Origin: Deltaproteobacteria bacterium
GTDB taxonomy: Bacteria > Desulfobacterota > Desulfobacteria > Desulfobacterales > B30-G6
Direction of reading: 5' to 3'
DNA: 38,879 bases
Assembly (NCBI GenBank): GCA_022340465.1
Contig: JAJDNW010000097.1
Span: forward strand, 1-38,879
In this document: positions 1-38,879 of the stretch, piece after piece
Layout: the number at the start of each line of letters is the position of its first letter
Numbering within the stretch: position 1 is the first letter of the stretch
Notes under the pieces: generated by a model
The model's input: the letters and a program-made list of their open reading frames with translations, nothing else
Told to the model about the DNA's origin: nothing
The model's database searches: none
Made by a program: the position numbers and the translations under genes

Positions 1-2
1 AC

Positions 3-101
3 CTGCCAAAAAATCTCCGCACTCGGGAGCCGCAAGTGCCGGCGCATCTTGACCCGGCCCGCCAAATCGAATATGAGCACAATGGCGCGCATAAGGCGCA
101 T
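3..101 (-). CDS. Possible 5' end of a divergent gene (partial, unknown)
   Basis: On the minus strand an ATG at 101-99 opens a frame with no stop to the window edge (33 codons), beginning MRLMRAIVLIFDLAGRV. A GAGG-type ribosome binding sequence lies about 7 bases before it. High G/C at third positions fits coding. It would be divergent from moxR. I do not recognise the protein, and a plus-strand frame across the same bases is also open until a stop at 106-108, so this is only a possibility. Confidence 0.28.
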   Translation of the reverse strand, partial: MRLMRAIVLIFDLAGRVKMRRHLRLPSAEIFWQ

Positions 102-105
102 GACC

Positions 106-125
106 TAACCTCATCGTTGAGGTTA
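106..125. promoter_or_regulatory. Perfect 8-bp inverted repeat upstream of moxR
   Basis: TAACCTCA (106-113) and TGAGGTTA (118-125) are perfect inverted repeats around a 4-base TCGT spacer. They lie about 60 bases upstream of the moxR start and just upstream of the possible divergent gene. This could be an operator or a leader hairpin. No regulator is assigned. Confidence 0.35.
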
Positions 126-185
126 ACGCTCAATCATTGAAAAACAACAACCCCGGCGGACAAGCCCCCGATGAAAGGGTTTTCC

Positions 186-1118
186 ATGGATGTCAACCTC
201 TGTCAGAAAATCATTCAAAATATCGGCAAAGTGATCGTGGGCAAACAGCGGCCCATTGAACTCCTTCTGGTCGCCCTTTTGGCGGAGGGCCACGTGCTGC
301 TGGAAGACGTACCCGGTGTGGCCAAAACACTGCTGGCCAAATGCCTGGCCGGCAGCATCGGCGGCTCCTTCAACCGGATTCAGTTCACGCCCGATCTCAT
401 GCCCACCGACATTACCGGTTTCAATGTCTATGACCAGCGGTCGGCACGGTTCTCTTTCCGTCCCGGACCGGTCATCACGCACGTGCTGTTGGCCGATGAA
501 ATCAACCGCACCATACCGCGAACGCAGTCCAGCCTTCTGGAGTGCATGCAGGAGCGCCAGGTGACGGTGGATGGGACGACCCACGTGCTTCCACGCCCGT
601 TTTTTGTGATGGCCACCCAAAATCCCATCGAGCTCGAGGGAACCTTCCCCCTGCCGGAGGCACAACTGGACCGGTTCCTGCTCAAAACCCAGCTGGGCTA
701 TCCGGAGGAACAGGAGGAGGTCACCATACTGGAGCGCTTTCAGCAGTCGGATCCCCTCCAGGCAATGGCCGCGGTGGCATCACCGGAGGATGTGAGCCGG
801 ATGCAAGAAGAAAGGCGCACCGTCACCATCGCCGAACCCCTTCGCCGCTATATCGCCGCCATCGTCCGCTCCACCCGGGAACACGCCGCCGTCCGTTACG
901 GTGCCAGCCCCCGCGGGTCGCTCGGCCTGATGCGGGCCGGGCAGGCCCTGGCCGCCCTGCGGGGCCGGCAGTATGCGCTTCCCGACGACATCAAATCTCT
1001 GGCCGTTCCGGTTCTGGCCCACCGGCTCATCCTCTTGGAGCAGGACAAGCTGCGGGGGACCCGGCCCGAGGAGATCCTGAATGAGATTGTGGAAAAGATA
1101 CCGGTTCCCACCATCTGA
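186..1118 (+). CDS. MoxR-family AAA+ ATPase
   Basis: A 310-residue AAA+ ATPase of the MoxR/RavA class, which act as chaperone-like ATPases in maturation of metalloenzymes or von Willebrand-type proteins. Visible motifs are the Walker A segment EDVPGVAKT (about residues 40-48), Walker B LLADEINR (about 101-108), sensor-1 region FFVMATQNP and the MoxR lid domain at the C-terminus. I chose the ATG at 186 because GAAAGGG at 173-179 gives a well-spaced ribosome binding site; the in-frame ATG at 171 would put that site inside the gene. The DUF58 gene follows after 8 bases, the usual partner, so the two are very likely co-transcribed. The exact client is not known. Confidence 0.93.
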   Translation: MDVNLCQKIIQNIGKVIVGKQRPIELLLVALLAEGHVLLEDVPGVAKTLLAKCLAGSIGGSFNRIQFTPDLMPTDITGFNVYDQRSARFSFRPGPVITHVLLADEINRTIPRTQSSLLECMQERQVTVDGTTHVLPRPFFVMATQNPIELEGTFPLPEAQLDRFLLKTQLGYPEEQEEVTILERFQQSDPLQAMAAVASPEDVSRMQEERRTVTIAEPLRRYIAAIVRSTREHAAVRYGASPRGSLGLMRAGQALAALRGRQYALPDDIKSLAVPVLAHRLILLEQDKLRGTRPEEILNEIVEKIPVPTI

Positions 1119-1126
1119 GGCGCCCC

Positions 1127-2344
1127 ATGTCGACCGAATCTGATCTGCAAAGAGAACCAACCATTTTTTCTTCCATGCTGATCTGTTTTTTTCTGACGGT
1201 CCAGCTTTTTGTTGCGCTCGTCTTCCGCCAGCGTGAACTGGCCCTCTTGAGTGTCCTCATCTTGCTTGTCATGGGAATTTCGAAGGCCTGGAGCGTTCTG
1301 AGCATCTCCCGGGTTTTTTGCCATCTCGAAACCGACAAGCGGCGCCTGTTTCCCGGCGAATCGCTTCTTTTGACCACCCGCATCGTCAATGCAAAATTGC
1401 TGCCGGTTTGGATCCAGGTTGTCTGGCCGCAAACCCGCCTGCTGGAAAACCGGGATGACGGCCGCAATACCCCTCGGGAGGCCGGGCTGCTGTGGTACCA
1501 GCAAACGACGTTCGGGCACCCCCTGACGGCCGTCAAGCGGGGGTGCTGTCGGATGGGGCCTTCCAACATCCGCACCGGTGATCTGTTCGGTTTTTTCCAC
1601 TCCGAAAAACAGCAGAGCGAACGCCTGGAAATTGTCGTCTACCCGCGCCTCATTGCCCTCAAGCCCATTGCTTTGCCCAAACGAGATCTGTTCGGTACGC
1701 CGGGCGGCCAAAGCCCGGTCAAGGACCCGGTCTACATCAACGGAATCCGGGAATACCGGCCCGCCGGCCCCGCCAGATATATTCATTGGAAAGCCAGTGC
1801 CAGGCACCTCAAGCTGCAGGAAAAAATATTCGAGCCGTCAGAACAGGGAAAAATAATTCTGGCCCTGGACGTGTCCTCGTTCGAAAAAAATGAAGCGGCG
1901 GACGAATTTGAAACCACGCTTGAGGTGATGGCCTCCCTGTGCCTGCAATTGGACCAAACGGGTTTGGCCGTCGGATTGATAACCAATGGGACCCTCGAGG
2001 GGGCCGACGTGGCATCGGTTCCGGCAGGACGCGGTGCGCACCGGCTCTCCGCCATCCTGGAAATCCTGGGTCGTGTCCAAATGAAAAGTCGCGGCCCCCT
2101 GCTTCCCATGGTGTCCCTGATCCCAGGGCCGCAGCGCTTTGCCACCTGGGCCTGCTTCTGTTTTCAGAACGACGGGGCAACCGATGCCATGCGCGCGCGC
2201 TGCGGCTCGGGCAGCATGCGCTTTGCGCTGTTTGCCTGGCACCTCAACGCGTCGGGCCACGGCCTACGGCATGTGAAGCCGCCCCACACGCACCTGATTC
2301 GAACCCTTATTTTGCCCGACGCTGCAGATACTCGAGGGGGTTGA
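1127..2344 (+). CDS. DUF58 domain membrane protein
   Basis: A 405-residue protein with two N-terminal hydrophobic segments (about residues 14-33 and 38-54), then a beta-rich region and a C-terminal DUF58 domain. The DUF58 signature is the stretch around YIHWKASAR (about residue 219) followed by a vWA-like strand, LALDVSSF. DUF58 proteins are encoded next to MoxR ATPases and are thought to be their membrane-bound partners. The start has a GAGG site 6 bases upstream. The gene is 8 bases after moxR and 25 bases before the next membrane protein gene. Family membership is clear; the molecular function is not established. Confidence 0.9.
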   Translation: MSTESDLQREPTIFSSMLICFFLTVQLFVALVFRQRELALLSVLILLVMGISKAWSVLSISRVFCHLETDKRRLFPGESLLLTTRIVNAKLLPVWIQVVWPQTRLLENRDDGRNTPREAGLLWYQQTTFGHPLTAVKRGCCRMGPSNIRTGDLFGFFHSEKQQSERLEIVVYPRLIALKPIALPKRDLFGTPGGQSPVKDPVYINGIREYRPAGPARYIHWKASARHLKLQEKIFEPSEQGKIILALDVSSFEKNEAADEFETTLEVMASLCLQLDQTGLAVGLITNGTLEGADVASVPAGRGAHRLSAILEILGRVQMKSRGPLLPMVSLIPGPQRFATWACFCFQNDGATDAMRARCGSGSMRFALFAWHLNASGHGLRHVKPPHTHLIRTLILPDAADTRGG

Positions 2345-2369
2345 ATTCGTTGAAACCGTCGGAGCCCAT

Positions 2370-3767
2370 ATGAATCCACGGAATAAAGGCGCAATAACGC
2401 TGGCCCGGGCCGGCATGGAGCTTTCCTGGCGCTATGCCTGGGTCGTGTATCTGTCGCTTCTGACCACACGCAGCGCGTTTCCGTTTGCCCTAGCCGTCTA
2501 CTTACTGTTTCTGGGGGCGCTGACGGCCAGGCTGGCCGAAGGCGGACGCCGACGGGTCTATCAAGTTATCTTATGGCAGACGGCCGGCTTCATTTTTTCC
2601 TTCGCGCCGGTATGGTATTGGATCCAGTATCACTATCTGCCGTCGGTGAGTGTCGACCGGATCGCTCCTATGTTCATGGAATCGGAAACGGCCTGCCGCT
2701 GGCTTCTGATGTCGCTGAACGCCTTTTACCTGTGGCTGCTGTGGCGAGGCGGAAGACTTGTGGTGAAAATTCCCCGCCGGCATCGAGCGATTTGTGCGCA
2801 ATTCGACAAAGGGCTGGGTTTTTTCATTCTTCTGTTGATTATCCATGCGTTGATCGACCGGCGGACCGACGTGGACCTCCAGGTCCGGGCCATTGGCTAT
2901 ATGTTCCTGGCTTTCCTTGTTTTCGGCCTGGTGTCCATCGCCCTGGTCAGGAGCCGCAGTCATGTTCAAAAAACGTTTGTTGTGGGATATCACGGCGTCG
3001 GCGTCGTCCTGAGTGTCTTGACCATGACCGGCCTTTTCTTTGCCGGGACAACCCTGCTGGCGGCCCCCTGGATATATCTCAAGGCCGATTCGCTGCTGTC
3101 CGTTTTAAAACGTGCAGCCGCGCCCATGCAGCCGGTGCTGATAAACGTTATCCTCTTTCTGTTCCGGCCCGGGCATATGCGAACGGAGGCCGGCACCCAG
3201 GGTGGCGACATTTCCCTGCCGGAAAAAACGGGTGACGTACCCGCGGAAGGGTGGGAAGCGGCCCTGTTTAAGATCTTGAGCGTGGGCTTGGCCGTCGTGA
3301 CAGCCATACTCGTTGCCTGTTTAGCCGTCTATCTCATGCGGCTGCTGGTCCTCTGGCTATTGAAAAAAACCGGCGATGATACGGACGATCCGCTCTCGAT
3401 GGCCTGGATTTGGCATTTAATGGCGGCTTTGCAGGCTTTTTTCAGGCGCTTGAAGGAAGGCGCCGCCTCGCTGGCGGGAAGGGTGGACAACGCGGCGATG
3501 GTGTACGTTCAGCTGCAGCGGTGGGGGCGGCACAGCGGTCTGCTCTGCCGACCCAGCGAAACACCAATTGAATATGGCAGCCGGCTGACGGATCATTTCC
3601 CGGATTTGGCTGGTGAGATTGTCATGATCGTCGATGCGTTCAACCGGGAGGTCTACGGAAATCGGCGCGGCAACCGCAGACAGCTCTTTTCTCTGGTGGC
3701 TGCCCAGCGGCGCATGCGGCGTATGCGCCATTGGCCGATGCGCATAGGGACCTGGTTCAGACAATAG
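2370..3767 (+). CDS. Polytopic membrane protein with C-terminal DUF4129-like domain
   Basis: A 465-residue inner-membrane protein. Hydrophobic segments occur near residues 20-50, 65-85, 110-130, 150-165, 172-192, 205-235 and 305-335, followed by a soluble C-terminus. The end (about residues 385-450: RHSGLLCRPSETPIEYGSRL, then LAGEIVMIVDAFNREVYGN) resembles DUF4129, a domain often fused to or found beside transglutaminase-like proteins in moxR/DUF58 operons. There is no transglutaminase Cys-His-Asp core here, so this is the membrane/DUF4129 part alone. GGAG lies 5 bases before the start. It probably ends the moxR operon. Confidence 0.75.
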   Translation: MNPRNKGAITLARAGMELSWRYAWVVYLSLLTTRSAFPFALAVYLLFLGALTARLAEGGRRRVYQVILWQTAGFIFSFAPVWYWIQYHYLPSVSVDRIAPMFMESETACRWLLMSLNAFYLWLLWRGGRLVVKIPRRHRAICAQFDKGLGFFILLLIIHALIDRRTDVDLQVRAIGYMFLAFLVFGLVSIALVRSRSHVQKTFVVGYHGVGVVLSVLTMTGLFFAGTTLLAAPWIYLKADSLLSVLKRAAAPMQPVLINVILFLFRPGHMRTEAGTQGGDISLPEKTGDVPAEGWEAALFKILSVGLAVVTAILVACLAVYLMRLLVLWLLKKTGDDTDDPLSMAWIWHLMAALQAFFRRLKEGAASLAGRVDNAAMVYVQLQRWGRHSGLLCRPSETPIEYGSRLTDHFPDLAGEIVMIVDAFNREVYGNRRGNRRQLFSLVAAQRRMRRMRHWPMRIGTWFRQ

Positions 3768-3828
3768 CGGCCCGAGGCATTCCAATCGATGCATCGAATC
3801 GAACCCGGGGAACCCCTGAAACAAAGCC

Positions 3829-3858
3829 TTGACAATCAACGGAGCTGAAATTTATCTA
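3829..3858 (+). promoter_or_regulatory. Candidate sigma70 promoter of the nitroreductase remnant
   Basis: A consensus -35 TTGACA (3829-3834) and a weaker -10 TATCTA (3853-3858) are separated by 18 bases, upstream of a GGGGG ribosome binding sequence and the ATG at 3911. The promoter seems to have survived although the gene behind it is truncated. Confidence 0.4.
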
Positions 3859-3910
3859 TTCGAGAGGCCAGGGGTAAGCTTTAGGGGGCAGAGGCTAAAA
3901 GGGGGCTGTT

Positions 3911-4039
3911 ATGATCAAAGATCTGGTTTACAGAAATAGAAGCTATCGCCGGTTTTATCAGGATGAAGCCGTTCCCATGGACACGCTCGAAGAGTTGATC
4001 GATCTGGCCCGCCATTCGGCCAGCGGCGGCAATCGTCAA
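3911..4039 (+). pseudogene. Truncated nitroreductase family gene (first ~43 codons)
   Basis: The first 43 residues (MIKDLVYRNRSYRRF..., ending ...LARHSASGGNRQ) match the N-terminus of NADPH-dependent nitroreductases, where an RSxRxF motif contacts FMN and the ARxSAS/GxNxQ segment follows. After Gln43 the similarity stops. The frame runs on to 4357, but that part is simply the complement of the convergent sigma54 regulator gene and looks like no protein family. The promoter, ribosome binding site and start are intact, so a short peptide could still be made. The rest of a normal gene of roughly 190-270 codons is absent, which indicates a deletion or recombination at about 4036-4045. Confidence 0.75.
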
Positions 4040-5571
4040 TACGGCTTTCTGCCGAAGGGGATGCCCAGCTTGATCATCCGGTTGCGCAGGGTGTTGGGGT
4101 GCACGGCGAGAATTTTTGCCGCACCCCGCGGCCCGTTGATGCGGCCCCCGGTCTCCCTGACAACACGGCCGATATGGTCGGCAACCACATCGTTCAGCGG
4201 CAGCAGCGCCTCCTCTTCGGGCGAATCGTTCCGCATCGGCTTTTTATGCGGCAGCCGGCTTTCGACGTTCGCAAAGGAGAGCGGTCCCTCACGGCTGAGA
4301 ATCAACTCTCTTTCCACGATATTTTCCAGTTCGCGGACGTTGCCGGGCCAGTCATAGCTCATCAGCTTGTCGATGGCCTTGCTGCCCAGTTCGGGAACCG
4401 GATATATGGACAGCTCCTGGGATTTTTTCTGAATGAAATGATCCACCAGAGCCGGGATGTCCCTTTTTCTGGCCCTGAGCGGCGGGATCATAATGGGAAA
4501 TACATTGACGCGAAAAAGAAGGTCCTCGCGGAATTTCCTCTCGGCCACCAGGCGCCCCAAATCCCTGTGCGTGGCCGCCACGATGCGTACATCCACCCGT
4601 ATCTGCTCCGATCCGCCGACGCGTTCTATCTCACCGTTCTGCAGCACCCTTAAAAGCTTCACCTGGATATCGGGCTTCAGCTCGCCGATCTCATCCAGAA
4701 AGATGGTCCCGTGATTGGCGCGTTCAAAACGTCCCAGGTGCCGGGCCACGGCGCCGGTAAAGGCCCCTATCTCGTGGCCGAACAGTTCGCTGTCCACCAC
4801 CGATTCGGGGATGGCGCCGCAGTTTACGCGAATCAGGGGCTGGTCGCTACGGGGCGACGCATTGTGGATCGCCGCAGCAATCAACTCCTTGCCCACACCG
4901 GTCTCGCCGGTGATCATCACCGGGCTGTCCAGGGGTGCCACCAGTTTGAGCAGGTCGATGATGTTGCGCAGGCCGAAGTTGGCGCCCACGATGTCCTCGA
5001 CGGTGACCCGCCTGTTTTTGCGGCCGAAGCTCTCGTCGAGCATTTCCTCCATACGGGTAATTTCGCGGCTTTGCAGGTAGTTGTTTACCGCCATGGTGAA
5101 GGGGGCGCGCAGCAGGGAAAAGAGTTCCAAATCCGCTTCCGTGTACCTGTCCCGACCCGATGCTCCCAGAATGACGATACCGAAGCGCTTGCCGTCCTTT
5201 TTTAAAAACATAGCCAGGTTGGAGATCTCCCCTTCGAAGGCCTCCATGAAGTAGCCGGCCACGGGGTCCTGCGCCGGCCGGTTGATGATCCTGTAATCCG
5301 GCAGGGGGGATTTTTTTATCAGGCTGCGAATCTCCGGAGGCATGGGCACAATGGCATTTTCCAGCTCCACGATATCGACGTCATCCACAAAACCGAAGAA
5401 AACCGTGCGGCTGGCCTTTAATCCGGGCTCCAGCAGCTGGATGTTCATGCCGTCAACGGGCATGTATTTCCTGAGTACCTCCATGCAGTGCCACGCCGCC
5501 TTGTCCAGGTTCAGGTGGCGGCACAGGGGCAGGGAAGCTTCGCGGTAAAATTCGTTCTTATCAATCTTCAT
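4036..5571 (-). CDS. Sigma54-dependent transcriptional activator (GAF-AAA+-Fis HTH)
   Basis: A 511-residue bacterial enhancer-binding protein. It has an N-terminal GAF-like sensor (about residues 15-165) and a central AAA+ domain with Walker A GETGVGKE (222-229), the sigma54-contacting GAFTGA loop (269-274), Walker B TIFLDEIGEL (289-298) and an arginine-finger region near FREDLLFRVNVFP. The C-terminus is a Fis-type helix-turn-helix (about 460-500, RGAAKILAVHPNTLRNRM). GAF input suggests control by a small ligand, perhaps an acyl-CoA or organic acid. It is divergent from the carboxylase genes and faces three dyads and a sigma54 promoter, so it is most likely their activator. Its stop codon lies inside sequence shared with the nitroreductase remnant, so the extreme C-terminus may have been altered by that junction. 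Confidence 0.95.
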   Translation of the reverse strand: MKIDKNEFYREASLPLCRHLNLDKAAWHCMEVLRKYMPVDGMNIQLLEPGLKASRTVFFGFVDDVDIVELENAIVPMPPEIRSLIKKSPLPDYRIINRPAQDPVAGYFMEAFEGEISNLAMFLKKDGKRFGIVILGASGRDRYTEADLELFSLLRAPFTMAVNNYLQSREITRMEEMLDESFGRKNRRVTVEDIVGANFGLRNIIDLLKLVAPLDSPVMITGETGVGKELIAAAIHNASPRSDQPLIRVNCGAIPESVVDSELFGHEIGAFTGAVARHLGRFERANHGTIFLDEIGELKPDIQVKLLRVLQNGEIERVGGSEQIRVDVRIVAATHRDLGRLVAERKFREDLLFRVNVFPIMIPPLRARKRDIPALVDHFIQKKSQELSIYPVPELGSKAIDKLMSYDWPGNVRELENIVERELILSREGPLSFANVESRLPHKKPMRNDSPEEEALLPLNDVVADHIGRVVRETGGRINGPRGAAKILAVHPNTLRNRMIKLGIPFGRKPY

Positions 5572-5638
5572 ACCTACGGTTCGTAAACCTCTCGTTGGCT
5601 ATTTCCCGTCATCTTTCACAGCATCTTGCACACCATTT

Positions 5639-5654
5639 TTACCTTATATGGTAA
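5639..5654. promoter_or_regulatory. Upstream dyad 1, TTACC-N6-GGTAA
   Basis: TTACC (5639-5643) and GGTAA (5650-5654) are inverted repeats with a 6-base spacer. The architecture matches the two dyads further downstream. It is a probable binding site of the adjacent enhancer-binding protein and lies about 70 bases from the regulator's own start codon, so it could also serve autoregulation. Confidence 0.6.
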
Positions 5655-5752
5655 TAAAAATGACGAGTCATCGATACCCAATCACTATTATCATTTAATT
5701 TTCAAACGGTTGGTCCTTCAATACCAGCACATGCGCCATGTGTACTACATTT

Positions 5753-5768
5753 ATACCAAATATGGTAT
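5753..5768. promoter_or_regulatory. Upstream dyad 2, ATACC-N6-GGTAT
   Basis: ATACC (5753-5757) and GGTAT (5764-5768) flank AAATAT. The centre lies about 130 bases upstream of the expected transcription start of the sigma54 promoter and exactly 22 bases (two helical turns) from dyad 3. This is the usual arrangement of paired activator sites. Confidence 0.7.
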
Positions 5769-5771
5769 CTT

Positions 5772-5793
5772 TTTTTACCATTTTCGGTAAAAA
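5772..5793. promoter_or_regulatory. Upstream dyad 3, TTTTTACC-N6-GGTAAAAA
   Basis: This is the most perfect of the three dyads, with 8-base arms (5772-5779 and 5786-5793) and a 6-base spacer. Its centre is about 108 bases upstream of the predicted transcription start, which is typical for sigma54 enhancer sites. The shared core of all three dyads is TACC-N6-GGTA. Confidence 0.72.
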
Positions 5794-5863
5794 CCAGATG
5801 AAAATTCCCGACAAATGCTCTGGGAATTTTTTATCTATTTGTATTTATAGCATAATTATTTAT

Positions 5864-5879
5864 TGGCACATTTCCTGCT
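5864..5879 (+). promoter_or_regulatory. Sigma54 (RpoN) -24/-12 promoter of the carboxylase genes
   Basis: TGGCACATTTCCTGCT matches the sigma54 consensus TGGCACG-N4-TTGCT at 10 of the 12 defined positions, with the invariant GG (5865-5866) and GC (5877-5878) exactly 12 bases apart. Transcription would start near 5890, about 50 bases before the ATG at 5939. The convergence of promoter, dyads and a divergent enhancer-binding-protein gene makes the assignment strong. Confidence 0.82.
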
Positions 5880-5938
5880 GCTACCTGTACGATACCGCTC
5901 GAACAACGACAAATGCCATTAATGACAGGAGATTGACC

Positions 5939-7489
5939 ATGGGACAATGGATGGACGGCTTTATGGAAAAACTGGCCGGAAACCGTGATGAAAACATCGC
6001 CGGCGGCGGGCCGGACCGTATCGCACTCCAGCACGAGCTTGGCAAACTCACGGCCCGTGAACGGATAGACGCCCTGGTGGACGAGGGCACCTTCATGGAA
6101 CTGGGTTCCCTGGTGCGCGACCCCCGGACCGTGGCCGGAGAACACCAAAAGCCCAGCCCGTCGGACGGCGTGGTCATGGGGGCTGCTGAAATAAGCGGCC
6201 GTCAGGTCATGGTCTACGCTACCGACTTCACCGTCATGTCCGGCGCTCTGGGTGACCAGGGCGCCTGGAAAATAGCCGAACTGGTGGAAATGGCCGGCAG
6301 ACAACAGGTACCCATCATCGGCATCTTCGACGCGGTGGGGTCGCGCATCAGCTTCAGCAAGGGCTACATCGGGCTTTTCGGCCTCTCCCGGCTGATTCGC
6401 AACTACTGCCTTTACTCCGGTGTTATCCCCCAGATCGCCCTGGTGCTGGGGCCCTGCACGGGCCCTTTGGCCCAGGTTCCCGTGCTCTGCGATTTTCTGA
6501 TCATGAACGAGCATACCGGATTTATGTGGCTGGGTGGTGAGATCGCCTCCGAAGATGCCGGCGACGCCGATTTTCACATGACCAAAAGCGGGCAGGTCGA
6601 CATCCTCGCGGAAAGCGATGAGGAGGCCCTGGCCCAAACCAGGAAACTGCTGGGCTACATGCCCCAGAACTGCTGGAAAAAGCCCCCCGGGATCGAAGCC
6701 ACCGACGATCCCGAACGCCGGGAGGAGGCCCTGCTGGATGTGATGCCCGACAATCCCAAATTCACTTACGACATCCATGAAATCATCGAACTGATCGTCG
6801 ACAACGGTGAGTTTTTCGAAATCAAAGAGGACTTCGCTCTCAACCTCTGCCTGGGTTTTGCCCGCTTCGACGGCATGCCCGTGGGTATCGTGGCCAGCAA
6901 CCCGGACGAACTGTCCGGCATCATGGAACCCGATTCCTCGGACAAATATGACCGCTTTATGACGTTCCTCGACACCTTCAACATTCCCATGATCAATTTG
7001 TCCGACACCACCGCCTACCCCCCCGGCGACGCCTGGGAGCGCAAAGGCGTCATCCGCCATGGCGCTAAAAATCTGCACGGCTACTCCAATGTCACCATGC
7101 CTAAAATCACCATCGTGCTGCGGCGCTCCTACGGGGGGTCCAACATCACCATGGGCTGCGCCAAGATGGGACCGGACTATATCTACGCCTGGCCCACGGC
7201 GGAGTTTGCCCCCACCGGCCCCGAATCCATCGTGCTGGCCGTTTTTCACAAACAGCTGGCCAAGGCCAAGGAGGAAGGCAATTATGAAGAGGTGTACAAC
7301 TTCTTTTTGAGCATCCTCAAGGAGCAGTTCAGCGTCATGACTCTGGGCAAGGGGTACACCCACTACTACACCGTTCAGGAAGTCATCGACCCCAGGGACA
7401 CGCGCACGCGCATCATCCGGGCGCTCAGGGCGACGGCCGACAAATGGGAAGAAACACCGGCAAAGCGCAGGACCATCAAACCGGCCTGA
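5939..7489 (+). CDS. Acyl-CoA carboxylase carboxyltransferase subunit 1 (divergent)
   Basis: A 516-residue carboxyltransferase (crotonase-fold, PccB/AccD type) that would move carboxyl from biotin to an acyl-CoA. The ATG at 5939 is chosen because AGGAG sits at 5927-5931 and everything upstream is promoter. The N-terminal half has DAVGSRISFSKGY (131-143) and GPCTGPLAQVP (171-181) where family members normally have SGGAR and GPCAGGA, so the oxyanion loop is unusual. The C-terminal half is conventional: IRHGAK (372-377), YGGSNITMG (398-406) and YAWPTAEFAPTG (416-427). A second, differently diverged carboxyltransferase gene follows 23 bases later. The substrate cannot be read from sequence; propionyl-, methylcrotonyl- or geranyl-CoA-like substrates are possible. 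Confidence 0.9.
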   Translation: MGQWMDGFMEKLAGNRDENIAGGGPDRIALQHELGKLTARERIDALVDEGTFMELGSLVRDPRTVAGEHQKPSPSDGVVMGAAEISGRQVMVYATDFTVMSGALGDQGAWKIAELVEMAGRQQVPIIGIFDAVGSRISFSKGYIGLFGLSRLIRNYCLYSGVIPQIALVLGPCTGPLAQVPVLCDFLIMNEHTGFMWLGGEIASEDAGDADFHMTKSGQVDILAESDEEALAQTRKLLGYMPQNCWKKPPGIEATDDPERREEALLDVMPDNPKFTYDIHEIIELIVDNGEFFEIKEDFALNLCLGFARFDGMPVGIVASNPDELSGIMEPDSSDKYDRFMTFLDTFNIPMINLSDTTAYPPGDAWERKGVIRHGAKNLHGYSNVTMPKITIVLRRSYGGSNITMGCAKMGPDYIYAWPTAEFAPTGPESIVLAVFHKQLAKAKEEGNYEEVYNFFLSILKEQFSVMTLGKGYTHYYTVQEVIDPRDTRTRIIRALRATADKWEETPAKRRTIKPA

Positions 7490-7512
7490 TACGCGGCCGA
7501 AGGAGAAATAAA

Positions 7513-9069
7513 ATGGGTGAAAGAATGGATGCAGCCATCCAGAAATATCTGGACATACAGGAAAAGAACAAACTGGGCGGCGGCCAACAACACATGGACC
7601 GGCAGCACCAGCGCGGCAAGCTGGCCGCCCGCGAACGTATCGACCAACTCATCGACCCGGGCACTTTCCGGGAATTGGGGTCCTGCATCAACGCCACGGG
7701 AAAACGCATCGACGGCATGGTCCCTGATGCGCCCTGCGACGGGGTCATCCTCGGTACGGCCCTGGTCCACGGAAGGCCGGTGATGGTCCACGCCACCGAC
7801 TTTACCGTCTTGGGCGGCTCCGTGGCCTCACAGGGCCTGGTGAAGTTCGCCCGGGGATACGAACTGGCGATCCAGTGGGGGCTTCCCATGGTGCACCTCC
7901 TGGACTCCTCCGGCGGACGTTTGGGATTCAAGGATGTCGACTTTGCCGGTCTCGACTGGTATTTCCGAACCCAGTCCCGCTATTCCGGCGTGGTGCCGCA
8001 GATCACCGTTTTGATGGGACCCTGCATCGCCGGCGGGGCCTACCTGCCGACCCTCTGCGATCTGCTGATTATCAGCCGCATTTCGGGCAACCTGTGGCTG
8101 GGGGGGCCGCGACAGACACAGGCGGCCACCTCGGAAGTGTACGACGAAAACGTGGGCGGGGCCGATTACCACATGCAGCTGACCGGGACCTGCGACCGCG
8201 TGGGCGACGATGACGAGCAATCCCTGAGCCTTTGCCGCGAATTGCTGCGCTACCTGCCTTCCAATTACCGGGAAAAGCCCCCCCTGTGGAAACGCACCGA
8301 TTCCCCGGAGCGCGAGGTGGGCGAACTGGTCGACATCGTCCCGGACGCGTTCGATCAAACCTATGACATGCACGATGTCATCGAGCTGCTGGTGGACGAC
8401 GGAGACTACTTCGAGATCAAGGATGAATACGCCAGGAACCTGATCTGCTGCTTCTGCCGTTTCGACGGGCGCAGCGTGGGCCTCGTGGCCAATAACCCCA
8501 AATATCCAGGCAGCACGCTCGAGGTCAACACCTGCGACAAATACTACCGCTTCCTGCAGCTTCTGGATGCCTACAACCTGCCACTGGTCAACCTGGTGGA
8601 CACCCCGCCGGTGGTTCCGGGTGAGGCCGAGGAAGCACGCGGTCTGCTCCGCCACATCGGCAAGGTGCTCGATGTATACGCCACGGCAACCATTCCCAAA
8701 ATTGGCGTGGTTCTCCGGGAGTGCTATGCCGATGCGGGAAGCCTTGTCATGAGCGGACTCAAGGGCATGGGTGCCGACCTGACCTATGCCTGGCCCATCG
8801 CCCGGTTCGGCGTGGAGGCCTCCACCCTGGACTACGGAACGGTTTTGGAAGATGCCGTCGAAAAAGACGCGCACGAGGTCTACTGGAAGCATTCCCGGGA
8901 GAAGGTGGATGCCTTTGCCGCTGCCCATTCGTGGACCGGCCAGGTGGTGGATGAAATCATTCTGCCCAAGGACACGCGCAAACGCATTATCGAGGCGCTG
9001 ACGGTTACCGCCAGCAAGGAGGAAACGTTGCCGCCGAGAAAGAAGCGGCACGGGTCGTCCCCGAGCTGA
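7513..9069 (+). CDS. Acyl-CoA carboxylase carboxyltransferase subunit 2
   Basis: A second carboxyltransferase of 518 residues, homologous to but clearly different from the first. I start it at 7513 because AGGAGAA lies at 7501-7507; a longer in-frame reading begins inside the previous gene. Its N-terminal half is canonical, with LDSSGGRLG (130-138) and GPCIAGGAYLPT (169-180). Its C-terminal half departs from the family: CYADAGSLVMSG (404-415) in place of a YGGAY-type loop and YAWPIARFGVEAS (425-437) in place of YAWPTAEIAVMG. Since carboxyltransferase active sites combine the N-half of one chain with the C-half of another, it probably pairs with subunit 1. The tail is basic (PPRKKRH). Confidence 0.92.
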   Translation: MGERMDAAIQKYLDIQEKNKLGGGQQHMDRQHQRGKLAARERIDQLIDPGTFRELGSCINATGKRIDGMVPDAPCDGVILGTALVHGRPVMVHATDFTVLGGSVASQGLVKFARGYELAIQWGLPMVHLLDSSGGRLGFKDVDFAGLDWYFRTQSRYSGVVPQITVLMGPCIAGGAYLPTLCDLLIISRISGNLWLGGPRQTQAATSEVYDENVGGADYHMQLTGTCDRVGDDDEQSLSLCRELLRYLPSNYREKPPLWKRTDSPEREVGELVDIVPDAFDQTYDMHDVIELLVDDGDYFEIKDEYARNLICCFCRFDGRSVGLVANNPKYPGSTLEVNTCDKYYRFLQLLDAYNLPLVNLVDTPPVVPGEAEEARGLLRHIGKVLDVYATATIPKIGVVLRECYADAGSLVMSGLKGMGADLTYAWPIARFGVEASTLDYGTVLEDAVEKDAHEVYWKHSREKVDAFAAAHSWTGQVVDEIILPKDTRKRIIEALTVTASKEETLPPRKKRHGSSPS

Positions 9070-9119
9070 TACCTTTAGAATTCGAAAAGTAAAATTTTGT
9101 TAAGGAAAGGAGCAACCCT

Positions 9120-9368
9120 ATGGGTAAAGTAGTCGATGTCACGGCCGCCATGTCAGGTGTGTTTTACCGCCAGCCCTCACCGGAAGAGCCGCCCTATGTC
9201 GAAGTGGGAACGGAAGTAAAGAAAAAGCAGGTGCTGGGCCTTTTGGAAACCATGAAGGTCTTTCAGAAGGTGAAATCGCCGGTAAGCGGCAAGGTCGTCG
9301 AAATCATAGCCGAAAATGAACAGCCCCTGAAAGACGGGGCCGTCATCTTTCGCGTGGAGAAAGCATAG
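9120..9368 (+). CDS. Biotin carboxyl carrier protein (short)
   Basis: An 82-residue biotinyl domain protein. The biotin attachment loop is ETMKVF with the acceptor at Lys46, in place of the usual EAMKM. The flanking segments, FYRQPSPEEPPYVEVG before it and SPVSGKVVEI after it, fit the AccB-type hammerhead fold. There is no N-terminal Pro/Ala linker, so it is just the carrier domain. It would shuttle carboxybiotin between the biotin carboxylase and the two carboxyltransferase chains encoded around it. An AAGGAG-like site precedes the ATG, and the gene lies 50 bases after the second carboxyltransferase. Confidence 0.93.
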   Translation: MGKVVDVTAAMSGVFYRQPSPEEPPYVEVGTEVKKKQVLGLLETMKVFQKVKSPVSGKVVEIIAENEQPLKDGAVIFRVEKA

Positions 9369-9383
9369 CGTTCGTTTCTACTA

Positions 9384-9420
9384 TTTTTCGTGCTTTCGTG
9401 CTTTCTTGTTTTCATGATGA
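9384..9420 (+). repeat. TTTCGTGCTTTCGTG-type dispersed repeat (half element)
   Basis: TTTTTCGTGCTTTCGTGCTT and the T-rich bases after it resemble the right arm of the palindromic element at 27234-27296. It lies just after the biotin carrier gene and seems to be a partial copy of a dispersed intergenic repeat. Confidence 0.45.
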
Positions 9421-9441
9421 ACCGAGATAGCGTGCGCATTC

Positions 9442-9526
9442 CCTGCAGCTTGCTGCAGGATAAGCGAGCGCATCATAATTGATAGAATTCCTTACGGTGA
9501 CGATTCCCCTTAAGCTTGCTGCGGGG
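9442..9526. repeat. Pair of GCTTGCTGC palindromic units between carrier and biotin carboxylase genes
   Basis: CCTGCAGC (9442-9449) and GCTGCAGG (9452-9459) form a perfect 8-bp inverted repeat. About 50 bases later, CCCC (9506-9509) and GGGG (9523-9526) flank a related AAGCTTGCTGC core. The two units share GCTTGCTGC and look like copies of one intergenic palindrome family. They fill most of the 212-base gap between the carrier and carboxylase genes and may tune mRNA stability there. Confidence 0.5.
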
Positions 9527-9580
9527 AGTGTTCAATGATCTTTGTCTTCTCAAATCATCCGGGATAGGAGAACACCCGAT

Positions 9581-10951
9581 ATGTTCGATAAAATCTTAGT
9601 AGCCAACCGGGGGGAGATCGCCCTCAGGGTCATCCGGGCCTGCCGGGAAATGGGCATCGGGAGCGTGGCGGTCTACTCCGAAGCCGATGAAACCTGCATG
9701 CATGTCAGGCAGGCGGACGAGCGTGTGTGCATCGGTCCGGCCATCAGCAGCAAGAGCTATCTGAACATCGACAGCATCATGGATGCCGCCCGCCGGACCA
9801 GGGCCGAGGCCATCCATCCCGGCTACGGCTACCTGGCCGAAAGGGAGGCGTTCGCCCGGGCCTGCCGGGACGCCGGCATCGCTTTCATCGGCCCGCGGCC
9901 GGAAAACCTGGCACTGGCCGGGGACAAGATTGCCGGCAAGAAAAAGATGGAGGCCGCCGGTGTGCCGGTCATCCCGAGCAGCCCCGGAGGGGTCGACAGT
10001 GTCGACGAAGCCAAAAAAATTGCCGCAGCCATCGGGTACCCCGTCATGATCAAGTCGGCGGGGGGCGGCGGCGGCAGGGGCATCCGTGTCTGCCATGACG
10101 GTGAAGAGCTGGCCGAAGAATTCTCCGTGGCAAGAATGGAAGCCGTGGCCGCTTTCGGCAACAACCAGGTGTACATCGAAAAATACATCGTGCAGCCCAG
10201 GCACATCGAGTTCCAGGTGCTGGCCGACCGGTTCGGAAACGTGGCCCACCTTGGGGAACGCGAGTGCAGCATTCAAAGGCGCTACCAGAAGCTCATCGAG
10301 GAGTCGCCCTCCCCTCGCCTCGATGACAGGCTGCGCGCCTGCATGGGGCAGGCCGCCATCGATGCAGCCAAGGCCATCGACTATTTCAATGCCGGAACCG
10401 TCGAGTTTCTACTGGACGGCCACGGAGACTTCTACTTCATAGAGATCAACGCCCGCATCCAGGTGGAGCACCCGGTCACCGAGCTGACCACCGGCATCGA
10501 CCTTGTCAAGGAGCAAATCCGCCTTTCGGCTGGTGAAAAACTGGGCTACACCTTCGAGGACATCAACCGGCGCGGCTGGGCCATCGAGTGCCGGATCAAC
10601 GCCGAAGACCCGGAGAAAAACTTCATGCCCTGCCCCGGCACGGTGGAATCGTACCACCCGCCCGGCGGCTTCGGCGTGCGTCTGGATACCCATCTTTACC
10701 AGGGATACGAGCTGCCCATCTACTACGACTCCCTGGTGGCCAAACTCCTCTCCTTCGCCCTGACCCGGAAGGAAGCTATCCAAGTGATGAAGCGCTGCCT
10801 TGCCGAATACACCATCGAACCGCTGAAAACCACCATCCCGCTTTACTCCCGGGTGATGGACGACCAGGACTTTAAGGACGGCAATTTCGACACCAGCTAC
10901 ATCGAGCGCTTCCTGCCGGAGGAAGAGGAAGACGATGACGACGATGAGTAA
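9581..10951 (+). CDS. Biotin carboxylase subunit of acyl-CoA carboxylase
   Basis: A 456-residue ATP-grasp biotin carboxylase, which uses ATP and bicarbonate to carboxylate biotin on the carrier protein. It has the N-terminal MFDKILVANRGEIALR signature, the Gly-rich ATP loop GGGGRGIRV (about residues 163-171), the ATP-grasp catalytic segment FIEINARIQVEHPVTE and the C-terminal carboxylase domain. It lacks a fused biotinyl domain, consistent with the separate carrier gene. The tail ends in an unusual run of acidic residues (PEEEEDDDDDE). The start at 9581 is supported by ATAGGAG just upstream; the in-frame extension to 9542 would cover that site. The hydratase gene follows after 12 bases. Confidence 0.94.
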   Translation: MFDKILVANRGEIALRVIRACREMGIGSVAVYSEADETCMHVRQADERVCIGPAISSKSYLNIDSIMDAARRTRAEAIHPGYGYLAEREAFARACRDAGIAFIGPRPENLALAGDKIAGKKKMEAAGVPVIPSSPGGVDSVDEAKKIAAAIGYPVMIKSAGGGGGRGIRVCHDGEELAEEFSVARMEAVAAFGNNQVYIEKYIVQPRHIEFQVLADRFGNVAHLGERECSIQRRYQKLIEESPSPRLDDRLRACMGQAAIDAAKAIDYFNAGTVEFLLDGHGDFYFIEINARIQVEHPVTELTTGIDLVKEQIRLSAGEKLGYTFEDINRRGWAIECRINAEDPEKNFMPCPGTVESYHPPGGFGVRLDTHLYQGYELPIYYDSLVAKLLSFALTRKEAIQVMKRCLAEYTIEPLKTTIPLYSRVMDDQDFKDGNFDTSYIERFLPEEEEDDDDDE

Positions 10952-10963
10952 AGGAGACACACC

Positions 10964-11731
10964 ATGTCTGAAGACCATTTGATTTACCACGTTGAGGGCC
11001 AAGTCGCCTGGTTTACCATCAACCGGGAAAAGCAGCGCAATGCCATCAGCCCTCAGGCCATTGCACTTTTCATGAGATACCTCGATCAGGCTGAAGCGGA
11101 TGACGACATACGGGTGGTCTGCGTCACCGGCAGCGGCGACAAGGCCTTCTGCTCCGGCGGTGACCTGGGCGGCGGGATGGAGGACGATACGGACCCCATC
11201 ACCGCCTACGCCAACCTGCTCAAGCGTCTGGCCGGCTTCCCCAAGCCGACCGTCGCCCGGGTGAACGGCTACTGTCTGGCTGGCGGAACGGGCTTCATGC
11301 TGGCCTGCGACATCGTCATTGCCAGAGACGACGCGCGTTTCGGGACGCCGGAAGTGAACGTCGGGTTGTTTCCCATGATGATCGGCGCCCTGATCTTCCG
11401 CAACGTCCCCCGGAAAAGAGCCATGGAAATGGTGCTGCTGGGCGAACGGTTGACGGCACAGCAGGCCCTGGACATGGGCATGCTCACCCGGGTGGTGCCG
11501 GCCGATCGGCTGGACGAAAGCGTTGCCGCAGTGCTGGAAACCCTGGCGGGGAAAAGCCCCATCGGCCTCAAGCTGGGCAAGCAGGCCTTCTATCAGACGG
11601 CCGACCTGCCGTTGGAAGAGGCACTGGATCGGCTTTCCCTGGGGCTTAAAAAGGTCATCGCCACCGAGGATGCCAAAGAGGGAATGACGGCCTTCATCGA
11701 AAAAAGAAAACCGGTGTTTACCGGAAAATAG
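10964..11731 (+). CDS. Enoyl-CoA hydratase/isomerase family protein
   Basis: A 255-residue crotonase-fold protein, probably hydrating the carboxylated enoyl-CoA made by the upstream carboxylase. The oxyanion-hole segments are FCSGGDL (62-68) and YCLAGGTGF (103-111). Of the two hydratase glutamates, the second is kept (Glu130 in FGTPEVNVG), but the first is replaced by Gly110 in AGGTGF where GGGCE is usual. That could mean altered chemistry, such as isomerase, decarboxylase or a single-base hydratase. It lies 12 bases after the biotin carboxylase gene and 8 before atuA, so the three are tightly coupled. By position it corresponds to LiuC/AtuE, but the sequence does not prove that. Confidence 0.88.
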   Translation: MSEDHLIYHVEGQVAWFTINREKQRNAISPQAIALFMRYLDQAEADDDIRVVCVTGSGDKAFCSGGDLGGGMEDDTDPITAYANLLKRLAGFPKPTVARVNGYCLAGGTGFMLACDIVIARDDARFGTPEVNVGLFPMMIGALIFRNVPRKRAMEMVLLGERLTAQQALDMGMLTRVVPADRLDESVAAVLETLAGKSPIGLKLGKQAFYQTADLPLEEALDRLSLGLKKVIATEDAKEGMTAFIEKRKPVFTGK

Positions 11732-11739
11732 GAGTCACC

Positions 11740-13509
11740 ATGACGGAAAAGGACGAAAAACTCATTATTGCCAACTTCAGCGGATTTTTCGGGGACCGCT
11801 TCAGTGCCGCCTGGGAGATGATAGAAGGCGGTCCCATCGATGTTTTGACGGGAGATTACCTGGCGGAGCTGACCATGGCCATTCTCCTGAAGCAGAAGAT
11901 GAAGGACCCGGCCAAGGGTTATGCCCACACCTTCCTAAAACAGATGGAAAAGGTCATGGGGTCCTGCCTGGACAAAAACATCCGCGTCGTTTCCAACGCC
12001 GGTGGCCTGAATCCCAAGGGCCTGGCCGAAGAGTTGCAAAAGGTGGCCCGGGCCCTGGGACTTCATCCGACCATCGCATACATCGAAGGGGACGACCTGA
12101 TGCCGCGCCTTAAGGACCTCCAGGAAAAAGGCGAAGCATTAACCCACCTGGACACGGACGTCGCCCTGAAGGATGCCAAGGGGATGCCCATCACCGCCAA
12201 CGCCTATCTCGGCGGCTGGGGCGTCGCCCAGGCGCTGGAAAAGGGCGCCGACATCGTCGTCGGTGGAAGGCTCGCCGACGCCGCGCTGGTCATGGGGCCT
12301 GCGGCCTGGCATTTCGGGTGGAGGCGCACGGACTGGAACAGGCTGGCAGGGGCGGCCGTGGCCGGACACATCATCGAGTGCAGCGGCCAGGCCTGCGGCG
12401 GCAACTACTCCTTTGTCGATGAAATTCCCTCTTACAGCAACGTCGGCTTTCCTTTAGCCGAAATGCACGCCGACGGCTCCTTCGTCATCACCAAACACCC
12501 CGGAACCGGCGGCATCGTTTCGGTGGGAACCGTGACGGCTCAGCTCATGTACGAAGTCAGGGATCCCAGATACCTTACGCCGGACGTGGCCACGCGCTTC
12601 GACACCATCGAAATCGCCCAGGAAGGGCCCGACCGTGTCGCCGTCAGGGGGGTGTGCGGCGAACCGCCGCCGGACACCACCAAGGTCTGCATCAACAACC
12701 TGGCCGGGCACGGAAACACCATGACCCTGCTTTTGGCCGGCCTGGACATCGAAAAGAAGGCCAAAATCATCGAAGACACCCTTTTCGAAGCTTTAGGCGG
12801 CAAAGACGCCCTGCAGACCGTCGCGGTGGAGTTGATCCGGGCCGACAAAAGCAATCCGCCCACCAATGAGGAGGCCTATGCCTATCTGCGTCTCGGCATC
12901 CAGGACCCGGACCCCAAAAAGGTGGCCATGTTCTCCACCAAATTCGTGGAGCTGGCCCTGTGCACCGTGCCCGGCCTGGCCCTCACGGCCCCGCCGGACA
13001 AGGGCAGGCCCATCATCCAGCACTGGCCGACCCTGGTGGCCATGCGGGAAGTTCCCCAAACCGTGGTCATGGACGCGGAAAGCGTCGTCGTGGAGCCGAC
13101 CCTTTTTGAGGGGGACGCGCCCGTACCCGAACCCGCGGCCGTCAATATTCCGGCGGCGCCCTCCGGCCCCACGACCGCCGTTCCCCTGGGAAGGCTGTTT
13201 GCCGCCCGCTCCGGGGACAAGGGCGGCAATGCCAACCTGGGCATCTGGGCAAAGACGCCCGAAGCCTTTGCTTTTCTCCGGCAATTCCTCAGTGTGCAAA
13301 AGCTGAAGGAACTGATGCCGGACATGGCGTCTTACGACATCGAAAGGTACGAACTTCCGAACCTTTTAGCCCTCAACTTCTACGTCAAGGGCGTGCTGGG
13401 AGACGGCGTCTCGGCCTCCCTGCGCATGGACCCCCAGGCCAAAACCCTGGGCGAGTACCTGCGCACCAAAGTCGTGGACATACCGCAGTCACTGCTGCAG
13501 GCGGGTTAG
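11740..13509 (+). CDS. AtuA-family protein (DUF1446 plus AtuA-like C-terminal domain)
   Basis: A 589-residue protein of the acyclic terpene utilisation AtuA family. The N-terminal DUF1446 domain (about residues 7-450) begins with IIANFSGFFGDRFSAAWEM and contains the conserved VVSNAGGLNP, GGWGVAQALEKGADIVVGGR and ECSGQACGGN segments. A C-terminal domain (about 475-585; LGRLFAARSGDKGGNANLG) is the AtuA-like partner, fused here and separate in some genomes. AtuA is essential for citronellol/geraniol catabolism in Pseudomonas, but its reaction is unknown. Here it sits 8 bases after a hydratase in a carboxylase gene set, the same company it keeps in terpenoid clusters. Confidence 0.9.
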   Translation: MTEKDEKLIIANFSGFFGDRFSAAWEMIEGGPIDVLTGDYLAELTMAILLKQKMKDPAKGYAHTFLKQMEKVMGSCLDKNIRVVSNAGGLNPKGLAEELQKVARALGLHPTIAYIEGDDLMPRLKDLQEKGEALTHLDTDVALKDAKGMPITANAYLGGWGVAQALEKGADIVVGGRLADAALVMGPAAWHFGWRRTDWNRLAGAAVAGHIIECSGQACGGNYSFVDEIPSYSNVGFPLAEMHADGSFVITKHPGTGGIVSVGTVTAQLMYEVRDPRYLTPDVATRFDTIEIAQEGPDRVAVRGVCGEPPPDTTKVCINNLAGHGNTMTLLLAGLDIEKKAKIIEDTLFEALGGKDALQTVAVELIRADKSNPPTNEEAYAYLRLGIQDPDPKKVAMFSTKFVELALCTVPGLALTAPPDKGRPIIQHWPTLVAMREVPQTVVMDAESVVVEPTLFEGDAPVPEPAAVNIPAAPSGPTTAVPLGRLFAARSGDKGGNANLGIWAKTPEAFAFLRQFLSVQKLKELMPDMASYDIERYELPNLLALNFYVKGVLGDGVSASLRMDPQAKTLGEYLRTKVVDIPQSLLQAG

Positions 13510-13525
13510 GGAAAAAGAAAATTTG

Positions 13526-13633
13526 GGGCCCTTTCACGGCATGGTCGGCGTCGAAGCCAGGGTTCTCAATCCGGCTTTCCCCGGCGACACCCTGCATATG
13601 GTCAAAGCATGTAACCTTAACAATCATAATTGA
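13526..13633 (+). pseudogene. MaoC-like dehydratase fragment
   Basis: The frame from 13526 to the stop at 13631-13633 reads GPFHGMVGVEARVLNPAFPGDTLHMV and then diverges. The HGMVGVE...LNPAFPGDTL pattern is typical of the middle of MaoC/R-hydratase hot-dog proteins. The remainder of the domain is missing on both sides and there is no start codon with a ribosome binding site. It occupies most of the 177-base gap between atuA and the next gene. I read it as the relic of a deleted hydratase gene; recognition rests on about 25 residues. Confidence 0.5.
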
Positions 13634-13686
13634 GGTCATTATCAACAAACCAGATAAACTCAATTTTAAATAACAAAAGGATGCCT

Positions 13687-14478
13687 ATGAAAACGATCTG
13701 CAAAGACCTGGCGGACGAGGGCCAGGCCCTGGACGACATCGTGGCCGATATCGGCGATGCCGACTGGAACAGGGAAACACCCTTCAACGGGTGGACCATC
13801 AAGGATGAAATCGCCCACATCGCCTACTTCGACATGTTCGCCCGGCTTTCCGCCACCGACAGGGAGGCCTTTGAAAAGGAGATGACCCGGCTGGCGGCCG
13901 ACATGAAAAATTTTTTCGAGGTCACCCTGGAGCCGGGGCGCAGCAAAAGCAATGCGGAACTGCTCCAATGGTGGCGCACCGAACGCAAAGCCATGATCGA
14001 AGCCTACCAGGCCCTCGACCCCAAGGAACGCCTCCCCTGGCAGCTTCCCATGAGCGCGCGTTCCTCGGCCACCGCCCGTATCATGGAGACATGGGCCCAC
14101 GGGCAGGACGTCGTGGACGCGCTGGGGATCACGAGGGAACCGACCGATCGTTTGAAGCACGTCGCCCACCTGGGTGTGGCCACCTTCGGGTGGAGTTTTC
14201 AATGCCGCGGCCTCGAGAAACCAACCCAGGAAGTCCTCGTGAAGTTGACCGCCCCCGGGGGCAACATCTGGACCTATGGGCCTGAAGGGGCCGAAGACCG
14301 CATCCAGGGCGACGCCCAGGATTTCTGCCTGGTGGTTACCCAGCGACGACACTATCTGGACACCGGCCTCAGCATAAAGGGACCGATAGCGGAAAAATGG
14401 ATGTCCGTGGCCCAGGTGTTTGCCGGACCGCCGGACGAGGGGCCGAAACCGGGCACCTTTCCGAAGCAAGCAGGCTAG
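13687..14478 (+). CDS. TIGR03084-like DinB/maleylpyruvate isomerase-fold metal-binding protein
   Basis: A 263-residue protein with the four-helix DinB/MDMPI fold expected from its N-terminus (GQALDDIVADI, then FNGWTIKDEIAHIAYFD). Putative metal-binding histidines are in IAHIAYFD (about residue 41) and TWAHGQDVVDALG (about residue 138). It resembles the TIGR03084 family of uncharacterised proteins. Such folds bind divalent metals and can act as thiol-dependent isomerases or transferases, but no reaction can be assigned. Of the ATGs at 13681 and 13687 I chose the second, since AAAGG at 13676-13680 abuts the first and is well spaced from the second. Confidence 0.78.
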   Translation: MKTICKDLADEGQALDDIVADIGDADWNRETPFNGWTIKDEIAHIAYFDMFARLSATDREAFEKEMTRLAADMKNFFEVTLEPGRSKSNAELLQWWRTERKAMIEAYQALDPKERLPWQLPMSARSSATARIMETWAHGQDVVDALGITREPTDRLKHVAHLGVATFGWSFQCRGLEKPTQEVLVKLTAPGGNIWTYGPEGAEDRIQGDAQDFCLVVTQRRHYLDTGLSIKGPIAEKWMSVAQVFAGPPDEGPKPGTFPKQAG

Positions 14479-14582
14479 CGGCCCAATGCGGACGGGAACA
14501 GCTTTCATGCCCGCTTCGCTCACGTTTGTCAACAACGTCGGCTGTGCAGAGGTCAGCAATCGGAGGGCGGAAGACAGCGAAA

Positions 14583-14670
14583 ATTCGACACGGATTACGC
14601 GAATTGCCCGGAATGAATAAACAGCCAACCCTGTATAAAATCGACGCAATCCGTAAAATCCGTGTCGGAA
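14583..14670. repeat. Inverted repeat pair upstream of the acyl-CoA dehydrogenase gene
   Basis: The left arm (14583-14607, core CGACACGGATTACG) and right arm (14646-14670, core AAAATCCGTGTCG) are imperfect inverted repeats of about 25 bases around a 38-base spacer. The right arm ends just before the AAAGGA ribosome binding sequence of the next gene. The element looks like a dispersed intergenic palindrome and could form a long leader hairpin. Confidence 0.5.
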
Positions 14671-14680
14671 AAAGGAAAAA

Positions 14681-15853
14681 ATGAAAACGAAAAAAGTCAA
14701 ATCACCCGACCAGCTCTACTTTACCGAAGACCACGAACTGGTTCGCAAGGCTGTCCGGGATTTTGTCCGCAGAGAGATTCGGCCCAACCTGGACGAATGG
14801 GAAGAAAAGGGGCAGGCGCCGCTCCACGACCTTTTCAAGAAGATGGGAGACTTAGGCTTCCTGGGCATCCGCTATGACCCCGCCTACGGCGGTCAGGGCC
14901 TGGACCACTGGTACGACCTGGTTTTTCTGGAGGAGCTCGGACACATCCAGGGATTCGGCCTGCCCGTCGCCATCTCCGTCCAGACCCACATGGCCACTCC
15001 GGCAATCCACGACTTCGGCAGCGAATATCTGAAGGAAACCTACCTGAAACCGGCCATCGCCGGCGATATGGTGGCTTCCATCGCCGTCACGGAACCCGGT
15101 GCCGGTTCCGACGTCGGGGCGCTGATCACCACCGCCCGGCGGGACGGCGGCGAGTACGTCATCAACGGCTCCAAGACCTTCATCACCAACGGCACCCAGG
15201 CGGATTTTCTGACCCTTTTGGCACGCACCAGCGATGACCCGGGATACCACTCCTTCAGCCTTTTCGTGGTACCCACCGATTTGCCCGGCTTCCATGTCAG
15301 CCGGAAATTGGACAAGCTGGGCATGCGCTCCAGCGACACGGCCGAACTGTTCTTCGACAATCTCAGGATCCCCAAAGAACACCTCATCGGCAAGGAGGGG
15401 GAAGGCTTCATCTACCAGATGCAGCAGTTTCAGCACGAGCGGTTTTCCGGAATCCCCATGGGGTATGTCGGCGCCCGGGACATCATCGACATGACCGTGG
15501 GCTACATCAAGGACCGGGTGGTTTTCGGCAAGCCCCTGATAAAACGGCAGGTGCTGCAGCACAGGCTTGCCGAGTGGCTCATGGAGATCGAATGCCTCAA
15601 GCGGCTGGCCTATCACATCGTGCGCATGAAAGAAGCCGGTCTGGACGCCGCTAAAGAGATCACCATGGGCAAGCTGAAAGTGGCGCACCTCGTTCAGGAA
15701 GTGATCGCCGGCTGCATGCAGATGCACGGCGGCATGGGCTTCATGAACGAAATGCTCATCAGCCGCTATTTTCGTGATTCCCGCGTTATTTCGGTGGGCG
15801 GCGGAGCCAACGAGGTCATGTGCCAGGTAATCGCCAAAATGGAAGGATATTGA
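14681..15853 (+). CDS. Acyl-CoA dehydrogenase (IVD/LCAD/AtuD-like)
   Basis: A 390-residue flavin acyl-CoA dehydrogenase making a 2-enoyl-CoA. Signatures are AVTEPGAGSDVG (135-146), INGSKTFITNG (161-171) and MHGGMGFMNE (348-357). The usual catalytic base position, the glutamate in the YEGTxEI-like segment, is glycine here: SVGGGANEVM (371-380). A glutamate at residue 253 (QFQHERFSG) occupies the place used by isovaleryl-CoA and long-chain dehydrogenases, which suggests a branched or bulky acyl substrate. This fits the carboxylase/AtuA genes upstream. The gene ends 5 bases before the 3' end of a convergent GntR gene. An AAAGGA site precedes the ATG. Confidence 0.93.
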   Translation: MKTKKVKSPDQLYFTEDHELVRKAVRDFVRREIRPNLDEWEEKGQAPLHDLFKKMGDLGFLGIRYDPAYGGQGLDHWYDLVFLEELGHIQGFGLPVAISVQTHMATPAIHDFGSEYLKETYLKPAIAGDMVASIAVTEPGAGSDVGALITTARRDGGEYVINGSKTFITNGTQADFLTLLARTSDDPGYHSFSLFVVPTDLPGFHVSRKLDKLGMRSSDTAELFFDNLRIPKEHLIGKEGEGFIYQMQQFQHERFSGIPMGYVGARDIIDMTVGYIKDRVVFGKPLIKRQVLQHRLAEWLMEIECLKRLAYHIVRMKEAGLDAAKEITMGKLKVAHLVQEVIAGCMQMHGGMGFMNEMLISRYFRDSRVISVGGGANEVMCQVIAKMEGY

Positions 15854-15857
15854 CCCG

Positions 15858-16556
15858 TTATTTGTAATAGTCGCTGAGGGAGGCATAAATGTCCTGAATA
15901 TGCTCCTTCATGTTCGCTGCCGCCTTGTCGAGATCCCCGTCCTTGACCCCCTCGTAGATATTGACATGAAATACCAGTGATTTTTTCAGGAGGTCCGGTA
16001 TGGCGGTGAAGGCTTCCCGGATGAACTGTTCCATCAGACCGCGGATGGTGAGAAACATGTGCTTCATGTAGCGGTTGTGGGAAGCGATAGCCAGGTGCTC
16101 GTGAAAGGCCATGTCCAGTTCGGAGTAGCGTTTCATCCGTTCCTCGGCCAGCGCGGATTGCATCCGCGCGACGAGCTTTCCTATCTGATCGATATCTCTT
16201 TTGGTGGCATGCTGCACGGCGAGCTCCACCACCCCGATTTCGATGAACCGCCTGGCTTCCAACAGTTCCAGGCTGGCCTCGGCATCCGACAAGAACGGCG
16301 GGGAAAGCTGATCCAGCCACAGGGACGGGTTTGCCGACTTGATAACCGTGCCGAGCCCGGGCCGCTGCTCGATGACGCCGATCAGGCTCAGGGTATGCAG
16401 CGCCTCGCGCAACGAAGGCCGGCTGACACCGAGCTGGGCGGAAAATTCGTTCTGATTGGGAAGCTTGTCGCCCTCCTTCAGCTCTCCCGCCGCGATCATG
16501 CGCTTGATTTCATCGAGAACGGCATCGGCCAGTTTTTTTCTTTTGATGGCAGCCAT
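15858..16556 (-). CDS. GntR/FadR-family (FCD) transcriptional regulator
   Basis: A 232-residue regulator with an N-terminal winged helix (LADAVLDEIKRMIAAGELKE, then SAQLGVSRPSLREAL, about residues 8-50) and a C-terminal all-helical FCD ligand domain (ELDMAFHEHLAIASHN, about 140-155, and FHVNIYEGVKDGDLDKA). The FCD domain normally binds a metal and an organic acid or acyl-CoA. It is the last gene of the minus-strand block, 141 bases after the FMN oxidoreductase gene, and convergent with the acyl-CoA dehydrogenase gene. It probably represses one or both catabolic blocks in response to an intermediate; the target is inferred. Confidence 0.92.
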   Translation of the reverse strand: MAAIKRKKLADAVLDEIKRMIAAGELKEGDKLPNQNEFSAQLGVSRPSLREALHTLSLIGVIEQRPGLGTVIKSANPSLWLDQLSPPFLSDAEASLELLEARRFIEIGVVELAVQHATKRDIDQIGKLVARMQSALAEERMKRYSELDMAFHEHLAIASHNRYMKHMFLTIRGLMEQFIREAFTAIPDLLKKSLVFHVNIYEGVKDGDLDKAAANMKEHIQDIYASLSDYYK

Positions 16557-16583
16557 ATCATCACTATGATACCCACTAATTCA

Positions 16584-16591
16584 TACATGTA
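16584..16591. promoter_or_regulatory. TACATGTA palindrome upstream of the GntR gene
   Basis: An 8-base perfect palindrome about 28 bases upstream of the GntR start codon, with outer TTCAT/ATGAA half-sites around it (16580-16602). It is a candidate autoregulatory operator, but the FadR-type consensus is not clearly met. Confidence 0.25.
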
Positions 16592-16697
16592 ATTGTCATG
16601 AACACCGTATGCATCATTAGGGCTTCGCCCGATAATGACTTCAAGATGCCCAAAACACAGAGCTGAACCCCTGCCGTTCGATCTTAGCGCCGACCGC

Positions 16698-17690
16698 TTA
16701 GTCCTTAACTGCAGCGTGCACGGCATTGAGCCGTTCGACCGCCTCTTCCATCATCTCCTTGAGCAGCTCTGCACAGGTAGGGATGGAATGAATCAGACCG
16801 ATGGATTGCCCCACCATCATGGGGGCCGCATTCACGTCACCCGTTTCCCAGGCCTTGAGGACGCGCTCCCCTGAAATCAGCGGGATGATCGCTTCCAGGC
16901 CACCGCCTTTGGCTTCCGTTTCCAGAACACACGCCACGGTTTCGTTGCGTAACGCCCTGCCCTGGAGATGGATCGACTTGCATATCAAGGCGGTGTCCTG
17001 TTCCTGACGATTGACCAGTTCCTGCTTGATGTTGTCGTGAACATCGCACTCCCTGGTGGCCATGAACCGGCTGGCCATCATGACCCCGTCCGCGCCCAGC
17101 ATCAGGGCCGCCGCCAGGGTGCGGCCGTTGGCGATGCCGCCCACGGTGACCACCGGAATGGAAACCGACTCCTTTATCCTGGGGGTCAGCACCATGGTGC
17201 TGACGTCGTCGTCCAGGGGGTGCCCTCCCTCCTCGATGCCCGCCGCATAGATCCCGTCGTAGCCCACCTTTTCAGCATGCACGGCATGGCGCACGGACCC
17301 CACCTTGTGAAACAGCTTCACCCCGGCCCCCTTGAGCATGTCGATGTATTCCATGCCGCAGGCCTTGTCGATGGGAGCGCCAGACACTTCGATGCCGGCA
17401 ACCTGTTCCTCGGCGCACACGCGCAGATACATCTTGTGGTGTTCACCGCTGATACGCACTGATGGTAGAATGGTGACGTTGACCATAAAGGGTTTGTCGG
17501 TCAGATTGCGGGTTTCATGGATGGCGTTTCGAAAGTCGTCCTCGGTTTCAAAGTTGGCGGCTGTCAGGTTGCCCATTCCCCCGGCATTCGAGATGGCCGC
17601 GCACAGGTTGGGCTTGCAGATCCACATCATGGCACCGCATATGATTGGATAGTCGATGCCGAACATATCGGTAATTTTAGTCTTAATCAT
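16698..17690 (-). CDS. FMN-dependent oxidoreductase (nitronate monooxygenase / FabK-like)
   Basis: A 330-residue TIM-barrel flavoprotein. The N-terminus, ITDMFGIDYPIICGAMMW, is typical of the family. The FMN phosphate-binding segments are GGIANGRTLAAAL and GADGVMMASRF, and EEGGHP carries the conserved GGH site. Members include nitronate monooxygenases, the enoyl-ACP reductase FabK and several 2-enoyl reductases. In this acyl-CoA context an enoyl reductase or an amine/nitro side-reaction enzyme are both possible. The start overlaps nothing: GGGGAG lies 6 bases before it, and the aminotransferase stop is 11 bases upstream, so the two genes are one transcription unit. Confidence 0.87.
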   Translation of the reverse strand: MIKTKITDMFGIDYPIICGAMMWICKPNLCAAISNAGGMGNLTAANFETEDDFRNAIHETRNLTDKPFMVNVTILPSVRISGEHHKMYLRVCAEEQVAGIEVSGAPIDKACGMEYIDMLKGAGVKLFHKVGSVRHAVHAEKVGYDGIYAAGIEEGGHPLDDDVSTMVLTPRIKESVSIPVVTVGGIANGRTLAAALMLGADGVMMASRFMATRECDVHDNIKQELVNRQEQDTALICKSIHLQGRALRNETVACVLETEAKGGGLEAIIPLISGERVLKAWETGDVNAAPMMVGQSIGLIHSIPTCAELLKEMMEEAVERLNAVHAAVKD

Positions 17691-17701
17691 TCGGCTCCCC
17701 T

Positions 17702-19042
17702 TTACATCCCTATTTTTTTCTCCATTTCAGTCAAAATCTCGTCCAGCAGCCCGACGATTTCGTCGATCTCGTCCCGGGTCACGATATACGCGGGCCCCAG
17801 CATCATCATGTCCCCGGCCTGTCCGCGTTCGCATCCGCCGGAGGTCTCGATCACCAGGCCTTTGCTCTGGGCCTGCATGTGCAGATCGACCCAGAACATC
17901 CGGGCCGGATCCAAGGGCTCTCTGGTTTCCTGGTTTCTCACGAACTCCACGCCGCGCATCAATCCTTCGCCGCGGACGTCGCCGACGATCGCATGCGACT
18001 TGAGCCCCTCGAGCTTTTCCCCCAAGTATTCACCCATTTCGGCGCAGCGTGCAACCAAATTTTGTTCGTCCAGGATATCCATGGTTTTGTTGGAAACGGC
18101 GGCCCCGAGCGGATTTCCGGCCCAGGTGTGCCCGGCGGAGAATATCCCCGATCCCTTGGCGATCGCATCGAAAATTCGGGAGGTGACGGCAACGGCCCCC
18201 AGGGGGAAATACCCGCCCGCAATGGCCTTTCCCAGGGCCATGAGGTCCGGCGGCGTCTCGAAGTGTTCGTAGGCGAAGAATTTACCGGTGCGGCCGAAGC
18301 CGGTCATGACCTCGTCCATGATCAGCAGGACATCGAATTTGTCGCAGATCTCCCGAATCTTCTTGAAATAGTCCCGACGCGGCGCCGCCGCACAGAGCGA
18401 CATGCCCGAGAAGGGCTCGGCAATAAAGGCGGAAACGGTGTCAGGACCCTGCATCATGATTTCGTTTTCCAGGGCCTGGGCGCACTCCAGGTTGCACGTC
18501 TCGGGCTGCTGCTTGAACCAACATCGGTAGCAATAGCCCGGGGCGATGTGATAGGTGCCGGCAAGATAGGGGACATAGTCGGCCCTGCGGAACGGAAAGC
18601 CTGACATTGCCAGGGCGCCCATGGTCATGCCGTGGTAGCTCAACCACCTGGAGATAACCTTGAACTTGGAGGGGTTGCCGTTTTCGATGTGGTATTTGCG
18701 CGCCAGTTTGATGGCAGTTTCCGTGGCCTCGGAGCCGCCGGACACCATAAACACCCTGTCCATGACGTTGCCGCTTTTTGCGCAAATACGGGAACAGCAT
18801 TCCTCCAAAACCGGGGTCGTGAAATCCATGCGGTAGACAAAGGCGGCCTTCTCCGCCTGCGCTTGCATGGTTGCGGCGATCTCCTTGACGCCATGGCCCA
18901 GGCTGCAGGTGATCGGGCCGCTGCTGGCATCGATGTAGCGGTTTCCATGCGTGTCGTAGAGGTAGATGCCCTCTCCGCGCTCGATGGCCGGGTACTCGTT
19001 GTTGAGAAACACGCTGATTGAATGGCTTTTTTGGGCGGTCAT
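17702..19042 (-). CDS. Class III (omega) aminotransferase
   Basis: A 446-residue PLP-dependent class III aminotransferase. PLP-phosphate contacts are in SGGSEATETAIKLARKYH; the cofactor aspartate is in LLIMDEVMTGFGRTG and the Schiff-base lysine in LGKAIAGGYFPLGAV. A cysteine-bearing insert (YCYRCWFK, followed by TCNLECA) lies about residues 170-190 and recalls a small metal or disulfide site seen in some relatives. These enzymes transfer the amino group of omega- or beta-amino acids or amines, usually to pyruvate or 2-oxoglutarate. It lies between the VOC gene and the FMN oxidoreductase gene and has a GGGAG site 8 bases before the ATG. The substrate is unknown. Confidence 0.93.
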   Translation of the reverse strand: MTAQKSHSISVFLNNEYPAIERGEGIYLYDTHGNRYIDASSGPITCSLGHGVKEIAATMQAQAEKAAFVYRMDFTTPVLEECCSRICAKSGNVMDRVFMVSGGSEATETAIKLARKYHIENGNPSKFKVISRWLSYHGMTMGALAMSGFPFRRADYVPYLAGTYHIAPGYCYRCWFKQQPETCNLECAQALENEIMMQGPDTVSAFIAEPFSGMSLCAAAPRRDYFKKIREICDKFDVLLIMDEVMTGFGRTGKFFAYEHFETPPDLMALGKAIAGGYFPLGAVAVTSRIFDAIAKGSGIFSAGHTWAGNPLGAAVSNKTMDILDEQNLVARCAEMGEYLGEKLEGLKSHAIVGDVRGEGLMRGVEFVRNQETREPLDPARMFWVDLHMQAQSKGLVIETSGGCERGQAGDMMMLGPAYIVTRDEIDEIVGLLDEILTEMEKKIGM

Positions 19043-19155
19043 ATTTTTTCTCCCAATTTAATAAATTTTCATGGCTACTGCTTATGATGACTACTTGACA
19101 ATACGAATCCCTGTGCCCTTATCATCTACTCCATTTAATGCTGAAAGAAAATTTT

Positions 19156-19554
19156 TTAGGGTTCTGACAACTCAATGGTAATTCCGTTGAGCGCTTCGGG
19201 CGTGGACAGGGCAATCTTCCTGCCCCGCAGCCCCACTCTCGGCTCCTGGTCCGCCATGGGCACGCCGCGCTCCTTGAGCTTCTCCACGTCCGCTTCTATG
19301 CTGTCGGACAGCAGGCAGAAGTGGTGAATCATGTCCCCCTTTTCCTGCAGCATCTGCGCAAGCGGCCCGTCAGGCCCGGCGTCCTGGATCATCTCCAGGC
19401 CGATGCCGTTCAGATCCACCACCGCACACCTGAGCCCCGCATCCGGGAATTCCTTCACTTCGGGCGGTTCGATGTCCACAATCTTTGCCAGTGCCGTTAC
19501 CGTCGATTCGATGTCTTTCACAAAAAGGCCCAGATGGCCGATACCTTTAATCAT
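19156..19554 (-). CDS. VOC-family protein, methylmalonyl-CoA epimerase-like
   Basis: A vicinal-oxygen-chelate protein of 132 residues (137 if the upstream ATG at 19569 is used). The candidate metal ligands match methylmalonyl-CoA epimerase: His in GIGHLGLF, Glu in IGLEMIQ, His in MIHHFCLL and Glu in TIELSEP. Epimerases convert the S- to the R-form of a 2-branched acyl-CoA so that it can enter a mutase, which would suit a pathway with a biotin carboxylase. I prefer the start at 19554 because a GGGGAGG stretch precedes it. It lies between the TRAP genes and the class III aminotransferase. A glyoxalase-type function cannot be excluded. Confidence 0.82.
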   Translation of the reverse strand: MIKGIGHLGLFVKDIESTVTALAKIVDIEPPEVKEFPDAGLRCAVVDLNGIGLEMIQDAGPDGPLAQMLQEKGDMIHHFCLLSDSIEADVEKLKERGVPMADQEPRVGLRGRKIALSTPEALNGITIELSEP

Positions 19555-19673
19555 CTCCCTCCCCTTCATTTAAAAAACACTCTTTCCATTTGGAATCAAT
19601 ACCGGCAAGCCCACATATGGTTATCACCATTACCCAAGCCGACACAAACCTTTATCGGGGCAGGTGACGAAAA

Positions 19674-20957
19674 TCACCTCATCAAATACACCAGCCACAT
19701 GGCGATCCCGGGAATCAGCGTGGTCAGAAACAGGGCCACCACCTGGGCCCCCAAAAAGGGCCAGGCCTCCCGGGCAATGGCCCCCATTTTTTCGTTGCAG
19801 ATGGGAGCGGCGATCCAAAGCTGCGGTCCCATGGGCGGTGTGATTTCACCGATGAGAGAACAGAAAATAGACAAAAGACCGTAGAAAACCGGGTCAATGC
19901 CCAGGTCTCTCACGCTGGGCATGAACAACGGCAGAACGATGATCACCATGGGAATACTCGAGAAAAAGAAACCCATGACCAGCAGCAGCACCTCCACGGC
20001 CAGCAGAAATGCCATGGGGCTGAGTTCCATGTTGACCACCCACTCTCCGATGATCTGGGGGAGCCCGATGTAGCCCAGGGTTTTGCCGAAAAGATCACCG
20101 CCGATATACATGAGGTAGATCATGCTGGACAGCTTGGCCGTGTCCACCAGTGAATCGATAAACCCCCGCCAATCGAGTGCCTTGTATATGAATATTCCCA
20201 GGATCAGGGCATAGTAAACCGAAACCGAGGCCGCCTGGGTCGGGCTGAAAATCCCGCTGTAGATGCCTCCCAACACCACGAGGGGCATCAGCAACACGGG
20301 GAAAACCTGGATCAGGGCTTTCCAGCGTTCATCCCAGGATGCCTTTCCCCGCAGGGCATACTTGCGGCGTTTGGATATGACCACCGCTACAATGCACATC
20401 AAAAAAGCACTCAGAAAGCCCGGACCGATGCCCGCCATGAACAGGTCGGCGATGGAAACCTGGTTGAAGGCCCCGAACAGGATGAAAAACAGGCTGGGCG
20501 GTATCAGCATGCCCAGTTCCGCCGCGCACACGGTCATGCCCGAAGAAAAGGGGCGGTCATACCCCGCATCGACCAGGATGGGGACGACTACCGTGCCGAT
20601 GATCGCCAGGCAGGCCGCAGCCGACCCGGATATGGAGCCTAAAAAAGCGGCAAAAACAATCGTGGCCACGGCCATGCCGCCCGGCCAGTGCCCCACCATG
20701 GCACTCATGAAATTGCGCAGCGGGACCATGCCGCCGCTCTTCAGAATCAAATTGCCGGCCAGAATGAAAAAGGGCATGGCCAGCAGGGTGTAGGAGTTTA
20801 TCGTCGAAAAAAAGAGCTGGGCCACGTTGGGGGTGGGGAATCCCATGGAATACAGTAAAATGATAATCGACCCCACACTGAAAGCGATTGCCAGCGGCGA
20901 CCCCAGCATAAAAAGGAGTATCATGGCCCCGAGGCCGATATATTCGAATAGTTCCAT
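19674..20957 (-). CDS. dctM: TRAP transporter large permease (DctM)
   Basis: A 427-residue polytopic membrane protein of the DctM/IT superfamily, with about 12 hydrophobic segments and the typical motifs LLAMPFFILAGNLI (near residue 57), AAFLGSISGSAAA and SLIGEITPPMGPQLW. It forms the Na+-driven channel of a tripartite ATP-independent periplasmic transporter. It follows the small permease gene by 23 bases, and the binding protein gene lies further upstream, giving P-Q-M order. The substrate is probably a carboxylate or amino acid used by the neighbouring aminotransferase/BKACE enzymes. Confidence 0.95.
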   Translation of the reverse strand: MELFEYIGLGAMILLFMLGSPLAIAFSVGSIIILLYSMGFPTPNVAQLFFSTINSYTLLAMPFFILAGNLILKSGGMVPLRNFMSAMVGHWPGGMAVATIVFAAFLGSISGSAAACLAIIGTVVVPILVDAGYDRPFSSGMTVCAAELGMLIPPSLFFILFGAFNQVSIADLFMAGIGPGFLSAFLMCIVAVVISKRRKYALRGKASWDERWKALIQVFPVLLMPLVVLGGIYSGIFSPTQAASVSVYYALILGIFIYKALDWRGFIDSLVDTAKLSSMIYLMYIGGDLFGKTLGYIGLPQIIGEWVVNMELSPMAFLLAVEVLLLVMGFFFSSIPMVIIVLPLFMPSVRDLGIDPVFYGLLSIFCSLIGEITPPMGPQLWIAAPICNEKMGAIAREAWPFLGAQVVALFLTTLIPGIAMWLVYLMR

Positions 20958-20980
20958 CTAGCGGTGACTCCTGTCTTGGG

Positions 20981-21472
20981 TTACCATTTTTTACGGGCAG
21001 CCCTTACCAGTTCGGCCAGGGCGATCAGCGTGAAGATGCCCATGCCAAGGGGGACGCACAACTCCACGATCCATTTTGGAACCGGAATGTAGCGGGGAAA
21101 AATAGAGCCCCGTACATGCAGCTGCTGCAGGAAAAGGATGCTCCCCCAGGTGATGAAAGCCCCGTATGCCAGGGTAATCAGTGCCAGCCCGACCTCCAGG
21201 GCCCAGCGGCCCCATCCGCTGAACCTGTCCCTGATGAAATCGATGGACACGTGCCCGCCGCCCGGCAGCAGAAAACCGGTGATGAGCAGCAGGGCCCACA
21301 CTGTCAACCAAACCGAAAAATCGAAAAAAAGGTCGAAAGACACCTTGAACACCACACGGGCGATAATTTCGGCCATGCTGATGGTTACCGCGACAAATAA
21401 AATAATGCCGCAGGACACCTCGGCGAACCTTCTGATCCGCGCATACAGGCCGTTTTCTCCTTTGTTTGTCAT
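20981..21472 (-). CDS. dctQ: TRAP transporter small permease (DctQ)
   Basis: A 163-residue protein with four predicted membrane helices (about residues 20-40, 52-70, 92-112 and 132-155), the size and layout of DctQ. The motif GHVSIDFIRDRFS between helices 2 and 3 is characteristic. It assembles with DctM. GGAGGTAA is 9 bases before the start, a strong site. A GC-rich hairpin separates it from dctP. Confidence 0.93.
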   Translation of the reverse strand: MTNKGENGLYARIRRFAEVSCGIILFVAVTISMAEIIARVVFKVSFDLFFDFSVWLTVWALLLITGFLLPGGGHVSIDFIRDRFSGWGRWALEVGLALITLAYGAFITWGSILFLQQLHVRGSIFPRYIPVPKWIVELCVPLGMGIFTLIALAELVRAARKKW

Positions 21473-21496
21473 GGGGCATTACCTCCGGAAATTATC

Positions 21497-21542
21497 AAAC
21501 CGGGCTGCCGCCGCCCCTCGGCGGCAGGCGGCGGCCCGGTTT
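21497..21542 (-). repeat. GC-rich intercistronic hairpin between dctP and dctQ
   Basis: AAACCGGGC (21497-21505) pairs perfectly with GCCCGGTTT (21534-21542). Inside it TGCCGCCG (21506-21513) pairs with CGGCGGCA (21519-21526), leaving one 7-base bulge. There is no U-run after it on the minus strand, so it is not a standard terminator. Such hairpins usually protect the upstream binding-protein mRNA and lower permease expression. Confidence 0.65.
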
Positions 21543-21551
21543 GCATCCATG

Positions 21552-22592
21552 CTACTTCGACGCCTCGATGGCTTTGATAAGTGCGGGATCCAGGCCTTCC
21601 AAAGCGCTGGATCCTGCCGCCTTCATGGTCTTTTCCCATGTTTCATTTTCGGCGGCACTCAACTCGATCAGTTCCAGATCCGGGTTGGCCGCCCACCCCT
21701 GGGCAATGGCGCCCTGGGCGTTTTCGAAATAAGGGGCTGTCTCAATACGGTCGAAAACATCCTTGATGGCCGTGCGCTCTTTTTCCGGCAGGCCATCCCA
21801 CCACTGGGAGCTGGCCACGATACACAAAGGCTGAATGGCCCAGGTGTGCTTGACGCAGTACTTGGTGTAACGCGGCAGATCATAAAAATAAAATGCGGCA
21901 AACATATCGGTCAAGAGGCCGTCTATCATGTTGGTCTGCAGGGCCGTCACCACTTCCGTGTAGGGTAGGGAAATGGGGGTGGTTCCCATGGCCTTCAACG
22001 CCTTTGAAAAACCCTCGCCGCCGGCGAAACGGATCTTCTGCCCCTTCAAATCGGCCATTGAGTTGACCGGCCCCTTGTTCGTATAAAGATACCAGTCACC
22101 GGCACTGGCCATCCACTTTAAAATAGTGACCCCTTTTTCCTTGGCCATGTTAGCGGCCACTTTTTTCCAGACAGGCGTGTTCATGGTGCGCATGAAGTGC
22201 CCCCAACTGTTAAAAACCCCCGGCGATTCCACCGCCTTCCAGGCTGGTTCGAGCTGCTCCATGTAGTGGGGGCCGCTGAAGGTCAGTTCGGCGGCACCGG
22301 AAGCCACACCGGTGAGGCACTCGTTGGGATCGCTGAACAGGGTGTTGACATATTTAAGCGCATACTTGCCCTTCAACGCTTGGTAGGTGCGTATCCGGTA
22401 GTCCAAGGCACCGAAGTACATGTTCACCGACATGGCTTCCACACTGCCTTCCTGAGCACCTTCAGTGGCCCCGACGAGAACGAATTTAATATTTTGCTTT
22501 TTGGCCAGGGCATTTCCCGGAACGAAAACGACCATACCAACCATCAGACAGGCAACAAGAATCGCAATCGTAACGCCAGAAATTTTTTTCAT
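21552..22592 (-). CDS. dctP: TRAP transporter substrate-binding protein (DctP family)
   Basis: A 346-residue periplasmic binding protein. A signal peptide is visible (MKKISGVTIAILVACLMVG, cleavage probably after GNALA near residue 29). The DctP fold motifs are DLKGQKIRFAGGEGFSKAL and LPYTEVVTALQTNMIDGLL; in relatives an Arg in the first region (KIR) binds the substrate carboxylate. The start at 22592 is chosen because AGGAGG sits 8 bases before it; the in-frame ATG two codons earlier would be too close. It captures an organic or amino acid for the TRAP permease. Confidence 0.94.
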   Translation of the reverse strand: MKKISGVTIAILVACLMVGMVVFVPGNALAKKQNIKFVLVGATEGAQEGSVEAMSVNMYFGALDYRIRTYQALKGKYALKYVNTLFSDPNECLTGVASGAAELTFSGPHYMEQLEPAWKAVESPGVFNSWGHFMRTMNTPVWKKVAANMAKEKGVTILKWMASAGDWYLYTNKGPVNSMADLKGQKIRFAGGEGFSKALKAMGTTPISLPYTEVVTALQTNMIDGLLTDMFAAFYFYDLPRYTKYCVKHTWAIQPLCIVASSQWWDGLPEKERTAIKDVFDRIETAPYFENAQGAIAQGWAANPDLELIELSAAENETWEKTMKAAGSSALEGLDPALIKAIEASK

Positions 22593-22681
22593 GACCATTT
22601 CCTCCTTTTGGTAATTATGTTCACTTATGGTTCCCACACTTCCGATTCGACCCGATAACCACAAAGCTACAACGTATTAGC

Positions 22682-22792
22682 CTGGCAATTAAATAGCCTA
22701 CCCTGTCATGCTGGACTTGATCCGGTATCCATTACCTATTACTGGATTCCTGCCTTCGCAGGAATGACGGAATTGAGCTATTTAATCGCCGG
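22682..22792. repeat. 111-bp palindromic MITE-like element
   Basis: Terminal inverted repeats of 16 bases with two mismatches (22682-22697, TGGCAATTAAATAGC, and 22777-22792, GCTATTTAATCGCC) enclose internal palindromes, including a perfect 7-bp hairpin TTCCTGC-CTTC-GCAGGAA at 22747-22764. The internal part resembles the dispersed 'CTTGATCCGG...GGATTCCTGCC' repeat of many environmental bacteria. It lies between the BKACE gene and dctP, where it may carry or disrupt promoter signals. Confidence 0.6.
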
Positions 22793-22861
22793 ATCAGTAT
22801 CATAACGTTCACATCTCTCTTGACGAAGTTAACCCTCCAACTTCTCCTCGACGTTGCAAAA

Positions 22862-22878
22862 GCCTGAGGGCTTCAGGC
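22862..22878 (-). terminator. Weak terminator-like hairpin over the BKACE stop codon
   Basis: On the minus strand GCCTGA-AGCCC-TCAGGC is followed by TTTTGC. The stem includes the BKACE stop codon. With only four U residues it may be a partial terminator or an attenuator before the TRAP genes. Confidence 0.35.
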
Positions 22879-23742
22879 GACCTTCGACAATAGACCGAGC
22901 ATCGCCCTGGCCTCGTCCGGTGTGGCAACGGGTCGCTCGGCCACCCTGGCCAGGTCTCTGACCCAGACGGCCTGCTCCCAGCTGCCTTTGGCCAGCTCGC
23001 CGCCCGGCATTTTCACGTTGTCTTCCAGACCGATGCGAATGTGACCACCGGTGATGGCGCTGAGCATGGCCGCCTTCTGCTGGTGGGGTCCCACGCCGCA
23101 CACGCTGTAGGTGGCGTTTGCCGGCAGCTGTCCCACCAGACTCATGTGAAGCGTCGGATCGAACTGCATACCGCCGGCCACCCCGTAGACAAACTGGAAG
23201 TGCATGGGCTGCTCGAAGACCCCCTCTTTGCGGTTCAGCAGGATGCAGTTGTACAGCCCGCCCGGATCGAAGATCTCGCACTCCGGCTTGATGTCGTGCT
23301 CCCGCATCCGGCGGCCGAAGTCTTCCATCATGGCAAAGGTGTTGTCATAAATGAACTCGATCATGACTTCACCTGATTTGTGGTCGGCCACGGCAAAATT
23401 CATGGAGTTGGTGTTGTAGCTGGCCATCTCCGGTTCGACCGCCAGAGCGGGAGCAACGCGTTCCTCCGGCTTGGTCAGCATGGCGCCGGTGCTGATGTTG
23501 ATAATCATTTCCGGACAGCGCTCCTTGACCGCGGCGACGATGTCACGATGGGCCTGCACATCCATGGTGGCCATTCCCGTGGAAGGATCCTTGGCGTGAA
23601 TGTGAACGATGCTGACCCCCTCCTGCAAACACCGGTAGGACTCCTCGGCAAACTCCTCGGGTGTGTAGGGTGTGTTGGGATTGTTGTGCTTGGTGGTGGC
23701 GCCCCCTGCCAGGGCGGCCGTGATGATCAGTTTTTGTTTCAT
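22873..23742 (-). CDS. Beta-keto acid cleavage enzyme (BKACE, DUF849)
   Basis: A 289-residue TIM-barrel enzyme of the BKACE family (founder: Kce, 3-keto-5-aminohexanoate cleavage enzyme). The reaction is beta-keto acid + acetyl-CoA to acetoacetate + a shortened acyl-CoA. The Zn-binding pair is HIH (residues 47 and 49 in VHIHAKDPSTG; relatives often have HLHVRD) and the third ligand is Glu in HIRIGLEDN. The N-terminus, LIITAALAGGATTK, is typical. The gene lies 98 bases after a GSAM-like aminotransferase gene, a pairing that points to degradation of a beta-amino acid. The specificity pocket cannot be read with confidence. Confidence 0.92.
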   Translation of the reverse strand: MKQKLIITAALAGGATTKHNNPNTPYTPEEFAEESYRCLQEGVSIVHIHAKDPSTGMATMDVQAHRDIVAAVKERCPEMIINISTGAMLTKPEERVAPALAVEPEMASYNTNSMNFAVADHKSGEVMIEFIYDNTFAMMEDFGRRMREHDIKPECEIFDPGGLYNCILLNRKEGVFEQPMHFQFVYGVAGGMQFDPTLHMSLVGQLPANATYSVCGVGPHQQKAAMLSAITGGHIRIGLEDNVKMPGGELAKGSWEQAVWVRDLARVAERPVATPDEARAMLGLLSKVA

Positions 23743-23839
23743 TTTGCCCTCCTATGTGTCTCATTCAGGTAAAAACGTATTATCAGTCCCGGTATTCGGC
23801 TTGCGGCAGGGATACTCGCTGCTGCATTCTGCCTACTCT

Positions 23840-25213
23840 CTATTGTAAAACGGCCTCAGCTATTGGCTTGATCTGCTCCAGAGCCTTCCTGTACCGCTCG
23901 CTGATGAGGTCCACGATAGATACATCCATGGGTGTTGAAATTATGAAACCCACCATGCCCTTGGCAATGGCATAGACGCCCTGATTCAACAGGGCCAGGT
24001 GAAAATCCTGGGCCAGCTCGAGGGTAGGAATGACCGCTGTGACCGCTTCCCTGGCATTGCGAAAGGGCGTATCGAAAAAAAGGGAAAATGCAGCCGATCC
24101 GACGCCGCAAACCTGGCCGGTAATCCCCACTTCATCCATGGCCTTTTTGAGGTTCCCGCTCAGGCGCTCACCCAGCCCGTTGATTCGATCGATTTCTTCC
24201 CGCCCCAGGAGGTCCAGCGTGGTCATGCCCGCCGCCATGGTCAGGGCATTACCGCTGAACGTCCCGGAGTGCGTAACGGCATTCGGTTGCGTGGGGTCGA
24301 ACATCTGCATAATGTCCGCCCGTCCCCCAAAGGCCCCCACCGGGAGGCCGCCGCCGATAATCTTACCCAGCGCGGTGAGGTCCGGTCGGACATTCTCCAC
24401 CAACTGCCTGCCGCCGGTACTAAACCTGAAAGTGATAACTTCGTCGAAGATCAGCAGGGCGGCGTGGGCATCCGCCAGTTCGCGTAGTCCGGCCAGATAC
24501 CCCTTATCGGGCACGATGCCTCCTCCCTGGGTGAGAACCGGCTCCACCACGATGGCCGCCACCTTCCCCTTTTCGGCCTCCATGATCCGCCGCATGGCAT
24601 TCAGGTCGTTGTAGGGGGCGATGCGCACATCATTAAGGATAGCCGGCGGAACACCCGGCTCCACACTGGCCTTGGGCAGATCATCGGCCGTCAAATCCGG
24701 AAGCAGGTTGACTTCTACATAGTCATGACTGCCGTGGTATCCCCCGTCTATTTTAACGATGATGTTCTTTTTGGTGAAGGCTCTTGCCGCCCGGATGGCG
24801 AACATGGTCGCCTCGGTCCCGGAATTGCAGAACCGTAAGGATTCCATGGATGGAATGCGGCCGCATATCTTCTCCGCGTGCAGGCTTTGCAGTTCCGTGG
24901 GCGCGGCGTGAGCAGATCCCCTGGCGGCCTGCTCACAGATGGCGGCGACTACCTGCGGGTGGGCATGCCCGTGCACCAGCGACGTCATGTTGTTGACACA
25001 GTCGATGTATTCGTTGCCGTCAAGGTCGTAAAGAAAGCATCCCTTGCCTTGGGCGGCATAAAACGGGTAGGGCGGATAGTACGCCACCGACCGCGTGTCC
25101 CCGCCGGGCAGATACTTGATTGCTTTCTTGCGAAATTCAAAAGAAGCTTTGGTACGCGCCTGATACTCAACCAGGATTTCCTGTTTTGCTTTCTGCGCTT
25201 TCTCGCTGCTCAT
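23840..25213 (-). CDS. GSAM-like class III aminotransferase (possible beta-transaminase)
   Basis: A 457-residue class III PLP enzyme related to glutamate-1-semialdehyde aminomutase. Motifs are NSGTEATMFAIRAARAFT (PLP phosphate), LLIFDEVITFRFSTGG (cofactor aspartate; the T-x-R after DEV resembles beta-transaminases such as the beta-phenylalanine enzymes) and LGKIIGGGLPVGAFGG (Schiff-base Lys). It is unlikely to be HemL itself, since it stands in a catabolic block next to BKACE. A role in converting a beta-amino acid to the beta-keto acid used by BKACE is inferred. The start at 25213 is set by AAAGGAG 6 bases upstream; the longer frame to 25234 would contain that site. Confidence 0.9.
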   Translation of the reverse strand: MSSEKAQKAKQEILVEYQARTKASFEFRKKAIKYLPGGDTRSVAYYPPYPFYAAQGKGCFLYDLDGNEYIDCVNNMTSLVHGHAHPQVVAAICEQAARGSAHAAPTELQSLHAEKICGRIPSMESLRFCNSGTEATMFAIRAARAFTKKNIIVKIDGGYHGSHDYVEVNLLPDLTADDLPKASVEPGVPPAILNDVRIAPYNDLNAMRRIMEAEKGKVAAIVVEPVLTQGGGIVPDKGYLAGLRELADAHAALLIFDEVITFRFSTGGRQLVENVRPDLTALGKIIGGGLPVGAFGGRADIMQMFDPTQPNAVTHSGTFSGNALTMAAGMTTLDLLGREEIDRINGLGERLSGNLKKAMDEVGITGQVCGVGSAAFSLFFDTPFRNAREAVTAVIPTLELAQDFHLALLNQGVYAIAKGMVGFIISTPMDVSIVDLISERYRKALEQIKPIAEAVLQ

Positions 25214-25254
25214 AATTTGCTCCTTTCCATTCATTCATAGCATGACAAATAATG

Positions 25255-25443
25255 TCAGTTGTAACCGATCACTACTGCCACCAGCGGAAATACGATGCAG
25301 ATGCCCATGGTGACGAGATGAAGCGGCAGGGACCAACGAATCCAATCTTTGTAACTGATCCGTGCCAGCAGACCCGGAACGGCCAGGGTGGGTACAACCG
25401 ATCTTAAGGGGCTTTTGATCGAATCCATGGAATGGGATGTCAT
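25255..25443 (-). pseudogene. C-terminal remnant of an integral membrane transporter
   Basis: A 62-codon frame whose last 32 residues (KDWIRWSLPLHLVTMG, then an FPLVAVVIGY hydrophobic stretch) look like the final membrane helix of an ion-transporter-superfamily permease. There is no room for the rest of such a protein, and no ribosome binding site is apparent. It lies between the SDR and aminotransferase genes. I infer that an older transporter gene was deleted, its role perhaps taken over by the TRAP system. The exact family is uncertain. Confidence 0.45.
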
Positions 25444-25611
25444 GGTGATCCTTTTTACTGCATGTGTCTCAGAAAACGTTGCCTGTATTCTATGCCGCTG
25501 CAGTCATTTTTTATGCACAATACTGAAAGCGAACGGCCAAAAGCTTACCTCTATGCCTGGCTCATTTGAATTTTGGCTGTTCGATAAAGAACCATCGCCC
25601 GATGGAGGGCA

Positions 25612-26355
25612 TTAGATCATGAAAGCCCCTCCATTGACATCCAGGGTAACGCCGGTAACGAAAGGTGTGTCGATCAGGTAGGAAAAGGCCCGCACCACAT
25701 CGTCGGCCCTGCCCAACTTTTTTACAGCCGTTTTCCGTTTCAAGGCCGCCTTGTCCCCGCTCGACCATTCCCTGAAGATGCCGGCGTCCTCGATGAATGC
25801 CGGGGCGATGGCGTTGACGGTGATGCCGTGGGGCCCCAATTCCCGGGCGGCATAGCGCGTCAACCCCAGCATGCCGGCCTTGGAGGCGGCATAATGGGGT
25901 CCCACGACGCCGCCTCCCCGGGCCGCAAGGGAACTGACATTGACAATTCTGCCGTATCGTTCCCGCTTCATAAGGGGAACGACCTCTCTGAACCAGTAGA
26001 AAGCGCTGCTGAGATTGATCCTGATGGTATCGTCCCAGGAAGCGGTCGTGATTTCTTCGAAGTTCTGGCGGGGCATGATGCCGGCGTTGTTCACCAGCAC
26101 GCCGACGCCTCCCAACTCTTTTTTTACGGTGTCGGCATGTTGGGAAACCACTTCAGGATCGCCGGCGTCCCCCTTCAACACGATGATCCGGTTTTCGCCG
26201 GCAAGCCCCTGCAGTCGCTCCCTGGCCTCATCCGCCGCTGCATCATTGTGACAGTAGGTAAGACATAGGGAATAGCTTCTCTTAACCAAGAAACGGGCAA
26301 TTGCCAGACCTATTCCCCTTGTTCCGCCGGTGACAACGCCGACCCGACTAGACAT
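25612..26355 (-). CDS. SDR-family oxidoreductase (FabG-like)
   Basis: A 247-residue short-chain dehydrogenase. The dinucleotide motif is TGGTRGIG (9-16), followed by NNAG (88-91) and the catalytic set Ser140/141, Tyr154 and Lys158 (YAASK). The C-terminus, GVTLDVNGGAFMI, matches 3-oxoacyl reductases. It would interconvert a 3-hydroxy and a 3-keto acyl compound, for example making a beta-keto acid for BKACE. It is 90 bases downstream of the tetR gene and reads toward the aminotransferase gene. Confidence 0.92.
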   Translation of the reverse strand: MSSRVGVVTGGTRGIGLAIARFLVKRSYSLCLTYCHNDAAADEARERLQGLAGENRIIVLKGDAGDPEVVSQHADTVKKELGGVGVLVNNAGIMPRQNFEEITTASWDDTIRINLSSAFYWFREVVPLMKRERYGRIVNVSSLAARGGGVVGPHYAASKAGMLGLTRYAARELGPHGITVNAIAPAFIEDAGIFREWSSGDKAALKRKTAVKKLGRADDVVRAFSYLIDTPFVTGVTLDVNGGAFMI

Positions 26356-26444
26356 GGCACCCTCCGTTTTTCAAATTAGATGTCCGCCAAAGATAATCTG
26401 ACAATATGATCATCTAATCATTTGCACATGTCAAGAAAAAAATG

Positions 26445-27077
26445 TCATGATTCCGTTGGAGCGGTATAGCGCTCGATGATGTCCATGAGCACCTCGCGAC
26501 AGCCGCTAAAATCCACCAAATCCGGCGTTGCCACCCACTGCAGGATCAACCCGTCCAAAGCCCCCTGAATAATCGGCACCACCTTAGCCACCGAAAATTG
26601 ACCGAACTCCCCGTTTTGCCGGCCGCGTTCCAGAATGTCGGACAAATAGCCAAAGCAGCGTTCATTGATCTCCCTTGACCACGGATGGCTTTGATTGGCG
26701 ACAGGGGTGAGGTCGAATCCCATGGCGAACAGCGCAATGAATTTATTGTAATTTATCTTTACGAACTCAAAATGGGCCTTGGCATAGGATCGCAGCCTCC
26801 CTTGCGCGGTTTCGTGCCGCTCCACGCGCTGCCGGCGATAATCGAAAAGTTCTTCGATGAGAGCCGACCAGATGGCGCTCAGCAATTCCTCGCGTGTATT
26901 GAAATGGTAATAGATGACCCCCTTGCTGATACCCGCCTCTTTGGCAATGTCCTGAATGGTAGTGTCCCGGTATCCCCTCTTCTCGATCTCCTGGATGGCG
27001 ATTTCCAATATCTGCTTGCGGCGGGCTTCTTCGATAAAGGTTGGTTTGCGTTGCTTGCGGTTGGTGACTGTGGCCAT
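26445..27077 (-). CDS. TetR/AcrR-family transcriptional regulator
   Basis: A 210-residue repressor with an N-terminal TetR helix-turn-helix (residues about 20-62: ILEIAIQEIEKRGYRDTTIQ, then KEAGISKGVIYYHF) and a helical ligand-binding C-terminus. It heads the minus-strand catabolic block. A 56-base imperfect palindrome overlaps its own promoter and ribosome binding site, so it almost surely represses itself, and probably the SDR and following genes by read-through. The ligand is unknown; TetR relatives in lipid catabolism often sense acyl-CoAs. Confidence 0.94.
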   Translation of the reverse strand: MATVTNRKQRKPTFIEEARRKQILEIAIQEIEKRGYRDTTIQDIAKEAGISKGVIYYHFNTREELLSAIWSALIEELFDYRRQRVERHETAQGRLRSYAKAHFEFVKINYNKFIALFAMGFDLTPVANQSHPWSREINERCFGYLSDILERGRQNGEFGQFSVAKVVPIIQGALDGLILQWVATPDLVDFSGCREVLMDIIERYTAPTES

Positions 27078-27079
27078 AA

Positions 27080-27135
27080 TTTAACCTTTCTGTTAAAAAT
27101 CTGACGCTAAGTCAAATTTTAACAGAAAGGCTAAA
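27080..27135. promoter_or_regulatory. TetR operator palindrome
   Basis: The arms 27080-27098 and 27117-27135 are inverted repeats of 19 bases with one mismatch; the inner 14 bases CCTTTCTGTTAAAA / TTTTAACAGAAAGG are perfect. The left arm holds the AGAAAGG ribosome binding sequence of the tetR gene and the right arm overlaps the -10 element. Binding would therefore block both promoter clearance and the leader. Confidence 0.75.
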
Positions 27136-27145
27136 CCCTTGTCAA
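27116..27145 (-). promoter_or_regulatory. Sigma70 promoter of the tetR gene
   Basis: On the minus strand a consensus -35 TTGACA (27145-27140) and -10 TAAAAT (27121-27116) are 18 bases apart. The predicted transcription start falls inside the operator palindrome. Confidence 0.6.
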
Positions 27146-27233
27146 GAAGATGTACCGATTTTTCCCGGCGTGGCCGGCAGCTATCCGCCGGACTGAAGAT
27201 ATTGAATGAACTAACAAGCGATGGCAGGCTATA

Positions 27234-27296
27234 ATCACGAAAACACGAAATTTCCCTTGAAAATTTCGTGCGTTAAAAATTTCGTGCTTTCGTGAT
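27234..27296. repeat. CACGAAA palindromic intergenic element
   Basis: The arms 27234-27253 and 27277-27296 (left arm ATCACGAAAACACGAAATTT) are inverted repeats of 20 bases with one mismatch; a further AAATTTCGTG copy lies in the spacer. A half copy occurs at 9384-9420. This appears to be a dispersed repeat family. It sits between the tetR promoter and the 3' end of the flavodoxin-like gene. Confidence 0.6.
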
Positions 27297-27315
27297 AGAG
27301 GTCGTTGAGAGCGAG

Positions 27316-28056
27316 TTATGACAGCTTGGCCGCGTTCTCGGCAATCATCTTTTTAAAACGCGCGTTCATCCGCCCCATAAATTCTTCGAAGGATATCAGC
27401 GGCGCCGCAACGGCATCCTGCAGTTCGGCGGATACGGCCCCTTTGGACACCGCCTCCACGCCGGCCCTGTAAAAGGCGTCGCGAACCGCATTGACCTCGT
27501 CCGGCTTTTCCGGCTGCAGCATCTCCATGGCGCCACCCATGGGGCGGACGAGCGCGCCCATGTACTCGCCCGTGGCAAAGTTGGCGGCGATGGCCTGCAT
27601 GTGCCGGATCATGGGATCGAAGTTGTCCCTTTCCCCGAAACCGCAGGTGGAAAGGAGCAGGAGTTTGCGGATCTTCTTTTCCTTACCCCGGCTGGGGTGA
27701 CGCGCGTGCCCGTCACGATTCTCGATAAAGGGCATTCCGCCGGCGATGAGCCTGTCCAGCATGGTCTTCATCTGGGCGGTGAAACCGTCAAAGTAGACCG
27801 GGCTGCCTAACACGATAATGTCGGCCGCCTTTATTTTTTTCCGGATCGTCGCCATGTCGTCGTCGTGAACGCATTTCCCCGGGTGCACGAACCAGCAATT
27901 GAAGCAGCCGATGCAGTAGTTTATCTTCTGCCGGGCGATATACACCGTCTCCGTCCGAGCGCCGGCGGATGCGGCACCCTTTAAAAAAATCTGCAGCAGG
28001 GAGTCGGTGACCCCCTTTTTCATCCTGGGACTGCCGTTGAAGGCCAACACGTTCAT
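27316..28056 (-). CDS. Flavodoxin-like NADPH-dependent FMN reductase with Cys cluster
   Basis: A 246-residue flavodoxin-fold protein. The FMN loop is FNGSPRMKKGVTDSL (6-20), followed by CIGCFNCWF and KC (Cys48, 51, 54 and 62), a pattern that in iron-sulfur flavoproteins holds a 4Fe-4S cluster. The segment LGSPVYFDGFTAQMKTMLDR is characteristic of the multimeric flavodoxin/WrbA group. It may carry electrons or reduce quinones or disulfides in an anaerobe. A strong GGGAGGGG site precedes the ATG. It is a single gene with no clear link to the neighbouring block. Confidence 0.88.
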   Translation of the reverse strand: MNVLAFNGSPRMKKGVTDSLLQIFLKGAASAGARTETVYIARQKINYCIGCFNCWFVHPGKCVHDDDMATIRKKIKAADIIVLGSPVYFDGFTAQMKTMLDRLIAGGMPFIENRDGHARHPSRGKEKKIRKLLLLSTCGFGERDNFDPMIRHMQAIAANFATGEYMGALVRPMGGAMEMLQPEKPDEVNAVRDAFYRAGVEAVSKGAVSAELQDAVAAPLISFEEFMGRMNARFKKMIAENAAKLS

Positions 28057-28071
28057 GCTATTCCCCTCCCA

Positions 28072-28096
28072 ATAAAAGCGGGTACCACGCTTTTAT
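28072..28096. promoter_or_regulatory. Perfect 9-bp inverted repeat upstream of the flavodoxin-like gene
   Basis: ATAAAAGCG (28072-28080) and CGCTTTTAT (28088-28096) flank GGTACCA, 15 bases upstream of the start codon. It could be a repressor operator or a leader hairpin just before the ribosome binding site. Confidence 0.4.
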
Positions 28097-28297
28097 GAAA
28101 CGCGACTGCGTCGCTATTCAACCGAAAGTGTACGATTGCAATTGTCAGGTTCAAACTTTTATCAGCGATTAAAACAGAAAACAATGGACGGGTGTCCATC
28201 AGTCATATTATTATAGCCGCAGCTATCATTTTTCACCTTTGGGTTGGGGTTCATTCTGTAACCTGAGTGTCAGTTTCTGATGAAGAGGAGAAGATTC

Positions 28298-29305
28298 ATG
28301 AAAAAGCCTTTGATTACCCTGCCGTTCACCCCCCTATTGATCATCCTCGTACTGTCGCTGCTTTTCGGGTGCGGCGGCCCCCAGATAAAATTGTTCAGCG
28401 ACGCTTCGGACCCCCTTCAGGAATACACCATAACGGGCGAGGGGCAGGATAAAGTGCTGGTGATTTCCATTCACGGTGTCATATCCACCAACCCGAAAGA
28501 GGGCTTCCTGCGCAGCATGCCCAGCATGGTGCAGGAAACCGTGGCCCAGTTGGAAAAGGCAGAAAAGGACAAGCACATCAAAGCCCTGCTGATCAAGGTG
28601 GATTCTCCCGGCGGAGCCGTGACTGCCGGTGACATGCTCTACCACGAGATTGTTGCATTCAAGGAAAAAACCGGCGTCAAGGTCGTGGTGGCAATGATGG
28701 GAACGGCGGCCTCGGGCGGGTACTATGTATCCCTGCCGGCGGATACCATCATCGCCCATCCGACAACCGTCACCGGGTCCGTGGGCGTCATTATCATGCG
28801 GCCCGACATCAGCGGCCTGATGGAAAAAATCGGCGTCAAGATGATAGTCAACAAATCGGGCAAAAACAAAGACATGGGGTCGCCCTTCCGTCCGGGCACC
28901 GCAGAAGAGCAGGAACTGCTGAAACGGGTTACCGACGATCTGGCAAACAGGTTTCTCACCCTGGTTCAAAAACACAGAGGCATCGATGAAGCCGCCCTGG
29001 CGGAAGTGGCCACGGCCAAGATCTACCTTGCCAAAGATGCCGAGCGGCTGGGCCTTGTCGATCGAATCGGTTATCTCGACGATGCGCTGGAGGAAGCCAG
29101 GACCCTTGCCGGGCTGCCGGAGAACGCCACGGTAATTGCCTATCGCCGCACCAAGTTCCCGGATGACAACCTCTACAACAGCGCCACCTCCCACTATGGC
29201 GGAAAAGAAGGGGTTGCGCTCATTGACACGGGGCTGCCCGGATCCTCGGCGGCAGCGCTGACGCCCGGATTCTACTACCTCTGGACGCCCGGCCTGGGCA
29301 TGTAA
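28298..29305 (+). CDS. sppA: Lipoprotein signal peptide peptidase, S49 family (SppA-like)
   Basis: A 335-residue serine protease that degrades cleaved signal peptides at the membrane. The N-terminus is a lipoprotein signal with lipobox LFGC (Cys25), unusual for SppA, which is more often anchored by a helix. The catalytic Ser139 lies in GTAASGGYYVS and the general-base Lys191 in SGKNKDMGSP, matching the Bacillus SppA Ser/Lys dyad. The length fits the short single-domain form, plus about 50 extra residues after the protease domain. The start at 28298 is preferred because AGGAGAAG lies just upstream; the ATG at 28280 would cover it. A terminator follows directly. Confidence 0.92.
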   Translation: MKKPLITLPFTPLLIILVLSLLFGCGGPQIKLFSDASDPLQEYTITGEGQDKVLVISIHGVISTNPKEGFLRSMPSMVQETVAQLEKAEKDKHIKALLIKVDSPGGAVTAGDMLYHEIVAFKEKTGVKVVVAMMGTAASGGYYVSLPADTIIAHPTTVTGSVGVIIMRPDISGLMEKIGVKMIVNKSGKNKDMGSPFRPGTAEEQELLKRVTDDLANRFLTLVQKHRGIDEAALAEVATAKIYLAKDAERLGLVDRIGYLDDALEEARTLAGLPENATVIAYRRTKFPDDNLYNSATSHYGGKEGVALIDTGLPGSSAAALTPGFYYLWTPGLGM

Positions 29306-29307
29306 AT

Positions 29308-29328
29308 AAAAGCGAGGGGCTCGTTTTT
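29308..29328 (+). terminator. Rho-independent terminator after sppA
   Basis: AAAAGCGAG-GGG-CTCGTTTTT forms a 9-bp stem (one G-T pair) ending in five T residues, 2 bases after the sppA stop. Read from the other strand it also faces the 3' end of the convergent gene. Confidence 0.65.
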
Positions 29329-29348
29329 ACGATAGGGAACGGGTTTCA

Positions 29349-30296
29349 TCAGGGTGCGACAAGTATGCGGTCTACGGCCTCGGCCACCGTTGCCCAGCGC
29401 CGTTCCCGCCCGCGGCCGCCCGTGAAGACCAGACTTTCGGCATAGTTGTCCTGGAGTGACTCGATGAGAGCAACCGCCTCCTCATTGCGGCCTTCGCGCA
29501 AATATCGCCGTGCCAGGTAGAGCTCTATGTTGGGAAGGGCTTCGATACCGCGGTCGGTTACTACCGTGGCGGCAACGCCACCGCTTTGTTCCTGCAGCAT
29601 GGCATGATAGTTTTCCACACCGGCCTCGTCCCGGGACCACATGGCGGCAAAGGCGCGCTCGGCGATTACCATGGCCGTGGCGTATGCATCCGGATACTTG
29701 TCCAGCATTTCGACAAAGGCCGCTTCGCGGTCATCGATGTCCCCGCCCTTTCCTCCTCTGATCCGGGCGCGATTGTACAATTCGTCGAGGTATTCATCGA
29801 ACAGGTACCGGTCTTGACGATGCTGGGATTCATTCCTCTCCATCAGGGTTTGGCGGGAATCCGATGCCCGCCGCCGCTCGGCATATTCACTGTACATGCC
29901 GCTTAACACCTCGGGGTCGATGCCACCCCCGGCCGCCAGCCGATCCAGGCCGGTGGAAGCCATGATTTCCCTTATCGTTTCAAGCTCGGCCCTGTTTGCG
30001 GAAACGCCCGCGCGAACTTGCTCGGCTAAAGATTCTTTTGCGGGAGGGAAGATAGCCGCGCGTGACCGCAGCCGTGCGGCCGGTTCTCGATCTTCCAGCG
30101 CTGTGGTCAGGGTTTCCAGCCTCTTTTCGACCCCGGACAGACGGTTTTCGAAAATGGCAAGCCGGGTGGTCTGAAATGCGCGATTTTCGCCGGCAAGAAC
30201 GGTGAGGCGGTATCCCATATAGATCAAGACCAGAAACAATACGACCTCTAACCCCGCCAGCAGAACTTGAAATGTTTTCCGCTCCGCTTTTTTCAT
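29349..30296 (-). CDS. Membrane-anchored coiled-coil/TPR-like protein of unknown function
   Basis: A 315-residue protein that I do not recognise. It has one N-terminal membrane helix (about residues 12-33: LLAGLEVVLFLVLIYMGY), then a predicted coiled coil (about 45-70) and a helical, tetratricopeptide-like C-terminus (about 190-300; LEM/YPDAYATAMVIAERAF and IELYLARRYLREGRNEEAVA). The overall shape resembles YbgF/TolA-neighbour scaffold proteins. The start at 30296 has a GAGG site; the in-frame extension to 30368 has none. It is convergent with sppA. Confidence 0.7.
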   Translation of the reverse strand: MKKAERKTFQVLLAGLEVVLFLVLIYMGYRLTVLAGENRAFQTTRLAIFENRLSGVEKRLETLTTALEDREPAARLRSRAAIFPPAKESLAEQVRAGVSANRAELETIREIMASTGLDRLAAGGGIDPEVLSGMYSEYAERRRASDSRQTLMERNESQHRQDRYLFDEYLDELYNRARIRGGKGGDIDDREAAFVEMLDKYPDAYATAMVIAERAFAAMWSRDEAGVENYHAMLQEQSGGVAATVVTDRGIEALPNIELYLARRYLREGRNEEAVALIESLQDNYAESLVFTGGRGRERRWATVAEAVDRILVAP

Positions 30297-30444
30297 ATTC
30301 GACCTCGACGTTTCAGCCCGGGGTTGACGCAGGCTACCGATCTGTAAGATGATTATACATGGGTTCAATTTGGGTTATATAGCAGATCGGTTCTCGGGAC
30401 ATCATCTTGCCAAATATTGTAACATATACCAAAGGAGACGCATC

Positions 30445-31065
30445 ATGACAATTCAGGAAATGCTGGACCGCATGGCTTGGCTGGGACACGACACCTTCAG
30501 GATCGACGGCTCCAAAACCGTGTTTTTCGATCCCTACGATATAAAAACGGCCGCCGCGGCCGACCTGGTGCTGGTCACCCATGAACACTTCGACCATTGC
30601 TCCCCCGACGACATCCAGAAACTCCTGACGCCGGAAACCGTCATCGTCACGGAAAAGGACTCCGCCCGCAAGCTTTCCGGCACCATCGAAATCATGAAGC
30701 CGGGAGACAGCCTGACCATCGGCGGTGTCATCATCGAAGCCGTCCCCGCCTATAACGTCGACAAAAATTTCCATCCCAAGAAAAACGGGTGGCTGGGATT
30801 CGTTCTGGAAATGGACGGCGTCAGAATTTACCATGCCGGCGACACCGATTTCATACCGGAAATGAACGACCTGAATGTCGACATCGCCCTGCTGCCGGTT
30901 TCCGGCACCTACGTCATGACGGCGGATGAAGCCGTGGAAGCGGCCCTGGCGATCGATCCCGGCGTAGCCGTACCCATGCACTACGGCGCCATTGTCGGAA
31001 ACGCCGGCAATGCCGAGGTGTTCGAACAAAAGCTCGCAGGCAGGGTCGACGTCCGCATCTACTAA
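30445..31065 (+). CDS. Metallo-beta-lactamase-fold hydrolase (UlaG-like)
   Basis: A 206-residue metal-dependent hydrolase. The metal site has THEHFDH (45-51) and the downstream ligands are in YHAGDTDF (129-136) and PMHYG (177-181). This is the compact UlaG/YtkL-type form with the WLGHDTFRI N-terminus. Relatives cleave lactones or phosphodiesters; the substrate here is unknown. AAAGGAG at 30431-30437 supports the ATG at 30445 over the longer frame from 30349. It is convergent with the FAD dehydrogenase gene. Confidence 0.88.
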   Translation: MTIQEMLDRMAWLGHDTFRIDGSKTVFFDPYDIKTAAAADLVLVTHEHFDHCSPDDIQKLLTPETVIVTEKDSARKLSGTIEIMKPGDSLTIGGVIIEAVPAYNVDKNFHPKKNGWLGFVLEMDGVRIYHAGDTDFIPEMNDLNVDIALLPVSGTYVMTADEAVEAALAIDPGVAVPMHYGAIVGNAGNAEVFEQKLAGRVDVRIY

Positions 31066-31120
31066 GGGATTGGGGAAATGGAATGAAATCAATCCCCGCT
31101 ACCCTGCCACGGAAATACTT

Positions 31121-32515
31121 TCAGGCAATGATCGCCTTGGCCGGGATGAGTCCGGTGGCGCTGGCGGAAATGATATTGCCGGCCACACCGGGACCGTCCC
31201 CGGCCACGTACATCCCCTTGATCCCGGTTTCCAGATTGTTGGACGTTTCCACCTGGGTGGCAAAAAATTTGATCTCGGGCGCATAGAGCAATGTTTCGTC
31301 GTTCGACACACCGGGAACGACGCAGTTCAGCTTGTCCAGCCCTTCGATGATGTTGGTCAGAATCCGCTCCGGCAGGGCCATGGCGATGTCACCGCAAACC
31401 ACGTTGTTCAGCGTGGGTTCGATGTAACCCTTGTTGACCCTGTGCCAGGTGCTGCGCCTGCCGCGCTTCAGGTCACCGAAGCGTTGCAGAATCGGTTTTC
31501 CGCCGCCGATGAGCGTGGCCAGGCTCCCGATGGATTCACCGTAGGCCTGGTTGTCGGTGACCGGCTCCGTAAGGACCACCTTGGAAAGAAAGGCGAAATT
31601 GGTGTTGTTCGATTTGTTGCGAAGATAGGCGTGCCCGTTCACACAAACGAAACTGGCATAGTTTTCCAGGGAAACGAAACCGCCCAGATTGGTGCAGAAG
31701 GTACGGGTCTGGTCGTCATATTTGGTGGTCTGGATGAAAAAAGTCGGATCGTAGATCACCTCACACAAATCCTGCATGATGTCGTTGTGGACCTCGACCC
31801 GCACCCCCACCTCGATGCCCCGCTGTTCGACGCCCAGACCGTTTCGGGCGGCCAGGCTGCCGACCCAGTCGGCCCCCACCCTGCCCGGGGCCAGAATCAC
31901 GTTTTTGGCCCCATAGGAGCCCTTGCTGGTAACGACGCCGGCCACGCGCCCCTTTTTGACGATCACGTCCTTCACCTCCTCGGAGGTGTGGACCGTGACG
32001 CCCTTTGACCGGATGTGTTTGGCCAGTCCTTCGATGTGGCCGGGAAGGCAGTCGCTCCCCAGATGCTTCTGCTTGATGATCAAGAGGTCGATGCCGTACC
32101 GTTTGGCATTTTTACGGATGTTCTTTGCCGCTTCCATGTCGGTGGGATAGATCGGCCCGTCCATGCCGAACCGGTTGAAAATCGCCTCCGTCTCGTCGAT
32201 CAGTGCCTCGGCTTGGCGCTGCGGCATGAACTGGGTCAGATCGGTCTTGCCCAATTTGTGAATGTAGTTCAGCTTGCCGTCCGAAAACAGCCCGGCCCCG
32301 CCGATGCCGCAGAGGATGTTGCAGGGGCTGCATTTGACGCACGACTGGTCGTCCTTTATGGGGCACACCCGCCGTGTGGCGCCTTTGCCCTTCTCGACGA
32401 GCAGCACGCTGAGGTCGGACTGCTCGCTCAGGTAGTAGGCTGCAAAAAGGCCGGCAGGCCCTCCGCCCACGATGATGACGTCATAGGTTTTTTGGGGGGA
32501 TTTTTTTCCGGCCAT
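31121..32515 (-). CDS. FAD-dependent dehydrogenase (COG2509-like)
   Basis: A 464-residue flavoprotein. The Rossmann FAD site is VIIVGGGPAGLFAA (about residues 13-26). A cysteine-rich stretch, CVKCSPCNILCG (about 59-70), is characteristic of this COG2509-like group and may bind an Fe-S cluster. The C-terminus carries the second FAD motif, GMYVAGDGPGVAGNI. Members are uncharacterised and often annotated as NAD(P)/FAD-dependent oxidoreductases. The gene stands alone between convergent ulaG-like and minus-strand lipoprotein genes. Confidence 0.9.
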   Translation of the reverse strand: MAGKKSPQKTYDVIIVGGGPAGLFAAYYLSEQSDLSVLLVEKGKGATRRVCPIKDDQSCVKCSPCNILCGIGGAGLFSDGKLNYIHKLGKTDLTQFMPQRQAEALIDETEAIFNRFGMDGPIYPTDMEAAKNIRKNAKRYGIDLLIIKQKHLGSDCLPGHIEGLAKHIRSKGVTVHTSEEVKDVIVKKGRVAGVVTSKGSYGAKNVILAPGRVGADWVGSLAARNGLGVEQRGIEVGVRVEVHNDIMQDLCEVIYDPTFFIQTTKYDDQTRTFCTNLGGFVSLENYASFVCVNGHAYLRNKSNNTNFAFLSKVVLTEPVTDNQAYGESIGSLATLIGGGKPILQRFGDLKRGRRSTWHRVNKGYIEPTLNNVVCGDIAMALPERILTNIIEGLDKLNCVVPGVSNDETLLYAPEIKFFATQVETSNNLETGIKGMYVAGDGPGVAGNIISASATGLIPAKAIIA

Positions 32516-32589
32516 TTTTTTACCCCTACTGCATCAGAAGCACACAATCACATGAAACGCCCGGTTCGGTAAAAAAGCGTTTCACTTCT

Positions 32590-33294
32590 TTATGGTTGAG
32601 ATGCATCAAAATTTTCCATCAGCGAACTTGCAAACTTGATGGTCACTTCTCTTGAGCTGGGGGTGAATGTGTATCCGTCCTTTTCCGGCTTCACCGTGTA
32701 CGTCCCGTTGGGAACATCCGAGAAGGAATATGCTCCCAAAGAATCGGTTACACACGACCGGCCCCCGGGAATTAGAATGACGTCCACCCCTTGGAAAGAG
32801 CCATTGTCTTTGAGTATGACGCCCTCGATATGATAGTGCATCTCGCTGAATTCGGGAATTAAATCGATACGGTAATCTTGTTGACCTGACTGCCCGAAAT
32901 TCTCCGACGCCCAAAAATCCTCGTCTTGGTCGTTGGCGACTTTGTGCAGGACGAAATAGAAGGTGCCGTCTCCTTCGGGGACTTCGATGACGGTATCGAA
33001 GGCCCATGTATTGTCCGACGTCCAGAAGCCTTCTGAGATGTCATGTTCTCTGGTCACGCTGACGGTCCTGGTCGTATCGTTCGTCACGGCCTCGATGCGG
33101 TAATAGCGTTGATCGTCGTCATACACCCGGTCCAGATAGTGGGCCGACACATGGATATCCACCGAAACGTTGGGGACGTCGGCACCCCCGCCGCCCCCGC
33201 CCGAGCATCCTGCGAAAACCAGGAGGAAAACGGCCAGTAACGGGTTGAAAAAGCGTCCGCAACCCATCTGCCCCGCAGGTAACTCTATTGCCAT
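32590..33294 (-). CDS. Lipoprotein with carboxypeptidase-regulatory-like domain
   Basis: A 234-residue secreted lipoprotein. The signal has a lipobox VFAGC (Cys30) followed by a Gly/Ser linker. Residues about 40-150 form a beta-rich region I do not recognise, and about 153-230 a carboxypeptidase-regulatory-like (CarboxypepD_reg/SdrD B) fold with IEGVILKDNGSFQGVDVILI and YSFSDVPNGTYTVKPEKDGY. It is probably an outer-membrane-associated protein of unknown role. The start at 33294 is supported by AAGGAT 7 bases before it. Confidence 0.72.
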   Translation of the reverse strand: MAIELPAGQMGCGRFFNPLLAVFLLVFAGCSGGGGGGADVPNVSVDIHVSAHYLDRVYDDDQRYYRIEAVTNDTTRTVSVTREHDISEGFWTSDNTWAFDTVIEVPEGDGTFYFVLHKVANDQDEDFWASENFGQSGQQDYRIDLIPEFSEMHYHIEGVILKDNGSFQGVDVILIPGGRSCVTDSLGAYSFSDVPNGTYTVKPEKDGYTFTPSSREVTIKFASSLMENFDASQP

Positions 33295-33643
33295 TAAACA
33301 TCCTTTTGCATCCGATCCGGTATCGTGCCGTGTTCCGGAAATGCGTTCCGCATGCTGCGTTTTTCCCGCAGTGTCAATGACGGGAGGCCGGGAAGCCCGA
33401 GCACCACCCCCGGAAAGTCCGGCGTGGTCCTTCCCAGGAAAGGTTTATTGGTTCAGCATACAGGATCGAGCGTCATTTTTAAACATATAATTTACATACA
33501 TTTCACGACAAACCGGGTGCGCTGGAGGAGCAATTCTGGTATGGTCCGTCTCAATTGTCCGAAAAGCGCCTGGTCGACATGGGCTGAAGCTTGTCACTGC
33601 CCATGAAATTGGATGCACGCTCACGAATCCCAAAGGAAGTCAA
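33295..33643. other. 349-base divergent intergenic region
   Basis: No gene is supported here. It holds an imperfect GC-rich hairpin at 33403-33428 (ACCAC...GTGGT around the palindrome CCGGAAAGTCCGG) and an AT-rich stretch with TATAAT at 33486-33491, a possible -10 for the MFS gene without a good -35. A short open frame at about 33490-33583 was not credible. Confidence 0.5.
33403..33428. repeat. Hairpin in the lipoprotein-MFS intergenic region
   Basis: ACCAC (33403-33407) and GTGGT (33424-33428) enclose the palindrome CCGGAAAGTCCGG (33410-33422). The stem is interrupted by a small internal loop. It could be a leader structure of the divergent lipoprotein gene. Confidence 0.35.
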
Positions 33644-34924
33644 ATGGAAAAAGGTTCGACTCTCCCGGTGGCAGGTTTCCCCGGGCTGCGGTGGCAGATG
33701 CCGGCGGTATTAATGCTCACGGTCCTGGTCTCATATCTCGACCGCATGAACATCACCTATGCCATCGCCAAAATAGGGGCCGAGTACGGCTGGACAACCA
33801 AGGAAATAGGCAGCTATGGCGGCCTCTTGATGAGCATCTTCTACGTGGGATACGGGCTGGCCAACATACTGCTGAGTCCTCTGGGCGCCAGGTTCGGCCC
33901 CCGGAAAAGCCTGATGGTCATCATCGTTCTGTTTTCCTTTTTCACGACGTTGAGCGCACCGGTCGCCATGATGTTCACCGCTTTCATCATCGTGCGCATC
34001 TTCCTCGGCTTTGCCGAAGGCATCCACTTTCCCATGAACAACATCGTCATCCGCAACTGGTTTCCGGCTCACGAGAGATCCCGGGCCAACGGCATCTGGT
34101 TGCTTGGGCTGTTTCTATCCATGGTGCTGGCGCCCTTTGTCGTTGTCCCCATCATCGAACACTGGGGATATCGCGTCATGTTCTACACGCTGGGCATTGC
34201 CGGCCTGCTGATTTCCATACCCGCCGTCATGGCTTTCATTCACGACACCCCTGAAGACCACCCCGGAATTTCCAAAAATGAACTGGCATATATCCAAGCG
34301 GGCATGGAAGATGAGGAACCGGCAACCACCACCGTCTGGGCCGGCTATCGGTCCTTTTTCGGCAAAAGCGCCTACTGGATGGCCATGCTGGCCGGAACGA
34401 CCAACAACATGGTGGCCTTTGGTCTGCTGAGCTGGCTGCCGACTTTCTTCACCGAGGGCAAGGGGCTGCCCTTTTCGAGCCTCACATGGGCCAGCTCCAT
34501 CCCATACTCCCTTTCGCTCGTCGGCATCATGCTCTGGTCCTATGTGGGGGACAAAACCAACAAGAGGGCCTACCTGGCCGGCATGGGATTCTTCGGTGCC
34601 GGCATTTGCGCCTACTTCGCCATTACGGCAAACAACATCTACCTCGCCGTAGCCATCTTTACGTTGACCATATTCATCCAGGTGACCTATGCCTGCAACG
34701 AATACGCCATCATCCAGCGCATCGTCCCCAGGCAGAACCTGGCAGCCGGCGTGGGATTTTACAACGGCATCTGCATGCTCCTGGGCGGCGCCATCGGACC
34801 GGTAATCGTCGGCCAGGTCCTGGCCGCAACGGGCAGCTACACCTCGGCGATATTGTCCATCTCATTTCTGTGCGTCCTGGGAGGCGTTTTTATGATAATA
34901 CTGGGAAAAATGATCGACTATTAA
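33644..34924 (+). CDS. MFS transporter (ACS/anion-cation symporter-like)
   Basis: A 426-residue major facilitator with 12 predicted helices. The first helix is followed by the typical SYLDRMNITYA motif, and loop 2-3 has LGARFGPRKSLM, the MFS signature of the ACS family (hexuronate, galactonate, phthalate and other organic anions). RIFLGFAEGIHFPMNN is the family's second conserved segment. It is probably an organic-anion/H+ symporter. AAAGGAAG lies just upstream of the ATG. An SDR gene follows 23 bases later, so the two may be co-transcribed and handle one substrate. Confidence 0.92.
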   Translation: MEKGSTLPVAGFPGLRWQMPAVLMLTVLVSYLDRMNITYAIAKIGAEYGWTTKEIGSYGGLLMSIFYVGYGLANILLSPLGARFGPRKSLMVIIVLFSFFTTLSAPVAMMFTAFIIVRIFLGFAEGIHFPMNNIVIRNWFPAHERSRANGIWLLGLFLSMVLAPFVVVPIIEHWGYRVMFYTLGIAGLLISIPAVMAFIHDTPEDHPGISKNELAYIQAGMEDEEPATTTVWAGYRSFFGKSAYWMAMLAGTTNNMVAFGLLSWLPTFFTEGKGLPFSSLTWASSIPYSLSLVGIMLWSYVGDKTNKRAYLAGMGFFGAGICAYFAITANNIYLAVAIFTLTIFIQVTYACNEYAIIQRIVPRQNLAAGVGFYNGICMLLGGAIGPVIVGQVLAATGSYTSAILSISFLCVLGGVFMIILGKMIDY

Positions 34925-34947
34925 CGAAACAACTCCGGGTGAATCGC

Positions 34948-35754
34948 ATGCCGAAAGTCGTATTGATCACAGGGGCATCTTCTGGGTTCGGCAGGTCCAC
35001 GGCCGAACACCTGTCTGAAAACGGCCTGTGCGTGTGGGGGACGAGCCGCAAAGCCGGTGCTCCCGCTGCTGTCGCCGGCTACACCATGGTCGGCATGGAC
35101 GTACGGGATGCCGTGTCCGTCAACAACGCCGTCGCAACCGTCGTCGAACGGGAGGGGCGTATCGATGTACTCGTCAACAACGCCGGAATCAGCCTGGTCA
35201 GCCCGCTCGAGGAAACCCCGCTCGAAACCGTTCACGCGGTCTTGGATGTCAATCTCTACGGCGTTCTCCGGGTATGCCAGGCGGCGGCACCGGTCATGCG
35301 GCAGAACGGCGGCGGGACTATCATTAACATCAGCTCTATCGGCGGTCTCATGGGCCTTCCGTTCAGGGGGGTCTATTCTGCCAGCAAGTTTGCCCTGGAG
35401 GGATTGACCGAGTCCCTCAGCATGGAATTGCAGGCGTTCGGCATTTCGGTGTGCATGATCGAACCCGGTGATTTCAAGACGAGCATCGATCAGAACAGGC
35501 TCGAGGTCGTCCTGGGGGAGGATTCGCCCTACGGCGGCATGAGCGCCGCGGTGGAGGAAATAGCGAATCTGCAGGTGAAAAAGGCCGCCGGTCCGGCATT
35601 GATGGGCCCGACCATCTACAAAATCATCCACAGCAGGAAACGCAGGCTGCGCTACAAAATCGGTTCACCCACCGAAAAGCTGTCCGTCCTGCTGAAAAAA
35701 GTGCTGCCCGGCCGCATGTTTGAAAAAATCATTCTCGGCTACTACAAATCCTGA
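34948..35754 (+). CDS. SDR-family oxidoreductase
   Basis: A 268-residue short-chain dehydrogenase with TGASSGFG (8-15), NNAG (77-80), Ser130 region, Tyr143 and Lys147 (YSASK). The C-terminus beyond about 220 is basic and hydrophobic (RKRRLRYKIG, then LKKVLPGRMFEKIILGYY), suggesting membrane association as in retinol/steroid-dehydrogenase-like SDRs. The start at 34948 gives the canonical MPKVVLITG opening; the frame is open for another 154 codons upstream, but that is shadow of the MFS gene. Its substrate is unknown. Confidence 0.9.
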   Translation: MPKVVLITGASSGFGRSTAEHLSENGLCVWGTSRKAGAPAAVAGYTMVGMDVRDAVSVNNAVATVVEREGRIDVLVNNAGISLVSPLEETPLETVHAVLDVNLYGVLRVCQAAAPVMRQNGGGTIINISSIGGLMGLPFRGVYSASKFALEGLTESLSMELQAFGISVCMIEPGDFKTSIDQNRLEVVLGEDSPYGGMSAAVEEIANLQVKKAAGPALMGPTIYKIIHSRKRRLRYKIGSPTEKLSVLLKKVLPGRMFEKIILGYYKS

Positions 35755-35835
35755 CGGCGAAGCATTCGGCGGCTTTATCTTTTCCCGTCAACCGCGTGGG
35801 CGAGTTCATCCGGCTGTGGAGAGAAGGCAGGGCCG

Positions 35836-36663
35836 TCACTCCCGGTTTTCCACCCTGGCCCTTTTCGACAGGATGGCGGCCGGGTCGATCTCACCGAGGC
35901 GGTTGTAAACATAATCGGGCCGATACGGGAAACGGTCCATCTCTTCCCTGGAGGTCACCCCGGACAGAACCAGGCAGGTTGTCATGCCGGATTCCAGTCC
36001 GCCGACGATGTCCGTATCCATTCTGTCGCCGATCATGAAACAGTTGGCCGAATGAACCCCCAATTTCTTCCTTGCCCAGAAATACATGGCCGGGTTCGGC
36101 TTTCCCAGAAAATACGGGAAGACACCGGTAGCCTTTTCGATGGGCGCCACCAGCGCACCGCACGCCGGTATGGGTCCCCGCCGGTTGGGACCGGTGACAT
36201 CCTGATTGGTGGCGATGAACTTTGCGCCCTCCTGAATCAGCCAGGTCGCCTCGATAATTTTCTCATAATCATAGACATCCGTTTCAGCCAGGATGACATA
36301 ATCCGGCCTGTCGGCGGTGACGTCGATGTTCCTTTTTTCCAGTTCTTCCAAAATCCCGGGGCCGCCGATGACGTAGGCCGAACACCCCTCCGGCCGCTGC
36401 ATTTCGAGAAAGGTGGCGGTGGCCATTGCCGACGTGTAAAAACAGCCCTCGGGGACATCGATGCCCATGTCTGCAAGGCGCTCTTTCAGTGCCAGGGGCG
36501 TGTGAAACGAATTGTTGGTCAGAAAAATGAACTTGAAGTCCCCCTGCATCATTCTTCCGACAAACTCTCTGGCGCCGGGAATCAAGGCCGACCCCGTGTA
36601 CACGACGCCGTCCATGTCCAAAATAAACGATTTCTGGTAGCTCTGATTTTCCAAAGGTGTCAT
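35836..36663 (-). CDS. HAD-IIA hydrolase (NagD/phosphoglycolate-phosphatase-like)
   Basis: A 275-residue haloacid-dehalogenase-superfamily phosphatase. Motif I is FILDMDGVVYTG (Asp16, Asp18), motif II LTNNS, motif III lysine in GKPNPAMYF and motif IV GDRMDTDI. The type IIA cap lies between motifs II and III. It probably dephosphorylates a sugar phosphate or phosphoglycolate-like waste, and it follows phosphoglucomutase. The start at 36663 has AGAGGAA before it; a longer in-frame reading to 36888 overlaps pgm and lacks a site. Confidence 0.9.
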   Translation of the reverse strand: MTPLENQSYQKSFILDMDGVVYTGSALIPGAREFVGRMMQGDFKFIFLTNNSFHTPLALKERLADMGIDVPEGCFYTSAMATATFLEMQRPEGCSAYVIGGPGILEELEKRNIDVTADRPDYVILAETDVYDYEKIIEATWLIQEGAKFIATNQDVTGPNRRGPIPACGALVAPIEKATGVFPYFLGKPNPAMYFWARKKLGVHSANCFMIGDRMDTDIVGGLESGMTTCLVLSGVTSREEMDRFPYRPDYVYNRLGEIDPAAILSKRARVENRE

Positions 36664-36677
36664 GGTTCCTCTGTTCA

Positions 36678-36724
36678 CCCCATCCTCGCAGCGTCGAGGT
36701 CCACCCGACGTTGCTAGGCTGGGG
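36678..36724. repeat. Long intercistronic hairpin between pgm and HAD genes
   Basis: The arms 36678-36696 and 36706-36724 pair over 19 positions with three mismatches around a 9-base loop. It fills most of the 85-base gap. There is no U-run, so it is more likely a mobile-type palindrome or mRNA stability element than a terminator. Confidence 0.6.
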
Positions 36725-36748
36725 ATTAGATAGTTTGTGATTTCGACG

Positions 36749-38404
36749 CTATTTAAAGTCGGAACCTTGAAAAGCCCTGCCGACGATTTCCCGGGCTTCT
36801 TTCTGAATCTGCTCCAGGTGAGCGCGGCTTCTAAAGCTCTCTGCATAAATTTTATAAACATCCTCGGTACCCGATGGCCGGGCTGCAAACCACCCGTTCT
36901 CCGTAACGACTTTCAGTCCCCCCAAGGGGGCCTGATTTCCCGGGGCCCGTGTATGCTTGGCCAGGATGGGCTCTCCGGCCAGTTCTCCGGCTGTGATCAT
37001 TTCAGCGGAAAGCTTTTTCAATATGGCCTTTTGCTCGAAAGTTGCCGGGGCATCGATCCGCTCGTAGACCGAAACTCCGAATAGTGCTTCAAGTTCAGCG
37101 TAAAGTTCACCCGGATCTCTGCCGGTTTTGGCCATGATCTCAGCAGCCAGAAGACCCATGATAATTCCGTCTTTGTCCGTGGTCCATACGGAACCGTCTT
37201 GGCGCAGGAAAGCGGCTCCGGCACTTTCCTCGCCGCCAAATCCCAGTTCACCGTTCTGCAGCCCCCCCACGAACCATTTGAACCCCACGGGAACCTCGCA
37301 CAGTTTTCTTTGGAGGTGATCGGCCACCCGGTCGATGATCGACGTGGATACCAGGGTTTTCCCCACGGCAGCCGATCGCGGCCATTCGGGTCGATTTTGA
37401 AACAGATACCAGATTGCCACCGCCAGATAATGATTGGGATTGAGCAATCCGGCGCTTTTGGTAACGATTCCGTGCCGGTCCGCATCGGTATCGTTTCCGA
37501 AAGCGATATCAAAATTGTCTTTCAGGCTGATTAGCCTTTGCATGGCGTACGGCGATGAACAATCCATTCGGATCTTGCCGTCTTTGTCCAGGGTCATAAA
37601 TGCAAATGTAGGGTCAACAATTGGATTGACGATCTCGATGGAGAGTTTGTAGCGTTCGGCAATGGGCTCCCAGTAATCGACGGCGGCCCCGCCCAATGGG
37701 TCCACGGCGAGCTTGAGCCCGGAAGCCGCAATCCTTTTCATATCAACCACGCTGGACAGATCGTTCACGTAAGGCGTTATGTAATCGTATTCATGGATTG
37801 TATTGGACCTGAGTGCCTTTTCGAAAGGGATTCGGTTGACTCGATCCGTCCCCTTGTCCAGGATTTCATTGGCTCTGTCTGCAATGCGTCGCGTGATCTC
37901 ATCGCCCGCCGGCCCACCATGGGGTGGATTGTACTTAAATCCGCCATCTTCAGGGGGATTGTGAGAAGGGGTAATGACCACACCGTCGGCAGGGCTCTGC
38001 CCCTTTTTTCTATTGTGGCTCAAAATGGCGTGGGAAATGACCGGCGTGGGCGTGTAGCCCAAGTCCTTCTGAACCATCACGTTGTTACCTGCAGCTGCGA
38101 AGACCTCAAGGGCGCTGGATAGGGCCGGTTCGGACAGGGCATGGGTGTCCATGCCCACGAAAAGTGGTCCGTTGATGTTTTGGGATTCCCGATATTCACA
38201 AATGGCCTGACTGATCGCCAGAATATGATCCTCGTTGAAACTGTTCTTCAGGGACGACCCCCGGTGACCCGAAGTTCCGAAAACGACTCGCTGCCCAGGT
38301 TCAGAAACGTTCGGTCTGCGATTGTAGTAGGCTGATACAAGCCTGGGGATATTGGCCAGCATCGTTTTCGGTGCAATTTTCCCGGCTAACGCATGAACGG
38401 TCAT
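36749..38404 (-). CDS. pgm: Phosphoglucomutase (alpha-D-glucose phosphate-specific)
   Basis: A 551-residue alpha-phosphohexomutase of the bacterial Pgm type. It interconverts glucose 1- and 6-phosphate, linking glycogen or polysaccharide synthesis to glycolysis. Seen are TSGHRGSS (44-51), the phosphoserine loop TPSHNP (Ser147) and the Mg2+ loop DTDADRHG (305-312), followed by the sugar-binding GGEESAGA and the phosphate-binding [10 protein letters not shown] near the C-terminus. The length is normal. AAAGGGGAG lies before the ATG. HAD follows 85 bases downstream on the same strand. Confidence 0.96.
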
Positions 38405-38576
38405 GACACACTTCTCCCCTTTTTACTGGTTATCAGTTTTCACAAAAAGCGACAGTACACTATTTGTAAGCACCGCTAAGTGCTTTCAGTCTAGTGATAA
38501 AACACCCTTGGTATTTAAAAGCAATATAATCATTAAGGGACAGGTTCTTTATATATTTTCCAGTTATCACCACTCC

Positions 38577-38594
38577 AAAAAAGCCTTTTGGCTT
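38577..38594 (-). terminator. Rho-independent terminator (minus strand)
   Basis: On the minus strand AAGCC-AAAA-GGCTT (38594-38581) is followed by four more T residues, giving a T-run of six. It lies about 140 bases after the stop of the transposase fragment and shields pgm from read-through. Confidence 0.65.
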
Positions 38595-38669
38595 CGATAG
38601 CCGTCCAAACCGATAAAACAACTGTCGGCAAGATAGTGATTGGTAACCGCTTCAAGGTGGGATTTTATC

Positions 38670-38700
38670 GTGCGGGCGCACGCCGGCCCTTTAAACCGGC
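38670..38700. repeat. Two adjoining REP-like palindromes
   Basis: GTGCG-GG-CGCAC (38670-38681) and GCCGG-N9-CCGGC (38682-38700) stand directly side by side, 32 bases beyond the stop of the transposase fragment. Paired short palindromes next to a RAYT gene are the hallmark of REP elements mobilised by that transposase. Confidence 0.5.
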
Positions 38701-38731
38701 TGAAAACACTGTAATAGCGGAGGTTGTCTGA

Positions 38732-38878
38732 TCAGATCAATTCCGAAAGCCGTTTCAGGGAGTAGATCCCCGAAAGACCCTGGATCGGTTTGGGTACTTT
38801 CTCGTTTTTCGACTGAAAATGATGCTTGAACTGCTGGTAGTGTCTGGTTACGAACTCCCTGGATCCGATGATGCCCGA
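38732..38878 (-). mobile_element. C-terminal fragment of RAYT/IS200-like transposase (runs off the window)
   Basis: A minus-strand frame of 48 codons ends at 38732: SGIIGSREFVTRHYQQFK, then SKNEKVPKPIQGLSGIYSLK and RLSELI. The GSREFV...YQQFK...PKPI.GL.GIYSLKRL pattern is the C-terminus of REP-associated tyrosine transposases (Y1 HUH family). The catalytic HUH and Tyr would lie beyond the window edge, so intactness cannot be judged. Confidence 0.68.
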
Positions 38879-38879
38879 G

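Follow-up and report, generated by a model that had tools for sequence, protein, structure and literature searches.

A conserved aminotransferase–BKACE gene module with a TRAP transporter, proposed to degrade a beta-amino acid in Desulfobacterota

The window analyzed here, a 38,879-nucleotide stretch of DNA from a Deltaproteobacteria bacterium, carries on its minus strand a gene unit that probably serves to catabolize a beta-amino acid. In the proposed pathway, the TRAP transporter DctPQM would import the beta-amino acid, and a GSAM-like class III aminotransferase designated AT1 would transfer its beta-amino group to a 2-oxo acid with release of a beta-keto acid. A beta-keto acid cleavage enzyme (BKACE, DUF849) would then use acetyl-CoA to convert this unstable keto acid to acetoacetate and an acyl-CoA that is two carbons shorter. 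The module is supported by the gene families, their conserved linkage, the retained catalytic residues, and the distance of AT1 from HemL; we infer the order and direction of the reactions and a free, rather than CoA-bound, substrate. Uptake, beta-transamination, and cleavage had been put forward in a sequence-only reading of the same DNA; this remains the best-supported reading and agrees with the conserved neighborhood.

Gene content of the unit

AT1 (23840..25234), whose sequence suggests a beta-amino-acid transaminase, probably starts a few codons inside the listed open reading frame, at an ATG at 25213 judged by eye. The BKACE gene (22873..23742) follows directly after a gap of 97 nt, as had been noted before, and its product scores 292.5 bits on PF05853 against a gathering cut-off of 24.8. 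Farther downstream lie the genes for all three TRAP subunits: the solute-binding protein DctP (21552..22664; PF03480), whose true start is probably at 22592-22598, inside the listed frame and likewise judged by eye; the small permease DctQ (20981..21472; PF04290); and the large permease DctM (19674..20957; PF06808), which exceeds the TIGR00786 cut-off. These are followed by genes for a VOC-fold, methylmalonyl-CoA-epimerase-like protein (19156..19569; PF13669) that reaches 75.2 bits on TIGR03081, where the cut-off is 114.95, a second class III aminotransferase designated AT2 (17702..19042; PF00202), and an NMO/FabK-like FMN oxidoreductase (16698..17690; PF03060). On the other side of AT1 are genes for an SDR dehydrogenase/reductase (25612..26355; PF00106) and a TetR-family regulator (26445..27077; PF00440). 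An NADPH-dependent FMN reductase-like protein (27316..28056; PF03358) and a GntR/FCD regulator (15858..16556; PF07729, PF00392) are encoded at opposite edges of the unit. All of these genes lie on the minus strand. The TRAP, AT1, BKACE, AT2, SDR, and FMN oxidoreductase genes listed in the sequence-only reading are all present at the positions given there; that list lacked the VOC gene and the recurring GntR, TetR, and FMN reductase genes at the edges. No acetoacetate-activating gene was recognized within the module, and searches of the window gave no match to tRNA genes or RNA families.

AT1 and BKACE compared with known enzymes

Comparison of AT1 with characterized aminotransferases separates it from HemL, a function that is ruled out by its score on the equivalog model TIGR00713 (353.9 of 527.3 bits) and by a tree of 44 selected rows, in which two HemL-type rows (named by motif), taken from related genomes, are placed apart from the clade of AT1. 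The nearest PDB entry by both sequence and fold is 6k8h, the omega-transaminase StoTA of Sphaerobacter thermophilus; AT1 scores 333 bits to this beta-transaminase versus 269 to the best GSAM. StoTA is 38% identical in the Foldseek alignment, aligns with AT1 without the GSAM-type insertion, and is described as acting on free beta-amino acids. The predicted structure of AT1 has a mean pLDDT of 70 with weak stretches at residues 42-52, 82-91, and 269-274, so the model was used for the fold only. AT1 has the class III fold by PF00202, with K291 as its PLP lysine, and contains the motif LIFDEVITFRFS, as the sequence-only reading had claimed. Among the best 25 of 69 NCBIfam matches for each of AT1 and AT2, none reached its cut-off.

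A GSAM-like fold and an arginine for the substrate carboxylate are common to AT1, StoTA, and VpAT/MesAT. R48 of AT1 aligns with R36 of StoTA, the residue proposed to bind the carboxylate of the substrate (PMC10589169), and with R41 of VpAT; this column does not discriminate by itself, since Arg occupies it in both HemL-type rows as well, after a three-residue insertion. StoTA has Thr-38 and Tyr-71 where AT1 has Val-50 and Met-83. The aromatic-substrate motif of VpAT is reported to comprise V43, E75, and Y76 (PMC9850050). AT1 matches one of the three positions (V50, N82, M83), Met-83 replacing the Tyr that contacts the ring in VpAT; StoTA itself has N70. The parts of the cited literature available to us link neither StoTA nor VpAT/MesAT to a BKACE.

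At three loci (L017, L020, L022), the gene for an AT1-related aminotransferase lies between two lyase-family genes, which at L017 score 764 and 740 bits on a D-beta-Phe aminomutase model with a cut-off of 800. These aminomutase-linked enzymes fall in a sister subclade with 94/96 support, below the star of the tree tool. The BKACE-linked aminotransferase of genome G115 has the same five pocket letters as these enzymes and is 55-56% identical to two of them.

We take the metal ligands of Kce to be two His and a Glu at positions 46, 48, and 230 and its catalytic residues to be Glu143, Arg226, and Asp231. The window's BKACE keeps these residues (H47, H49, and E240; E156, R236, and D241), which are retained in all five complete BKACE copies of the module. 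Its predicted structure, with a pLDDT of 88 a better model than that of AT1, is nearest to 2y7d. The enzyme shares its Pfam family, metal site, and catalytic residues with characterized BKACEs (Kce and the 3-oxoadipate, 3,5-dioxohexanoate, and deoxyribonate types), but it lies below the cut-offs of all four NCBIfam models that it matches (252.6 of 382 bits on NF052387, the Kce model), forms its own clade with 100/99 support in a tree of 39 selected rows, and is encoded by an aminotransferase-linked gene. Ala15 stands at the position of Glu14 of Kce, presumably an amine contact.

Linkage across genomes

An AT1-type gene and a BKACE gene are adjacent in five other genomes, one of which (G115) comes from another class. 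The conserved-neighborhood search proposed in the sequence-only reading bears out the pairing: every one of the six genomes in which the window's BKACE clade was found has an AT1-type gene adjoining BKACE. Eight of the window's genes are clustered in G115, in a different order and at 50-72% identity; this cluster together with the six-genome pairing indicates linkage beyond chance. Each module genome has one to three AT1-type copies. BKACE was present in none of the flanks, many of them short, of 80 AT1 relatives from genome contigs (25 of these loci entered the neighborhood table, all 80 the flank count), which argues that elsewhere AT1-type enzymes function independently of BKACE.

The TRAP, SDR, and AT2 genes recur with the module. 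DctP relatives lie on contigs bearing AT1-type or BKACE genes in G001, G002, G560, and G115. The SDR gene is upstream of an AT1-type gene in G001, G002, and G010 and within the cluster in G115. AT2 has relatives at 62-64% identity in G115, G010, and G002, and none above 45% in G001 or G560. Beside AT2, the VOC gene recurs in G002 (70%) and G010 (64%) but not in the G115 cluster; in G002, a relative of the NMO-type gene (84% across 206 residues) is found downstream of AT2. TetR relatives accompany the module in three other genomes (G001, G002, G115), and a 68% relative of the GntR gene lies directly upstream of SDR-AT1-BKACE in one (G002). The FMN reductase-like gene is positioned in G001 as it is here, with a divergent S49 peptidase gene as its neighbor. 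The sequence-only reading had also suggested that plus-strand genes could oxidize and carboxylate the acyl-CoA. A search of 34 kb surrounding the G115 cluster gave no relative of the carboxylase and dehydrogenase genes on that strand at E 1e-10. On the other module contigs searched, which are too short for a fair test (G115 alone has enough sequence), the plus-strand genes gave only ECH-family matches (27-31% identity); this suggestion is unsupported rather than excluded.

Alternative roles and candidate substrates

The closest precedent for the module is Kat/Kce. The combination, which the sequence-only reading did not recognize, thus has a counterpart in the literature: Kat, a HemL-like aminotransferase that we liken to AT1 by its description, is reported from the kal locus of gene clusters for lysine fermentation in Cloacamonas and Bacteroidetes, in a pathway whose BKACE is Kce (PMC3149608). 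Among the titles and abstract openings listed in literature searches, from a library with few subscription journals, no other publication on an AT1-type/BKACE combination was found. Kat reportedly prefers 2-oxoglutarate (PMC3149608), and a 2-oxo acid would likewise be the acceptor of AT1. Kat uses CoA esters only and acts after Kce (PMC3149608), whereas we would place AT1 before BKACE. If the module followed Kat, BKACE would act first on a beta-keto acid with an additional amino group, after which the beta-aminoacyl-CoA would be transaminated by AT1 or AT2, as in the Cloacamonas variant of lysine fermentation. We regard this order as unlikely. Under it, more than one aminotransferase would have a function, and three of four lysine-aminomutase loci examined from the phylum (L187, L188, L189) encode a class III aminotransferase that most resembles AT2 (28-30%); however, none of the four has an open reading frame whose best window match is AT1. 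The Kce at L190, which lies inside a kam-gene cluster, shows 34-36% identity to the BKACE of the window, whose Ala is a Glu there. Lysine fermentation itself is judged unlikely because of this Ala and because lysine 5,6-aminomutase (PF09043) has a match in none of the six module genomes, compared with 5 of 395 phylum genomes. The activity of StoTA on free beta-amino acids also speaks against a CoA-bound substrate.

It is improbable that the SDR instead supplies BKACE by oxidizing a 3-hydroxy acid, with the aminotransferases acting on other groups. Such a pair of SDR and BKACE has genetic support in deoxyribonate catabolism (PMC6365646), and the SDR accompanies the module in four other genomes, but the neighbor of BKACE in all six genomes is the AT1-type gene, and one to three AT1-type copies per genome would go unexplained. 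A far less probable role is that described for BsfD, in which acetyl transfer to the beta-keto acid and decarboxylation would give a 1,3-diketone with no cleavage; in BsfD, Phe replaces a Tyr said to occur in all BKACEs (PMC12871164). The window's BKACE has Phe158 at this position (Tyr145 of Kce), and Phe is found in all six module BKACEs versus Tyr in all 31 homologs without AT1 in the flanks examined. These flanks were mostly 1.5 kb per side (longer for five, and for L160 and L161); the comparison omitted tblastn pieces under 150 residues and L120, L150, L151, L152, and L154 as second copies of L153, L122, L113, L119, and L115. The contrast of 6/6 with 0/31, as a sign of altered chemistry, is undone by Phe in the L190 Kce and in the uncharacterized PDB entries 3c6c and 3no5, so Tyr is not taken as defining for BKACE. 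Moreover, Phe arose just once in the module clade, so the six copies count as one observation, and a diketone product fits poorly with a unit that bears an importer.

For the favored pathway of uptake, beta-transamination, and cleavage, one leading candidate substrate is a beta-aryl amino acid, from which an aroyl-CoA would be formed; the other candidates are beta-glutamate and solutes of the beta-lysine type. DctP scores 76.8 bits against its best PDB match, too little to point to a ligand. The substrates listed for BKACEs include benzoylacetate (PMC4922564). BamA exceeds its cut-off in 4 of 6 hosts versus 65 of 297 genomes of the phylum (two of them hosts), a Fisher p of 0.024 that ignores kinship, three of the four positive hosts belonging to one genus. 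It is tempting, if quite speculative, to suppose that these anaerobes import beta-phenylalanine, beta-tyrosine, or the like and convert them to aroylacetates, which the dedicated BKACE clade and acetyl-CoA would turn into acetoacetate and benzoyl-CoA-type thioesters for benzoyl-CoA ring reduction, with neither an acyl-CoA ligase nor loss as acetophenone.

Beta-amino acids are natural products and osmolytes whose degradation has rarely been studied (PMC6150868). During growth of Paraburkholderia on S-beta-phenylalanine, transamination likewise yields a beta-keto acid; this decarboxylates to acetophenone, and its further fate is described as uncertain (PMC6150868). A BKACE encoded beside the transaminase would answer this question directly by trapping an acid that otherwise decarboxylates spontaneously. 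If correct, our proposal would explain the anaerobic breakdown of beta-amino acids by a gene set conserved in anaerobic bacteria, add another physiological role for the DUF849 family, and yield linked pairs of enzymes for the synthesis or resolution of beta-amino acids.

Gene order and conservation of the module

The unit in the window occupies the minus strand (28056 to 15858) and encodes, in the direction of transcription, FMN reductase, TetR, SDR, AT1 (a GSAM-like class III aminotransferase), a beta-keto acid cleavage enzyme (BKACE), the TRAP transporter subunits DctP, DctQ, and DctM, a VOC protein, AT2 (a second class III aminotransferase), an NMO/FabK-like flavoprotein, and GntR. Intergenic gaps range from 11 to 377 nt, with 97 nt between AT1 and BKACE. 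Re-annotation upheld the gene calls that the sequence-only reading had made for this unit, together with its DEVITFR string, and added the overlooked VOC gene, whose product reaches 75 bits against the methylmalonyl-CoA epimerase model, short of the 115-bit cut-off. A 62-codon ORF between SDR and AT1 (25256-25443, minus strand) has no match in Pfam or NCBIfam and looks, by eye, like the C-terminal remnant of a membrane permease that has been lost.

Our AT1 search took in 58 relatives, and the BKACE search covered 395 genomes of the phylum, 389 of the order, and 3 from the class to which G115 belongs. The BKACE clade of the window was found in six genomes, at 72-81% identity to the window copy; the window's own genome (G000) and its relatives G001, G002, G010, and G560 belong to the same order, while G115 represents another class of the phylum. 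A contig end splits the BKACE of G002, so this genome was recovered from the AT1 search instead. An AT1-type gene adjoins BKACE in 6/6 genomes, which passes the conserved-neighborhood check proposed in the sequence-only reading. The next-closest BKACE, from G613 (58%), has no AT1-type gene on its 8.1-kb contig, and BKACE was absent from the examined flanks of 80 AT1 relatives from outside the phylum (0/80). AT2 relatives of >60% identity occur in four of the six module genomes, the window's own included; none was found in G001 or G560. Many relatives' contigs are short, so gene absences on them carry little weight.

The strongest case for conservation is G115, in which a single 108-kb contig groups eight window genes in a rearranged order (TetR, 50% identity; AT2, 64%; SDR, 62%; DctP, 53%; DctQ, 50%; DctM, 70%; AT1, 51%; BKACE, 72%). 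Absent from this cluster are VOC, NMO, FMN reductase, and the plus-strand genes of the window. Three contigs of G001, whose ends overlap by 53 and 55 nt, suggest when joined the order FMN reductase-TetR-SDR-AT1a-AT1b-BKACE-small ORF-AT1c-DctPQM, where a to c denote AT1-type copies. A divergent S49 peptidase neighbor is common to G001 and the window, which therefore represent one locus with fewer AT1 copies in the window. G002 contributes three pieces: GntR-SDR-AT1b-BKACE; BKACE-AT1c-TetR-AMP ligase-ECH-amidohydrolase-DctP-DctQ-DctM; and DctM-ORF-VOC-AT2-ECH-reductase-NMO. G010 carries SDR-AT1b-BKACE-AT1c and, on a separate contig, VOC-AT2-ECH; G560 carries AT1-BKACE-DctP-DctQ.

The plus strand of the window (5738-15853) carries a full gene set for a biotin-dependent acyl-CoA carboxylase, with two carboxyltransferase subunits, a biotin carboxylase, and a BCCP-like frame seen by eye within the gap at 9069-9542, accompanied by AtuA, ECH, and acyl-CoA dehydrogenase genes. 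The set is leucine/terpenoid-like and apparently a pathway of its own. The earlier proposal that these genes oxidize and carboxylate the acyl-CoA product found no support, given the composition of the G115 cluster.

AT1 and its aminomutase-linked relatives

The best solved relative of AT1 by sequence is 6k8h (333 bits, versus at most 269 for GSAM structures), which again ranked first with the AlphaFold model of AT1 (modest confidence). This structure is StoTA, which is reported to convert aromatic, branched, and aliphatic beta-amino acids and whose R36 might bind the substrate carboxylate (PMC10589169). R48 of AT1 aligns with R36, and the 3-residue insertion of HemL-type rows is missing from AT1. 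In a midpoint-rooted tree of 44 rows, the module AT1 copies fall within a 28-row clade (support 99/99) that also holds Heimdallarchaeota proteins, one from Lokiarchaeota, two from Desulfobacterales, a relative from G040, and the aminotransferases of loci L017, L020, and L022; two HemL-type rows from related genomes lie outside. Window AT1 belongs to a 17-row half of the clade; the other half (support 94/96) includes the aminomutase-linked enzymes and that of G115.

At L017 (8394-13101), L020 (8220-13072), and L022, from SAR324, a deltaproteobacterium, and a gammaproteobacterium, the AT1 relative lies between two aromatic-lyase-family genes (one BLAST cluster). Against the model for the D-beta-phenylalanine-forming aminomutase, the two L017 lyase-family genes reach 764 and 740 bits, just below its 800-bit cut-off; the models for tyrosine 2,3-aminomutase and for histidine ammonia-lyase give 454-487 bits. 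These loci, which look like a separate beta-amino-acid pathway, are independent context evidence that this aminotransferase clade acts on beta-amino acids. The BKACE-linked aminotransferase of G115 is 55-56% identical to those of L017 and L020, and the five pocket letters examined (R, A, Y, N, Y) are identical to those of all three loci; window AT1 has R, V, Y, N, M.

In the vicinity of the lyase-flanked genes, L017 and L020 encode both an Lrp-type regulator and a CoA ligase, and L020 and L022 encode a TRAP transporter. Heimdallarchaeota and one Asgard MAG (L002-L015, L018, L021, L042) carry AT1 relatives of 48-55% identity; nine of the loci examined have a PLP-synthase-like neighbor (by eye), and the flanks examined contain no BKACE.

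The BKACE clade and the lysine-fermentation enzymes

The module BKACEs form a single clade (support 100/99), and the five complete ones retain the metal ligands and catalytic residues. The window BKACE model fits best to Kce, the lysine-fermentation member of the family (TM 0.82-0.88). Glu14 of Kce, which we take to be its amine contact, is replaced by Ala in the window BKACE; Glu is present in the Kce of L190, which served as a control. This cluster comes from the same phylum; its kdd, kamA, kamE, kal, and kce genes were recognized by eye and its kamD through the lysine 5,6-aminomutase marker PF09043. That marker was found in 0/6 module hosts, compared with 5/395 phylum genomes.

At the position of Kce Tyr145, the clade is marked by Phe: 6/6 module enzymes have it, versus Tyr in 31/31 other homologs, and the second BKACE of the window's genome has Tyr. 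A preprint proposes that Tyr-to-Phe may matter for diketone formation by BsfD and states that all BKACEs have Tyr (PMC12871164). Contrary to that statement, Phe also occurs in the Kce of L190 (8269-9081) and in the solved DUF849 proteins 3c6c and 3no5; the Phe of the module is therefore not read as a sign of different chemistry. The second BKACE (L173:5288-6187; G000:C79), 37% identical, has a different TRAP transporter nearby, along with a gene that looks, by eye, like an AMP-dependent ligase.

Proposed pathway and candidate substrates

In the proposed pathway, the TRAP transporter would import a beta-amino acid, AT1 would carry out beta-transamination, and BKACE would perform a Claisen-type cleavage to acyl-CoA and acetoacetate. 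Lysine-fermentation clusters encode at the kal locus a HemL-like aminotransferase, Kat, described as acting only on CoA esters, after cleavage (PMC3149608), whereas the AT1 step would use the free beta-amino acid before BKACE. Pairing of SDR with BKACE is likewise published, for deoxyribonate (PMC6365646). Among the papers listed by a literature search covering few subscription journals, none described a free-beta-amino-acid transaminase that feeds BKACE alongside its own TRAP transporter.

Reported BKACE substrate groups include hydrophobic compounds, benzoylacetate, beta-ketoadipate, and negatively or positively charged compounds (PMC4922564), and the side chain is therefore not fixed by family. 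An aryl substrate is one candidate, favored by the aminomutase context of the AT1 clade, the precedent of benzoylacetate, and the distribution of BamA, present in 4/6 hosts versus 65/297 genomes (Fisher p 0.024 after removal of the two shared genomes, kinship uncorrected); the two hosts without BamA have genomes that are 78-79% complete. Methanogen osmolytes, among them beta-glutamate and N-epsilon-acetyl-beta-lysine (PMC1224877), are further candidates. With a beta-lysine-type substrate, we infer that BKACE could yield 4-aminobutyryl-CoA and that AT2 could serve as omega-transaminase. Import followed by beta-transamination and BKACE cleavage accounts, with the fewest assumptions, for the conserved core of AT1, BKACE, and TRAP transporter.
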